Assembly (NCBI GenBank): GCA_037447655.1
Contig: JBBHKE010000417.1
Coordinates: 1-64,000, forward strand
Source of the DNA: Zygnema cylindricum
Taxonomy: Eukaryota > Streptophyta > Zygnematophyceae > Zygnematales > Zygnemataceae
Length of the DNA: 64,000 nt
Reading direction: 5' to 3'
Below the pieces are notes generated by a model that did not search any database, was not told the origin of the DNA, and saw only the letters and a program-made list of their open reading frames with translations. The position numbers were made by a program, and so were the translations under genes. Below, piece by piece: positions 1-64,000 of the stretch. Position 1 is the stretch's first letter; every line of letters begins with the position of its first letter.

Positions 1-541
1 AAAAAAAGGTTTTTAAATTCAATAAATATGAAATTATTTAATTTTGGTTAAATCTTTAATCTTAAATTATATCTGTCAATATATTAAAAAAAAAAAAAAA
101 ATGGGTTATTTATTATTTTCCAAAAATTCAGCTGGAAAGCCGTGATATTAAAAAAACTAAGGAAAACTATAAATCAAAATGTAGAATAAAAAAACTACCG
201 AGAGAAAACAATTTTAAATTGAAATTATAAAAAGTTTCAGTTTTGGTAGTGCTGCATTTTTAGTTATTACTAAATAATTTAGCAAATACTAATTACCCAA
301 AATTATTAAATCGTCGTTTCTCATCATGCTTTCAATAGTCAACTCTTGTACGGATGCAGTATTGTACTATTGACATTTCCGTAAATCCACAAAAGTACCA
401 AAAACAGGAGAGGAATTCGATGGATTTTGGAACAGAAGTCATAGACCAAAAAGTGCGAAACTTTTTTTTGGTAACCCCGAAACTTGAGCATATTATACCT
501 GGAAGACAACTATAATAGACATGTAATACACATAAATGCTA
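1..541. other. AT-rich DNA without a recognisable gene
   Basis: The stretch is A/T-rich with short homopolymer runs. No open frame of useful length and no repeat match to the rest of the window were seen. It is the left flank of the small inverted-repeat element starting at 542. Confidence 0.6.
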
Positions 542-741
542 CACCGTGTATCGCTATTAGTGTTAACTTAAAATATCAATTCTCCGTACACACTTCTTCG
601 ATTTTCAAATGGAGACCGCCAAAAGAAAGCTGAGAATCTTACCTTTCAATTGCAGCCGCCAGATTTACAATCCGACGTGTGTACGGAGAAAAAATGTTTT
701 GAACCATGAAAAAAAAATCAACACTAATAATGTGTGTGTGT
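542..741. mobile_element. MITE-like inverted-repeat element, copy 1
   Basis: Two nested pairs of inverted repeats are visible. The outer pair TATTAGTGTT (555-564) matches AACACTAATA (720-729). The inner pair TTCTCCGTACACAC (580-593) matches GTGTGTACGGAGAA (677-690) perfectly. The left end reads CACCGTGTATCG right after a TA dinucleotide. The interior is non-coding and is related, in inverted orientation, to 21712-21903. This is the structure of a non-autonomous DNA element; the right end is approximate. Confidence 0.6.
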
Positions 742-780
742 TGTAGTGTCGGTATAATGTGTGTATAATGTGTGTAATGT
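728..780. repeat. TG-rich simple repeat
   Basis: Short imperfect TGTG and TAATGTGTG iterations at the right edge of the inverted-repeat element. No function is inferred. Confidence 0.5.
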
Positions 781-885
781 CGTATATCGGTGGGGTTTTG
801 CCGATAACCGATGTCCTTTTTTTTGGCCTACCGATTGTCATGCCGTAAGACGTCGGCGAATATTATTATTTAATTGTATACTAAT

Positions 886-1251
886 TGACGTTTAGGTGAA
901 GTGACAAGTTCATATCCGAAAGTACAACTGGAGATGCATACGGGACAAAGATCGTATTATACTCCCGTACGGCACAGTGGGAACACGATGTGGAGTCCGC
1001 GTGGGACTAGACCGTGGTATGGCATCAGATGTCAGGAATTTAAACGGCTTCAAACCTGACACATGTCTGAAGTCATGAGCCCTCGGAGGTTCATGCATTA
1101 TTTTCGCTTAGCTTAGGGAGGGTTTTTATCCTCCAGGTGTAGATGTAAGGCATCCCGAGGCGGCCACGCAGCGGTCGTCTCTAGAAACTGGCAGCGTTTG
1201 CACATAGAAACCTGCATGCTCAGAGACACATAGGAATTAGCGTAGCTGTAC
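886..1251 (+). repeat. Gyp1 5' terminal repeat (LTR)
   Basis: About 366 bp closely matching 17486-17851. The shared block starts at TAATTGACGTTTAGG and stops abruptly after GTAGCTGTAC, where the two copies diverge. Flanks differ on both sides, as expected for LTRs. The usual TG start can be placed at 886, but the right end is not CA, so the true ends may be slightly different. Confidence 0.75.
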
Positions 1252-2361
1252 GGTTAGTGAAAGCATAGGATAAATGCCATTTGGCAAGATAGGAACTTTG
1301 CAAATTAAGTACGGGGATCCAACATTGGGAAGTTGTCGTTTTCTGGCAAGCTTTTTCTCGATATTTGTCGAGCCTTGTTACAATTAGGATTTCACCTAAA
1401 CATTTAGTGACAGGCTAGTTTTGAGTTAGGGTTTTCTTTCACACCCATAGTCTATGCTATTGGCTGTCTCTAAGCTCCATATTTTCTTTGTACCAAGTCC
1501 TCTTGTTTTCTTGCTGTCAGAGGGTTGACTTTGCAGTCTAGCTCTCCTCCAGTCTGGCCTAGGGGAATACCGGCTATCTCGACTCCTTCAACTAACTAAG
1601 GAAGGGTTATAGGGAAGGGCTCTTGCTTATTGGTTGGACTCCTGTAGGGAATATTAAAAGACTTCAGGGCCTAGTGGCTACTGTCGCAAATAATCCCGTA
1701 CTTAATTTGTTTTTCATTTCTAATTTTCTTTATTCGTTGTGTCAATTGTTTTCTTTCTGTCTAGTTTATTTTAATTTGTTTCATTTCTAATTTTCTTTAT
1801 TCCTTGTGTCTCATGTCTAGTTTGTTTTTCATTTGTTGGTAATTAAAAAAAAAAAAAACTTGTTATGCTTTGTTTTCATGTTATTTGTTGTCTAGTTTGT
1901 TTTTCAATTGTTCAATATGAGATTGTTGAACTGTCCAATATCGTTTTCTCTTCTTTCTTCCAACCTGATTAACTCACTCAGGACACCTAGAAAACTTAAA
2001 AACTTAAAATAAAAAAAAAAAAGAAACCTCAAATATATATCAATATATAAAGTAAGTTGCACGAGTTATAACATCGAATTATCGTTGCTTTATTGACAGG
2101 TAGGGCGTGGCATAGCGTTGATACGCGTAACATAACAGGCTAATAACTACGTTGGTATTTTGAGCTGTGATCTTTTCTCGACAATTCCGGAATTGGAGGG
2201 AGGTTGGAGTATCACAGGGAGACCTTACCAGGTGAGTAGTCGGGTCCTTGTGGTTGCACGCGCGTGATAGGTTGTTAAGTGCGGTAACCTAGAGGGGTTA
2301 GGATCCAACCGAAGGCTGTGCTTTCCTTTCCGCATAGGCATTGTGGTTGCATTTTCTTAAG

Positions 2362-2569
2362 ATCTGACCGTGATTGGTCTTGGATAACGACTTTTTGTCT
2401 ATTACATCTGGCCTTGTTGGGCCTGGATAATTTCCTGTTTTATTACATCTGGCCTTGTGGGCCTTAGATAGTTTCATGTTTTACTACATCTGGCCTTATG
2501 GGCCTTGAATAGTTTCCTGTTTCATTCAATCTGGCCACAAGTGGCCTTGCATAGGTGACATGTTTTTTC
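2362..2569 (+). repeat. 41-bp tandem repeat in the Gyp1 leader
   Basis: Five units begin with ATCTG at 2362, 2406, 2447, 2488 and 2529, so spacing is 44, 41, 41 and 41 bp. Each holds a GGCC...GGCC pair that could fold locally. Related but scattered ATCT-GCC motifs occur in the Gyp2 leader around 60250-60440. Confidence 0.75.
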
Positions 2570-2665
2570 TTGGAGTGGCTTGAAATGACTTATTGTGGTA
2601 TTGCTCTTGCATAGGTGACATGTTTTTTCTTGGAGTGGCTTGAAATGACTTATTGTGGTATTGCT
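2546..2665 (+). repeat. Perfect 60-bp tandem duplication
   Basis: Positions 2546-2605 and 2606-2665 are the same 60 bases. Identity suggests a recent slip or unequal exchange in the leader. Confidence 0.9.
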
Positions 2666-3414
2666 TAGATCTGGCTGTGAACATCCTTGTTAGGGGTGTT
2701 CACGATTAGACTAACCCCGGTGATACAGAATAGATCAAATCGTTTACGGGGGTGCCTGTTTGCGTGAATTTGAAGACTTCCTGTGTGATTTTAATATTAG
2801 ATCCGGCAGTGGGCATTTGCACACTGACCCTGAGTAGGGTACGACAGCTAGTTGCATCCGGTAGACTGTCTGCTTACCTGCCAACAGAATGGAACAATTT
2901 ACCGCCGTTTCCAGCTGGTACCACTAAAAGCTCTAGTCTTTACCGTGGACCGGACCATGATTTGATTCCCGCCCGCTCACCTCCTGTCCAATTTCGTCAT
3001 ACCGCTCAGTCTCGGCTTACAAGTTCACGCGACTCTAGATCAGGTATTACCACCACATATAGATCTACATCATTTGTCTCTTCGTCTTCTTCCTATAGCT
3101 GGGGGGAAGATTCGGACATAGACTCCCTTGATATCCGGGATCTAAATCTACCGCCTTCTCCTTTTCTTTTGGGCGGAAATATGCACACTAACTCCGATTC
3201 CTTTTTTGTGGATATGGCCTCGTCCATAGACACCGGAGGAGGTAGAAATCAGTTTTGTTTTTCGGGTCTCAAAGACACTATGTCCTTGTCACATTTTCGC
3301 ATGCTTTTTGATACTGAGATGCGCGATCTCGCATTTCGGTATCAAGACCGTTATGATTTACGGGTTGTTTTTTCGTTACTTGGGGGATACCTTAGAGGAT
3401 CTACCCTATCTGTA

Positions 3415-3516
3415 TATACACGGAAATATGCAGCAATTTGTGTTATGACAGAAATGGCACCCGCATATACACGGAAATATGCAGCAATTTGTGTTATGAC
3501 AGAAATGGCACCCGTA
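3415..3516 (+). repeat. In-frame 51-bp tandem duplication inside gag
   Basis: 3415-3465 and 3466-3516 differ by about one base. They duplicate 17 residues (YTRKYAAICVMTEMAP plus one) without changing frame. Gyp2 has a single copy at the equivalent point (YSRKYHGILAMTEFSP). Confidence 0.85.
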
Positions 3517-4217
3517 TATTTTGGATCTTTAGCTATAACAGGCAGTCCAGAAACTCTTTTCCAAGCCTCGGTACCCGCAGTTTATGACTTTGCAGGTAAC
3601 CAAATTTCACCTGAAATACCTAAGATCCCTCATCAGTTCGTCGTTGCGGCTCGGGCAGCAATTCCAACTCGCCCTGCAATACTGGTTCCTCTAAGGGACC
3701 CAGTATCATTTGTCTTCAGTTTATTACAGGAAGAGTACCGAATGCAGAATCCCGATCAGGTTAAGAGAACTAATGAATTTCGAACGTCGCCCAGACAAAA
3801 CCGCTCCGGCATTACGAGCACGTATAGAAACATTACGTGAAGCACTGCCAGATCTCATGTTAGACGCAGAGGCAGTACAGAAATTTGTGGGGCAATTTCT
3901 TACCCAATCTCGACGTTTCATTCAAAGCCATTTGACTGAGGCATATGGCCTCAAATTTACTTTCGAGCAGGCTGCAGATATGCCGTACGGTATGAAATGC
4001 AGACCAGTTGGTGGGACGCTCATGAGCAACCTAAGTCTTCTCATAACGCAAACCCGAATCCTAATCCTAATCCACGCAACCCATGGCCCAATCCGAGACC
4101 TCAAATGGCTCGAGCCATGGGAACATTACCAACGACCCCTGGTGTTCGTATATGCTTCCGATGTGGTAACAGTGGTCATGACGCACGCGGCTGTCCGGAT
4201 AAGACTGCCAAGGGTCA

Positions 4218-4405
4218 CATTGTAATCAAACAGGGCATTATGTACGTCGATGTCACATTAAAAATCCCAATTTGAGTTTTCAAAATCAAATAAAAAATGA
4301 CGAGGTGTTCTCATTGTAATCAAACAGGTCATTATGTACTTCGACGTCACATTAAATATCTCGATTGCAGTTATCAAAATCAAATCAAAAACGGCGGTAT
4401 ACTTG
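4218..4405 (+). repeat. Diverged 94-bp tandem duplication over zinc knuckle 2
   Basis: CATTGTAATCAAACAG occurs at 4218 and 4312, and similarity continues for about 90 bases after each. The first copy has decayed more (stops in frame). Gyp2 has one copy, so this is a Gyp1-specific duplication. Confidence 0.75.
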
Positions 4406-4836
4406 CTCGCTCGCCGAAATTGGTCACTCCACCCAAAAGGGCAGAGAAAGACAACCCTCCAAAATTCAGCAGGAGGGACCGAGAGAAAGCCGAGATGCAG
4501 GCTACCATGGCGGCCATGATGAAGGAACAGTTTGCCGCGCTTATGGCGCAGGTCAAACCGCAATTAACTGGAATAGCCCGAACTGTGGTCCATATTCCCT
4601 CCTTCGCTGGTCGATCTCTTTGGGAGTCAACTATCCAACTGCGGGCAGCTGAGTTTAAAGGGACTCACGATCATAATCGCAAGTCAAAATTCATTAACAC
4701 GCGTATCCTATTATCGTTTGCCAAAGAACCTTGCTCACCTATTCCAGAAACGGCCTGAAGCATCACCGCCGAAGCATTAACAATTCTGGAGAGGAGCATA
4801 CAAGACACCTATAAGGTCAAAAAACGTTTATCAATC

Positions 4837-5300
4837 TTGTGCACCATGCTTCCCGAACATAGCAACGAAAAAACTGTAGATCTAACCCCTTCAGCAGTGG
4901 CGTTACTGGCACTTCAAAACCATCGTAATGCCCTCTGCTTTCAAGCTATTACTTTTGAAGAGCGTTCTAGCCTCACTCCTCACATCAGTTTCCTAGATAA
5001 TAACTTGGGCGTTTTTACAATTAATGGGGTTGCTCCGGCGTTGCCTCTCATGGACACGGGCGCAAAACCTATTATCCTCGGGTAAGAATTTGCCATAAAA
5101 ATAGGTCTTACAGCAGATAAGCTACAACCCACTACCACACGTCTGTTGACTTTTGCAGGTACCACAGAGCCGATCCTCGGTATTATGACAAAACCAATCT
5201 GTTTTCAATTTCAGAGTCAGTCAGCGACCGATTTCGCAGAAATATATGATCATGCCTTGGTCACCAAGTGTAGTGATTATGAATGTCAATGGTCAAGACG
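4837..5300 (+). pseudogene. Gyp1 aspartic protease, broken
   Basis: An 82-codon open stretch 4837-5085 ends soon after the active-site motif MDTGAKP (Asp codon 5053-5055). In-frame continuation past the stop (GLTADKLQPTTTRLLTFAG) looks like the flap and body of a retropepsin. Retropepsins mature the Gag-Pol polyprotein as dimers. From 5300 to 5635 the reading frames are too damaged to assign. Confidence 0.65.
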
Positions 5301-5635
5301 CCATTTTCCGAGCTAGCGGAGGTGATATAATGACTTACATTTCTTCAGACTGGAATCAACTTCGAACCTAAAATTTGCTTTTACCCTTATTCTATTTCGG
5401 AACCCATGCCTATTACCGCCCATTCGGCGCTGATCTTGCCAGCCTATGTCGCAATTGGCATAGGTGCAGACATCTTTGAATCTCTAACAGCGGATGAAAT
5501 CTCACCAAATCCCTCGGGTTTACCATAATTATTTTGTACATTCCGATTTACCATTAACTCTTCGGATTTTGACGACTATACAAATTTACTATTCCAATTC
5601 CTTTCTCCAATATTCTAGATCCACCCTTCATTACG

Positions 5636-6660
5636 ATGGATCCTTTTGGGTTCGTGCCCATTAAATGGAAACCGGTCAGTTTGCAACCTCACCAGAATGG
5701 TCTTGTTATTTTAGACCTTTTCGCAGGAATCGGTACTTCACTTCTCTCTTCCCTGCGGAACGGGCTTATTATTAAACACTATTATTCGTTAGATATTGAT
5801 CCCTTGGCTAGGTGCGCTCAGCTGCTTCACTGTCAAATCTTGCATGAACAATATCCACACGTTTTACCACAGTCCGCTTTTCACGACATGCATTCGGCTC
5901 TACCATAGGATATCCGCCTAATAGGAAATCACCATTTGTTGGAATTAGATACAATCGATCTCTTTTTTGCGGGATGGGGAATGTCAAGGTATGTCAAGAG
6001 CCGGGAAAGGTTTGGGTCTTGCGGATTCACGTACTAAGTTTTTTTTGGAGGTGGTGCGTCTTATCCACTTATTCTAAAAATTGGACCGTCCTTTTAGATA
6101 CCTCTTAGAAAACGTCACAGCTTATAATGACCCTCAACCCATGGTCCTCACAGATTACAAACGCATTGAATCATTAATTGGTCCACCATTGATCATTGAT
6201 GCCGCATGCCACGGTTCGCTGGCCCACCAGGTTCGTTCCAAATGGACTAACCAAGTGGACATAGGCCGGCTCAGAGAAGTTAACCTCGCTGTCCGATCAC
6301 CTAACCTGTCCATTCAAATGCACTTCTTCCATTTCATAAAGTCCAAACATGTATCCAAACAGATTATCCCCTTGCTTTTTGTTTTAATATCCTTGGCCAG
6401 CCACTACGTGCACTCCCCACACTAGTCGCATATCCGCACTCTCACGCATATTCCCATAACGGACCGCGCATGCTGCAAAATACACATACATGTAGCTTAG
6501 AAGAATCTATTGTTGCAGAACAGGAACACCTCTTACATTTTATCCCAGGCACCACTACTGCTCCAGGACTTACCGAGCGGCAACGTTGGACCTTACTTGG
6601 TCATGTCATGGACCCGCAATCATTGTCATTTGTCTTAGGCATGGGGTTTGTAGCCGGTGG
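5636..6660 (+). pseudogene. DNMT3-like C5-cytosine methyltransferase domain inside gypsy pol, broken
   Basis: Motifs appear in the order of a C5 DNA methyltransferase. Motif I DLFAGIGT is at 5714-5737 (AdoMet binding). Motif II-like SLDIDPLARC starts at 5786. Motif IV is IDLFFAGW at 5954-5977, followed after a one-base frame slip by CQGMSRAGKGLGLADSR (Cys codon 5982-5984, the expected catalytic residue). Motif VI is LLENV near 6105-6116. The motif VIII-like stretch AHQVRSKWTN is at 6222-6251. A motif X-like segment LLGHVMD, near 6593-6613, lies in the same frame as the RT. The DAxxxxSxAHxxR...WxN pattern and short target-recognition region fit DNMT3 rather than DNMT1. Stops at 5906 and 6075 and frame changes near 5980 and 6430 mean this copy is inactive. 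It sits between protease and RT in one orientation, so it is part of Pol, not a stray host gene. Confidence 0.82.
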
Positions 6661-7947
6661 ATACGCACAGAACTATCCGATACCACCAAGTATACACCAT
6701 TTCATTTCCGAATCCTCACCTTCTCTTTGGGGTACAACTTTTCAGCTCGCTCTTTTTCCTTTTCGCGCTAAGTTTGACACAGATCACACTATTTATGATT
6801 TTATGGAACCTAGTCACATGAGTTGGTCCCTCCCAGCATACACAGCTGGTAGATCTCACATATCGGTACGGGCATCACCACACTTGACAGTTGCATTTCC
6901 ATCTAGAAGTTGGCATCATGTAGTAAAATGTTCACATCAGCTCCCAGTAAAGTATGAGTTGGGACACTCTTTAATAGCGGATGAGCACATAGCATTTGCA
7001 CAGGCCATGGAAGCCATGACCATCGCCACACCCGAAAAACCGACATGGAAATTCGGAACGGGACTAACAAAGCCGGAACACGAAATTTTAGATGAAGTCA
7101 TAAACCGTCAAATAGATGCATTCGCTTTCTCCATGAAAGACTTAGGTCGATACACCACTTACAGAATGTCCATTGACCTACAAGATGAAAAACCTATATT
7201 TAAGCCAAAGCATCGCCTATCAGAAACTGAATGGGAATCCTTGGACAAACGATGCGCAGAATTAGAAGAGGCAGGTCTGATCTTTAGGTCCGATTCCACC
7301 TTTGCGGCGCCCGCTGTTATGCCCCGTAAAAAAGAAGCGGAAGGGAGTTTTAAAGAACGTCGCATGTGTGGGGACTATTGAGAACTCAATTTGCGTACAA
7401 TCCACGACCGACATCCAATGCCGTTGGCTTAGGATATTTTTTATCATGTTGGAGGAGTTAAATATTTCATCATCATAGATCTCCGACAGGGATTTATTCA
7501 AATCGAAATAGAGGAAAAAGATCGACACATGACTGCATTTTGGGGTAGTGACGGACGTTGGGAATGGGCAGATATGCCCTTTGGACTGAAAAATGCACCG
7601 GCAGTATTCCAGAAAGTCATGGACTCAGTCTTGGGGGGATGTAAGCTTGCCCGTTGGTGTATCGACGATCTAATCATCGCTTCATCCTCTATAGAGGAAC
7701 ATGGAGTGCATATAGAGTGAGTCTTGAAGGAATTAAAAAAGGTAGGACTCAAATATCATCCTGCCAAATGGACTTTCGCGGCCGAAGGCGTACCATATCT
7801 TGGGCATTTTATCTCGTCCGAAGGAATTACCCCACTAGAAGTCAGAGTGGAAGCGATTAGTAAACTATCGGCCCCAACTGATTTGACTAGCCTGCGTGCA
7901 TTCCTAGGGTTGGCCATTTTTTATCGGAGGTTTGTTCCTAGTTTTAG
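6661..7947 (+). pseudogene. pol: Gyp1 reverse transcriptase, N-terminal part
   Basis: The open frame 6470-7381 carries the end of the methyltransferase and then RT fingers (YRMSIDLQDEKPIFKPKHRL, AAPAVMPRKKE). After a stop at 7379 the palm continues with IIIDLRQGFIQIEI and MPFGLKNAPAVFQKVMD, both gypsy RT hallmarks. The catalytic YxDD box reads CIDD near 7660: Tyr has become Cys. A stop at 7718 is followed in frame by the thumb (YLGHFISSEGITP). The domain is cut at 7947 and resumes at 15471. Confidence 0.85.
7943..7947. other. Target-site duplication of CopA1 (left)
   Basis: TTTAG at 7943-7947 is repeated as TTTAG at 15471-15475 on the far side of CopA1. Five bases is the usual copia length. 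Confidence 0.85.
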
Positions 7948-8166
7948 TGTAGAAATTAATGGTACATTTTTTAGTATTTTCTAGGTCTAAATAGAAATAT
8001 AGAAAGAAGCCGAGGCATCTACCTCTAACTTCTCTCTCCAAACTCTCAAACTTGTCGCAGTCACTGAGAAATTGGAGAGGGAGCTAGAGCCATAGCTACC
8101 TAGGCTATCCAGAGGTTTACGGGAAATTTATATAAATTAAAGGGTTTATTTTATCTATAATATATG

Positions 8167-8245
8167 TGCCGGCCGCAGGATTTGATCCCTGTACCTACCG
8201 GCCGGCAGACATCAGATAGCCGGTAGCCTTAGCCGTTAAGTCTAG
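8167..8245 (-). other. Antisense tRNA-like module in the LTR
   Basis: Read on the - strand, an A-box-like TAGACTTAACGGCTAAGGC (8226-8244) is followed by a T-arm-like CAGGGATCAAATCCTG (8176-8191) with a B-box-like core, then CCGGCA. A CCGGC/GCCGG pair lies between them. No 5' acceptor strand pairs with the 3' end, so it is not a working tRNA. Equivalent modules lie at about 13081-13158 and 14630-14709 and in other LTR families here. Confidence 0.5.
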
Positions 8246-8530
8246 GACTAGTATTACGTAGTATATAATTTGATATTTATTTATACATGTATGCGTAGGA
8301 TTAATCATTTAACTCTAATTTATTACGGGATACATAGATCCGGTAATGTGTAAAGTACGGATTAGAGTACGGATAGAAAATCAATACATCGCATTTATTT
8401 CTTAATTGAAACGAATGTCGCACAAGTTTTTATTACGGCTACGATTAAATCCTGATTTAATCGGACGGTCGGAATTAGCGCCGAGATCGCGGAAGAAGAT
8501 TACGGCAGTTTGTGGCCATCGCCACATCGG

Positions 8531-8545
8531 ATGACACGTGGCGAA
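8531..8545 (+). promoter_or_regulatory. G-box/ABRE-like motif in LTR
   Basis: ATGACACGTGGCGAA contains CACGTG with the ACGTGGC extension bound by plant bZIP factors. The same ATGACACGTGGC word is found in the LTRs at 42141-42154 and the other array LTRs (opposite strand), 26485-26498 (opposite strand) and 62684-62695. Confidence 0.5.
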
Positions 8546-8630
8546 ATTACATTGGATCGTGGAATCTCCGGAGATTATGGCACCGAATCCGGATATGACA
8601 TGTGTCGACATTTAGGCCATGTCGTACAAT

Positions 8631-8674
8631 GTCCGTACCTAAAGTACACCGGCAGCTGTACTTTTGCGTACGGA
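8631..8674. promoter_or_regulatory. Conserved GTAC hairpin in LTR
   Basis: Left arm GTCCGTACCTAAAGTACAC (8631-8649) pairs imperfectly with right arm GTACTTTTGCGTACGGA (8658-8674). Similar hairpins with different loops occur in the array LTRs (42012-42051 in the first), near 26347-26390 and near 62764-62815. Confidence 0.5.
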
Positions 8675-8987
8675 ACTGTATTCTGATTGGTTCCGTACAT
8701 CAGTAGATAGAGTCTGTGAGAGAGATAGGACTTAGAAAAATTAGGAGATAGGACCCTCTCTCCCAGAGAGCTTCTGTACAAAAGGTGAACTTTGACCCTC
8801 CATAACTTACTGCTCAGGAGAACAAATTCAGAGATTCTTTTTGCTATCGACTCAGGGGAGCCTTGCCTTCACACGGGTTCAGGTGGTTAGGGTTTTTGTT
8901 TGCCAGGGTGGCAGTTATTTTTGCTGAAACAAAAAGGGGTCAAGATTATCCTAGAGGCTTCTTGGAAGCTGTCTACTTTGAGGACTT

Positions 8988-9665
8988 ATGGAGGTCTCAG
9001 AGTTTCAGGTTATGGGCCCACCCTCTAGGGTACCAATCTTTAATGGAACTGGCTTCATATACTGGGAAAGTATGATGATAGGAGCTCTATGCGAAAAAAG
9101 GTTTTGGGGGATAGTGAGTGGACGGTTGGGGCGTCCATCAAGTCTTGGAATTCCTCCAGGGTTTGGAGGAACCAGATTCACCAGGAAAGAGGATCCACCT
9201 TCAACGGAGGAAACAAAAGAAAGAGAGGTGGTGGACAAAGGAAAGGAGAAGGAGACGACCACACCAATTGCAACTGGTTCGACATTCATGTCACCTATTC
9301 CGAGGAACGAGGAGAATGATACTGAAACCTGGGACTTCAACAATATGGCGGCAAATCACTTCATCCTACGCCATCTCACTCAAGGACTTGCATGTCCTCA
9401 TTTGCAGGTAGAAAGGGCATCCGATCTTTGGATGGCTCTCATAGAGATGTACCGAAATGGTACGATTCAGCAAACACAGTTGGCTGATCAGAAAGTTAAG
9501 GAGTATGTATACAAAGGGGGAAATATGTTGGATTTTTGCAATGAGCTTGCTACACTCTTCATGGAGCTAGAGAGTGCGGGAAAAGATTTTAGTGAAAAAG
9601 AAAAGGTTAATTGTTTACTGATGAAGTTACCTGATGAGTTCGTGAACATAGTTTACCGTGTGTAG
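8988..9665 (+). pseudogene. gag: CopA1 gag, N-terminal part
   Basis: Starts at the ATG inside the LTR (MEVSEFQVMGPPSRVP) and reads across the primer site. Copia Gag features follow: FNGTGFIYWESMM, then WDFNNMAANHFILRHL, a helical core (EMYRNGTIQQTQLADQKVKE) and LMKLPDEFVNIVYRV. It stops at TAG 9663-9665. The next frame continues the protein directly, so one stop separates two halves of Gag. Gag forms the particle around the RNA. Confidence 0.85.
9008..9022 (+). promoter_or_regulatory. Primer-binding site (half-tRNA type)
   Basis: GGTTATGGGCCCACC follows the LTR directly. It is complementary to the anticodon stem-loop of plant initiator tRNA-Met as I recall it, not to a tRNA 3' end. That is the half-tRNA priming described for Drosophila copia and yeast Ty5. 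It is also read as gag codons (QVMGPP). Confidence 0.7.
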
Positions 9666-9668
9666 GAC

Positions 9669-10616
9669 TTGCCTGACTCAAGGTGGATATGGAACTCAGT
9701 GGTAGGGATGATTCTCGTTCAAGAGAATACAATTGAGATCCGAAAGGGAGGAAAGAGTGGCCAAGCCTTGGCAACAGCGACTGATTGGAGGAACAGGGAT
9801 TCCCGAAAACCGGTCGGAAACTATGGGGGTATGGAGCAGAAAAAACAGGTCGACGAGTTCGAACCAAGGGCTCCCAAAGGTTTATGTCATTTTTGTAAGA
9901 AATCGAGGCACTATATGGCAGAGTGCACTAAGCTAACCGAGCTTCGGCTAAAGGAGGGGCAGACCGGTGGTACCCCGAGAGGAAAGAAAAAAGCCCTTGT
10001 CACACAGGTACTTGAGGCGGAATCCGAGGACGAGGACGATGAGCTCCTTTTGGATGAGGAGTTGGAGGCGAAAAATGAGGTCGAAATTCCACGAAGGCAG
10101 AAATGTGCTTACGGTGGATTGAAAGGTGAAGCAGGCTGGATCATAGATTCAGGTGCCTCCATGCACATGTGTAAGGATAGGCACCTGTTCACTAAGATAA
10201 GAAAGATTCCCACCGTAGAGATAGAGTACGGGGATGGGAGGATAGTCACCACTACTCTTGTAGGATCGGTAGATCTGAAAGTGTTAGTAGAAGGAAAGAC
10301 ATCCATATTAACATTCTCCGATGTATTGTTTATTCCGGAGCTGAACAAAAATCTTATCTCTACATCAGTATTAGATGATAAGGGTTTTTTTACTAGCACT
10401 AGGGAAGGAGTTTTTACTGCTAGTTTTGAGGAGGATGTCTATTTCATTGCTGAGAAAGGTAGCCATGGGATGTTTAGGCTGATTTTAAGTAATGAAACGA
10501 AGAAACTTTATTATGCTGGTGTTCATGATATTATGATGTGGCATAAGAGGCTTGGGCATGTGAATCTAGATAAGTTAAGAGAGATGAAAAAGATGGGAGT
10601 AGTGGAAGGGATTTAG
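9669..10616 (+). pseudogene. gag-pol: CopA1 Gag C-terminus, zinc knuckle, protease and pre-integrase region
   Basis: This frame continues Gag (SRWIWNSVVGMILVQENT), then has a CX2CX4HX4C knuckle (CHFCKKSRHYMAEC, near 9889-9930) and an acidic stretch. The copia protease motif WIIDSGASMHMC starts near 10138. The pre-integrase motif MWHKRLGHVNLDKLR starts near 10537. A TAG at 10614-10616 ends it, and the conserved CSGCAQGKAHRLPFP follows beyond the stop, so the break is a mutation in one polyprotein. Confidence 0.85.
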
Positions 10617-11390
10617 TTCAGTGAGAGTGATGATATAAGTGATTGTAGTGGATGTGCTCAAGGTAAAGCACACAGATTACCCTTTCCTAAATCAGCCACT
10701 TATAAGGGAGAAAAAATTCTAGATCTAGTACACACAGATATTTGGGGACCGCCTAAAGTGCCCTCACCGAGGGGGAAGAGATTTATGATGACTATAACTG
10801 ATGATTGGTCTCGGTATTCCCGGGTGTATTTTTTGAAAAACAAGTCAGAAGCTCAGGATTGTTTTAGACAATATAAAGCGTGGAGCGAAAAACTCCATGA
10901 AACTCCAATCAATAGAGTAAGGAGTGACAATGGTGGAGAGTATACTTCTAACCAGTTTGAGGATTTTCTGAGGGAAGATGGGGTTCAACACCAAAAGACA
11001 GTTCCAGAAAATCCGGAACAGAATGGGGTAGCTGAAAGGTTAAATAGAACACTAAGTGATAGTGCTAGAAGTATGTTGTCAGATAAAAAGATAGGAAAAA
11101 GGTTTTGGGCAGAAGCAATGAACTGTGCTAATTACCTCAAGAATAGAGTTCTTACTTCAGCTATAAAAGATCAAACACCTTATGAGAGATGGACAGGCCG
11201 GAAACCAGACATATCTCAGTTAAAGGTTTTCGGCAGTCAAGTATTCAATCTAGATACTGATCGGTCCAATTAGAAGCTAGATCCTAAAGGAAAACCGGGA
11301 TACTTATTAGGATATGATGAGGATGTTAAAAGATATAGAGTTTATGATCTAAAAAGGGAAGATATAATCTTAGTATAGCATCTAGTAGTT
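10617..11390 (+). pseudogene. pol: CopA1 integrase
   Basis: The zinc-binding Cys pair (CSGC) and the first catalytic Asp (HTDIWGPP) lie at 10645-10750. The open stretch to 11273 has TITDDWSRY, the second Asp in RSDNGGEY and the Glu in PEQNGVAERLNRTL, so the DD35E set is intact. A copia-type C-terminus follows (YERWTGRKPD, KVFGSQVF). Stops at 11271 and 11377 interrupt it; reading resumes in the same frame (KLDPKGKPGYLLGYDED). Confidence 0.85.
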
Positions 11391-12613
11391 ATGGATGAAG
11401 GAAAGTCTGTGGATCCCTTCAAATATACGAAGTCAGTAAAAATCAGATTTGAGTCAGAAAATTCCGTTGACTTTGAGCTTCCTAACTATCCAGGTTTTAG
11501 AGAAGATGACATTCTTGCAGGAACAAATCAGACCGAAAAGGACTCGGCTGTGGAAACTCCAGTGACAACTCTACTCGAAGCGGAAGACGTGGTGGAAATT
11601 GATTCGGAATCAAGGGATAGGGGAGAAGCCGAGTTTGTTCGAAAGAATCCACGAGAACCATCTATTCCGGCCTCAGATTTTGAGGGGGGGAGGAGAAGTA
11701 GCAAAAGACTGCAAGAAAAACAGGATAATAACAAGGTAACTAAACTATCTCATCAAGATGAACCTCAAACTTATGGAGAGGCGATGACTTGTCCAGAAAG
11801 AAACCGGTGGAAGACAGCCATCAATGAGGAGATGGCTTCAATCATGGCAGCCGATACTTGGGAGCTGGTGGACTGTCCACCTAACCGAAAACCAATCGGT
11901 TGTAAGTGGGTTTTCAAATTAAAACTGAACCCAGATAACACAATCGAGCGGTACAAGGCCAGATTAGTGGCAAAGGGATTTACAAAAAGGAAGGAATTGA
12001 CTACGAGGAAACCTTTGCCCCGGTGGTCAGATTTCCCTCCGTCCGCATACTTCTCAGTTTAGCAATGGCGGAAGACATGGAAGTGCATCAGATGGACATC
12101 AAGACAGCCTTTTTGCATGGAGAATTGGAAGAGGAGATCTTCATGCGACAACCCGAAGGTTTTGTGGAGGAAGGAGAGGAGAGTAAGGTATGCCTGCTGA
12201 TTAAATCTCTTTATGGTTTGATACAGGCGCCTCGACAGTGGAATAAGAAGCTTGATGAGTTTCTTACCGGTCAGGGATATATTCGGATCAGCTCAGATCA
12301 CTCAATCTATGTTTTCGAAGATGAGGAAGGTTTTATATTTATTGCAATTTATGTTGATGATTTGCTTGTTTTAAGTAAATCAATGGAAAAAATTAACAAA
12401 CTGAAAACCGATCTTAAGGGGAGATTTGAAATGAAGGATATGGGAGAAGCAAGATATATTTTGGGAATTCAAGTAGAGAGAGACCGAAAAAGGAAAATTA
12501 TAAGACTGACTCAAAAGGAAGCAATAGGGAACATGCTTGAAAAATTTCAAATGGATAAAGCTAATAGTTGTACAACTCCAATGGAGTTGAAAAAGGGAAG
12601 TGAGGGGAGTTAG
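11391..12613 (+). pseudogene. pol: CopA1 reverse transcriptase
   Basis: First frame 11391-12010: an acidic linker, then TYGEAMTCPERNRWKTAINEE and WVFKLKLNPDNTIERYKARL, the start of copia RT. A frameshift near 12000 moves homology to the frame that continues with RFPSVRILLSLAMAEDME and DIKTAFLHGELEEEIFMRQ. The catalytic box YVDD is intact at 12350-12361. A TAG at 12611 ends the open frame inside the RT-RNase H link. Confidence 0.85.
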
Positions 12614-14398
12614 GAAGAAGGAGTCATAGTCTTAGACGAGGAATTATCTCCTGAAGAACAGAAGTTCATGCAGACTATTCCTTACAGGCAAGTAGTGGGA
12701 AGTCTAATCTATTTTATGAATTGTACCCGGCCGGATTTAGCTGCAGCTGTAGGAGTGCTGAGTAGAAGTCTAAATGCTCCCACTAAGAAGGATTGGGAGG
12801 CAGCTAAGAGAGTCCTTAGATATTTGATAAGTATTAGGGATCTATGGTTGCATTTGGGTGGGGAGAATACTGTAGAAACTAATGGTTTTATTAGTATTTT
12901 GTAGGTCTGAAAAGAAATATAGAAGTCGAGGCAGTCTATCTCTAACTTCTCTCTCCAACTCTCAAACTTGTCGCAGTCACTGAGAAATTGGAGAGGAAGC
13001 TAGAGCCATGGCTACCTTGGCTATCCTGAGGTTTACGGGAATTTTATATTAGGGTTTATATATTTATTTAAAAGGTATGTGTCGGCGGCAGGATTTGATC
13101 CTTGTACCTACCGGCTGGCAAACAGGAAGTAGCCGGTAGCCTTAGCCGTTAAGTCTAGCCGTAGTGTTACGTACCATATAGTTTGATATTTATTTAAATG
13201 ATTATACGTGCGATAATCATTTAACTGGAATGAATTACGGGATACATAGATCCAGTAATATATAATGTACGAATTACAGTACGGACAAAAATCAGTACCG
13301 CGCATTTGTTTCGTAAGTGAAACAAATACCGCGCATGTATTTATTACGGCTACGATTAAATCCGAATTTAATCGGACGGCCGGGATTAGCGCCGAGATCG
13401 CGGAGGAAGATTTCGGCGGTTTGTGGCCATCGCCACATCGGATGACGCGTGGCGAAATTCCGTTGGATTGTGGAATCTCCGGAGATTATGGCACCGAATC
13501 CGGATTTGACATGTGTCGACATTTTGGCCATGTCGTACAATGTCCGTACATAAAGTACACCGGCAGCTGTACTTTTGCGTACGGAACTCAATTCTGATTG
13601 GTTCCGTACATCAGTAGATAGAGTCTGTGAGAGAGATGGGACTTAGAAAAATTAGAAGATAGGACCCCCTCTCCCAAAGAGCTTCTGTACAAAAGGTCAA
13701 CTTTGACCCTCCATAACTTACTGCTCAGGGGAGCAAATTCAGAGATTCTTTTTGCTACCGACTCAGGGGAGTCTTGCCTTTACAGGGGTGCAGGTGGTCA
13801 GGGTTTTTCTCTACCAGGGTGGCAGTTATTTTTGCTGGAACACAAAGGGGTTAGGATTATCCTAGAGGCTTCTTGGAAGCTGTCTACTCTGAGGACTTAT
13901 GGAGGTCTCAGAGTTTCAAATACTGACATCACTACTTGGAGTGATGCCAGTTATGGTGATGCTCCGATGAGGAGATGTACTTCTGGATATGTATTATATG
14001 TGGGTGATGGGGCTTGCTGTTGGAGTAGCAAACAACAAAAGGTTATTGCTCAGTCCACCATGGAGGCTGAGTATATGGCCTCTTGCTCTGCTGTAAAAGA
14101 ATTGATGTGGGTCAAGTCTTTGCTTGGTGAGCTTGGTCACCTTAAGAGTGGTGTGCATAAAATTTTTTGTGCTAATCAGGCAGCAATCGCTATTTCTGCC
14201 AATCCTAAACATCATTTTAAAGCCAAACACATGGACATCAAACTCAGCTTTGTTGGAGAGAAAGTAGAAAACAAAATAATCAGTTTAGAGTACAGACCAG
14301 ATAGTGAGATAGTAGCAGATATGATGACCAAACCTGTGCCTTCCCCTAAGCTAATTTTCTGCAGGGAGAAGTATGGTCTAAAATTAAAGATTGACTAG
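12614..14398 (+). pseudogene. pol: CopA1 RNase H, split by a solo LTR
   Basis: The first part 12614-12870 has PYRQVVGSLIYFMNCTRPD and ends at LGGEN. The second part 13919-14398 resumes with DITTWSDASYGDAP and continues with CCWSSKQQKVIAQSTMEAEY, HHFKAKHMDIKLSF and ADMMTKPVPSPKL, ending at TAG 14396-14398. The two parts join in frame once the LTR and one copy of its target duplication are left out. Confidence 0.88.
12871..13918 (+). mobile_element. Solo LTR of the CopA family
   Basis: Starts TGTAGAAACTAATGG, ends CTCAGAGTTTCA, and matches the CopA1 LTRs with clear divergence. The 5-bp target duplication is AATAC (12866-12870 and 13919-13923). No internal sequence remains, so it arose by LTR-LTR recombination after insertion. 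Confidence 0.9.
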
Positions 14399-14410
14399 AA
14401 AATAAGGGAG
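14399..14410 (+). promoter_or_regulatory. CopA1 polypurine tract
   Basis: AAAATAAGGGAG lies between the RNase H stop and the 3' LTR, the place and composition expected for the plus-strand primer. Confidence 0.7.
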
Positions 14411-15470
14411 TGTAGAAATTAATGGTACATTTTTTAGTATTTTCTATGTCTAAATAGAAATATAGAAAGAAGCCGAGGCAGTCTACCTCTAACTTCTCTC
14501 TCCAAACTCTCAAACTTGTCGCAGTCACTGAGAAATTGGAGAGGGAGCTAGAGCCATGGATACCTAGGCTATGCAGAGGTTTACGGGAAATTTATATAAA
14601 TTAAAGGGTTTATTTTATCTAAAATATATGTGCCGGTCGCAGGATTTGATCCCTGTACCTACCGGCCGGCAGACATCAGATAGCCGGTAGCCTTAGCCGT
14701 TAAGTCTAGGACTAGTATTACGTAGTATATAATTTGATATTTATTTATACATGTATGCGTAGGATTAATCATTTAACTCTAATTTATTACGGGATACATA
14801 GATCCGGTAATGTGTAAAGTACGGATTAGAGTACGGATAGAAAATCAATACCGCGCATTTATTTTTTAATTGAAACGAATGTCGCGCAAGTATTTATTAC
14901 AGCTACGATTAAATCCTGATTTAATCGGACGGCCGGAATTAGCTCGAGATCGCGGAAGAAGATTTCGGCGGTTTGTGGCCATCGCCACATCGGATGACAC
15001 GTGGCGAAATTACATTGGATGGTGGAATCTCGGGAGATTATGGCACCGAATCCGGATATGACATGTGTCGACATTTAGGCCATGTCGTACAATGTCCGTA
15101 CCTAAAGTACACCGGCAGCTGTACTTTTGCGTACGGAACTGTATTTTGATTGGTTCCGTACATCAGTAGATAGAGTCTGTGAGAGAGATAGGACTTAGAA
15201 AAATTAGGAGATAGGACCCTCTCTCCCAGAGAGCTTCTGTACAAAAGGTGAACTTTGACCCTGTATAACTTACTGCTCAGGAGAGCAAATTCAGAGATTC
15301 TTTTTGCTATCGACTCAGTGGAGTCTTTCCTTCACAGGGGTGCAGGTGGTTAGGGTTTTTGTCTGCCAGGGTGGCAGTTATTTTTGCTGAAACACAAGGG
15401 GGTCAAGATTATCCTAGAGGCTTCTTGGAAGCTGTCTACTCTGAGGACTTATGGAGGTCTCAGAGTTTCA
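14411..15470 (+). repeat. CopA1 3' LTR
   Basis: 1060 bp, near-identical to 7948-9007, starting TGTAGAAATT and ending GAGTTTCA, followed by the TTTAG target duplication (15471-15475). It again carries the gag ATG 20 bases from its end. Confidence 0.92.
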
Positions 15471-16205
15471 TTTAGCACACTTGCCTCTCCACTAAATGAA
15501 CTCTTAAAAGAATTAGGTTTGCTCACGTGGGGACCCTCGCATATCGAGGCATTTCAGGGATTAAAGGACGCACTGTCCACAGCTCCTATTCTTCATCCAC
15601 CAAATCATAAGTTACCATTTTGCCAACAGACACACTTTGGTAAGCCTGGTATTACGACCATCCTAACTCAATGTGAACTCACAGGTGAGTAATATGTGTA
15701 GCTTATGCCAGTCGAAGCAACAATCAAGCGGAATCGAATTACAGTAGCTATGAGGGGGAGTGCCTTGCCGCAGTTTGGGGAATTGTGCATTTCCGCCATT
15801 CCGCCATTATCTTTATGGAAAGCCTTTCACCCTTCTTACTGACCATCAACCATTGCATTGATGTATGACCAATGACAAATTGTCTCGCAAATTAGCCTGG
15901 GCTCTTATTTTACATAATTATGACATTTAAATAATCCATCGACTCGGGCTCCTCAGTTTGAATGCCGACGGCCTCTCCAAAAACCCTTTACCCAACTCCA
16001 TTGGTAATGGTGTAAGACAAGATTTTGATGACGAATCAGTTGCATTTGTATCGGTGGGAGCACATCTGATTTACAGTTTTGCAGCACCTACAAATTACAA
16101 AACCGACCCCATCCATGGCGGGACTACGCTTTGGTTCTCTTTTTATCCACTCGGTCTTTTCGAGCGGGCACCTAGGAGAGTGTTTGTAACAGAGCCCAAA
16201 ATTGC
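15471..16205 (+). pseudogene. pol: Gyp1 RT end and RNase H (resumed after CopA1)
   Basis: Reading resumes with LASPLNELLKELG and HIEAFQGLKDALSTAPIL, the gypsy RT-RNase H connection, then KPGITTILTQ. From 15690 the frames are badly broken. Short islands ([26 protein letters not shown] near 15961) are RNase H landmarks. The last is the usual end of gypsy RNase H. Confidence 0.8.
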
Positions 16206-17205
16206 TTGTGGATGGGGGGCTCACTTATTCGTCTTCTCTCTGATGGAAGCCATCGGTATGTCCCTCGGCCAACGGAACGACTATCGCTTATCAACCAGAT
16301 TCATACAGATCTTGGACATTATGGTAATAAACGGACCTTGAGTTTAGTACATGCACGCTATTGGTGGTCGGGCATGCAGGCCGACGTGGCGTCAGTGTTG
16401 CACGTATGTAGCACATGTGATCGGTTACGTACTTCATTTTCTAACCGACAGACTACACTTCAGCCCTCTTCCATTCGGGGTCTCTTTTACAGGTGGTCGT
16501 GTGATCTTACACGTCTCTTTCCCATTTCTAGAAGGGGCAAGCAACACATCATGATAATGATCGAGAATTTCAGCAAATGGGTGGAAGTTATGGCACTGTC
16601 GCAGAAAACTGCCAAACTCACCACCGCAGCTTTTAAGGAGCACGTGCTCCTCCGATATGGAGCCCCTGCAAGAGTACTTACGGAACAAGGATCCGAGTTT
16701 CGTGGCGAATTTCAAGAGATGTTGGATGATGCGTTAATTGATCACCGACGAACGAGTCGTGATCATCCTTCAGTAGACGCTTTGGCGGAGAGAGCTGTAC
16801 AAACATCTAATTGGGTTTTGCGTAAACATTGCTTAGAAAAGCAGATTACCGTGTGGGATGAATCATCGGGATATATTGCCATGGGTTATCGGATTTCTGT
16901 ACAGGCAAATTTAGCAAATTTCTGTCCATATTATGTGTTGTTTGGCCGAAAACCCACTACTAGATAGAAATGTACAGAAAGCTGCTAGCCTACTTTTGCC
17001 TCTTATGTTTGATTCTCTTTTCCTGGAAGATTTGACCAACCGAGCATTGCTTTTTGATAGGGAAATGCCTATGGCTTTTGAAAATTTGCAAATTGCCCAA
17101 CATCGCGACTCCTTACGGTTTGCAACGACTCGCAGTGGCATTACCGGCCACAACAAAAACCCTTTCAGGTGGGGGATTACATTTATTTTTGACGGCAAAT
17201 TTTGA
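16206..17205 (+). pseudogene. pol: Gyp1 integrase
   Basis: The zinc region is HTDLGHYGNKRTLSLVHARY with CSTC (HHCC type). The core has the first Asp in WSCDLTRLFP. The second acidic site reads LTEQGSEF, where TDQG is usual, so Asp has become Glu. The Glu is in DALAERAVQT. After a stop at 16965 homology continues (LFDREMPMAFENLQIAQHRD). The substitution and stops make it inactive. It would have joined the DNA copy to the chromosome. Confidence 0.82.
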
Positions 17206-17488
17206 CACACTCGACATGGATGTTTCAGCTCACATCTTGAGGATAACAAAAATCGACTCAAAAGGATTATCAAGCCTACAAGGGGCGGACACGCGAACTT
17301 TGCGGGAGCATTCGAAAAATTGTGCCCCTTGCTACCTACCTGATCTTTCCCACAGTATGGACCTGTGGCGGATGCCGATTACCGGGGCCACTGAGTGTCA
17401 GTTATGTTGGCGATCTGATGGAGAAACAAGAATGCTCCTCTATGACTATTGCAATCTGGGATTCCATACGGAGTGTTTTGTTAATTGA
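17206..17488 (+). pseudogene. Gyp1 integrase C-terminus with half a PHD finger
   Basis: After the SH3-like segment (HILRITKIDSKGLSSLQG, then NCAPCYLPDLS) the frame reads CQLCWRSDGETRMLL, YDYC, NLGFHTEC. This is the PHD order CX2C...(C)X2C-X4-H-X2C with the third Cys replaced by Tyr. The final CX2C pair is absent: TGA at 17486-17488, the first bases of the 3' LTR, ends the protein. PHD fingers read histone H3 tails; in an intact element this could guide integration. Truncation could belong to this copy or to the family. Confidence 0.65.
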
Positions 17489-17851
17489 CGTTTAGGTGAC
17501 GTGACATGTTCAAATCCGAAAGTACAATTGGAGATGTGTACAGGACAAAGGTCGGATTATACTCCCGTACGCCACAGTGGGAACACGATGTGGAGTCCGC
17601 GTGGGACTAGACTGTGGTACGGCATCAGAAGTCAGGAATTCAAACGGCTTCAAACTTGACAGATGTCTGAAGTCATGAACCCTCGGAGGTTCATGCATTA
17701 TTTTTGCCTAGCTTAGGGAGGGTTTTTAACCTCGAGGTTTAAATGTAAGGCATCATGAGGCGGCCACGCAGCGGTCGTCTCTAGAAACTGGCAGTGTTTG
17801 AACATAGAAACTTGTATGCTCAGAGACATATAGGAATTAGTGTAGTTGTAC
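17486..17851 (+). repeat. Gyp1 3' terminal repeat (LTR)
   Basis: Matches 886-1251 over its full length with scattered substitutions, more than seen between the CopA1 LTRs, so Gyp1 is the older insertion. No polypurine tract is obvious just upstream. Confidence 0.75.
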
Positions 17852-19930
17852 CTGATCTCGCTCTATATTTTATTTTCTTGCTAAGTCCATGTGTTTGGAA
17901 TAATTTGCTTTTTCGGGCAGATTCATTTATTATTTCTTGCAGTATATATGCTTTGTACTCCGGTTGTGGTCACAAATACTGTACATATGTAATGGTCATT
18001 CATTTTCTGGTGTTTATCGGCGACTCATGTTGGATGTGATGCATGCCATTCACGGTTGTACTGTCATGCACGACACGATAATCGATATATTGGCACGATA
18101 AATTGGTACCGATGTTGTCCCGACGAAAAACCAATAATATCGGTATTTTGTCGCGATATCACAGGTACCAATAACTATTGGAAACTATTTTACGGTTTTC
18201 CGTAAAGCTCTACGGATAGCTGTCCGTACTAAACTCCAGTTGTACAAAGTATGGAACAGATTGTCATACGTGGCATGCCACGCTATATACAGTCAAAAAT
18301 ATAATACAATATATAATAAAGTACTATTATATAGCGTACTATATTTTTTCTACTTATCGCCGATAAGGAATTTGTTGGTCTCGGAGCGATATATCGGGAC
18401 CCCTCACCGTTCGATAACCGATAACTATCGGAATCGGTTTGTCGCGATAAGTTTCTTGCCGATACACAACAGTACTAAATATAGATGTGATGCGTGTATA
18501 ATGCACTTATGCAATAAATGTATATAAAAAATAATAATTTTCTGCGTTATATAATAATATAACATATAATATAACACTGCGTTACACATGTAGTAAACAT
18601 ATACACGTAATAAGAATAAGAAATACAATACGAAATACAACGATCTCACACGTCTAAGCACTTTTGATCTATGAGACACTTAAGGTGACCTTCAATGTTT
18701 AATATTAATTAGAATGTGAGAACAAATTGGAGGATGTCATGTAGACGTTTATAATTTTACATTTAAACGGTTTTTGATATATGTCACCCGTCATAAACGA
18801 CAATATTTATGGAAGGTCTTGATTTAGCAATTGTCATAACCACAATCTTGTGATGGTAATCGCCACCGAAACTGGTGTCTCCAAAAAAAATCGCACTCAC
18901 CTTACTGCTTTTTCGTACGGCTCAAATCTTTTCTTGAAAATTTGTACGGAGAAAACAAGAAGTTTCTGGCGAAGTTTACACGAGTCATTTATAAAATATC
19001 GGAAACGATAAAAAGGATTGCGTTCACTTTTTGCTCCTGTGGTCCACTTTTATGTCGGTGAAATAGAATCTGAAAAGTACGATTCTGTATGATTCGACAG
19101 GCTTCCAGATATTGCCGCGTGCTCCTTAAACTCAAAATAGCCTGGCAGACTGTGCCACGTTTATGCTGACGATTTGAGGATAATCATTTACGATTCTCTC
19201 TGTCGCGTAAGATCAATGTACGGAGAGAGGACCAAGAGCCGTTCTGACATTTTTTGTCTCATTGAGTTTAATGTTCGATATCGACTGTACGTTATATATT
19301 GTAACCACGTATAGTACATTCACATGCAGGTTTCTGGTAAGATTTCTGGCGTCCGTACATCGCGGGCATCGAGGCACGTCGACCAAAACCAAATCAGGAT
19401 ATGCTCCTTTTTTGTTTTTTCCTCTCATCGCGGACATTGATTCGCTCATACGAATTTTCGGCACGTCGTGTCGTATTTTTTGCATGCGGCATTTATGATC
19501 GCATGCAGATTTTTGCAAATCAGATCGCGATTCTTGATACATTTGAAGATATCGGTGGGAAGCCAATTGGAGGCTTTAAAAGGCGTCAGAGATTTTCCAA
19601 GCGTACAATCTGGGTCTGTAAGCGTGGTGAGATATCCTCCGGGGAATATTTTACTGTTGATTTTAGTGGATTTTGGTAGAATTGCAATCCATACTGTCCT
19701 AAGGCGCATGCACTAACACGTGGAAGGGGTGTGCCCATGTGTCAAAGTAACGGTTTTTCTTCTGTCGTTTTGATCCAAGATTTGAATCTGCCACGAGAAA
19801 ATCTTTTGCCGTGCGTACATTCTGTAAAAGTCATTTGTACAATTATATAGATAATTGTATGCATCTATATATAGACATATAGATATAAGCATAGACACGC
19901 TTATATATTTGTTTATCTATATGTATAATT
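17852..19930. other. Intergenic, no gene seen
   Basis: AT-rich DNA with short CGATA/TATCG iterations at 18070-18460. The open frames present are short, overlap on both strands and match nothing I know. Confidence 0.55.
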
Positions 19931-19933
19931 TTT

Positions 19934-20234
19934 AGGGAATTGCTAATAGCAGAGACGATTTTTGCTGCGCGCAGGTAGCTGTCAGAAATTGTACATTTGA
20001 AGTACATTTTCGTACAAGTTACGTACCTTTAATTTCAGATCTGTCGGTCAATCCGTCGAACAACTTTGACTGGCGGATTATTGTACCGGCGGTTAAAAAA
20101 GTGTCGCGCTTGCAAACGTCGACCGTCATAAAAAAAATAGAAATTCACACGGCCGGCGCAGTTTTACTGTAACCAAATTGCGGCAGCCACATATAAATAA
20201 AATGGCTGCGCGCAGATAGTTTATCACTTCACGT
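19934..20234 (+). repeat. Dispersed repeat, copy 1
   Basis: About 300 bp matching 21904-22730, with shared blocks such as GGTCAATCCGTC and AACGTCGACCGTCATAAAA. It is non-coding. GCTGCGCGCAG occurs near both ends in direct orientation. The element type is unknown. Confidence 0.65.
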
Positions 20235-21711
20235 TAGCCGCAAAAATAAAATCAGCTCGTTGTCACGTCCACCGTGGACGTGACGACGTGTCATTTTAGT
20301 TTCATCGATATTTATACGCGGGTAGTCGGGTACGCATTTTTATTTTGTACGAAGTTTATTTGCTTTCGTGCGAGTTTACACATGTTGTATGTCGTCCTTT
20401 AATATGTGTCCAAGTTCAATGTAACGGTTCTCGAGTTGATTTCATTNNNNNNNNNNGCTTAGGCAAGGCCTAGGCAGCGCCCGCCAGCCAATTGCCAGCC
20501 AGTGCCAAAGCCAACTGGCAAACGCTGGAGTATCCTTGTCTCCTCTTTTGAAAGGTCGTTTTCCTCTTAGCAAAAGAAAGGCACGCTCTCAGGAATTTTT
20601 ATAAGCGTGCGTTATTAAATAGCGTGCAAAACTTGTACAGGGACATGCTTGACATGACATGATAAGTTTTCAATGTCTTTTCCTAACAGATGTCGTCTTA
20701 AATGAACACTTAAAGACGTCGGTACCACGGGCCTTCAGGGCCTGGAAGAAGAGGTGGGCTTGAAAGAGTTTAAAGAGACGTCTTCAAAGCCGAGATACAA
20801 AAAAAAATGAAACAACTTCCTTGGCGACTTACCGCACGTGTCTCATAGAGCCGAAACTTCTGCAGAGAAATTTGAGAAAGTTCGGGTGGAGAAGAAGGTC
20901 CGGGACTTCCGGGCACCATGGCTGCAGAAATTCACAAGTAAATTCTGCTGTAGACAATCCTTTTCTGTAACTTTTGAATAGTACAGTACAGTTCGTACAG
21001 GGACATGTTCAAAACGTGCGATAAATTATTGCGTGCGAATATTTTTAAGGACTCTCGCACGGAAAGAAAACGATTCTCCTTTTGCTGGAAAGTTTTCTCC
21101 TCTGTTCCTATGAGGTCGCAAACGGTCAACCGAAACCGTGACCGACCGTTAACCGACCGCCCGCGACGGATCCGGAACGGATTCGGTTGCCAAATTTGGG
21201 GGGCCGGGCGGATTCGGACAGTTGATTCACAGAAAAAAATTAAAAAATCGGTTACTATCGGGTAAGCAAAAAACGAAAAAAAATGAAAATCTTGTACTGT
21301 CCATACAATCCAACATTATTGTACTTTGTACTTTTGTTATCGTAGAAGGTGTACGGGAGATGTACCACTAAGTTTGTAGTTATTCGGGTACGGGCGGGTC
21401 CGGTTAGTCACGAGAAATCGAATTTCGGTTAAACTTGTATTTTCGTAAACGTGTTTCGGTTAACGGTTAACAATTTAGGACCGTGACACAACCCGGTCAG
21501 GCGTCAGGTACTCAGATTTTGAAAAAAAAAAACGGTTGGTTTCGGTTATCTCAAATTTTGACTTTTGCGACCTCTGATTCTTATCATGACTCCTGAACAA
21601 AGCATCCCAAAAATATAATTACATATCGCACGAGAATCTCATGACAGAATCGCAATGCGATCATAATCAATATGCAACACTGATTCGATACGTTATGCAA
21701 CACTAAAGAGC
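20235..21711. other. Intergenic, with assembly gap
   Basis: No gene recognised. TACAGGGACATG occurs at about 20638 and 20998 in similar surroundings, so a small duplicated piece may be present. The run of N is listed separately. Confidence 0.5.
20447..20456. other. Assembly gap (10 N)
   Basis: Ten unknown bases. The true distance across the gap may differ, so continuity between 20446 and 20457 is not certain. Confidence 0.95.
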
Positions 21712-21903
21712 ATCGTGAATCGCTCTAATAGTGTTAATGTTTTTCGCCACCTATAACATATTTTCTCTTTACACACATATCGGATTTTAGATCTGACGGT
21801 TGAGATTGAAATGTAAGAGTTCTAGCTTCCGATTGGTTGTCTCAAACTTAAAATTAAACAGAGTGTGTACAGGGAAAAGATGATCTTAAGCGGCGAAAAA
21901 AAT
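21712..21903. mobile_element. MITE-like inverted-repeat element, copy 2
   Basis: Nested inverted repeats: TTTTTCGCC (21740-21748) with GGCGAAAAA (21892-21900), and TTCTCTTTACACAC (21763-21776) with GTGTGTACAGGGAA (21863-21876). The core matches 580-690 in inverted orientation. The left end reads CATCGTGAATCG, close to the ends of the elements at 542 and 21948. Non-coding. Confidence 0.6.
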
Positions 21904-22730
21904 AGGGAATTGGTAATCGCAGAGACAATTTTTGCTGCGGGCAGGTACACCGTGAATCGTAATTAGACCATAGAAATTATTAGTGTTAATAATTAATTAG
22001 TGTCATTAATGCTAATTTGTGTATCAATCCCATTTTCAAAAAAACGTTTAATTGTAATTTCTTCATAACGTTGATTTATGTACACCGGATTTGTCGTCAT
22101 ATATACAATAAAATAAGTAGAAGTACAAAATTTGACTATCCGTACCACGTCGCATCCTTTTATTGTAATTCATCCATAATTTTAATTTGGGTTCGCGAAC
22201 GCGTTTGTCGCAAACTCGACTCCACGTTTATTCTAAGCGCAGTTCTGTATGCAATCGACATAAGTTAACTACAATTTCTGTATATTTTCGATAACGAAGT
22301 ATGGTGTTGTACAAACAAACTCATTCCGTACACTCTGGTACTCATGATCTGAAGCGGAATTAAAGTCATGAAAAAATTAGATTCATTCACTTATTCCGGG
22401 TATTAGTGTCAAATTTTGGGGTGTCGATATAGAGTGCATAAGGAAAATGACGATTCAAGGTGTAATAATCAAAAATTGTACATTTGAATTATAGTATAGT
22501 ACAAGTTATGTACCTTTGAGTTCAAATTTGACGGTCAATCCGTCAAACAACTTTGACTCGCGAAATATTGTAACGATTTTCAAAAAAGTGTCCCGCTTTG
22601 CGAACGTCGACCGTCATAAAAAAAAAACAATTCAAATGGCCAACGCAGGTTTACAGTAACAAGACTATAGAAACCACATGTAAAAAAAATGGTTGCGCAC
22701 ATGTAGTTTCTCATTTCACGTGAGCTCCAC
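21904..22730 (+). repeat. Dispersed repeat, copy 2 (interrupted)
   Basis: Left part 21904-21947 (GGGAATTGGTAATCGCAGAG) and right part 22463-22730 match 19934-20234. The middle is a separate inverted-repeat element (21948-22462). Confidence 0.65.
21948..22462. mobile_element. Non-autonomous DNA transposon with TA target duplication
   Basis: Left end CACCGTGAATCGTAATT and the complement of the right end CACCTTGAATCGTCATT form a ~17-bp terminal inverted repeat. A TA stands on each side (21946-21947 and 22463-22464). The element lies exactly inside the dispersed repeat, which confirms its limits. 515 bp, no transposase frame. TA duplication suggests a Tc1/mariner-like mover. Confidence 0.7.
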
Positions 22731-23431
22731 ATTGATAGCATATATATTGAAAAATAAGCTTTAGTAGTCTTAGAAATTTGAGTCTAGGACTTATAATAAT
22801 TTTGGAATACCAACTGTTCCATATTGACCAAATTTAGTGTATATTTTTTGTAGTATCTACACAAATAGTTATCTTTGAGTAAATTAGTGTGTAGGGCCAC
22901 CAATGAATGTGGACGTGACAAGAATCACCCGGATTTTTAGGGTATAGATATTGTTAGTGGACAATTCTGGTTCAAACACATAGATTTTTGACAGTAGGCT
23001 GTTTGGTGAACCTTGTAGATACGTTTTAGATGTTTTTTAGATCTTTTGAGTATTTGGTTCAATTAGGATTGATCAGTTTGACATAGAATGTACATTTTAC
23101 ACATAGTTTAAAGAAATGAGAGCACTAAGTGCAGTTTAAGGTGTTTTGTGCTCTATTCTCTTTGATTCGCTTGTAATACATGTTTATTTGTTTGAAACAC
23201 CTCTTTCATTTGTAGTTACATATCTTATAGTATTGAACTAGTCTGATAGGTATTCCTCTTTGGGTTTGCTTCCGCTAACATGTCTGATAATGGCCCAGCT
23301 CCTGTTGCAAGTGCTCCTATTAGCCCTAGTGCTCCACCTGCTCCTCCAGGGACGAATATCCCAGATAGTGCAAGTGTGACTCCTAGTGGGAGTGGATCAC
23401 AACCGAGTCTAAATGCCCATGACCTTCAACA
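22731..23431 (+). other. Probable right part of the CopE 5' LTR
   Basis: No gene before 23280. By analogy with the other copia elements the LTR should end at ...CTTCAACA (23431), right before the primer site. No second LTR copy was found in the window, so its left end is unknown. Confidence 0.4.
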
Positions 23432-23878
23432 GGTTATGGGCCCACCGCCCATATTGCCTATCTTTGATGGATCGGACTACTTGTATTGGGAAGATATGTT
23501 GAGCTCCGATTTTGAAGAGAGGGACTTTTCATCTATTGTGGATGGGACTGTTGATGAGACTGCACCAGATTGGAGAAGAAGAATCTTCACTGCCTCAATG
23601 TCTTGAAACAGTCTATGACAAAGGAGTTGGTAATGTCTTACCTTGATATGAAAAAGGCTTGTCAAATCTGGTTTAGTGTACATGCTATGTATGTTCAGCT
23701 TGATGTCACTGTTCAGATTAATATAGCAATAGAAATTTTTGAATTTAAGTATTATGGAGGTAGTATGTCAGATTATTGTCATGCTATGAAAAGTGTTGTT
23801 TTTGGAAGATTCAGTTTCGCATATGCGTGCGTGTATTTGCTTGCTTACGTAATTACCGGAGTTAATGTGGAGGTTTGA
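23280..23878 (+). pseudogene. gag: CopE gag fragment
   Basis: Starts MSDNGPAPVASAP with a Pro/Ser/Gly-rich leader longer than in the other families, then LQQVMGPPPILPIFDGSDY, the conserved copia Gag entry. A stop near 23605 and a frame change follow; the second frame has EFKYYGGSMSDYC, the usual Gag block. Homology fades near 23800, so only the N-terminal half of Gag remains. The leader would be encoded inside the LTR. Confidence 0.65.
23432..23446 (+). promoter_or_regulatory. CopE primer-binding site (half-tRNA type)
   Basis: GGTTATGGGCCCACC, identical to the CopA1 site and again read as gag codons. Confidence 0.65.
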
Positions 23879-25255
23879 ACGGATTTGCGGATTGGGGGTT
23901 TATTGCACGAGTAAATTAATTAACTAATTGAGTGGAGCGAAATGCGCTGAACAATGGACGGCGGATCGCGAAGCGATCCGATTTGAAATATTCGAAGTGT
24001 TTGAAAAAGTACGGCCGCCATACGAAACATAATGCGACAGACCGCATTTATTAAATGTGACGCCGCCGGTACGGAGCGTCGTATTTGACACGTGAGATGT
24101 ACGGCAAAGTACGTAGTAACGGTACGGACTAATTTGGATAGCTTGACGAGGTTTCGACAAGTGGATTTTTCTTATGACCACGCGGCGCGACACCAAGGGT
24201 GCCGATTAAGAGTGACGGACGGCGGATATAGTCCGCCGAGATTTTCTATGCAGTGGTGACACGAAATCGCGTCAATCACACGATATTTATTTTTGGACGT
24301 TCCGGATTGCTTGCCAAGTGATTCGTGGTACACGTGGAAGGCGGATGGCGTCCGCCGATATTTCCAAGGGACCACATTGTTTTTTATGACGCATTATCTA
24401 GTGGACCGTACATATGCGATGTCGGTTCACTACGTGGACTTATCGACAAATGACTAAGCAAGTTGTCGCTTATGACGCGTATTTTGCGGACGCGTCCGTG
24501 TAAATATTTGATACAACATTGTTTTGTCTTATGTGTATTATTAATTAGTATTGATTATGACATTTGTTATTTAAGTGATCAATTAGGGTTTTCGACAGTT
24601 TAATTTGTGTGTCTTTATTTGTCGTTTATGCAGACAAGTGTACGCTTACGATTGCTAGGCTTTCAGGTGTACGATTAAGATTAATTTATTCTTAGTGATG
24701 GTATATTATGGTTAAATAGGACTAAATGACAGTTATGTAATGTATGTTAGTTATTTTGACACTTAGTGATTTGTTAACAGCTCACAAGTGTATATATAGA
24801 TTTGAGCTTCATTAGGAAAATGATCAATGCTGGTTAGTAAAGTGGGGACCAAAGATGTAGTGTTTTAGGGTTGTCGATTAGGTCATGCACTTTGAATGAT
24901 ATAATGAGTAATATGTTTATTGATATACTTTTCTTTATTATATGTTTATGTGAGATTGCACTCTTTTGTTATTATTTATTTATGTTATTTTATATATGTT
25001 TGATATGCATTGTTTATGCATTTGTCCTAGGGTTTGTTTATGTCGATTATTCCATCAAACCTTAGATATTATCCTAAGGTTTGTCTATCTTGATTATTCA
25101 ATCAAACCATAGTTGTTGTCCTAAGGTTTGTCTATGTTGATTATTCCATCAAACTTTAGTTGTTGTCCTAAGGTTTGTCTATGTTGATTATTCTATCAAA
25201 CCTTAGTTGATGTATGGTAAGTGGAGGATGCATTTCAAATGATTCTTCATTAGCC
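23879..25255. other. Unresolved; possibly a diverged copia LTR
   Basis: No coding region. It has short imperfect palindromes (GGCGGA...TCCGCC around 24220-24360) and a word (AAATGACTAAGCAAG near 24448) that resembles the CopB-type LTRs (TGACTAAGCAACA near 27691). It may be an old LTR, but no ends or target duplication were found. Confidence 0.3.
25026..25213. repeat. 47-bp tandem repeat with hairpin units
   Basis: Four units start with CCTA(A/G)GG at 25026, 25073, 25120 and 25167, exactly 47 bp apart. Within each, CTAAGGTTTG is followed about 20 bases later by CAAACCTTAG, so every unit can form a 10-bp stem. Confidence 0.8.
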
Positions 25256-25917
25256 TAGCTTGGCTTAGCTTTTTGCATGATAGTTTGGGTGGCTTCTGCG
25301 GTCTATTTTAGACCAAAGAACAACAAAAAAATCATGTTAAAGCTAGTTGGTCAATTGAATTAGCATATAATCTTATATTGGAAGAAGTGTCTAATACTAA
25401 AATCCTTGAAAGAGAAGGACAAGTAGAAGCTTTTGCCACAGACTTTGACAAATTAGATCATCGTAATGAGAACTTGAATCCGTTTAACCAAAATCAAAAT
25501 AAGTTTAATTAGTATAGTGAGAGGTCAAAAAGGACTTCTTCTACTACTTGTTTTTATTGCTCTGAAAAGGGACATGGATACAGGTCCTGCCTTAAGCTAT
25601 AAAAGACAAATGAGACAAGTTTATACAGGCCAGGTTGGCAACAAAACGAATACTACAGAGGCTTTTCTAAGAATCCTACCCGTGGAAATGCTCTCTTTTC
25701 ACCTTCTGCAACTGATGCAGATGAGTCTTAGAGCTTCACTAAGCAAGAGGAGGCGGAGTTATTTGTTATGGCAACAGCCATGGAGGGTCCAAAGGATGCA
25801 GGATACATTATCGACATGTGACCATCGTCCCACATGTGGTGGAACAAGGAGGCTTTTACAAATTTGCAGCAAACATCTCCAAAGAGTATCTACTATGCTT
25901 CTGGCATGAGTGTTCAA
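25256..25917 (+). pseudogene. gag-pol: CopB Gag C-terminus and start of protease
   Basis: Gag helices (LAYNLILEEVSNTKILERE) lead to a zinc knuckle CX2CX4HX4C (CFYCSEKGHGYRSC, from 25549). Past frame breaks comes the protease entry (GYIIDM then a stop; SSHMW), where other copies have the WIMDSGA motif. The piece ends at YYASGMSVQ, where a solo LTR is inserted, and continues at 27059. Confidence 0.7.
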
Positions 25918-27058
25918 TGAAACTCTGTGTGCTCCATTGCCCACAAAAATCGCAAATCGAAAATAAGCTAATATAGATAGTGTCGTCTCCAATTTGATAT
26001 AAACCCAAATCACTGACCCCTTGACAATCAAAAACCCATTATAGCTTCACCCCTGTGAAATAAGACTTTCTGTGTGCTCAGTTCCACCACAGAATGCAAA
26101 GTTAGAATATAAGTTTTGGACACATTCACCCACTATGACCGACTACACCCCTGTGTAGCCTGGACTCCTTTGAGTCCACAGCAAAAAGAATCACTGAAAA
26201 TGGTCAAGTAAATTGATTGATATTAAATGACAAAGTTTGCCGATTTATATAGATGCTATCTTAGAGAGAGGTGGCTACCTACTAAAATTATTATAAGTCC
26301 TAAATCCCTCCCTAAACCCCATAGTACTGAGGTACGGACCAATCATATGACTGTACCGTATAGAAAGTACAAGTATCGGAGTACTTTTTGTACGGTATTT
26401 GTATTATATGGCCAAAACAGTGACATTTGTCACATCTGAATTTGTTATCATGCAATTCGAAGATTCCGTGAACAAGTAAGATGTTGCCACGTGTCATCCG
26501 AATTGGCGGCATCCAAAAACCGCCGAAAATTGCCAATCCGTACAGCCGGCTATCCGGTGAACCGTTGGATCATATTTCACACTTTTAATTTCGTTTGTTG
26601 AAACAAATGTCTTCGATATTTATTTCGTGCGCCCCGTATTAATTTAGTGCGTTACCATTCCATGTACCTTTCGTTTGGTTTCCATTTTAAATGTATGTCC
26701 CGACGCATAAACACTTTATGTATTATTCAAACCATATAGATGTACCGATCACCTCTACATCTAATGGTTAATGTTGGGGGGCATAATTATACGGTCTTCG
26801 GCTGGAGGTACCACGATCAATACATGTGCCTTCCGGCCACTTTTTGTTAAAGCCTAGACATACTTCCCCTCAGCTTGTCTCCTTGACTATTTAGGCAGCT
26901 CCCCTCCTACCTGTCTCTTTTGTAATTTAGGCAACCAAAGCTATCTTTGTCTTCCAGTGACTACGACAAGTATGGATGACAAGTATGGATGACTTAGACA
27001 GACCATCTGAAAAAACAATAAAATAAATCCAGACCTAAAAAATATTCAAATTTTAACA
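25918..27058 (-). mobile_element. Solo LTR, minus strand, related to the array LTRs
   Basis: 1141 bp. In + orientation it starts TGAAACTCTG and ends TTTTAACA. The 5-bp duplication TTCAA lies at 25913-25917 and 27059-27063. It shares with the array LTRs the TGACCCCTTGACA block, GCCACGTGTCAT and the GTAC hairpin, but is clearly older. A weak tRNA-like trace lies near 26755-26845. Confidence 0.85.
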
Positions 27059-27334
27059 TTCAAACTTCAGCTCTAGGTGATGTATCTTTGATGGTAGATG
27101 TGGGTCGAAAATTTGTAGTGAGAACTCTTCACAATGTTTTGTATGTTCTGGAGTTTAAGAAGAATATTTTTTCTACATTTTTAGTGGAGAGCAAAGGCTT
27201 TGAAGTTGTTCTGAAAGGAGGTAGACAGGTTGTTAGTAAGAAAGGGAAAGGGGCACTAATTTGAACTACGGGTGCTAGCAAAATGTACCGGACAAACTTG
27301 GCTGAATATAAAGAAAATGATGTTCTCTACTCCA
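27059..27334 (+). pseudogene. pol: CopB protease, central part
   Basis: Continues from 25917: DVSLMVDVGRKF, VLYVLEFKKNIFSTFLVESK and VVLKGGRQVVSKKG, the copia protease-to-pre-integrase stretch seen in CopC and CopD. It ends at ENDVLYS, where another solo LTR interrupts. Confidence 0.75.
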
Positions 27335-28258
27335 TGTTGGATTTAAAGCTTTATCCTTAGTAGACAGGGCTATGAAGAGAGATATAGGAGTTAGAATATT
27401 TTTGGTCTAAGTCAATTGTAATACTTACCTTTAATAGTGTTACAATTGCAAAAGGAAAAATAGAGTGTACTGTACCTCTACAAGAACATGCCTCGCCATG
27501 AGAAGATTGTACAAGTATCTCCGAAAGGTGCCCACACTAACTTACACATGTCGACTATCGAACAAGCGGACACTTTGAATTGGACGGACCGAGCCGAAAG
27601 CAAATATTTGGGAAATATCTTTTTACAGAAAATGAATGAATGGCTGATACGAATTCAGTCAACGGACGAGATTCGAGTGGGGACCACAAGTGACTAAGCA
27701 ACATAAACATTAGTTTTACGGATTCTATTTTTTAAATATCTGGAACACATACAGTTGTAGTTTAGCGCATCATCAAATAGTATTTCACTATTTAGATTAC
27801 GGCTAGCATCAAATAGGGTATTGGAGGTACCTTGATTACATTGACGTACATTTTCAGTACCCTAACGTATTTTAGTTCAATACTACAGTGCCAAGTGTTC
27901 TCATATGATTTGTTATTTAGCTGTAGACACATTTTCATTGTATAAAGTTTAAGACTTAGCCAATTTTGTATTAAACCAGTTTCGCGATTATAATACTCTA
28001 AATGGCCCTTTTTCGGAAACTTATTGGAGTCATATCTTATGGTTTACTAGTTCAATTATGCTGCAATTTTGGGAATTGACCGTATGTATGATGGTTTAAG
28101 TGAATGCTAAATTTGGTGTAATTTGGACTTCTAAGTTAGAGATTTTAGTGAGTGAAAACTAGTGTTTAATACGATTTTTATTGAGCTTGTGTTTTAGTCA
28201 TGTCTATTTATACAACTATTGTTGCAACTCCACTTGTATTGGTATTCATAGAACAACA
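27335..28258 (+). mobile_element. Solo LTR of the CopB/CopC family
   Basis: 924 bp from TGTTGGATTT to GAACAACA, with target duplication CTCCA (27330-27334 and 28259-28263). It resembles 57024-58012. Near its right end (from 28200) it carries the ATG and first gag codons (MSIYTTIVATP), as family LTRs do. That open frame runs by chance into CopB coding DNA and looks like a gene, but is not one. Confidence 0.85.
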
Positions 28259-29170
28259 CTCCAGTGTCCAATCTGAAAATGAGTTGTGGCATAAAAGATT
28301 CGGTTATATGAATTATGAAAGTCTAAAGAAAATAGTGAATTCGGGAAAGGTTAATGGAGTTTCACTCGCTTCTCATCCTATAAAATCCTCCGATGGTTGT
28401 TCCCTTGGCAAGATCCACTGATTGCCATTTCCATAGGAAACATACCACAGATTGGAGAAAGTTCAGCAGCTAATACATTCTAATGTTCTTTGTCTTTCAC
28501 AAGTGGCTTCGCCTCGAGGCGTCCACTCTATGGTAACCTTCACAGATGACTACTCGAGGTACATTAAAGTTTACTTTATGCAACATAAAATTGAAGTATT
28601 TACTCACTTTAAACACTACAAAGCATGGGCGGAGAAGCTTCTTGGGATTTCAATCTTGGCGCCGAGATCAGACAATGGGGGAGAATCCACATCAAAGGAA
28701 TTCGAAGAGTTTCTTCTTTAGGAAAGTATTAGTTACAATCTTACAGTTATTTAAACACCAGAACAAAATGGTGTTTCTCAGAGAAAAAATAGGAGAGTGA
28801 CAGAGAGTGCTCGGTCTATTCTTGCACATAAAGTGCTAAATTTGAAATTTTGGGCTGAAGCACTTAACTGTGTTGTTTATATTAAAAACAGAACTGCTTC
28901 TAGATCTTTTAGCACTACACCTTATGAGTTTTGGACAGTAGGAAAACCTGATGTTAGTCACTTCAAGTTCTTTGGCAACAAGTGTTTTATTATAGATACT
29001 TCACAGGATAGATGGAAAATGGAGGCTAAGGGCTTACCGAGGATTTTCATGGGGTTTGATGATAATGCAAAAGGGTATAGAGTTTTTGTCTTTGAAAAAC
29101 AAAAATTAATTATCTTTACTTATATCTAGATTAAAGATGATCATGATTTGGTTGACTAATTTAAAATGCC
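28259..29170 (+). pseudogene. pol: CopB pre-integrase region and integrase
   Basis: NELWHKRFGYMNYESLKK is the pre-integrase motif. The core shows FTDDYSRYIKVYFM, the catalytic Asp in RSDNGGES and a damaged glutamate region (PEQNGV). C-terminal landmarks are SARSILAHKVLNLKFWAEA, TTPYEFWTVGKPDVSHF and GFDDNAKGYRVFVFEK. Stops and frame changes occur at 28420, 28720 and 29128. Confidence 0.8.
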
Positions 29171-30229
29171 AGATCAACCAACAACAGAAAAAACACAAAT
29201 ATGTTAATTTTCGCCATACACAGCGAGTTTACTTTCCACTAGCAAGTGGGACATCTCTTCCTTTAGTTCCTTTGCTGCCTTAACAGGATGTTTCACCACA
29301 AGTTCCAATTCAGGCAGAAGGAGATGTTACACAATCAATACCAGCTCAAGTATCGGTTCAAAAAAAATACAAAAATCAAAGGCTGTCGACAATTTTAGCC
29401 TCAGAATATCCGCGGAGAAGGAGATCTAGCAGCAATCTGCAAAGAAGCTATCACTTTTCTTTTTATGCACCTATTGTGGATCCTCTAACAATTCAGGAGG
29501 CTTTTTCATCACGTGAGAGAAATCAGTGGATCGAGGAGGCAAACATTGAAATGAAGTCTATTATGGAGGCACAGACATGTGAGCTGGTGGATCTTTATCA
29601 GGGTAGAAAGCCATCGGCAGCAAATGGGTATTCAAGGTTAAGCTGAACTTAGACAACACCATTCAAAGGTATAACGCTAGACAAGTAGCCAAGGGGTATA
29701 ATCGAAAAAAATGTATTGATTTTGAAGAAACCTTCTCTCTTGTAGTTTGATTTCCTAATGTCATAATTATGCTAAGTCTAGCGGCTATAGAAATATGGAA
29801 ATATATCAAATGGATGTTTAAATTGCTTTCTTGCATGGAGAGTTAAAAGAGACCATAAGGCCAGACAAGTGGCCAAGGGGTATAATAAAAAAGAAGGTAT
29901 TCTTTTTGAAGTAACCTTCTCACCAGTTGTTAGATTTCTTACTATCGGTATTTTGCTAAGTCTAGCGGCTATAGAGAATATGGAAATATAGCAAATGGAT
30001 GTAAAAACTGCTTTCTTTTATGGAAAGTTAGTAGAGACCATCGCCATGAAACAACCTGATATGTATGTAGAAAAAGGAAAAGAGGAATTAGTATGTAAAC
30101 CAATGAAATCCTTGTATGGGCTGAAACAAGCCCCGAGACAATAGAACTTGAAGTTAGATGTGTTTTTGAAAGGGCTAAGTTTTAAGAGAATTAGCTCAGA
30201 TCATTCTGTATATGTTCTACAATGAGAGG
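29171..30229 (+). pseudogene. pol: CopB RT, N-terminal part
   Basis: Islands of copia RT in several frames: ERNQWIEEANIEMKSIMEAQ, a run beginning at KLNLDNTI, then [30 protein letters not shown] and RISSDHSVYVLQ. The last lies at the CopC insertion point (30229) and RT resumes at 55988. It is badly decayed and contains a 184-bp duplication. Confidence 0.75.
29679..30046 (+). repeat. 184-bp tandem duplication in CopB RT
   Basis: The block from AGACAAGT at 29679 is repeated from 29863, with several substitutions. It repeats RT sequence, so it arose after coding constraint was lost. Confidence 0.75.
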
Positions 30230-31322
30230 TGTTGTTCTACAACTGCAGTTGCAAGCGGAGAAGCAGCAGTAGTAGTGGAAGTAGACATTAAAAAACAACA
30301 CAAGCTGTCAAAACACCTACTCAACAACCAACTTTGATCCAACAAAAAAATTGACTCAATAAGCCAATATTCCTCAAATAGGTCACAGTAATACAAAACA
30401 CATTAATTTGACAATTCCCAAAATTGCAACCTAAATAAATTAGTTAAGTATAACATATGATGTCTCGAGGTTTCACAAAAACTGCCCTTATAAAATCATA
30501 TTCCCAAAACAGAATGATTCAAAATTGTCTAAGTCCTAAACTATATACTCACAGTATCTATTGGTCACACTAATACAGGTGACTGTACAACGATACTTTC
30601 CTGACTAAGGACAAAGTATCTAGCCCATACTTTACTATACCGTGAGTACCTCCAAAACCTTAATTATTATTTTCCAAAAATCTAATTAATGAAACACTAA
30701 TTTTTATTACACTAAACTACAAAACAATGTTATTCAAATATTTTCAGATGGCGAAACGTACAATAAACGTTCTAGGTGCTTAGTCATGGTGGTCGCTAAA
30801 GTCAGCCAATTGTCGTAGTGTGGTATGAAGCACCTGAGTGTTTCGTCACTTGGGGTCCCACGTGAATCATGCTTCGTCACTTATGGTCCCACGGTAATCA
30901 CGCTTGTGGTCCCAAGTGAATCGCGTCCGTCGACATGACTTGAAATTAATTATCATGAAACATACCGTACCAAACATTTATGAAATATCCACACATTTCC
31001 AATCAATGATCATAGAAATGTCCCGTTGCATACAATTCCAAAATATCCGTATGATTCCAAAAATACCTTACCATATATTTTCAGAAGTATCCAGACCAGA
31101 TTCATTTCGTGTGATCCTGCGATTCCAATTATCTACTACGTGACGCGTGTCCATCACCACTTTGTAAAACCTGCAAAGGTTTAATACACTGTATTGTACT
31201 TTTGCTACTATAATACTAATAAAGGTAAGTATTACATAAAACTACTACAAAAATATTCTAAGTCTTTTTGGTCTCCTCTCACAACCCTATTTACTCAATA
31301 TAAAGATTTTAATTTTCAACAC
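30230..31322 (-). repeat. CopC 3' LTR
   Basis: 1093 bp matching the split 5' LTR. On the - strand it starts TGTTGAAAATT (31322) and ends GTTGTAGAACAACA. The adjacent minus-strand CTAAAGATTTAGGGGAG is the polypurine tract. Confidence 0.85.
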
Positions 31323-31349
31323 TCCCCTAAATCTTTAGACTTAGTTACT

Positions 31350-31830
31350 CACTTAGTCCTATAGCATCTCAGGAAAACTGCAACTTAGGAGCAAGAAGGG
31401 CTTTAGTTAACATGTCAGCCACCATCTTCTCATCTGGTAAATATCACAATTTAATGACTTTTGCAAGTAATTTTTCTTTGACAAAGTGAAGCCTGACATC
31501 CATGTGTTTGCTCTTAAAGTGATGGGTGGGGATAGAGGCAATTGCAATAGATGCTTGGTTGTCATACCAGATAGCTTGAGGACCTGTTTGCATATACCCA
31601 AGTTCTTGTAAAATGGACTTGACCCATAGGGGCTCCTTGAGTGCGGAAGCTGCTGCCATATATTCTGACTCCATTGTGGATTGAGTTTTAACCTTTTGTA
31701 ATTTGCTACTCAAGCAGCAAGTTCCATCTCCAATCTTCAGAACAAAGCCGGTAGTAGATTTCCGGCTTGGCATGTCTCAATAGCTAGCATCGCTCCACCT
31801 TTGTATTTTCACCTCTCCTCCTCCGAATAC
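31350..31830 (-). pseudogene. pol: CopC RNase H
   Basis: The open frame 31444-31773 reads SRKSTTGFVLKIGDGTCC, SKLQKVKTQSTMESEYMAA, WYDNQASIAIA and HHFKSKHMDVRLHFV, the copia RNase H with its Asp and Glu residues visible. The frame change near 31440 leads to the ADMLTKAL-like end. Confidence 0.8.
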
Positions 31831-31859
31831 AATTTAATATTTCGAGAACCTCCAAGATA

Positions 31860-33015
31860 TCTTAGCACCATTTTGTTGCTTCATAGTCTACCTTTTTAGG
31901 ATTCTGCAGACTTCTACTCAAGACTCCCACAATTGCTGCAATATCGGGTCTCTCACAGTTCATAAAATATATAAGACTTCTAACTACTTGTCTATATGGC
32001 TTTGAAGCCATAAACTCTTCCTCCCCTATCTCTAGACTCTCACAAACCATTATGCCTGAGTCCGAATCAATTCCTTCCAACTTTTGCCTGAATTCCATGG
32101 GAGTAACAAATCCTTTCACATCTTTTATTTCAAATCTTTCTAGCATGCTACCTATTGCTTATTTCTGAGTCAGCATAATCAGCCTTTTGTTTGTGACCTT
32201 TTCTACGTGTATACCTAAGATATAGTTGGCCTCTCCGAGGTCCTTCATCTCAAGCCTAGACCTTAAAGCCGCTTTAATGCGGTTTATTTCATCCATTGAC
32301 TTACTTATTAATAATAGATCATCCACATACACAACAATGTACATTATCCCATCCTCTCCTTGTAGAACCTATACAGAATGATCTGTGCTAATTCTCTTAA
32401 AATCTAGCCCAGTCAAAAACTCATCTACCTTCAAATTCCATTGCCTAGCGGCTTGTTTTAGCCCATACAAAGATTTTATCAGTTTACACACCGATTCCTA
32501 TTTTTCTTTTTCTACATACATGTCAGGCTGTTTCATTCAGATGGTCTCTATTAACTTTCCATGAAAAAAAGCAGTTTTTACATCCATTTGCTATATTTCA
32601 ATATTCTCTATAGCCGCTAGACTTAGCAAAATACTGATACTAGGAAATGTAACTACTGGTGAGAAGGTTACTTCAAAACGAATACCTTTTTTTTTATTAT
32701 ACCCTTTTGCCACTTGTCTGGCCTTATACCTTTCAATGGTGTTGTCTGGGTTCAACTTCAACTTGAATACCTATTTGCTGCCGATGGCTTTTCTCCTTGA
32801 AGAAGATCCACCATCTCACATGTCTGTGCCTCCATAATAGATTTCATTTCATCGTTCGCCGCATCAATCCACTGATTTTTCTCTGGTGATGAAAAGGCCT
32901 CCTGAATTATTAGAGGCTCATCTATAACTACAGAAAAAGCAAAATCAGAGCTAACTTGTAGACGGCTGCTTGATCTCTTTCCCCGTGGAATTTCTGCGGC
33001 TGAAATCGTCCGCAT
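31860..33015 (-). pseudogene. pol: CopC reverse transcriptase
   Basis: From the - strand 5' side: KRSSSRLQVSSDF and EKNQWIDAANDEMKSIM (32758-33015), a decayed middle, then the catalytic box in MYIVVYVDDLLLISKSMDE (32285-32344) and LGEANYILGIHVE. Next come LERFEIKDVKGFVTPMEF and PYRQVVRSLIYFMNCERPD (31862-32146). YVDD is intact; several stops separate the pieces. Confidence 0.8.
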
Positions 33016-33084
33016 CCTCTGATTTTTGTGCTTTGTTTGAACCGTAATCTGAGATGGTAGTGACTGTGTAGCACTTCCTTCCGC

Positions 33085-33517
33085 TTAAGTTGTAACTTGT
33101 GGTGGGGCATCCTTTGAAAATACTAGAGGAACTGAAAGAAGGGGTGCCCTACTTGCTTGTAGAAAGTAGGTTCGATGTGTATGGTGAAAAACCAAATATT
33201 TTTGTTTTTCCTTTGCCTCTTGATCTGGCAGTTTAAAAAAAACAACCAAATCCTGTTCATCATTAATCTGGATATTTCTAGAGATAATCACTTTTTGTTT
33301 CTCAAATACAAAAACTCTATACACTTTTGCATTATTTTCATACCCCATGAAATCCCATGTAAGCCTTTAGCCTCCATTTTCCATCTATCTTTTGAGGTGT
33401 CCAAAAAAAAGCATTTGCTACCAAAGATCTTAAAGTGACTGACATCAGGTTTTTCTCCTGTCTAAAGTTCATAAGGTGTAGTGTTAACAAATCTAGAAGC
33501 AATTCAGTTCTTGCTTT
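33085..33517 (-). pseudogene. pol: CopC integrase C-terminus
   Basis: In the - direction from 33517: a damaged TTPYEL, GEKPDVSHFKIFGSKCFFLD, DRWKMEAKGLHGISWG and YENNAKVYRVFVFEKQK. Its N-terminal half is not upstream on this strand; it lies inverted at 35673-36361. Confidence 0.75.
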
Positions 33518-34748
33518 TTTAAATAGAGAACTGGAAAAAGAAATCTACATGGAACAACCGGAAGGATTTATTGAACAAGGAAAGGAAAGACTCGTATGTA
33601 AACTGATTAAATCCTTGTATGGGCTTAAACAAGCTTTTATGAGATGGAATGCCAAACTAGATGAATTTTTGACTAAACTAGGATATCAAATAATTAGTTC
33701 AGATCATTCTGTGTATGTACTAAACCCGGAAGATAAAGATAGAGTGTTATATATCGCAGTTTATGTAGATGACCTAACTAATCATTAGTAATTGTAAGGA
33801 ACGAATTCAAAAGCTAAAAGAAAAATTTTGTAAGGAATTTCATATGAAAGACATTGGAGAAGCAAAATATATCCTACGAATACAAATGGAAAGAGATAGA
33901 GAAGTGAAAATCATAAAATTAACATAGAAAGAGGCCATAAAGAATATGTTAAGAAAATTTAATTTTAGTTCGGCTAACAGTTGTATTACACTTTTGGATA
34001 CCAAGAAAAAAAAGGAGGAATAGGATGAAAAAGAGGATGAAAAGGTAAATGTACCTTATAGAGAAATTGTGGGAACCCTTATCTACTTCATGAATTGTAC
34101 GAGACCTGACATGACCTGACATAGCAGTTGCAGTGGGAATATTGATTCAAGGAAATCTGACTGGAATACAGTCAAGAGAGTATTAAGATATCTTATTGGA
34201 AGAGTAGATTTATGGTTACACTTAGGTGGAGATTCAATCAACATCCAAACTTGGAGCGATGGAAGTTATAGAGATGACATCACCGAAAATCAACATCTGG
34301 ATATATTCTAAAGATTGGACAAGGAACGTGCTGTTGGGGGAGTAAACTTCAAAAGGTGATTGCTCAATCAACAATGGAATGTGAATTCTTAGCAGTAAGC
34401 ATGGCAGTAAAAGAAATCATTTGGGTAAAAGCTTTTTTACAAGAATTAGGATGGATGCAACATAGATCTCAGATTTTATACTGTGACAATCAAGCCGCCA
34501 TAGCTGTAGCAAACAATCCTAAACATCATTTCAAAAGTAAACATATTGACATTAGACTCACTTTCGTCAGAGAAAATATACAAGACAAAGTAATTAAAAT
34601 GCAGCATGTGTCGCACTCACAGATGATAGCTGACATGATGACTAAGGCACTACCACGTCCTAAGTTACAATTTTTCAGATCAGAAAAGCAAATTACTCCG
34701 GAGTGGCTAAAACTAAGTATAATAAAGATAAATAGTTTAGGGGGGTAA
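33518..34748 (+). pseudogene. pol: CopD RT (main part) and RNase H, inverted
   Basis: [32 protein letters not shown] and the catalytic AVYVDD (near 33760) are followed by stops and frame changes. RNase H then reads well from 34356: AQSTMECEFLAVSMAVKE, YCDNQAAIAVANNPKHH and ADMMTKALPRPKLQ. A G-rich run near 34737-34745 may be the polypurine tract, though it lies about 35 bases from the LTR. Confidence 0.8.
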
Positions 34749-34779
34749 TTCTGAAGAGAATTCACAGTTAGAAGTTAAG

Positions 34780-35672
34780 TGGAGTATTGGATTTAACTTC
34801 AATCTATAGCGATGAACTTTACTCGTCGTTGTAAAAAATAGTTACCACCGAAATCACAGCACTATGAACGCCAACGAATGTCGGTGAATATACGATTCAC
34901 TATTTTTTGTACGCCGTTTAAATTCGAAAAGCTACACGTCAAATAAATATGCCACGTCGGATACTTTCAAAAAGTATGCCACGTCAAATTCTAAAAGGTA
35001 CGACGTCACTCCAAAAGATAATCGAAACGACAAAGTACCGTAGGAAATTTAAAATTGAAATAGTACCAAGAAAGTCCGGTGTAACTCATAAGAACTTTGA
35101 AATTCAAATTCTTGATTTCAAGCTCAGTAAGAAAAAAAAAATCAAATTTTTTAGTAAACAAAATTTGAATGTTTCAATCCGATGTAGCTTAGTTCGTTAT
35201 ATTCAAGGAAAAACTGTGTTGGTTTAGGAAGTATATCATTACCTTTGTAGGAAGCAGAAAAAGATCATCAAATTAGTTTACATTGTATGTTTACATTCTT
35301 ATCAATATTAAAGAAATTTCATTTGGTTTGTGTTCGGTGTAAGTCTGAATGTGAATATTGAAGTGTAAATCTGATCAAGTATAATCTGAGTGTTTTAGAA
35401 GGTTATTATTGTCAGCAGGGAAGTAATTATCTGAATGTTAGTAAGATAAATTGACTTCAACGTTTGACATTTGATTTCCTTAAAGTATGAAGTCTTTAAT
35501 AGATATCAAGGGACAAGTTATGTGTCCAAGGTATATTGTTTGATAAAAGTTGAGACTTTAGAAGTCAATTTTTTTTGAAGTAATTATAAGGATTCTGTGA
35601 AGAGTGTTGTTTAGGCAGTTTAAGGTTGTTTAGCTGTAAGTGATCAGTGAATGTGGACGATCAAAGCTTACA
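34780..35672 (+). repeat. CopD 3' LTR (inverted)
   Basis: About 893 bp matching the reverse complement of 39109-39992. Ends GATCAAAGCTTACA, followed directly by CCATGGAGGG, the CopC protease region. Confidence 0.8.
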
Positions 35673-36361
35673 CCATGGAGGGTCCAAAAGATGCACGATG
35701 GATCATGGACAAGTGAGCGTTAGCCCACATGTGCTAGAAGAAGGTGGCTTTTACGAATCTGCAACAAACGTCTCCAAAGAGTATCTACTATGCTTGTGGC
35801 ATGAGTGTTCAAACCTTAGTACAAGGTGAAGTATCTCTGATGGTGGATGTGGGGGGAAAGTGGGTAAAGGGAACCCATCACAATGTTTTTTATGTTCCAG
35901 ACTTTAAGAATATTCTTTTTTCTACATCCTTAGTGGAGAGCAAAGGTATTCAAGTCATTTTGAAAGGAGGTAAACAGGTTGTTAGCAAGAAAACGAAGGT
36001 AGCATTAACGGGAACTAGAGATGCTAGAAAAATGTATCGGATGGACATGGTTGAATATAAAGAATATAAAGTTCTCTACTCTAGTGTCTAATCTGATAAT
36101 GAGTTGTGGCATAAAAGAGTAGGACATATGAATTATGATAATCTTAAAAAAATGGTGAATTCGAGAAAAGTTGATGGAGTTTCTCTCAATTCTCATCCTA
36201 TAAAATCATGTGATGGTTGTCCACTTGGTTAGAGTTCCATATACATCGGAACAGAATGGTGTTTTTGAAAGACTAAATAGGACAGTGACAGAGAGTGCTT
36301 GGTCCATTCTTGCAGATAAAGGGCTAGATTTGAAATTCTAGGTTGAAGCACTTAACAATGC
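35673..36361 (+). pseudogene. pol: CopC protease and integrase N-terminus (inverted)
   Basis: ATGGAGGGTCCAAAAGATG begins the protease entry; WIMDK then a stop, where WIMDSG is expected, so the catalytic motif is damaged. GEVSLMVDVGGKWVKGTHHN, NVFYVPDFKNILFSTSLVES and NELWHKRVGHMNYDNLKK follow, then a small deletion to EQNGVF and TESAWSILADKGLDLKF. It ends at the inversion edge. Confidence 0.75.
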
Positions 36362-36780
36362 TCTATGTCTTTTGTAGCAGCTATACTTAGGAGGATTCTG
36401 ATAGATAGAAATGTTACTACAGGGGATAATGTCTCTTCATAATCTATTCCCTCCTTTTGATTGTATCCTTTAGCTACTAACCTTGCTTTATATCTCTATA
36501 TTGTATTATCTAGATTTAGTTTTAGTTTAAACACCCATTTTCATCCAATAACTTTTCTGTCTGGAGGTAATTCTACTAAATCCCAAGTTTTTGCCTATAT
36601 AATAGAATTCATTTCCTCATGGGTAGCTTCCTTCCATCTCTCCATTTCCAAGCTTTCTAATGCTTCTTGTAGAGTAAGTGGTTCATTAGATTGGGCAGAT
36701 AGTGCAAATACCATATTGTTTTCTTGAAGCCTTGAACTTGTTCTCCTTCCTCCTGGAAATGCTAAAGCTGGTATGCTTGG
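36362..36780 (-). pseudogene. pol: CopD RT, N-terminal part
   Basis: In the - direction: [67 protein letters not shown] and [17 protein letters not shown], with a few stops. Stops abruptly at the inversion edge. Confidence 0.78.
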
Positions 36781-37497
36781 TTATCTCCCACCTGGTGCTT
36801 TGATTTCCTCATGAGCTTCTTCTTGATCACTTGAAGTTTCCTCATCTGTTGATGTATTTTTGTCATTTATGTGTACCTGGTTGGGTTCTTTGATTTTCTT
36901 ATCTTCTTCCTCCAGTAAAATGTACTCTTGGTATGATGGAGTAATAATTTGCTGAAATAGGTCTTTAGTTTTTCCTTCGTCTTTGACTTTCATATTTCTT
37001 ACTACCTTTACATCATAAGCAAGTAGATCATATACTCTATATCCTTTTGCATTTTCAGCATATCTTACTAGGATTCCAGGCTTTCCTTTTGGATCCATCT
37101 TCCACTTAGTTTGATCATTATCTAGATGGAATACTTTGCTTCCGAAAACCCTTAGATGACTAAAATCTGGTTTCTTTCCTGTCCACAATTCATATGGAGT
37201 TTTTCCATTTTCTATAGCTTTTGTACTTACTCTGTTCTTGATATAATTCGCACAATTAAATGCTTCTGCCCAAAATTTTGAGTCCATCCCTTTGTCCGCC
37301 AACATGCTTCTTGCACTTTCTGTCAAAGTTCTGTTGAGTCGTTCTGCTACTCCATTTTGTTCAGGTGTATGGGGAACAGTTAGCTGGTGATGAATTCCTT
37401 GTTCTTTCAAGTATGCAGCAAACTCCTTTGGTATGTATTCACCTCCATTGTCGGTCCGTAGTTGTAATATTGATACTTCTTGTTGTTTTTCCACCAA
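36781..37497 (-). pseudogene. pol: CopD integrase, C-terminal frame
   Basis: A 238-codon open frame with the second catalytic Asp in LRTDNGGEYIPKEF and the Glu in PEQNGVAERLNRTLTE. FWAEAFNCANYIKNRV, YELWTGKKPDFSHLRVFGSK and an acidic tail (TSTDEETSSDQEEAHEE) follow. It is joined to the previous frame by a frameshift near 37490. Confidence 0.85.
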
Positions 37498-38306
37498 TGC
37501 CTTAAACTCTTGAAATTTTGAAACACTTCTCCTTTGTTTTGAATAAAATATACCATGCTATGTCTAGACCAATCATTTGTAAAAGTAACCATATATTTTT
37601 TCTTACTGAGTGACTCTTTTCTGGCGGGTCCCCATACATCTGAGTGAATTACTCCTAGGACTCTTTCTGCTCTAGTGGCCTTGTCTTTTGGAAAAGGTAG
37701 TTTATGTATTTTTCCAAGAGCACAGCCATCACAAACATCTGATGTGACTGAACACTTTAAGCCATCCACCACTTTGTCCTTATACATCTTATTAAGTTTA
37801 TTATAGTTTATATGACCAAAACGTTTATGCCACAATTCATGGTCAGACAACTCTCCAGAGTACAGTCCAAAATGTTGAGTGTTATTTCCCATGACAATCC
37901 TAAACATGTTGTTTTCGCTTATAATGCCTTCCAAAAACGTCTGACCATTCTTACTGACAATCTGCCGACTTCCTTCCATGATTACTTTAAATCCTCTTTT
38001 GGCTGCAACTGATGTAGAAAACAAATTCTTTGTAAAGCTAGGAACATATACCACATTTTCTAGCATTCTTTTGACTTTATCACTTCCTATCTTCACATGC
38101 AAAATAACTTTTCCTTTTGCTGTAGAGATCTCACTGGTTCCATTACCGCAATAAATTTTTGTTGGTGCTATTTCTTGAAGAGAAACAAAAAATTCTTTAT
38201 CTTTGCACATATGAGCAGATGCTCCTGAATCCATAATCCATCCGGAAAATGATGAGTCTTCACCTGTTTTAGATATGCAAACAAACTCCCCTGGGAATGA
38301 AGTCAC
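37407..38306 (-). pseudogene. pol: CopD protease, pre-integrase and integrase N-terminus
   Basis: A 299-codon open frame. WIMDSGASAHMCKDKEFF is an intact copia protease motif. ELWHKRFGHINYNKLNKMYK is the pre-integrase motif; CDGCALGKIHKLPFP and VIHSDVWGPAR supply the zinc Cys pair and first catalytic Asp. The upstream stops at 38352 and 38580 are in the same frame as gag, so Gag-Pol was one reading frame. Confidence 0.87.
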
Positions 38307-38351
38307 TTCGGTATCTTCTTCCTTTTCGCTCAGAAGAACTCCTTCTTTATT

Positions 38352-39128
38352 TTACTGTTTGAAAGGCTTCTTTCCTTTGTTAGTCTCTTTGAGATACAAA
38401 TAACAGTTTCGCTTGAAATGTCTTGGTTTGTGACAGTAGTAACAAGTCTTGTCCCTTGGTTCATCATAGCTCCCCTGATAAGTAATTTTCGGTTTCTGAG
38501 ATTGAGATGACAGAGCCTGAACTGATGGACCTCCTCCCATTAATTGTAAATTTGACTCTTCAACTAGAATCAATCCTACAGCTTATGACCATTTCCAATT
38601 TTCTTGTTTGTGCATTTGTAACTGCTGCAACACACATCTATATTCTGGAGGTAAACGACATACTAATTGAAAATCTTGCTCATGAGCTTTATATACTTTT
38701 CCTGCTCCTGCAGCTTCAGTATACAATTTCTGAAATCCATTAATAAATCCAATCATGGATCCTCCTGTATACTTGTAATTCTGAATCATCTGATCTATCA
38801 CAGTCTGTTGCTGTAAATTTGACACGTGATACATTTCTTCTAGTTCATTCCAAATATCACTAGCATTCTTGAACGTGATACAAGACATGACGATATCTTC
38901 AGACATACTCTGAAAAAGCAAATTTCTTACTTTTGTATTTTCCATTTGTTCAGATCCTTCATCATCTGATCCTGATGATATCCATGTAACTGATTTATCC
39001 ACCACATGAAGAAGTTCTTTCTCCTCGAGGTGTCCTTCCATAATTGTCTTCCATAACAGATAGTTAGATCCATTGAATACAGGCAGTTTAGGGCGTGGGC
39101 CCATAACCTGTAAACTTTGATCGTCCAT
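38352..39128 (-). pseudogene. gag: CopD gag
   Basis: Starts at the ATG inside the LTR (MDDQSLQVMGPRPKLPVFNG) and crosses the primer site. The body includes WNELEEMYHVSNLQQQ, NYKYTGGSMIGFINGF and LVCRLPPEYRCVLQQL. A TAA near 38580 interrupts it in frame; then comes the zinc knuckle CYYCHKPRHFKRNC (CX2CX4HX4C). Only two in-frame stops separate gag from protease. Confidence 0.85.
39094..39108 (-). promoter_or_regulatory. CopD primer-binding site (half-tRNA type)
   Basis: On the - strand GGTTATGGGCCCACG directly follows the LTR, as in the other copia families here; read as gag codons QVMGP. Confidence 0.68.
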
Positions 39129-39992
39129 CTTGACTGATCACTTACAGCTAAGCAACCTTAAACTGCCTAAACAACACTCTTCACAGAATCCTTCAAAGTA
39201 TCTTGACTTCTCAAGTCTCAACTTTTATCAAACAATATACCTTGGACACCTAACCTGTCCCACTGATAACTATTAAAGACTTCTTGCTTTAAAGAAATCA
39301 GATGTCAGACCTTGAAGTCAGTTTATCTTACTAACATTTAGATAATTACTTCCCTTCTGACCTTAATAACCTTCTGAATTACTCAGATTATCTTGATCAG
39401 ATTTACAATTCAATATTCACATTCAGACTTACACAGAACACAAACCAAATGAAATTTCTTTAATATTGATTAGAATGTAAACATACAATGTAAACTAATG
39501 TGATGATCTTTTTCTGCTTCCCAAAATGGTAAATATATACTTCTTAAACTAACACAGTTCTTCCTTGTGTATAACGAACTAAGCTACATCGGATTGAAAC
39601 ATTCAAATTTTGCAACTAAGAAATTTGATTTTTTTTTCTTATTGAGCTTCAAATCAAGAATTTGAAGTTCAAATTTCTTCTGAGTTACACCGGACTTTCT
39701 TGGTACTATTTCAAGTTTAAATTTCCCGCAATACTTTGTCGTTTCGATTATCTTTTGGAGTGACGTCGTACCATTTAGAATTTGACGTGGCATACTTTTT
39801 GAAAGTATCCAACGTGGCATATTTATTTGACATGTAACTTTTCGAAGTACAAAAATACACGGTGTACAAAAATAGTGAATCCTATTTTCACCGACATTGG
39901 TTGGCGTCCATAGTTTCGTGATTTCCGAGGTAACTATTTGTTACAACGACGAGTAAATTTCATCGCTACAGATTGAAGTTAAATCTAATACA
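39109..39992 (-). repeat. CopD 5' LTR
   Basis: About 884 bp matching 34780-35672 in reverse complement. On the - strand it ends GATCAAAGTTTACA at 39109, next to the primer site. It contains the gag ATG (39128). Confidence 0.82.
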
Positions 39993-40962
39993 TGGCTGCG
40001 GCCATAGCAAATAATTGCCCCTCCTCTGGCTCATTGAAGCTTAAAGACTCATCTGCATCAGTTGCAGAAGTTGAAAAGAGAGCATTTCCACGAGTGGGAT
40101 TTCGAAAAAGCCTGTGTGATATTGGCTTTGCTGCCAACGTGGCCTGTATAAACCTGTCATTTGCCTTTTTCAGCTTAGGACAATAGCTGTATCCATGACC
40201 CTTCTCGGGACAATAAAAACAAGTAGTAGAAGTTGGCCTATTCTGCCTCTGATTATACTGATTAAACTGATTCTGATTTTGGTTAAACTGATCCTGTTCT
40301 GATTAACATGATTTTTTTTGTCAAATTCTGTTGCAAAAGGTTCAACCTTTCCTTCTCCATCAAGGAGTTAGTCTCTTCCTCCAATATAAGATTATACTCT
40401 AAATGAAATGACTAGCTAGCTTTATCATTACTCTTTAGCTGAACAGATACACCTTTCATGCTAATAGGGAGACCTCTAATAAGCAGAGATGCTTGTTGAA
40501 ACTCAGAAAATGACCCCCCACCAGACGAGTGTGCATCAATAAGTGCACGAAAATTGTCACAATACTCGACCATAGTTTCCCCCGAGTATTTCTATCCCCA
40601 AATTTTCCGGCCACCAAGAGCTTCTTCGAACATTTGTTTTCTCAAAAGCGAATTTCAGTAATGTCCAAATTTCCCTTGCCTCTTCATTTTCAGTCAAGAC
40701 ATTACCAGATTTTTTGAAATTCAAAGGATTTGATTGTTCCTTGCCATTGAATTCTTTTTCGCCCAACTTGGATTGTTTCATCAAGGGAGACATCCAACAC
40801 CACTAATAAGTCAGCAGTTTTAAACGACGATTCAACCATCGCCGCCCAGTACGCATACTTTTAGCCATTGAAGATAGGAATTCTTCACAAAAGGCCCATA
40901 ACTTCTTTTTCTAAAACCACCGTTGCAAGCAGAGAACCACCAGTAGTAGTGGAAGTAGACAT
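39993..40962 (-). pseudogene. gag: CopC gag
   Basis: Starts MSTSTTTGGSLLATVVLEK inside the LTR, then EVMGLL and a stop. The rest is in broken frames: YAYWAAMVESSFKTADLL, then TTCFYCPEKGHGYSYCPKL (zinc knuckle near 40195-40235), NPTRGNALFSTSATDADES and EPEEGQLFAMAAAM. It is cut at 39991 by CopD; the same reading continues at 35673. Confidence 0.72.
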
Positions 40963-41529
40963 TAAAAACAACAGAAAATGTCAAAACACGTATTCAACAT
41001 CCAACTTTGATCCAACACAAAATATGATTGAAAAAGCCAATATGCCTCAAATTTGTCACAATGAAACACAACACATTAATTTGACAATTCATAAATTGCA
41101 GCTTAAATGACCAAGTTAACCATACGGTATGATGTCTCGAGTTTACATAAAACTTGTACTTCAAAAATCATATTCCCAAAACTGGATGATTCAAAATTGT
41201 CTAAGTCCTAAACTATATACTCACATTGAGTATCTACTGGTCACACTAATACGGGTGACTGTACAATAATACTATAGTGACTAACGACAAAGTATCCAGC
41301 TTGTACTTTACTATACCGTGAGTACCTCCAAAAACTTAATTATTATTTTCCAAAAAACTTAGTAATAAAACACTAATTTTTATTACACTAAACTACAAAA
41401 CAATGATATTCAAATATTTTCAAACAGCGAACTGTACAAAAACGTTCCAGGTGTTTATTCATGTTGGTCGCTAAAGTCCAGCAGACTGTCATAGTGTAGT
41501 ACGAATCACCTGAGTGCTTCGTCACTTGT
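40903..41529 (-). repeat. CopC 5' LTR, gag-side part
   Basis: Matches 30230 to about 30860 of the 3' LTR (for example the GTGACTGTACAA and TACTTTACTATACCGTGAG blocks). Interrupted at 41529 by the array and continued at 55527. Confidence 0.82.
41525..41529. other. Target-site duplication of the array (left)
   Basis: CTTGT at 41525-41529 and CTTGT at 55522-55526 bracket the whole five-LTR array. The intact site survives in outline in the CopC 3' LTR around 30853. Confidence 0.85.
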
Positions 41530-42703
41530 TGAAACTCTGAGACCTCCATTGGCCCTCAGAGTATGAAGATCCAAAAGAAGCTAATCTAGATAGTGCCGAC
41601 TCCAAGTTAATATAAACCCAAATGACTGACCCTTTGACAGTCACAATCCCAATATAGATTCACCCCTGTGAAATAACACTTTCTGTGTGCTCAGTTCCAC
41701 CACAGAATGCAAAGTTAGAATATGAGATTTGGACACATTCACCCACTATGACTTTCCCTTATAAATGCAGCCACCCTGGCAGACAAAAACTCTGACCGAC
41801 TACACCCCTTTGTAGCCTGGACTCCCTTGAGTCCGCAGGAAAAAGAATCACTGAAAATGGTCAAGTAAATTGATAGTTATGGCTGGCCAAAGTTTGCCAT
41901 TTATACAAGGTGCTCTCTGGGAGAGGCAGCAATCTACCCAAAATTTTCTAAGTCCTATTCCCTCTCTATAACTCTATCTATTGAAGTAGGGCACCAATCA
42001 AATTACTGTGTCGTACAGAAAAGTATAGGTGCCGGTGTACTTTCTGTACGGCCATTATACGACATGGCCAAAATGTCGATACGTGTCAAATCAGGATTAG
42101 TTCTTGTAATCTCCGGAATCCCCGTAATCCAATGTTATCATGCCACGTGTCATCTGACGTGTCAAATACCGTAAAACGCCAAAAGTACCTTTTCCGTGAT
42201 CGCGGCGCCTATAGCGGCCGTCCGATCAAAACTGGCTATAATCCTAGCCGCTGAAATTCGACGCGCGGTATTTGTTTCGCTATCGAAACAAATGCGCGAT
42301 ATCCGTTCTGTCCGCGTACCGTACTACGCACTAATTCAAACTGTATCCAGGCACTAAGTATCTATTCGCCGTTAAACGAATTAATCTACATGTAACGATT
42401 TATATATTTACCAAATCTAATATATCGTAATATTTGTCCTAGCCTAACGGTCAGAGCTAACGTCTATGTGAAATTGGCGGACGGCACGTACCAGGATCAA
42501 TTCCTGGGTCCGGCAACTAACTTTTAGTAAATATATCTAATCCACCCCATGTCTTCTCTAATGAGCTTTAGGCAGCCATGGCTCTAGCTCCCTATCAAGC
42601 CTTCACTGACTACAACAAGTGTGGGGGCTTGGAGAAGGGAGTTAGGGACAGACTGCCTTTGCTCTTTTTCTATAAAGACCTAGAAAATACTCAAATATTA
42701 ACA
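41530..42703 (-). repeat. Array LTR 1
   Basis: 1174 bp; in + orientation TGAAACTCTGAGACCTCC to CAAATATTAACA. Next to it, on the - strand, CTAGAAAATAAGGGGAG (42704-42720) is the polypurine tract of unit 1. Its gag-side third is of type A (GGCCCTCAGAGTATG). Confidence 0.92.
42440..42515 (+). other. Antisense tRNA-like module in array LTR 1
   Basis: On the + strand (antisense to the element) an A-box-like TAGCCTAACGGTCAGAGC is followed about 60 bases later by a T-arm CCAGGATCAATTCCTGG with a perfect 5-bp stem, then GTCCGGCA. The 5' acceptor strand is absent. The same module is in array LTRs 2-5 (about 45620, 48830, 52045, 55259). Confidence 0.55.
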
Positions 42704-42730
42704 CTCCCCTTATTTTCTAGTCTACTTTTT

Positions 42731-43720
42731 TCAACTCTTACAAACAAATAAACAAACACTCCTTCCCCTATTTCCCTTTTTTTTTCTTTTCCTTTTTCTT
42801 TTCCTTTTATAAAACTTAAGAAAAATACTGTCGTATTTAAAACAATGCATTAGATGAAGTGAAATAATAATTGTATCACACATTTCATTTAGCACCTCAC
42901 TTATCATAAATCCGATCAAAGATTTTATCCACCTCCTCACGTTTTCATCCAACCAGAATCTACTTTCCCCTTTGCATTTCCAACAGTCAGCCCCATCCCC
43001 AACCTGCAACAAATATCCGGATGATAACCCTTTTACAGGCACATCTTCACAAGTGACGTCACACCAAGTAGTGATGTCAAATCCATCCACCCCCAAATAT
43101 TCCCAAAAAACACTAGTCCCCACTAAGTTCCTCATAAGATCTACATCTTTCGTACTCATATTTTTATCCATGATAATTACCCCATTTTCTGAACTTCCCT
43201 CACTCTCTCCCATGGAATTCTTTCCACTATTACTTTCTAATTTAATTCCCAATAAATATTTCTTCTCTCCCCTATCCTTTGAAACCTCTTCGAGTTTCAC
43301 TTCTCCCCTTTCCTCGGAATCCGTTGAAGTCTCCCTTTCCGACCAGTTTTCTGGTTCCCTATTATCTATAAAATTATCCTGATTAATTTTATCTTTCCCG
43401 TTTTCACTTATGGATCCTAGAACTGACTTTCTCATTTCTAAGTCATACACTCTACACTCCTCGACATCCTCAAGTACCTCCTCTCTCTTTACTTCCCTTA
43501 TACCTCCAAAAGCACACTGTTGCCTTCGTGCAATTACTGTGTGCTTTTCTTTCTTCCCCATACTACTAATCCGGAGAAGCTCTAAAATATCTTCATCCTC
43601 TTTCTCCTCTTCCCCTTCTTCCTCCTCATCCACATTCCAACTTCTAAGTTTTTCCAAACAAGGGCATTCCTCCATATAATGACCCGGTTCCCTACAAAAG
43701 AAGCAAGCCCCCTTTTTCAA
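42731..43720 (-). pseudogene. Array unit 1: zinc knuckle, linker and RNase H remnant
   Basis: Continues unit 1 Gag: knuckle CFFCREPGHYMEEC, an acidic Glu/Asp stretch, then CAFGGIREVKREEV, the point where complete elements go into protease. Sequence resembling the RT-RNase H link follows (EGSSENGVIIMDKNMS) and then RNase H (DITTWCDVTCEDVP, GYLLQVGDGADCWKC). The C-terminus is basic (FYKRKRKRKRKKKGNRGR) and is coded by purine-rich DNA near the end of the unit. Confidence 0.75.
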
Positions 43721-44730
43721 AGCTCCCCTTTCTTTTCCTCTCCTCTCTTTCCACCAAAGTTCCGATAAGGTTTACCTTTGTCTTTCTTTCTCTCATCACG
43801 CTTCCGCTCGTCACCAACGTTCCTCTCATCACGCTTCCGCTCGTCACCACCGTTCCTCTCATCACGCTTCCGCTCGTCACCGCCGTTCCTCTCATCACGC
43901 TTCCGCCAATCACCACCAGCTGAAAATGCATTGACCTTGTCCCTTCCCCTACAAAGCTCCAAAGTGCTTTCCCTCACAAGAATTGTCCCCATGGTAAAGC
44001 TCCAAGTCCATGAGGAGCCATCCATTGCCTGCATACGACAAATTATGTTTTCGTACTCATCTGGGAGTTTCATAATTAGTGTATTAATCTTACTCTCCTC
44101 AGATTCTACATATCCCGCACTAGTAAGCTCAACATATAACGCAGCAATATCATTGCAAAACTCTATCATGCTACCGCCTTTATAAACGTAGGCATCTATT
44201 TCCTGTTTTACTAATTGCTGCCTCTGAATAGTCTCACTCTTATAAATCTGAGTTAGTGCTTCCCATATCTCTGAAGACTTGGTTAGACTTAAAAGAGTGA
44301 TAGCTATCAACTTAGACACATATCTAAGTATGAGATGTTTTGCTATAGTGTTTTTGTATTCCCATATTTTCCTGTCATTTTTTTCAGTTTTAATCCCTAC
44401 ATGTGGTACCATAGCTGAGAGCCTAGCTCCCCTCACCATAGGTGTCCCTTTTTCCTTCTCCCCTATTTCCCCATCCACGGAAAGGTTTTTCCCTTCACCT
44501 TCCGTTGCATCTGAACTCCGAATGATATTCTGGGCAGTCTCAGATGATTCTCCGTAGTAAGCTCCTCCAAAGCCAGGTGACGGCCATCTCACTTGTCCCG
44601 CAACAATTCCCCATAAGTGCTTCTCGAAAAGCAATCCCTCCATTGTAAACTCCCAATACGTGATGCCTGTTCCATCAAACATAGGCACCCTAGATGGTGG
44701 GCCCATAACCTGAAACTCTGAGACCTCCAT
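43717..44730 (-). CDS. gag: Array unit 1: Gag, main frame
   Basis: 337 codons from the ATG inside LTR 2 (MEVSEFQVMGPPSRVP). Gag blocks: DGTGITYWEFTMEGLLFE, a Lys/Glu-rich linker, IWEYKNTIAKHLILRYVSK, VYKGGSMIEFCNDIAALYVE and LIMKLPDEYENIICRMQ. Then an 11-residue charged repeat (KRDERNGGDER). A one-base deletion near 43745 ends it just before the zinc knuckle; the rest is in the next frame (42731-43720). It would form particles only with a partner element's enzymes. Confidence 0.8.
   Translation of the reverse strand: MEVSEFQVMGPPSRVPMFDGTGITYWEFTMEGLLFEKHLWGIVAGQVRWPSPGFGGAYYGESSETAQNIIRSSDATEGEGKNLSVDGEIGEKEKGTPMVRGARLSAMVPHVGIKTEKNDRKIWEYKNTIAKHLILRYVSKLIAITLLSLTKSSEIWEALTQIYKSETIQRQQLVKQEIDAYVYKGGSMIEFCNDIAALYVELTSAGYVESEESKINTLIMKLPDEYENIICRMQAMDGSSWTWSFTMGTILVRESTLELCRGRDKVNAFSAGGDWRKRDERNGGDERKRDERNGGDERKRDERNVGDERKRDERKKDKGKPYRNFGGKRGEEKKGEL
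43791..43907 (-). repeat. 33-bp coding tandem repeat in Gag
   Basis: Three to four copies of an 11-residue unit (KRDERNGGDER) lie before the zinc knuckle in unit 1, with equivalents near 47005-47120, 50215-50335 and 53430-53545. Charged and disordered, possibly RNA-contacting. Confidence 0.8.
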
Positions 44731-45884
44731 TGGCCCTCAGAGTATGCAGATCCAAAAGAAGCTAATCTAGATAGTGCTGACTCCAAGTTAATATAAACCC
44801 AAATGACTGACCCCTTGACAGTCACAATCCCAATATAGATTCACCCCTGTGAAATAACACTTTCTGTGTGCTCAGTTCCACCACAGAATGCAAAGTTAGA
44901 ATATGAGATTTGGACACATTCACCCACTTTGAATTTCCCTTATAAATGCAGCCACCCTGGCAGACAAAAACTCTGACCGACTACACCCCTTTGTAGCCTG
45001 GACTCCCTTGAGTCCGCAGCAAAAAGAATCACTGAAAATGGTCAAGTAAATTGATAGTTATGGCTGGCCAAAGTTTGCCATTTATACAAGGTGCTCTCTG
45101 GGAGAGGCAGCAATCTACCCAAAATTTTCTAAGTCCTATTCCCTCTCTAAAACTCTATCTACTGAAGTAGGGCACTAATCAAATTACTGTGTCGTACAGA
45201 AAAGTACAGGTGCCGGTGTACTTTCTGTACGGCCATTGTACGACATGGCCAAAATGTCGACACGTGTCAAATCAGGATTAGTTCTTGTAATCTCCGGAAT
45301 CCCCGTAATCCAATGTTATCATGCCACGTGTCATCTGACGTGTCAAATACCGTAAAACGCCAAAAGTACCTTTTCCGTGATCGCGGCGCCTATAGCGGCC
45401 GTCCGATCAAAACTGGCTATAATCCTAGCCGCTGAAATTCGACGCGCGGTATTTGTTTCGCTATCGAAACAAATGCGCGATATCCGTTCTGTCCGCGTAC
45501 CGTACTACGCACTAATTCAAACTGTATCTAGGCACTAAGTATCTATTCGCCGTTAAACGAATTAATCTACATGTAACGATTTATATATTTACCAAATCTA
45601 ATATATCGTAATATTTGTCCTAGCCTAACGGTCAGAGCTAACGTCTATGTGAAATTGGCGGACGGCACGTACCAGGATCAATTCCTGGGTCCGGCAACTA
45701 ACTTTTAGTAAATATATCTAATCCACCCCATGTCTTCTCTAATGAGCTTTAGGCAGCCATGGCTCTAGCTCCCTATCAAGCCTTCACTGACTACAACAAG
45801 TGTGGGGGCTTGGAGAAGGGAGTTAGGGACAGACTGCCTTTGCTCTTTTTCTATAAAGACCTAGAAAATACTCAAATATTAACA
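44711..45884 (-). repeat. Array LTR 2
   Basis: 1174 bp, shared by units 1 and 2. Gag-side third of type A, like LTR 5. Confidence 0.92.
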
Positions 45885-45911
45885 CTCCCCTTATTTTCTA
45901 GTCTACTTTTT

Positions 45912-47917
45912 TCAACTCTTACAAACAAATAAACAAACACTCCTTCCCCTATTTCCCTTTTTTTTTCTTTTCCTTTTTCTTTTCCTTTTATAAAACTTAA
46001 GAAAAATACTCTTGTATTTAAAACAATGCATTAGATGAACTGAAATAATAATTGCATCACACATTTCATTTAGCACCTTACTTATCACAAATCTGATCAA
46101 AGATTTTATCCACCTCCTCCCCTTTTCATCCAACCAGAATCTACTTTCCCCTTTGCATTTCCAACAGTCAGCCCCATCCCCAACCTGCAACACATACCCG
46201 GATGATAACCCTTTTACAGGCACATCTTCACAAGCGACATCACACCAAGTAGTGATGTCAAATCCATCCACCCCCAAATATTCCCAAAAAACACTAGTCC
46301 CCACTAAGCTCCTCATAAGATCTACATCTTCCGTACTCATATTTTTATCCATGATAATTACCCCATTTTCTGAACTTCCCTCACTCTCTCCCATGGAATT
46401 CTTTCCACTATCACTTTCTAATTTAATTCCCAATAAATATTTCTTCTCCCCTAAACCTTTAATCAAATATTTCTCTTCTCCCCTATCCTTTAAAACCTCT
46501 TCGAGTTTCACTTCTCCCCTTCCTCGGAATCCGTTGAAGTCTCCCTTTCCGACCAGTTTTCTGTTTCCCTATTGTCTATAAAATTATCCTCATTAATTTT
46601 ATCTTTCCCGTTTTCACTTATGGATCCTAGATCTGACTTTCTCATTTCTAAATCATACACTCTACACTCCTCGACATCCTCAAGTACCTCTTCTCTCTTT
46701 ACTTCCCTTATACCTCCAAAAGCACACTGTTGCCTTCGAGCAATTTCTGTGTACTTTTCTCTCTTCCCCATTCTACCGATGTGAAGAAGCTCCAATTTTT
46801 CTTCATCCTCTTTCTCCTCTTCCTCTTCGTCCTCCTCATCCACATTCCAACTTCTAAGTTTTTCCAAACAAGGACATTCCTCTATATAATGACCCGGTTC
46901 CCTACAAAATATGCAAACCCTTTTTTTCAAAGCTCCTCTGTCTTTTCCTCTCTCTCTTTTTCCACCAAAGTTCCGATAAGGTTTACCTTTGTCTTTCTTC
47001 CTCTCATCACGCTTCTGTTCGTCACCACCGTTCCTCTCATCACGCTTCCGTTCGTCACCACGGTTCCTCTCATCACGCTTCCGCTCTTCACCGCCGTTCC
47101 TCTCATCACGCTTCCGCCAATCACCAGCAGCTGAAAATGCATTGACCCTGTCCCTTCCCCTACGAAGCTCCAAAGTGCTTTCCCTTAGAAGAATTATCCC
47201 CATGGTAAAGCTCCAAGTCCATGAGGAGCCATCCATTGCCTATATACGACAAATGATGTTTTCGTACTCACTTGGGAGTTTCATAAGTCGTGTATTAATC
47301 TTACTCTCATCAGATTCTACATATCCCTCACTAGCTAGCTCAACATATAACGCAGCAATATCATTGCAAAACTCTATCATGCTACCGCATTTGTAAACGT
47401 AGGCCTCTATTTCCTGTTTTACTAATTGCTGCCTTTGAATACTCTCACTCTTATAAATCTGACTTAGTGCTTCCCATATCTCTGAAGACTTGGTTAGACT
47501 TAAAACGGTGATACCTATCGACTTAGACACATATCTAAGTATGAGATGTTTTGCTATAGTGTTTTTGTATTCCCATATTTTTCTGTCATTTTCTTCAGTT
47601 TTTATCCTTACATGTGATACCATAGCTGAGAGCCTAGCTCCCCTCACCATAGGTGTCCCTTTTTCCTTCTCCCCTATTTCCCCATCCACGGAAAGATTTT
47701 TCCCTTCACCTTCCGTTGCATCTGAACTCCGGTTGATATTCTGGGCAGCCTCAGATGAATCTCCATAGTAAGCTCCTCCAAAGCCAGGTGGCGGACATCT
47801 CACTTGTCCCGCAACAATTCCCCATAAGTGCTTCTCGAAAAGCAATCCCTCCATTGTAAACGCCCAATAAGTGAAGCCTGTTCCATCAAACATAGGCACC
47901 CTAGATGGTGGGCCCAT
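45912..47917 (-). pseudogene. gag: Array unit 2: Gag fusion, three fragments
   Basis: Fragments 47240-47917, 46508-47236 and 45912-46511 align with unit 1. The normal start in LTR 3 is spoiled by a stop (GTTTTA then G at the LTR end gives TAG). Where unit 1 has RMQAMDG, unit 2 has a Met-to-Ile change and a stop at 47237-47239. A one-base slip near 46510 changes frame inside the Glu-rich linker. The knuckle reads CIFCREPGHYIEEC. Confidence 0.8.
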
Positions 47918-47921
47918 AACC

Positions 47922-49094
47922 TAAAACTTTGAGACCTCCATTGGTCCTCAGAGTAAGCAGATCCAAAAAGAAGTTTATCTACATAATGCCGACTCCAAGT
48001 TGATATAAACCCAAATGACTGACCCCTTGACAATCAGAACCCAAATATAGATTCACCTTGTGAAATAACACTTTCTGTGTGGTCAGTTCCACCACAGAAT
48101 GTAAAGTTAGAATATGAGATTTGGAACATTCACCCACTTTGAATTTCCCTTATAAATGCAGCCACCCTGGCAGACAAAAACTCTGACCGACTACACCCCT
48201 TTGTAGCCTGGACTCCCTTGAGTCCGCAGCAAAAAGAATCACTGAAAATGGTCAAGTAAATTGATAGTTATGGCTGGCCAAAGTTTGCCATTTATACAAG
48301 GTGCTCTCTGGGAGAGGCAGCAATCTACCCAAAATTTTCTAAGTCCTATTCCCTCTCTAAAACTCTATCTACTGAAGTAGGGCACTAATCAAATTACTGT
48401 GTCGTACAGAAAAGTACAGGTGCCGGTGTACTTTCTGTACGGCCATTGTACGACATGGCCAAAATGTCGACACGTGTCAAATCAGGATTAGTTCTTGTAA
48501 TCTCCGGAATCCCCGTAATCCAATGTTATCATGCCACGTGTCATCTGACGTGTCAAATACCGTAAAACGCCAAAAGTACCTTTTCCGTGATCGCGGCGCC
48601 TATAGCGGCCGTCCGATCAAAACTGGCTATAATCCTAGCCGCTGAAATTCGACGCGCGGTATTTGTTTCGCTATCGAAACAAATGCGCGATATCCGTTCT
48701 GTCCGCGTACCGTACTACGCACTAATTCAAACTGTATCTAGGCACTAAGTATCTATTCGCCGTTAAACGAATTAATCTACATGTAACGATTTATATATTT
48801 ACCAAATCTAATATATCGTAATATTTGTCCTAGCCTAACGGTCAGAGCTAACGTCTATGTGAAATTGGCGGACGGCAGGTACCAGGATCAATTCCTGGGT
48901 CCGGCAACTAACTTTTAGTAAATATATCTAATCCACCCCATGTCTTCTCTAATGAGCTTTAGGCAGCCATGGCTCTAGCTCCCTATCAAGCCTTCACTGA
49001 CTACAACAAGTGTGGGGGCTTGGAGAAGGGAGTTAGGGACAGACTGCCTTTGCTCTTTTTCTATAAAGACCTAGAAAATACTCAAATATTAACA
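47922..49094 (-). repeat. Array LTR 3
   Basis: 1173 bp. The gag-side third is of type B (GGTCCTCAGAGTAAG, CAAAAAGAAG), while the outer two-thirds are almost the same as LTRs 1, 2 and 5. The gag-side end reads TAAAACTTT instead of TGAAACTCT. Confidence 0.9.
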
Positions 49095-49121
49095 CTCCCC
49101 TTATTTTCTAGTCTACTTTTT

Positions 49122-51154
49122 TCAACTCTTACAAACAAATAAACAAACACTCCTTCCCCTATTTCCCTTTTTTTTTCTTTTCCTTTTTCTTTTCCTTTTA
49201 TAAAACTTAAGAAAAATACTGTCGTATTTAAAACAATGCATTAGATGAAGTGAAATAATAATTGTATCACACATTTCATTTAGCACCTCACTTATCATAA
49301 ATCCGATCAAAGATTTTATCCACCTCCTCACGTTTTCATCCAACCAGAATCTACTTTCCCCTTTGCATTTCCAACAGTCAGCCCCATCCCCAACCTGCAA
49401 CACATTTCCGGATGATAACCCTTTTACAGGCACATCTTCACAAGTGACATCACACCAAGTAGTGATGTCAAATTCATCCACCCCCAAATATTCCCAAAAA
49501 ACACTAGTCCCCACTAAGTTCCTCATAAGATCTACACCTTTCGTACTCATATTTTTATCCATGATAATTACCCCCCATTTTCTGAACTTCCCTCACTCTC
49601 TCCCATGGAATTCTTTCCACTATTACTTTCTAATTTAATTCCCAATAAATATTTCTTCTCCCCTAAACCCTTAATCAAATATTTCTCTTCTCCCCTATCC
49701 TTTAAAACCTCTTCGAGTTTCACTTCTCCCCTTTCCTCGGAATCCGTTGAAGTCTCCCTTTCCGACCAATTTTCTGTTTCCCTATTATCTATAAAATTAT
49801 CCTGATTAATTTTATCTTTCCCGTTTTCACTTATCGATCCTAGAACTGACTTTCTCATTTCTAAGTCATACACTCTACACTCCTCAACATCCTCAAGTAC
49901 CTCCTCTCTCTTTACTTCCCTTATACCTCCAAAAGCACACTGTTGCCTTCGTGGAATTTGTGTGTGCTTTTCTCTCTTCCCCATACTACTAATCCGGAGA
50001 AGCTCTACAATATCTTCATCCTCTTTCTCCTCTTCCCTTTCTTCCTCCTCATCCACATTCCAACTTCTAAGTTTTTCCAAACAAGAGCATTCCTCCATAT
50101 AATGACCCGGTTCCCTACAAAAGAAGCAAACCCCCTTTTTCAAAGCAACACTTTCTTTTCCTCTCCCTCTCTTTCCACCAAAATTCCGATAAGGTTTACC
50201 TTTGTCTTTCTTTCTCTCATCACGCTTCAGCTCGTCACCACCGTTCCTCTCATCACGCTTCCGCTCATCACCACCGTTCCTCTCATCACGCTTCCGCTTG
50301 TCACCGCCGTTCCTCTCATCACGCTTCTGCCAATCACCACCAGCTGAAAATGCATTGACCCTGTCCCTTCCCCTACGAAGCTCCAAAGTGCTTTCCTTCA
50401 CAAGAATTATCCCCATGGTAAAGCTCTAAGTCCATGACAAGCCATCCATTGCCTGCATACAACAAATTATGTTTTCGTACTCATGTGGGAGTTTCATAAG
50501 TAGTGTATTAATCTTACTCTCCTCAGATTCTACATATCCCGCACTAGTAAGCTCAACATATAACGCAGCAATATCATTGCAAAACTCTATGATGCTACCG
50601 CCTATATAAACGTAGGCATCTATTTTGTGTTTTACTAATTGCTGCCTCAGAATAGTCTCACTCTTATAAATCTGAATTAGTGCTTCCCATATCATTGAAG
50701 ACTTGGTTAGACTTAAAAGAGTGTTAGCTATCGACTTAGACACATATCTAAGTATAAGATGTTTTGCTATAGTGTTTTTGTATTCCCATATTTTCCTGTC
50801 ATTTTATTCAGTTTTAATCCTTACATGTGGTACCATAGCTAAGAGCCTAGCTCCCCTCACCATAGGTGTCCCTTTTTCCTTCTCCCCTATTTCCCCATCC
50901 ACGGAAAGATTTTTCCCTTCACCTTCCGTTGCATCTGAACTCCGGTTGATATTTTGGGCAGCCTCAAATGAATCTCCATAGTAAGCAACTCCAAAGCCAG
51001 GTGGCGGACATCTCACTTGTCTCGAAACACTTCCCCATATGTGCTTTTCGAAAAGCAATCCCGCCATTGTAAACTCCCAATAAGTGAAGCCTGTTCCATC
51101 AAACATAGGCACCCTAGATGGTGGGCCCATAACCTGACACTCTGAGACCTCCAT
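49122..51154 (-). pseudogene. gag: Array unit 3: Gag fusion, four fragments
   Basis: Fragments 50804-51154, 50426-50743, 49568-50416 and 49122-49562. A stop falls where units 1 and 4 have EENDRK or EKNDRK, and a Trp codon has become a stop in SWTWSF. A six-C run (49571-49576, + strand) changes frame before the RNase H remnant. The knuckle is intact (CFFCREPGHYMEEC). Confidence 0.8.
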
Positions 51155-52308
51155 TGGTCCTCAGGGTAAGCAAATCCAAAAAGAAGCTTATCTAGATAGT
51201 GCCGACTCCAAGTTGATACAAATCCAAATGACTGACCCCTTGACAATCAAAACCCAAACATAGATTCACCCCTGTGAAATAACACTTTCTGTGGCTCAGT
51301 TCCACCACAGAATGCAAAGTTAGAATATGAGATTTGGACACATTCACCCACTTTGAATTTCCCTTATAAATGCAGCCACCCTGGCAGACAAAAACTCTGA
51401 CCGACTACACCCCTTTGTAGCCTGGACTCCCTTGAGTCCGCAGCAAAAAGAATCACTGAAAATGGTCAAGTAAATTGATAGTTATGGCTGGCCAAAGTTT
51501 GCCATTTATACAAGGTGCTCTCTGGGAGAGGCAGCAATCTACCCAAAATTTTCTAAGTCCTATTCCCTCTCTAAAACTCTATCTACTGAAGTAGGGCACC
51601 AATCAAATTACTGTGTCGTACAGAAAAGTACAGGTGCCGGTGTACTTTCTGTACGGCCATTGTACGACATGGCCAAAATGTCGACACGTGTCAAATCAGG
51701 ATTAGTTCTTGTAATCTCCGGAATCCCCGTAATCTAATGTTATCATGCCACGTGTCATCTGACGTGTCAAATACCGTAAAACGCCAAAAGTACCTTTTCC
51801 GTGATCGCGGCGCCTATAGCGGCCGTCCGATCAAAACTGGCTATAATCCTAGCCGCTGAAATTCGACGCGCGGTATTTGTTTCGCTATCGAAACAAATGC
51901 GCGATATCTGTTCTGTCCGCGTACCGTACTACGCACTAATTCAAACTGTATCTAGGCACTAAGTATCTATTCGCCGTTAAACGAATTAATCTACATGTAA
52001 CGATTTATATATTTACCAAATCTAATATATCGTAATATTTGTCCTAGCCTAACGGTCAGAGCTAACGTCTATGTGAAATTGGCGGACGGCAGGTTCCAGG
52101 ATCAATTCCTGGGTCCGGCAACTAACTTTTAGTAAATATATCTAATCCACCCCATGTCTTCTCTAATGAGCTTTAGGCAGCCATGGCTCTAGCTCCCTAT
52201 CAAGCCTTCACTGACTACAACAAGTGTGGGGGCTTGGAGAAGGGAGTTAGGGACAGACTGCCTTTGCTCTTTTTCTATAAAGACCTAGAAAATACTCAAA
52301 TATTAACA
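51135..52308 (-). repeat. Array LTR 4
   Basis: 1174 bp; gag-side third of type B like LTR 3; gag-side end TGACACTCT. Confidence 0.92.
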
Positions 52309-52335
52309 CTCCCCTTATTTTCTAGTCTACTTTTT

Positions 52336-52833
52336 TCAACTCTTACAAACAAATAAACAAACACTCCTTCCCCTATTTCCCTTTTTTTTTCTTTTCCTTT
52401 TTCTTTTCCTTTTATAAAACTTAAGAAAAATACTGTCGTATTTAAAACAATGCATTAGATGAAGTGAAATAATAATTGTATCACACATTTCATTTAGCAC
52501 CTCACTTATCATAAATCCGATCAAAGATTTTATCCACCTCCTCACGTTTTCATCCAACCAGAATCTACTTTCCCCTTTGCATTTCCAACAGTCAGCCCCA
52601 TCCCCAACCTGCAACACATATCCGGATGATAACCCTTTTACAGGCACATCTTCACAAGTGACATCACACCAAGTAGTGATGTCAAATTCATCCACCCCCA
52701 AATATTCCCAAAAAACACTAGTCCCCACTAAGTTCCTCATAAGATCTACACCTTTCGTACTCATATTTTTATCCATGATAATTACCCCCATTTTCTGAAC
52801 TTCCCTCACTCTCTCCCATGGAATTCTTTCCAC
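52336..52833 (-). pseudogene. Array unit 4: RNase H remnant, shifted frame
   Basis: Continues unit 4 after the C-run slip: VIIMDKNMSTKGVDLMRN, DITTWCDVTCEDVP, GYVLQVGDGADCWKC and the basic tail. Catalytic parts of RNase H are not complete. Confidence 0.75.
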
Positions 52834-54367
52834 TATTACTTTCTAATTTAATTCCCAATAAATATTTCTTCTCCCCTAAACCCTTAATCAAATATTTCTC
52901 TTCTCCCCTATCCTTTAAAACCTCTTCGAGTTTCACTTCTCCCCTTTCCTCGGAATCCGTTGAAGTCTCCCTTTCCGACCAATTTTCTGTTTCCCTATTA
53001 TCTATAAAATTATCCTGATTAATTTTATCTTTCCCGTTTTCACTTATCGATCCTAGAACTGACTTTCTCATTTCTAAGTCATACACTCTACACTCCTCAA
53101 CATCCTCAAGTACCTCCTCTCTCTTTACTTCCCTTATACCTCCAAAAGCACACTGTTGCCTTCGTGCAATTACTGTGTGCTTTTCTCTCTTCCCCATACT
53201 ACTAATCCGGAGAAGCTCTAAAATATCTTCATCCTCTTTCTCCTCTTCCCCTTCTTCCTCCTCATCCACATTCCAACTTCTAAGTTTTTCCAAACAAGGG
53301 CATTCCTCCATATAATGACCCGGTTCCCTACAAAAAAAGCAAACCCCCTTTTTCAAAGCTCCCCTTTCTTTTTTTCTCCCTCTCTTTCCACCAAAGTTCC
53401 GATAAGGTTTACCTTTGTCTTTCTTTCTCTCATCACGCATCCGCTCGTCACCAACGTTCCTCTCATCACGCTTCCGCTCGTCACCACCGTTCCTCTCATC
53501 ACGCTTACGCTCGTCACCGCCGTTCCTCTCATCACGCTTCCGCCAATCACCACCAGCTGAAAATGCATTGACCTTGTCCCTTCCCCTACAAAGCTCCAAA
53601 GTGCTTTCCCTCACAAGAATTGTCCCCATGGTAAAGCTCCAAGTCCATGAGGAGCCATCCATTGCCTGCATACGACAAATTATGTTTTCGTACTCATCTG
53701 GGAGTTTCATAATTAGTGTATTAATCTTACTCTCCTCAGATTCTACATATCCCGCACTAGTAAGCTCAACATATAACGCAGCAATATCATTGCAAAACTC
53801 TATCATGCTACCGCCTTTATAAACGTAGGCATCTATTTCCTGTTTTACTAATTGCTGCCTCTGAATAGTCTCACTCTTATAAATCTGAGTTAGTGCTTCC
53901 CATATCTCTGAAGACTTGGTTAGACTTAAAAGAGTGATAGCTATCAACTTAGACACATATCTAAGTATGAGATGTTTTGCTATAGTGTTTTTGTATTCCC
54001 ATATTTTCCTGTCATTTTCTTCAAGTTTTATCCCTACATGTGGTACCATAGCTGAGAGCCTAGCTCCTCTCACCATAGGTGTCCCTTTTTCCTTCTCCCC
54101 TATTTCCCCATCCACGGAAAGGTTTTTCCCTTCACCTTCCGTTGCATCTGAACTCCGAATGATATTCTGGGCAGTCTCAGATGATTCTCCGTAGTAAGCT
54201 CCTCCAAAGCCAGGTGGCGGACATCTCACTTGTCCCGCAACAATTCCCCATAAGTGCTTCTCGAAAAGCAATCCCTCCATTGTAAACTCCCAATACGTGA
54301 TGCCTGTTCCATCAAACATAGGCACCCTAGATGGTGGGCCCATAACCTGAAACTCTGAGACCTCCAT
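52769..54367 (-). CDS. gag: Array unit 4: longest intact Gag fusion (532 codons)
   Basis: An unbroken frame from the ATG in LTR 5 (MEVSEFQVMGPPSRVP) through Gag core, the KRDERNGGDER-type repeats, zinc knuckle CFFCREPGHYMEEC, Glu-rich stretch and the RT-link remnant (KYLLGIKLESNSGKN). It leaves the shared frame at a five-C run (52785-52789, + strand; four C in units 1 and 2) and stops soon after. It is the best candidate in the window for an expressed protein: a particle-forming Gag without enzymes. Confidence 0.82.
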   Translation of the reverse strand: MEVSEFQVMGPPSRVPMFDGTGITYWEFTMEGLLFEKHLWGIVAGQVRCPPPGFGGAYYGESSETAQNIIRSSDATEGEGKNLSVDGEIGEKEKGTPMVRGARLSAMVPHVGIKLEENDRKIWEYKNTIAKHLILRYVSKLIAITLLSLTKSSEIWEALTQIYKSETIQRQQLVKQEIDAYVYKGGSMIEFCNDIAALYVELTSAGYVESEESKINTLIMKLPDEYENIICRMQAMDGSSWTWSFTMGTILVRESTLELCRGRDKVNAFSAGGDWRKRDERNGGDERKRDERNGGDERKRDERNVGDERMRDERKKDKGKPYRNFGGKRGRKKERGALKKGVCFFCREPGHYMEECPCLEKLRSWNVDEEEEGEEEKEDEDILELLRISSMGKREKHTVIARRQQCAFGGIREVKREEVLEDVEECRVYDLEMRKSVLGSISENGKDKINQDNFIDNRETENWSERETSTDSEERGEVKLEEVLKDRGEEKYLIKGLGEKKYLLGIKLESNSGKNSMGESEGSSENGGNYHG

Positions 54368-55521
54368 TGGCCCTCAGAGTATGCAGATCCAAAAGAAGCT
54401 AATCTAGATAGTGCTGACTCCAAGTTAATATAAACCCAAATAACTGACCCCTTGACAGTCACAATCCCAATATAGATTCACCCCTGTGAAATAACACTTT
54501 CTGTGTGCTCAGTTCCACCACAGAATGCAAAGTTAGAATATGAGATTTGGACACATTCACCCACTTTGAATTTCCCTTATAAATGCAGCCACCCTGGCAG
54601 ACAAAAACTCTGACCGACTACACCCCTTTGTAGCCTGGACTCCCTTGAGTCCGCAGCAAAAAGAATCACTGAAAATGGTCAAGTAAATTGATAGTTATGG
54701 CTGGCCAAAGTTTGCCATTTATACAAGGTGCTCTCTGGGAGAGGCAGCAATCTACCCAAAATTTTCTAAGTCCTATTCCCTCTCTAAAACTCTATCTACT
54801 GAAGTAGGGCACCAATCAAATTACTGTGTCGTACAGAAAAGTACAGGTGCCGGTGTACTTTCTGTACGGCCATTGTACGACATGGCCAAAATGTCGACAC
54901 GTGTCAAATCAGGATTAGTTCTTGTAATCTCCGGAATCCCCGTAATCTAATGTTATCATGCCACGTGTCATCTGACGTGTCAAATACCGTAAAACGCCAA
55001 AAGTACCTTTTCCGTGATCGCGGCGCCTATAGCGGCCGTCCGATCAAAACTGGCTATAATCCTAGCCGCTGAAATTCGACGCGCGGTATTTGTTTCGCTA
55101 TCGAAACAAATGCGCGATATCCGTTCTGTCCGCGTACCGTACTACGCACTAATTCAAACTGTATCTATGCACTAAGTATCTATTCGCCGTTAAACGAATT
55201 AATCTACATGTAACGATTTATATATTTACCAAATCTAATATATCGTAATATTTGTCCTAGCCTAACGGTCAGAGCTAACGTCTATGTGAAATTGGCGGAC
55301 GGCAGGTACCAGGATCAATTCCTAGGTCCGGCAACTAACTTTTAGTAAATATATCTAATCCACCCCATGTCTTCTCTAATGAGCTTTAGGCAGCCATGGC
55401 TCTAGCTCCCTATCAAGCCTTCACTGACTACAACAAGTGTGGGGGCTTGGAGAAGGGAGTTAGGGACAGACTGCCTTTGCTCTTTTTCTATAAAGACCTA
55501 GAAAATACTCAAATATCAACA
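54348..55521 (-). repeat. Array LTR 5
   Basis: 1174 bp, outermost LTR on the gag (5') side of the array; type A gag-side third. Ends AAATATCAACA and is followed by the CTTGT duplication (55522-55526). Confidence 0.92.
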
Positions 55522-55526
55522 CTTGT

Positions 55527-55987
55527 GGTCTCACATGCTTCGTCATTTGTTGTCCTACGTGAATCACGTTTGTGGTCCCAGGTGAATCGCGTTTGTCGAC
55601 ACGACTTGAAATTTATGATCATAAAACGTACCGTACCAAATATTTCCGAAATGTTAAGACGTTTCCAATCAATGATTATAGAATTGTCCCGTAGCATACA
55701 ATTCTAAAATATCCGTATGATTCCAAAAATACCGTACCATATATTTTTCGAAGTATCCAAACCAGATTCATTCTGATTGATTCGGGGATTCTAATTGTCT
55801 ACTGCGTGACCCGTGTCGGTCGCTACTCCGTAAAACTTGCAAAGGTACATTACACTCTACTGTACTTTTCCTAGTGTAAAACTAATAAAGGAAAGGATTA
55901 CATAAAACTACTTATAAAATATTTTAAGTCCTTTTGATCTCCTCTCACAACTCTATCTACTAAATATAAAGATTTTAATTTTCAACA
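55527..55987 (-). repeat. CopC 5' LTR, outer part
   Basis: Matches 30863-31322 of the 3' LTR (for example CACGACTTGAAATTTATGAT, GTACCGTACCAAA). Ends TTCAACA at 55987, where CopB RT resumes. Confidence 0.83.
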
Positions 55988-57000
55988 GAAGGATGAGATA
56001 ATTTACATTGCTGTATATGTGGATGACTTATTATTAATAAGTAAGTCAATGGATGGAATAAACCACATTAAAGTGGCTTTAAGGTCTTTGCTTGAAATGA
56101 AAGACCTTGCAGAGGCCAAATATATCTTAGGTATACACGCAGAAAGAGTTAGAATTAAAAGGCTCATTATGTTGACTTAGGAAGAAGCAATAGCTAATAT
56201 GCTGGATAATTCGAAATGAACGTTATGAAAGCATTTGTAACTCCCATGGAATTCAGTCACAAATTGGAAGGAAGTGATTCAGATTTAGGGATAATGGTTA
56301 GTGAGAGTCTAGAGACAACGGAGGAAGAATTTATGGCCTCAAAACCATATAGATAAGTACTTGTAAGTTTGATATATTTTATGAACTATACGAGACCTGC
56401 TGTAGCAGCAACTGTGGGAGTCTTGAGTAGAAGTCTGCAGAATCCTCAAAAAGCAGACTAGGAAGTAGCAAAAAGGGTGTTGAGATATCTTGCAGGTACT
56501 CAAAATCTTAAGTTTGTACTCGGAGGAGGAGAAGTGAAAATACAGACGTGGAGCGACGCTAGCTATGGGGACATGCCAAGCCAAAAATCTACAATCAGTT
56601 TTCTTCTTAATATTGTAGATGGAACTTGCTGTTGGAGTAGCAAATTACAAAAGTTTGCAGCTCAATCTATAATAGAGTCAGAATACACTGTAACAGCTTC
56701 TACCCCCAAGGAGCTCCTATAGGTTAAGTTTATTTTACAAGAACTTGGGTATATGCAAACAAGCCCTCAATCTGTCTGGTGTGACAGCCAAGCAGCCATT
56801 GCCATTCCCTCTAACCCTGCCATCATTTTAAAAGGAAACACATGGATCCTAGACTTCACTTTGTCAAAGAAAAAATGCTTGCAAAAGTCATTAAATTTTA
56901 TTATTTACCAGATAACAAGATGGTGGCTGACATGTGAACTAAAGCCCTTCCTGCTCCTAAGTTGGAGTTCTACAAAGAGGCTATTGAACTAAATGGGTAA
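55988..57000 (+). pseudogene. pol: CopB RT end and RNase H (resumed after CopC)
   Basis: Resumes with EIIYIAVYVDDLLLISKSMD (YVDD intact) and EAKYILGIHAERV. After stops come NYTRPAVAATVGVLSRSLQ, TWSDASYGDMPSQKST and CCWSSKLQKFAAQSIIESEY. HHFK is altered to AIILKG. Near 57012-57023 AGATTTAGGGGAG is the polypurine tract. Confidence 0.8.
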
Positions 57001-57023
57001 TTGAGTCTTAAGATTTAGGGGAG

Positions 57024-58005
57024 TGTTAAAATTTGAAATCTTTCGTTAAGTAAATAGAGTTATGAGAGGAGACTGAGGACTTAGAATATTTTCTATCTAC
57101 GACAGTTGTAATACTTACCTTTAATAGTGTGACAGTAGTAGATAGACTGTAGAAGTGTACTTTACTTCTACATGGACACCGGTCCACAGTGGGAGACGAT
57201 GTAGGTATTTTGGGGTAGCGACCGACACCCACATACGCATATCACAAATCATACGGGCTGGTTCAGCGAATCGGACGCACGAAGACTAATCCAAACATCC
57301 GAGAGAAAATTGTGAGATATCGAAAGTATGTCGTCAATGCAAACTGATTCGACGAACGCGATCAAAGTGGGGACCACAAATAGTAAGTGCGTCGTACGCA
57401 ATCAAGATGTTTGTACCACGAGAACAACATTTATCTAGACTTTTGTGATGAATGCTGACTAAGCATCACCAATATTAATTGTCTAGACATTATTTGTAAA
57501 TATCTAGCAAACAATTTTTTGGCGTTTAATGCATTAGAATTTAGTGTTACAGTGTTCATTTAGCGGCAAGTAGTAATTAGGGTTTTAGAAGTACTCACGG
57601 TACAGTGACGTAGATGTTGTATACTTTGTCCTAAGTCAAGATATTACTATAGTAGAACCACCCGAATTGGTGTGACCAGTAGATACTCTTTATGAAAATA
57701 TAGTTTAGAACTTACACAATTTTGAATCATCCAGTTTTGGGATTATGATATTTTAAGAGCTGTTTTAGGGAAACTTCCAAACATCATATCTTATGGTTTA
57801 AATGGTCATTTGGGCTGCAATTTAAGGAATTATTAGTCTATTGTGTTGTGTATCACTGTGAACAATTTGAGGAATATTGTTTTTTTGAGTCATATTTTGT
57901 GTCAGTTGAAAGTTGGCTCTTGAGTAGGTGCTTGATAGTTTTTGATGATTATCATGTCTACTTCCACTACTACTGCAGATTCTCCTCTTGCAACAGTGGT
58001 TGTAG

Positions 58006-58012
<7 letters not shown>
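57024..58012 (+). repeat. CopB 3' LTR
   Basis: 989 bp from TGTTAAAATTTG to GTAGAACAACA, similar to the solo LTR 27335-28258. From 57954 it carries the gag start ([19 protein letters not shown]), confirming that this family also begins gag in the LTR. Confidence 0.82.
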
Positions 58013-58090
<78 letters not shown>

Positions 58091-58210
58091 TATATGTATA
58101 TGTATATATATATGTATATGTATATATATGTATATGTATACAAGTGTATGTGTATATATATATATTTGTATACATACACATATATACATACATATATCCA
58201 TATATGTATG
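58013..58210. repeat. AT microsatellite
   Basis: An uninterrupted (TA)n run from 58013 to about 58088, then TATATG/TATACA variants. It starts at the last base of the CopB LTR. Long open frames here (Ile-Tyr repeats) are artefacts. Confidence 0.92.
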
Positions 58211-58410
58211 TTGTCATGTTGTATAACGTCGACGCATTTAAAATCGCATGTTAACAGCCTTTAAGACCGACGCCACACTAATTTTTATTTTGGTATGTTT
58301 GGTGGTGACAGGCCGTACAGATTTACGATGACGTTGTTAAACCCGCGCACATATTATATTCTGTACGCAAAGTTGTCAGGCGTCGTGGAACCCGCGAACA
58401 TATTGAAGTC

Positions 58411-58535
58411 CTCTCCAATTTCTCAGTGACTGCGACAAGTTTGAGAGTTGGAGAGAGAAGTTAGAGGTAGACTGCCTCGGCTTCTTTATTTCTATTCAGA
58501 CCTAGAAAATACTTAAAAACCATTAATTTCTACAT
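58411..58535 (-). repeat. Fragment of a CopA-family LTR
   Basis: On the - strand it starts TGTAGAAATTAATGG at 58535 and follows the CopA LTR for about 125 bp to the GAGAAATTGGAGAGG block, then stops. Truncated. Confidence 0.82.
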
Positions 58536-60556
58536 TGAGCGTGATGCGCGTGACGTCACAATGTCACAAACCCTAAACATCTGCAATACCTCCACATCGA
58601 CAATGTGGCGTGCAGATATTGCGAAGTGACAAAAACTGTTCAAAATGCGGGTGGACGTCTGAAATTGAAATTGAGTGGAAGTTTCGCAACATTTTGTGAA
58701 CCGTTTATGTGTCACATGTTTCGGACACGTCTACAAATGTCACTTTTTGAAGTAACAAGTTATTTGCGCTTACATTGGAATGCTCATAAAGATGTACGGA
58801 GAATCTCTGCTAGAAACTAAGTTACAAGATTAAAGTTTTGGTTACATGGGAAAGTGCCCTTAGACGCTCAGCTGTAGACTCTGAACTTAGTGAATTTTAG
58901 GTGAATCCTGAGCTCACAATTTCAAAAGCATAAGATTATTTTTGGAAGATTTGACCTTTGCTTTCAATATTTTCTTGTGAAATTGTCAGGATAGTTTTAG
59001 TGGCTATTTTTCTTGCCATTAAGCGTTCTGCTGCCTAGCTCTTACTTTCTTTCTTTGTAAATCTGCCTTGCAATTTAATCTACACGGCTCACGCCGAGGC
59101 CTAACCGGTTTCCCTTCACTTCTTCTCTCGTCCTATCAAGTGGATTGCTGCTCAGCCTTCTCTCTAAGGCTGTTGTTGAATCTTGGATTGTGATTGGACA
59201 GTTTTGGGTTTGCCAATGTGGTTTGCTTGGCGATTGCAGAATTAGGGTTACCTTTTCTTTGTTTATTTCATGGTCTGGCCGAATTTGGTTATCTCAGATT
59301 CGCTTGTTGTTTGTTGATTTCCAGCTTATGTGTGTTGAGATTTAGGTTAAGTCTTTATTAATTAAACTCTTGTAAGGAATATAAACTGACCTAGGAGCCT
59401 AGTGGCTATCCATTGGCTTAATATTCCTGTGCTCGTGAAATTGTCTCTTTTCCTATTTTTCCGCAATCTAAAATTGTCGAATTTTCCTATTTTCTGCAAT
59501 TTGAAATTGTTTTCTATTCAAATTTTTCTGCAATTCAAATTTGTCAATTTTACTATATTTTTTCCAATTTGAAATTTTTGTTTTTCCTATTTTTTTGCAA
59601 TTTTACTTTCTCAATTTTTCTATGTTTTCTACAATTAAAAATTGTCAATTTTTCTCTATTTTATTCGATTTAAATTTGACAGTATTTCTTTCTGTTTTTG
59701 CGATTTGATAATAAAACCTTGCATTTAGGTTTTTTCTGCCAAGTTATAATTGTTTGGCTGAAAAAAAAAAAAATCCTATAACTAGCTTTGCATTTTTAAT
59801 AACCAGAGCTTGTTAGTTGACATTATTATCTCGTTGGCCAGTTTTCGGCCAAAAATATATTACACTAACGTAGGTATTTGGTTTTGGTTTCCTCCACTCT
59901 CTTTGTTTTTTTTTAGCATCAATCGCTCACATTGTGACATACCTCATTAAGGAGTGGAGTTAGTGGAGCGGATCTCTTTTTGGGAGTTGTGCAAAACTTT
60001 GGTTGTAGGATACAACCTCAGTTCACCTTTGGCAATTACCAGGTTGCTAAGAGTGGTTTGTAAGTATTACAATGCATTGAGGGTGGATGCGCGTGTGAAG
60101 ATAGTTTCTTGATCGTTTAGAGGGTAGGTAAGTGGATTGGGTTCAATCGGACCCAATTGTATTTAGCATCTACATTGTCCACGCTTTCCATGTTTGCCAT
60201 CTGATCGTGAGTGGCCTTGTGTTTTTCTTGTTCTATGTTTGGCGTGGAATTTTCAGGTTAGATCTAGCCGTTGGTGGCCTTGGATATAACTATTTTCCGC
60301 CGGTGGAGCTTTAGATCTGCAACCTCGGGTACTTGTTTAGCCATTTTTTGCTTTTATAGGTCTGGCCCTTTGGCACTGCCCACTCGTTTGCATGGTTAAG
60401 GTTTCGCTAAAAGTGGTTGCCTGATTAGATCTGGCCATTGTGGCTCTGCTAGAGGCTTTTTTAGATTGTTGGTTACGTGTGTGGTGTGGTTGAGCATTTG
60501 GTGCATTGCGTATAAGTGTATCCGTTAATCGATTAGTTTTTATTTCAGTAACTTTT
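58536..60556 (+). other. Leader of Gyp2 and undetermined upstream DNA
   Basis: Non-coding. From about 59040 it parallels the Gyp1 leader: GGAATATAAACTGACC then CTAGTGGCTA, T-rich runs with CAATTTGAAATTG motifs, and scattered ATCT-GCC motifs (60250-60440). No LTR was recognised, so the start of Gyp2 is not defined. Confidence 0.5.
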
Positions 60557-62206
60557 ATGCCCACAGATTGGGATAATCTTGACTATTTATCTTGGTCAAC
60601 ACGTAGTGGGGGAACTTTCAGTTCGTCCAACTTCTATCAACCAAATTTATTAAATTCGGTTCTTTTTACGTTAAGTCCTTCAATTGCATCTAGATCCTCG
60701 TCTACCCGCTCAGATTTAACCACCGTGTCATCTTTATCCTCAATCTCATCCGCACTATCTGTGGAAGAGGATGTTAACCAAAGGGAACCCTATTTGGATT
60801 CCCTTTCTTTTTGGTCTCCGTTAGTACCGATTCAGGTTTTGACTTCAACTCACTCAATTCCTTCGATGGCCTCCACATCAGAGGGCCCTCCAAGTAAACT
60901 TCATTTTTGCTTTTCAAGAATGAAAGACATCATGAGTTTATCTCATTTTGGAATTTTATTTGATACCGAAATGCGAGATCTAGCTTTCTGTTACCAAGAC
61001 AAATTTGACATGGGTGTCTCTTTCTCACTTCTAGGACAGTACCTTCACGGTTGCGCCCTTACATTATATTCACGCAAGTATCATGGCATACTTGCAATGA
61101 CTGAATTTTCTCCACCGTTTGCCAGTATGCATGTGATCATAGGTCAAGCACAAATTCTTTATCAAGCGACAATGCTCGAGGTCTTAGAAGCACAAGGCAA
61201 TGTTCTTCATGCCGCAGTCGCATAGGTTCCCCATCGATATGACATTGCAGCACGAGCTGCTGTCCCGACACGACCTGGGATTACCATCCCATTTCAAGAC
61301 CCTCTCACGGTAATTTTTAATATATTTCAAGAAGAGTATCGTATGCAAAATTCGGAACAAGTTAAGGAATTAATGAATTTTTAGAGTAAACCGAGGAAAC
61401 TGCTCCTAGTTTATAAGCCTGCATCGAGACTTTACGGGAAGCGTTACATGATTTTATATCACATACTAAAGTTGTTCTGAAGTTTGTTGGACAGTTTCCT
61501 TTCCAATCGAAAAAATTTATTCAAAGTCATTTTCTGAAACATACGGTCTCAAATTTACCTTTGACCAGGCATCTCAATATGCGGTAGAATATGAAATGAC
61601 ATATTGTTGGTGGGAGGCCCACTATCAGCCAAAAGCACCTCAAAAAGAACCTTCCCCTTTCAATCCAGCAAACCCCCGTCACTTAAGGCTAAATAACCGG
61701 TCACCGAGGGTTCTAACTATGGGAACTCCACCAAATTAACCATCCAATCGAATTTGTTTCTGATGTGGTAAGATAGGGCACGATGCTCGGATGTGTCCGG
61801 ATAAATATGTGAATTGAACACTTTGCAAACAGACTTGTCATTTGGTGTATCGTTGTCACATAAAAAACCCTGAATTTTCATATCAAAATCAGATTCGAAA
61901 TGCGGGAATTCTAGCTAGATGAGCCAAACTAGTCCAACCGGTTAAAGAGCGTGAAAAAGATTCTCGACCTCAAGTGTCTCAGAGAGAAAAAGAGAGAGAG
62001 GAAATGCAAACTCAAATGGTCGCTATGATCAAAGACCAGTTTGCTGCCCTTATGGCTCAAATGAAACCGCCAACTCAACTAACTAGCATGGATCATATAG
62101 CTGTCCATCTTCCCACGCTAGCTAGTTGAGTTTTGCGAGATTTAACCATCCAAAAGTGAGCAACCACGTTTGAAAAGGGGACAGTTGATCACAATCGTGA
62201 GAGTAA
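59040..62206 (+). mobile_element. Gyp2: second Ty3/gypsy element of the Gyp1 type (5' part)
   Basis: Leader and gag homologous to Gyp1 in the same order and strand. Cut at 62206 by CopA2; its pol region, if present, lies beyond the window. By homology it may also carry the methyltransferase. Confidence 0.7.
60557..62206 (+). pseudogene. gag: Gyp2 gag
   Basis: Starts MPTDWDNLDYLSW; a Ser-rich stretch, then FSRMKDIMSLSHFGILFDTE and YQDKFDMGVSFSLLGQYL. A TAG at 61223 is followed in frame by HRYDIAARAAVPTRP and FQEEYRMQNSEQVKELMNF, so it is a single point break. Farther on, knuckle 1 has a stop (FCGK expected before IGHDARMC) and knuckle 2 reads CKQTCHLVYRC with an upstream CTLC. Homology ends at DHNRES where the CopA2 LTR begins. 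Confidence 0.78.
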
Positions 62207-63151
62207 TGTTGAAAAAAAGGTATTTTGTAGTCTCTCTTGTGACCTTACTACAACCCTCATACTTGTCGTAGTCACAGAGGATCTGCAGGCAGCCAAGGCT
62301 ACCTCTAACAGCTAAAGAGACAGACATATCACTAATATTGTTTTTGTAAAACATAGGCTGTCAGCTATGGGAATTGATCCAAGGACCTTTAGATGATCCG
62401 ATACAAAATAGCCGTGCGCCTTATCCAATAGGTCTTGGGGAATGATTCACGTATATGACACGATATTTATTTAAAGATGTACGACGCCGGATATTCCTTT
62501 CTAAACAAATTACGCGACATACCGGTTCGCACGAAATCGGACCGCACCAAATATCCGAATCGACATGTAATTTCGACGGACGAAATCAAATGTTCGGATC
62601 TGATCGAACGCCTCACAGTGGAGCCGGAGCGCCGGAATAGAAGTTTGGCGGTTTGCGAACCAGATGTCGGCGGATGACACGTGGCAACATATGGTTGGAC
62701 AGCGAATATTACGGGAGGAGCAACTACGGCTCTAGAACTGACACGCGTCAGCGGACCGGCCATGCCGTACTATGGTCGTACAAGAAGTACAGCATTACCT
62801 GTACCTTCTTGTACTTTACAGTTATATGGTTGGTCTAGTACCTTAAAAATAGGTATAGAGAGGTAACTTAAGACTAAGAATATATTTGGTTTTTCAGCCT
62901 CTCTCCGAGAGTGCACCTGTATTTATGGACCAACTTTAGTCAGCCATAACTTAATGCTCAGGTGGGCAAATTCAATGATTCTTTTTGCTGCGGACTCAGG
63001 GGAGTCCAGGCTACACAGGGGTGTAGTTGGTTAGAGTTTTTGCTTGCCAGGTTGGCACTTATTGATTTCCAGGGTCAAAATTGCAAATATTATCCTAGCG
63101 GCTTCATATAAGCTAGACATTCTGTGGACCAATGGAGGTCACAGAGTTTCA
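62207..63151 (+). repeat. CopA2 5' LTR
   Basis: 945 bp from TGTTGAAAAAAAGG to CACAGAGTTTCA. It shares with the other LTRs the ATGACACGTGGC motif (62684-62695), a GTAC hairpin (about 62764-62815), CTTTTTGCTGCGGACTCAGG and an antisense tRNA-like stretch (62350-62440, - strand). Confidence 0.78.
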
Positions 63152-64000
63152 AGTTATGGGCCCACCCTCTACGGTGCCAATTTATCATGGAACAGGGTTC
63201 ATTTGTTGGGAAACCATGATAAGGGGTGCACTAGTTGAAAAACGGCTATTGGGCATTGTGAGTGGTCGTGTGCGTCGGCCATCCGCAAAATTGGGAGTTC
63301 CACCAGGGTTTGGAGGATCTCGGTTCACAAGAGGATCTGCGAGGGCACGGGCGGAACAGGATGTTGGAGAGAGCATCGTGTCGGACATAGGGAAGGAGAA
63401 GGGGAAGGAGAAACTTACACCGATGCTTAGTAGATCAGTTTTGGCAGGAGGTGTTCAAAAAACCGAGGCTAATGATAGTGAAATATGGGATTTCAACAAT
63501 ACCGTGGCGACTCATTTTATTCTCGGGCGTCTCACCTAGGCAGTGGCTACACCTCATCTTCATGTAGACAAAGCGGACGAGTTGTGGGAGGCACTTGTCA
63601 ACATTTACAAGAGTGGTACGATTCAGCAGCAAAAGCTGGCAGATTAGAAGGTAGGGGCTTATGGGTACAAAAGGGGAAAGATGTTAGATTTTTGTAATGA
63701 CTTGGCCGGGTTATTTATGGAGTTAGAGAGTGCACGGAAAAAGGAGACCGAGAAAGAGAAGGTGAATGTTGATAAAACTCCCAGATGATTATGAAAACAT
63801 TGTTAACAGGGTTCAGGACTTGCCAGATCATCGATGGATTTGGAACTCCGTTGTGGGAATTATTTTGGTTCGGGAAAACACAATTGAGATTCGTAAAGGA
63901 GGAAAGAGTGTTCAGGCATTGGCTGCTGGAACTAATTGGGGAGATAAGGATTCCAAGAAACCTTATGGAAACTTTGGTGGAGGGGGAAGAGGAAATTAAT
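63132..64000 (+). pseudogene. gag: CopA2 gag (runs off the window)
   Basis: Starts MEVTEFQVMGPPSTVPIYHG in the LTR. Blocks: GTGFICWETMIRGALVEKR, SEIWDFNNTVATHFILGRL, then TAG at 63537. It continues in frame with HLHVDKADELWEALVNIYKS, a second stop, a frame change near 63760 and LPDHRWIWNSVVGIILVREN. A Gly-rich segment stands at the window edge. The zinc knuckle would lie just outside. Confidence 0.8.
63152..63165 (+). promoter_or_regulatory. CopA2 primer-binding site (half-tRNA type)
   Basis: AGTTATGGGCCCAC directly after the LTR: one base different from the site in CopA1, CopD and CopE. Confidence 0.6.

Follow-up and report, generated by a model that had tools for sequence, protein, structure and literature searches.

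A DNMT3-type methyltransferase domain and a PHD finger in the Gag-Pol of an abundant Gypsy-type retrotransposon family of Zygnema cylindricum

Introduction

Cytosine methylation is known mainly as a silencing weapon against transposons, and the locus described here raises the question of what a cytosine methyltransferase (DNMT) might do inside a retrotransposon. The window, that is, the whole stretch of 64,000 nucleotides of Zygnema cylindricum DNA that was analysed, encodes a decayed DNMT3-type C5-methyltransferase at positions 5609-6679, between the protease (PR) and the reverse transcriptase (RT) of a Gypsy-type element. A precedent among charophytes had been mentioned in the first-pass annotation of the window, and there is one: KnitGypsy-Dnmt3 of Klebsormidium nitens, reported in 2018 (PMC5890265). 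The main text of that report describes an LTR Gypsy retrotransposon with a Dnmt3 domain in its Pol coding frame, free of introns, with the repeat structure of a DIRS element and with the DNMT under purifying selection. A yeast assay saw no activity of this domain, a result that its authors considered inconclusive as human DNMT3B also failed. The K. nitens case is repeated in the relevant passage of PMC12344493, there as LTR Copia and DIRS.

By examining the window copy, further copies in the host genome (an assembly of 352.8 Mb in 2689 contigs) and 38 related public proteins, we conclude that the element in the window is almost certainly a dead member of an abundant Gypsy-type family in which Gag-Pol has a DNMT3-type DNMT between PR and RT, with a PHD finger following the integrase (IN).

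Results

Structure of the window element

The Gypsy-type element lies at 836-18075, with all of its parts on the + strand; it is split by a nested copia element and has the 4-bp duplication CGAT on both sides (832..835, directly abutting the left A repeat, and 18076..18079, after the end of the B repeat). The left terminal repeat, A1 (836..1692, starting with TGTCATGCCG), is 80-84% identical to the A repeat of another genomic copy, C1344. It is followed by a 5' leader (1693..2733) with tandem repeats at 2400-2522 and 2546-2665, and by a decayed gag (2734..4225) with a CCHC knuckle recognized by eye, which from 2849 on has 82-89% DNA identity to C1344 and gives a weak tblastn match to the Klebsormidium protein P0025. 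The aspartic protease, also decayed (about 4945..5286), was located by tblastn with Marchantia protein P0027 and contig L081. Beyond the DNMT, tblastn with relatives identified the RT (7028..7951), which contains in-frame stops and is broken by the copia element (7948..15470, ends approximate, terminal repeats 97% identical); the latter sits in the RT/RNase H region and is not part of the system. The end of the RT and a decayed RNase H (RNH) resume at 15429..16068 (tblastn with relatives), followed by an integrase with H2C2 motif and rve core (16176..16964; Pfam PF17921 at 4e-14 and PF00665 at 4.7e-12). The C-terminal part of the integrase and the first half of a PHD finger (17036..17481; Pfam PF00628 at 17.5 bits, below the cut-off of 24) end at A2, the remnant of a second A repeat (17482..17851, 91% identical to A1 over 370 bp), and the right terminal repeat, B2 (17880..18075, ending with GCACGACA), is 90% identical to the B repeat of C1344. 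Compared with C1344, the window element is without the second half of the PHD finger, the B1 repeat and the start of A2. Reading the 370-bp repeat at 882 and 17482 as complete LTRs proved wrong, as the repeat is what A1 shares with the truncated A2.

Elsewhere in the window, another gag of this Gypsy kind, diverged from the first (60554-62237; main pieces about 26-61% by tblastx to 3214-4722) ends near copia-like DNA, before any DNMT could show. Several copia-like copies at 41700-56000, with a spacing of about 3.2 kb and strong negative GC skew, are about 69-70% identical to the terminal repeats of the nested copia element, and a long TA-rich microsatellite at 57749-58264 gives tyrosine/isoleucine repeat frames on both strands.

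The methyltransferase domain

The DNMT of the window copy (5609..6679, + strand; found by tblastn with relatives as queries) is dead: its three pieces lie in different frames, and it contains two stops. Motifs I and II (ILDLFAGIGT..LDID) start at 5636 on the + strand; the next frame of that strand holds motif IV as ECQGMSRAGKGLG, motif VI as LLENV and motif VIII as HQVRSKW; and motif X, LTERQRWTLLGHVMDPQ, stands in a + strand frame that is open into the RT (6305-7381). The first-pass annotation had placed motifs I, II, IV, VI, VIII and X in this order between PR and RT on the + strand, with the last motif sharing the RT frame, and both observations hold across the three frames. Motifs I, IV, VI, VIII and X are linear and non-permuted, and the catalytic Cys is present. 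Motif IV of the window family reads ECQ instead of the usual PCQ; ECQ is also found in six of six aligned Closterium rows, and PCQ in K. nitens and Marchantia.

When the pieces were joined with an X at each break, they matched Pfam PF00145 at 33.3 bits (cut-off 22), which is the profile search that the first-pass annotation had proposed. Taken separately, the pieces gave no DNA_methylase match in Pfam at E 1 and none in PDB at E 10, because they are too short to score. Among 5.8 billion proteins the joined pieces had two matches, P0001 at E 9.1e-38 and another at 1.1e-13, and they also match five longer Gag-Pol-like proteins (E 7.7e-34 to 1.7e-13). A profile of eight relatives, from which the window sequence was excluded and which was compared with PDB sequences only, scored best against DNMT3A (3.2e-25), followed by DRM (5.8e-13), HhaI (1e-9) and DNMT2 (about 4e-6), in agreement with the DNMT3-like character first suggested from the motifs. 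When the predicted structure of the relative P0001 (not of the window copy) is superposed on DNMT3A/B, about 275 residues match, and DNMT3 is the closest fold. The window domain is thus DNMT3-type by profile, by motif order and by the fold of P0001, and methylation of DNA is its predicted activity.

Copies in the host genome

As a query, the initial 90 residues of the DNMT matched at all 150 places scored among 907 first-look candidates (E 1.2e-34 or better, 63-100% identity), as did a 95-residue piece of the RT at all 150 scored among 2264 candidates. Each of the 26 best RT matches (the window included; best matches, not a random draw) was checked visually against the DNMT list, and 1.2 kb upstream was fetched for the eight without a partner. 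DNMT sequence lies upstream of the RT in 23 of the 26: 18 by the list (C561 at about 3.2 kb, the rest at about 1.8 kb) and five by fetching, two of which contain the DNMT only in part. For the other three (C122, C1601 and C2450), the 1.2 kb fetched showed no DNMT.

Ten copies were fetched, C1112 because of its rank and the other nine because their open frames are long, and every one has PR, DNMT and RT in this order on one strand. C1344 is unbroken: a single frame of 2395 codons runs through gag-PR-DNMT-RT-RNH-IN-PHD, so that there is no intron in it. Motif IV Cys, motif VI Glu and motif VIII Arg are present in 10/10 fetched copies and motif X Gly in 9/10. The first-pass annotation had taken the domain for a Pol module and had called for a search for intact copies with the same order; that reading is borne out by C1344 and by the ten copies, and the contrary case that it had named, that other copies lack the domain, fails against these ten and the 23 RT matches. 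The family is abundant in the host genome, and the DNMT is a fixed module of its Gag-Pol.

As to the host itself, a search of the assembly for the large-subunit RuBisCO family gave no match, but nine places match the small subunit, RbcS, and are probably nuclear. The RbcS protein matches chains of tobacco, Arabidopsis and spinach at about 1e-52 to 1e-58, and unnamed chains at up to 4e-62; the Chlamydomonas chains score about 1e-42 and have seven additional residues in the aligned part. A streptophyte host is thus most likely by this marker.

All eight zinc ligands of the PHD finger are present, within the stretch aligned, in seven of the ten copies; in C232 the C-terminal part lies in a second stretch, in C82 the match stops before the last ligands, and C1112 gave no match. 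The intact finger of contig L081 (see below) is closest to a group of fingers that includes those of CHD4, PHF12, UHRF1, KDM5A, PHF21A and BAZ2; several members of this group are readers of the unmodified tail of H3, and the nearest solved relatives are mostly histone H3-tail readers.

Selection, age and CpG content

Rates of substitution were estimated by the Nei-Gojobori method with our own script, using C1344 as reference. For the DNMT, dN/dS was 0.19 (C783), 0.24 (C1112, two stops) and 0.14 (window), and for the RT 0.08, 0.05 and 0.15, respectively; C1407 is almost identical to C1344 and its comparison uninformative. The gag of the window gave 0.63. In the six copies that belong to a second subfamily, dN was 0.15-0.17 for the DNMT (dS saturated in five, 2.24 in C82) and 0.07-0.10 for the RT, so the DNMT evolves faster than the RT yet is constrained. 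The three dN/dS values of the DNMT (0.14-0.24) place it under purifying selection.

Within-copy identity of the A repeats is 100% in C1344 (931 bp), 99.64% in C829, 99.59% in C1063 and 99.53% in C1915, and lower in C232 (96.6% over 620 bp), the shared part of the window (91%) and C449 (80%, with gaps); since it spans 80% to 100%, the family has moved both recently and over a long time. The observed/expected ratio of CpG is 0.83 in the element interior, 0.79 in the DNMT, 0.72-0.77 in the rest of the window and 0.89 in C1344, so that CpG is not depleted in the element. A1 and A2 of the window show 32 differences, seven of which are transitions in CpG context. These figures thus bear no trace of strong self-methylation at CpG followed by decay.

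Split repeats and target sites

C1344 is arranged as A1, ORF, B1, GC, A2, B2, with B1 and B2 99.5% identical; the same B follows A2 in C829, C1063, C1915, C449 and C1407, and both B ends are found in C232. The copies do not end in two equal complete LTRs, A being followed by B only at the right end, and the family is therefore Gypsy-type by its polyprotein and not a canonical LTR element. The A1-ORF-B1-A2-B2 arrangement is DIRS-like when set against the legend wording of PMC5890265, and split direct repeats of such kind are described, in the section of PMC4157794 concerned, for PAT and Ngaro elements. The PR-RT-RNH-IN order with a DDE integrase is that of an LTR Gypsy retrotransposon.

The element ends are TG..CA, and perfect 4-bp duplications flank five of the six copies that have the A1 start, A2 and the B2 end in view (TTGG, AAGG, TTGT, CCCT and, in the window, CGAT); the flanks of the sixth, C449 (TCAT/GCAT), match at three of four bases. 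The outer repeat flanks of C783, which is without A2, do not match (GGGT/TAAT), and the other four fetched copies, with one or both ends out of view, were left out of the count. A DIRS or tyrosine-recombinase element was rejected, as the integrase is of the rve type (core by Pfam) and the target duplications are of 4 bp.

Relatives and phylogeny

The 38 public proteins came from searches of which the last was limited to the 7987 candidates with the largest number of shared words. The PR-DNMT-RT order, whole or in part, is found in Closterium (P0003, P0004, P0008-P0013, P0016, P0018 and others), and this order or parts of it in the metagenome proteins P0007, P0033 and P0035; PR-DNMT is found in K. 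nitens P0025, and knuckles (by eye), PR and DNMT (both by similarity) in Marchantia polymorpha P0027. No PHD finger was found in P0004, P0013 or P0016, all of which include integrase sequence. A second order, RNH-DNMT-IN-PHD, occurs in Cymbomonas P0006 and metagenome P0023, P0026 and P0031; P0032 starts in the DNMT and has IN and PHD, P0029 and P0030 stop after RNH-DNMT, and P0005, close to P0006, has no PHD in Pfam. Both PHD and DNMT are therefore present in the public Pols P0006, P0023, P0026, P0031 and P0032, and in contig L081.

Trees of the DNMT were built from 19 of the 38 public proteins and the window, later with L081 and two host copies added, and with P0007 and others dropped in some runs. 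The DNMTs of the second order (RNH-DNMT-IN), together with those of P0029 and P0030, form a clade (97/98; 92/98 to 99/98 with DNMT3A added; 100/98 in a later tree), and the window family stands alone on a long branch that is not firmly placed, also with DNMT3A as outgroup. These trees of chosen rows, DNMT-free Gypsy rows being left out, tend to separate the two domain orders.

P0001 as query found no relative in viral_contigs. A profile search found 89 relatives there and 176 in genome_contigs; the best 80 of each were taken as loci, and only L081 (CADCWO010000201.1) among these 160 matched RT. L081 carries gag-CCHC-PR-DNMT-RT-RNH-IN-PHD in long open frames, is filed under a cyanobacterial MAG and has ends that overlap by 127 bp; it is most likely stray eukaryotic DNA, and may be a contaminant or a circular form. 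A TAG CAA TCA at L081:3489-3497 separates gag-PR-DNMT from RT-PHD in the same reading frame. As this fits the read-through context of plants, UAG CAR YYA, the DNMT of L081 may be made at Gag level. In another public protein, P0038 (1287 aa), the DNMT precedes an RT and an RNase H that belongs to a different type (PF13456), and Pfam shows no Gypsy integrase; P0038 might come from a LINE-like element with a DNMT, similar to SymbioLINE-Dnmt.

Discussion

Comparison with known elements

The kind of element described here has been known since 2018, most of its features having been published for KnitGypsy-Dnmt3: according to the main text of PMC5890265, both share a Dnmt3-type DNMT in an intronless Gypsy Pol frame, DIRS-like repeats and purifying selection. 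K. nitens P0025 (labelled partial) has the same sequence of parts, with CCHC knuckle, a protease match (below the Pfam cut-off) and DNMT, and its DNMT is 29-41% identical to that of the window by segment. The window family is a strongly amplified variant of unusually complete anatomy, and it extends the published case in three respects: a canonical PHD finger accompanies the DNMT, the target sites are documented (4-bp duplications, TG..CA ends), and related elements occur in Closterium, Marchantia and Cymbomonas, between them in two domain orders. A PHD finger is absent from the main text on KnitGypsy-Dnmt3, whereas the window family has one after the integrase; and the open literature searched (including PMC12477816, PMC6338049, PMC6453930, PMC9033089 and PMC12440569, as far as their text was available to us, with preprints, supplements and subscription papers outside its scope) contained no retrotransposon reported to combine a PHD finger and a DNMT, and no Marchantia, Closterium or Cymbomonas members of such DNMT-Gypsy elements. 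The suggestion that this pairing might be new stands as regards that literature; it does not stand as a private feature of the host genome, given L081 and the five public Pols.

L081 has the same domain order as the window family and a junction like B-GC-A (one of five matches to a loose pattern); its single TAG between the two halves of the polyprotein is a difference from C1344, which has no such stop. The Cymbomonas-type proteins (P0006, P0023, P0026, P0031 and P0032) have related IN, DNMT, PHD and RT in one polyprotein (P0032 without RT), but in the first four the DNMT lies between RNase H and integrase and not before the RT. SymbioDIRS-Dnmt3 of dinoflagellates resembles the window family in its DNMT3 domain next to the RT in Pol and in its DIRS-type repeats; it belongs to the tyrosine recombinase elements, and the text of PMC5890265 treats it as an unrelated capture.

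Proposed role and alternatives

Chromodomains in chromoviruses are thought to tether integrase to chromatin. These Gypsy elements, with a C-terminal chromodomain, resemble the window family in having a module of the histone-reading type at the Pol end (PMC12440569, in the part concerned), but they have the chromodomain where the window family has a PHD finger, and the window family adds the DNMT. The explanation that we consider best as a whole, at a probability of roughly 0.75, combines the identity of the family with methylation of its cDNA or insertion and with PHD-guided integration. The polyprotein would be cut by its own protease, and the DNMT would be carried in the particle alongside RT and IN; it would then put 5-methylcytosine on the new double-stranded cDNA or the fresh insertion, and the PHD finger would tether the integrase to chromatin in which H3 is in a particular state. 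On arrival the copy would then bear the marks of the chromatin around it, and both damage to the host and detection of naked cDNA could be reduced. Several observations speak against this explanation: the negative yeast assay of the KnitGypsy-Dnmt3 domain, motif IV as ECQ, CpG that is not depleted, the three RT matches without DNMT in the 1.2 kb upstream and the two with only part of it, and the mismatched flanks of C783. Taken singly, guidance of integration by the PHD finger has about an even chance of being right, and the methylation of cDNA or insertion by the DNMT slightly less than that.

The foremost alternative is action of the DNMT in trans: the enzyme would target host chromatin, or every copy of the family, and serve as a brake or camouflage (by self-restraint or by shaping host methylation) instead of modifying the cDNA of the particle that carries it. 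The large copy number (150/150 scored places for the DNMT piece) and the conserved enzyme are consistent with such action, and these options are listed by the authors in the main text of PMC5890265; the DNMT of the unbroken C1344, however, lies within one long Gag-Pol frame, and packaging into particles therefore fits better than a free nuclear enzyme. We regard action in trans as unlikely on balance. The suggestion of the first-pass annotation that the element could hide its copies or shape host methylation is treated here as a hypothesis. An improbable case is that of a catalytically dead domain, binding DNA or RNA or serving assembly and kept for structure: the change of motif IV Pro to Glu in the window family and all six Closterium rows speaks for it, against which the catalytic Cys and Glu are kept throughout the ten fetched copies and in all 20 rows of aligned relatives with letters at these positions. 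Slightly less probable still is that the substrate is RNA, either the primer tRNA or the genomic RNA, and not DNA; RNA methylation is raised for SymbioLINE in the main text of PMC5890265 and is compatible with the absence of DNA methylation by the KnitGypsy domain in yeast; the profile matches are, however, far stronger to the DNA enzymes DNMT3 and DRM than to DNMT2, and the fold is closest to DNMT3. Chance insertion of a piece of a host DNMT gene into one retrotransposon copy is ruled out for practical purposes by the same order in 10/10 copies, an order that recurs, whole or partial, in Closterium, Klebsormidium, Marchantia and L081.

Evolutionary implications

Returning to methylation of the incoming copy with PHD-guided integration, we tentatively extend it to a widespread and possibly ancient Gypsy-type clade of the green lineage (streptophytes and a prasinophyte). 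In this clade the PHD finger would read the H3 tail and steer the integrase, the DNMT3 would write 5mC on the incoming copy, the domain would have relocated in Pol one or more times (to a site in front of RT or of IN), and a DDE integrase would integrate the elements despite their DIRS-like split repeats. If this is true, a reader and a writer of repressive chromatin are joined in one polyprotein, an arrangement reminiscent of animal DNMT3 with its ADD-plus-catalytic layout.

The PHD finger, and the split repeats combined with DDE-type target duplications, are features that we did not find described in the main text on the published Gypsy case. A recently active and abundant family with its own conserved DNMT3 reverses the usual picture of silencing and offers a natural test of self-methylation by an element, and its copies in the host genome, together with kin in the genetic model Marchantia, would make the question of self-methylation testable.
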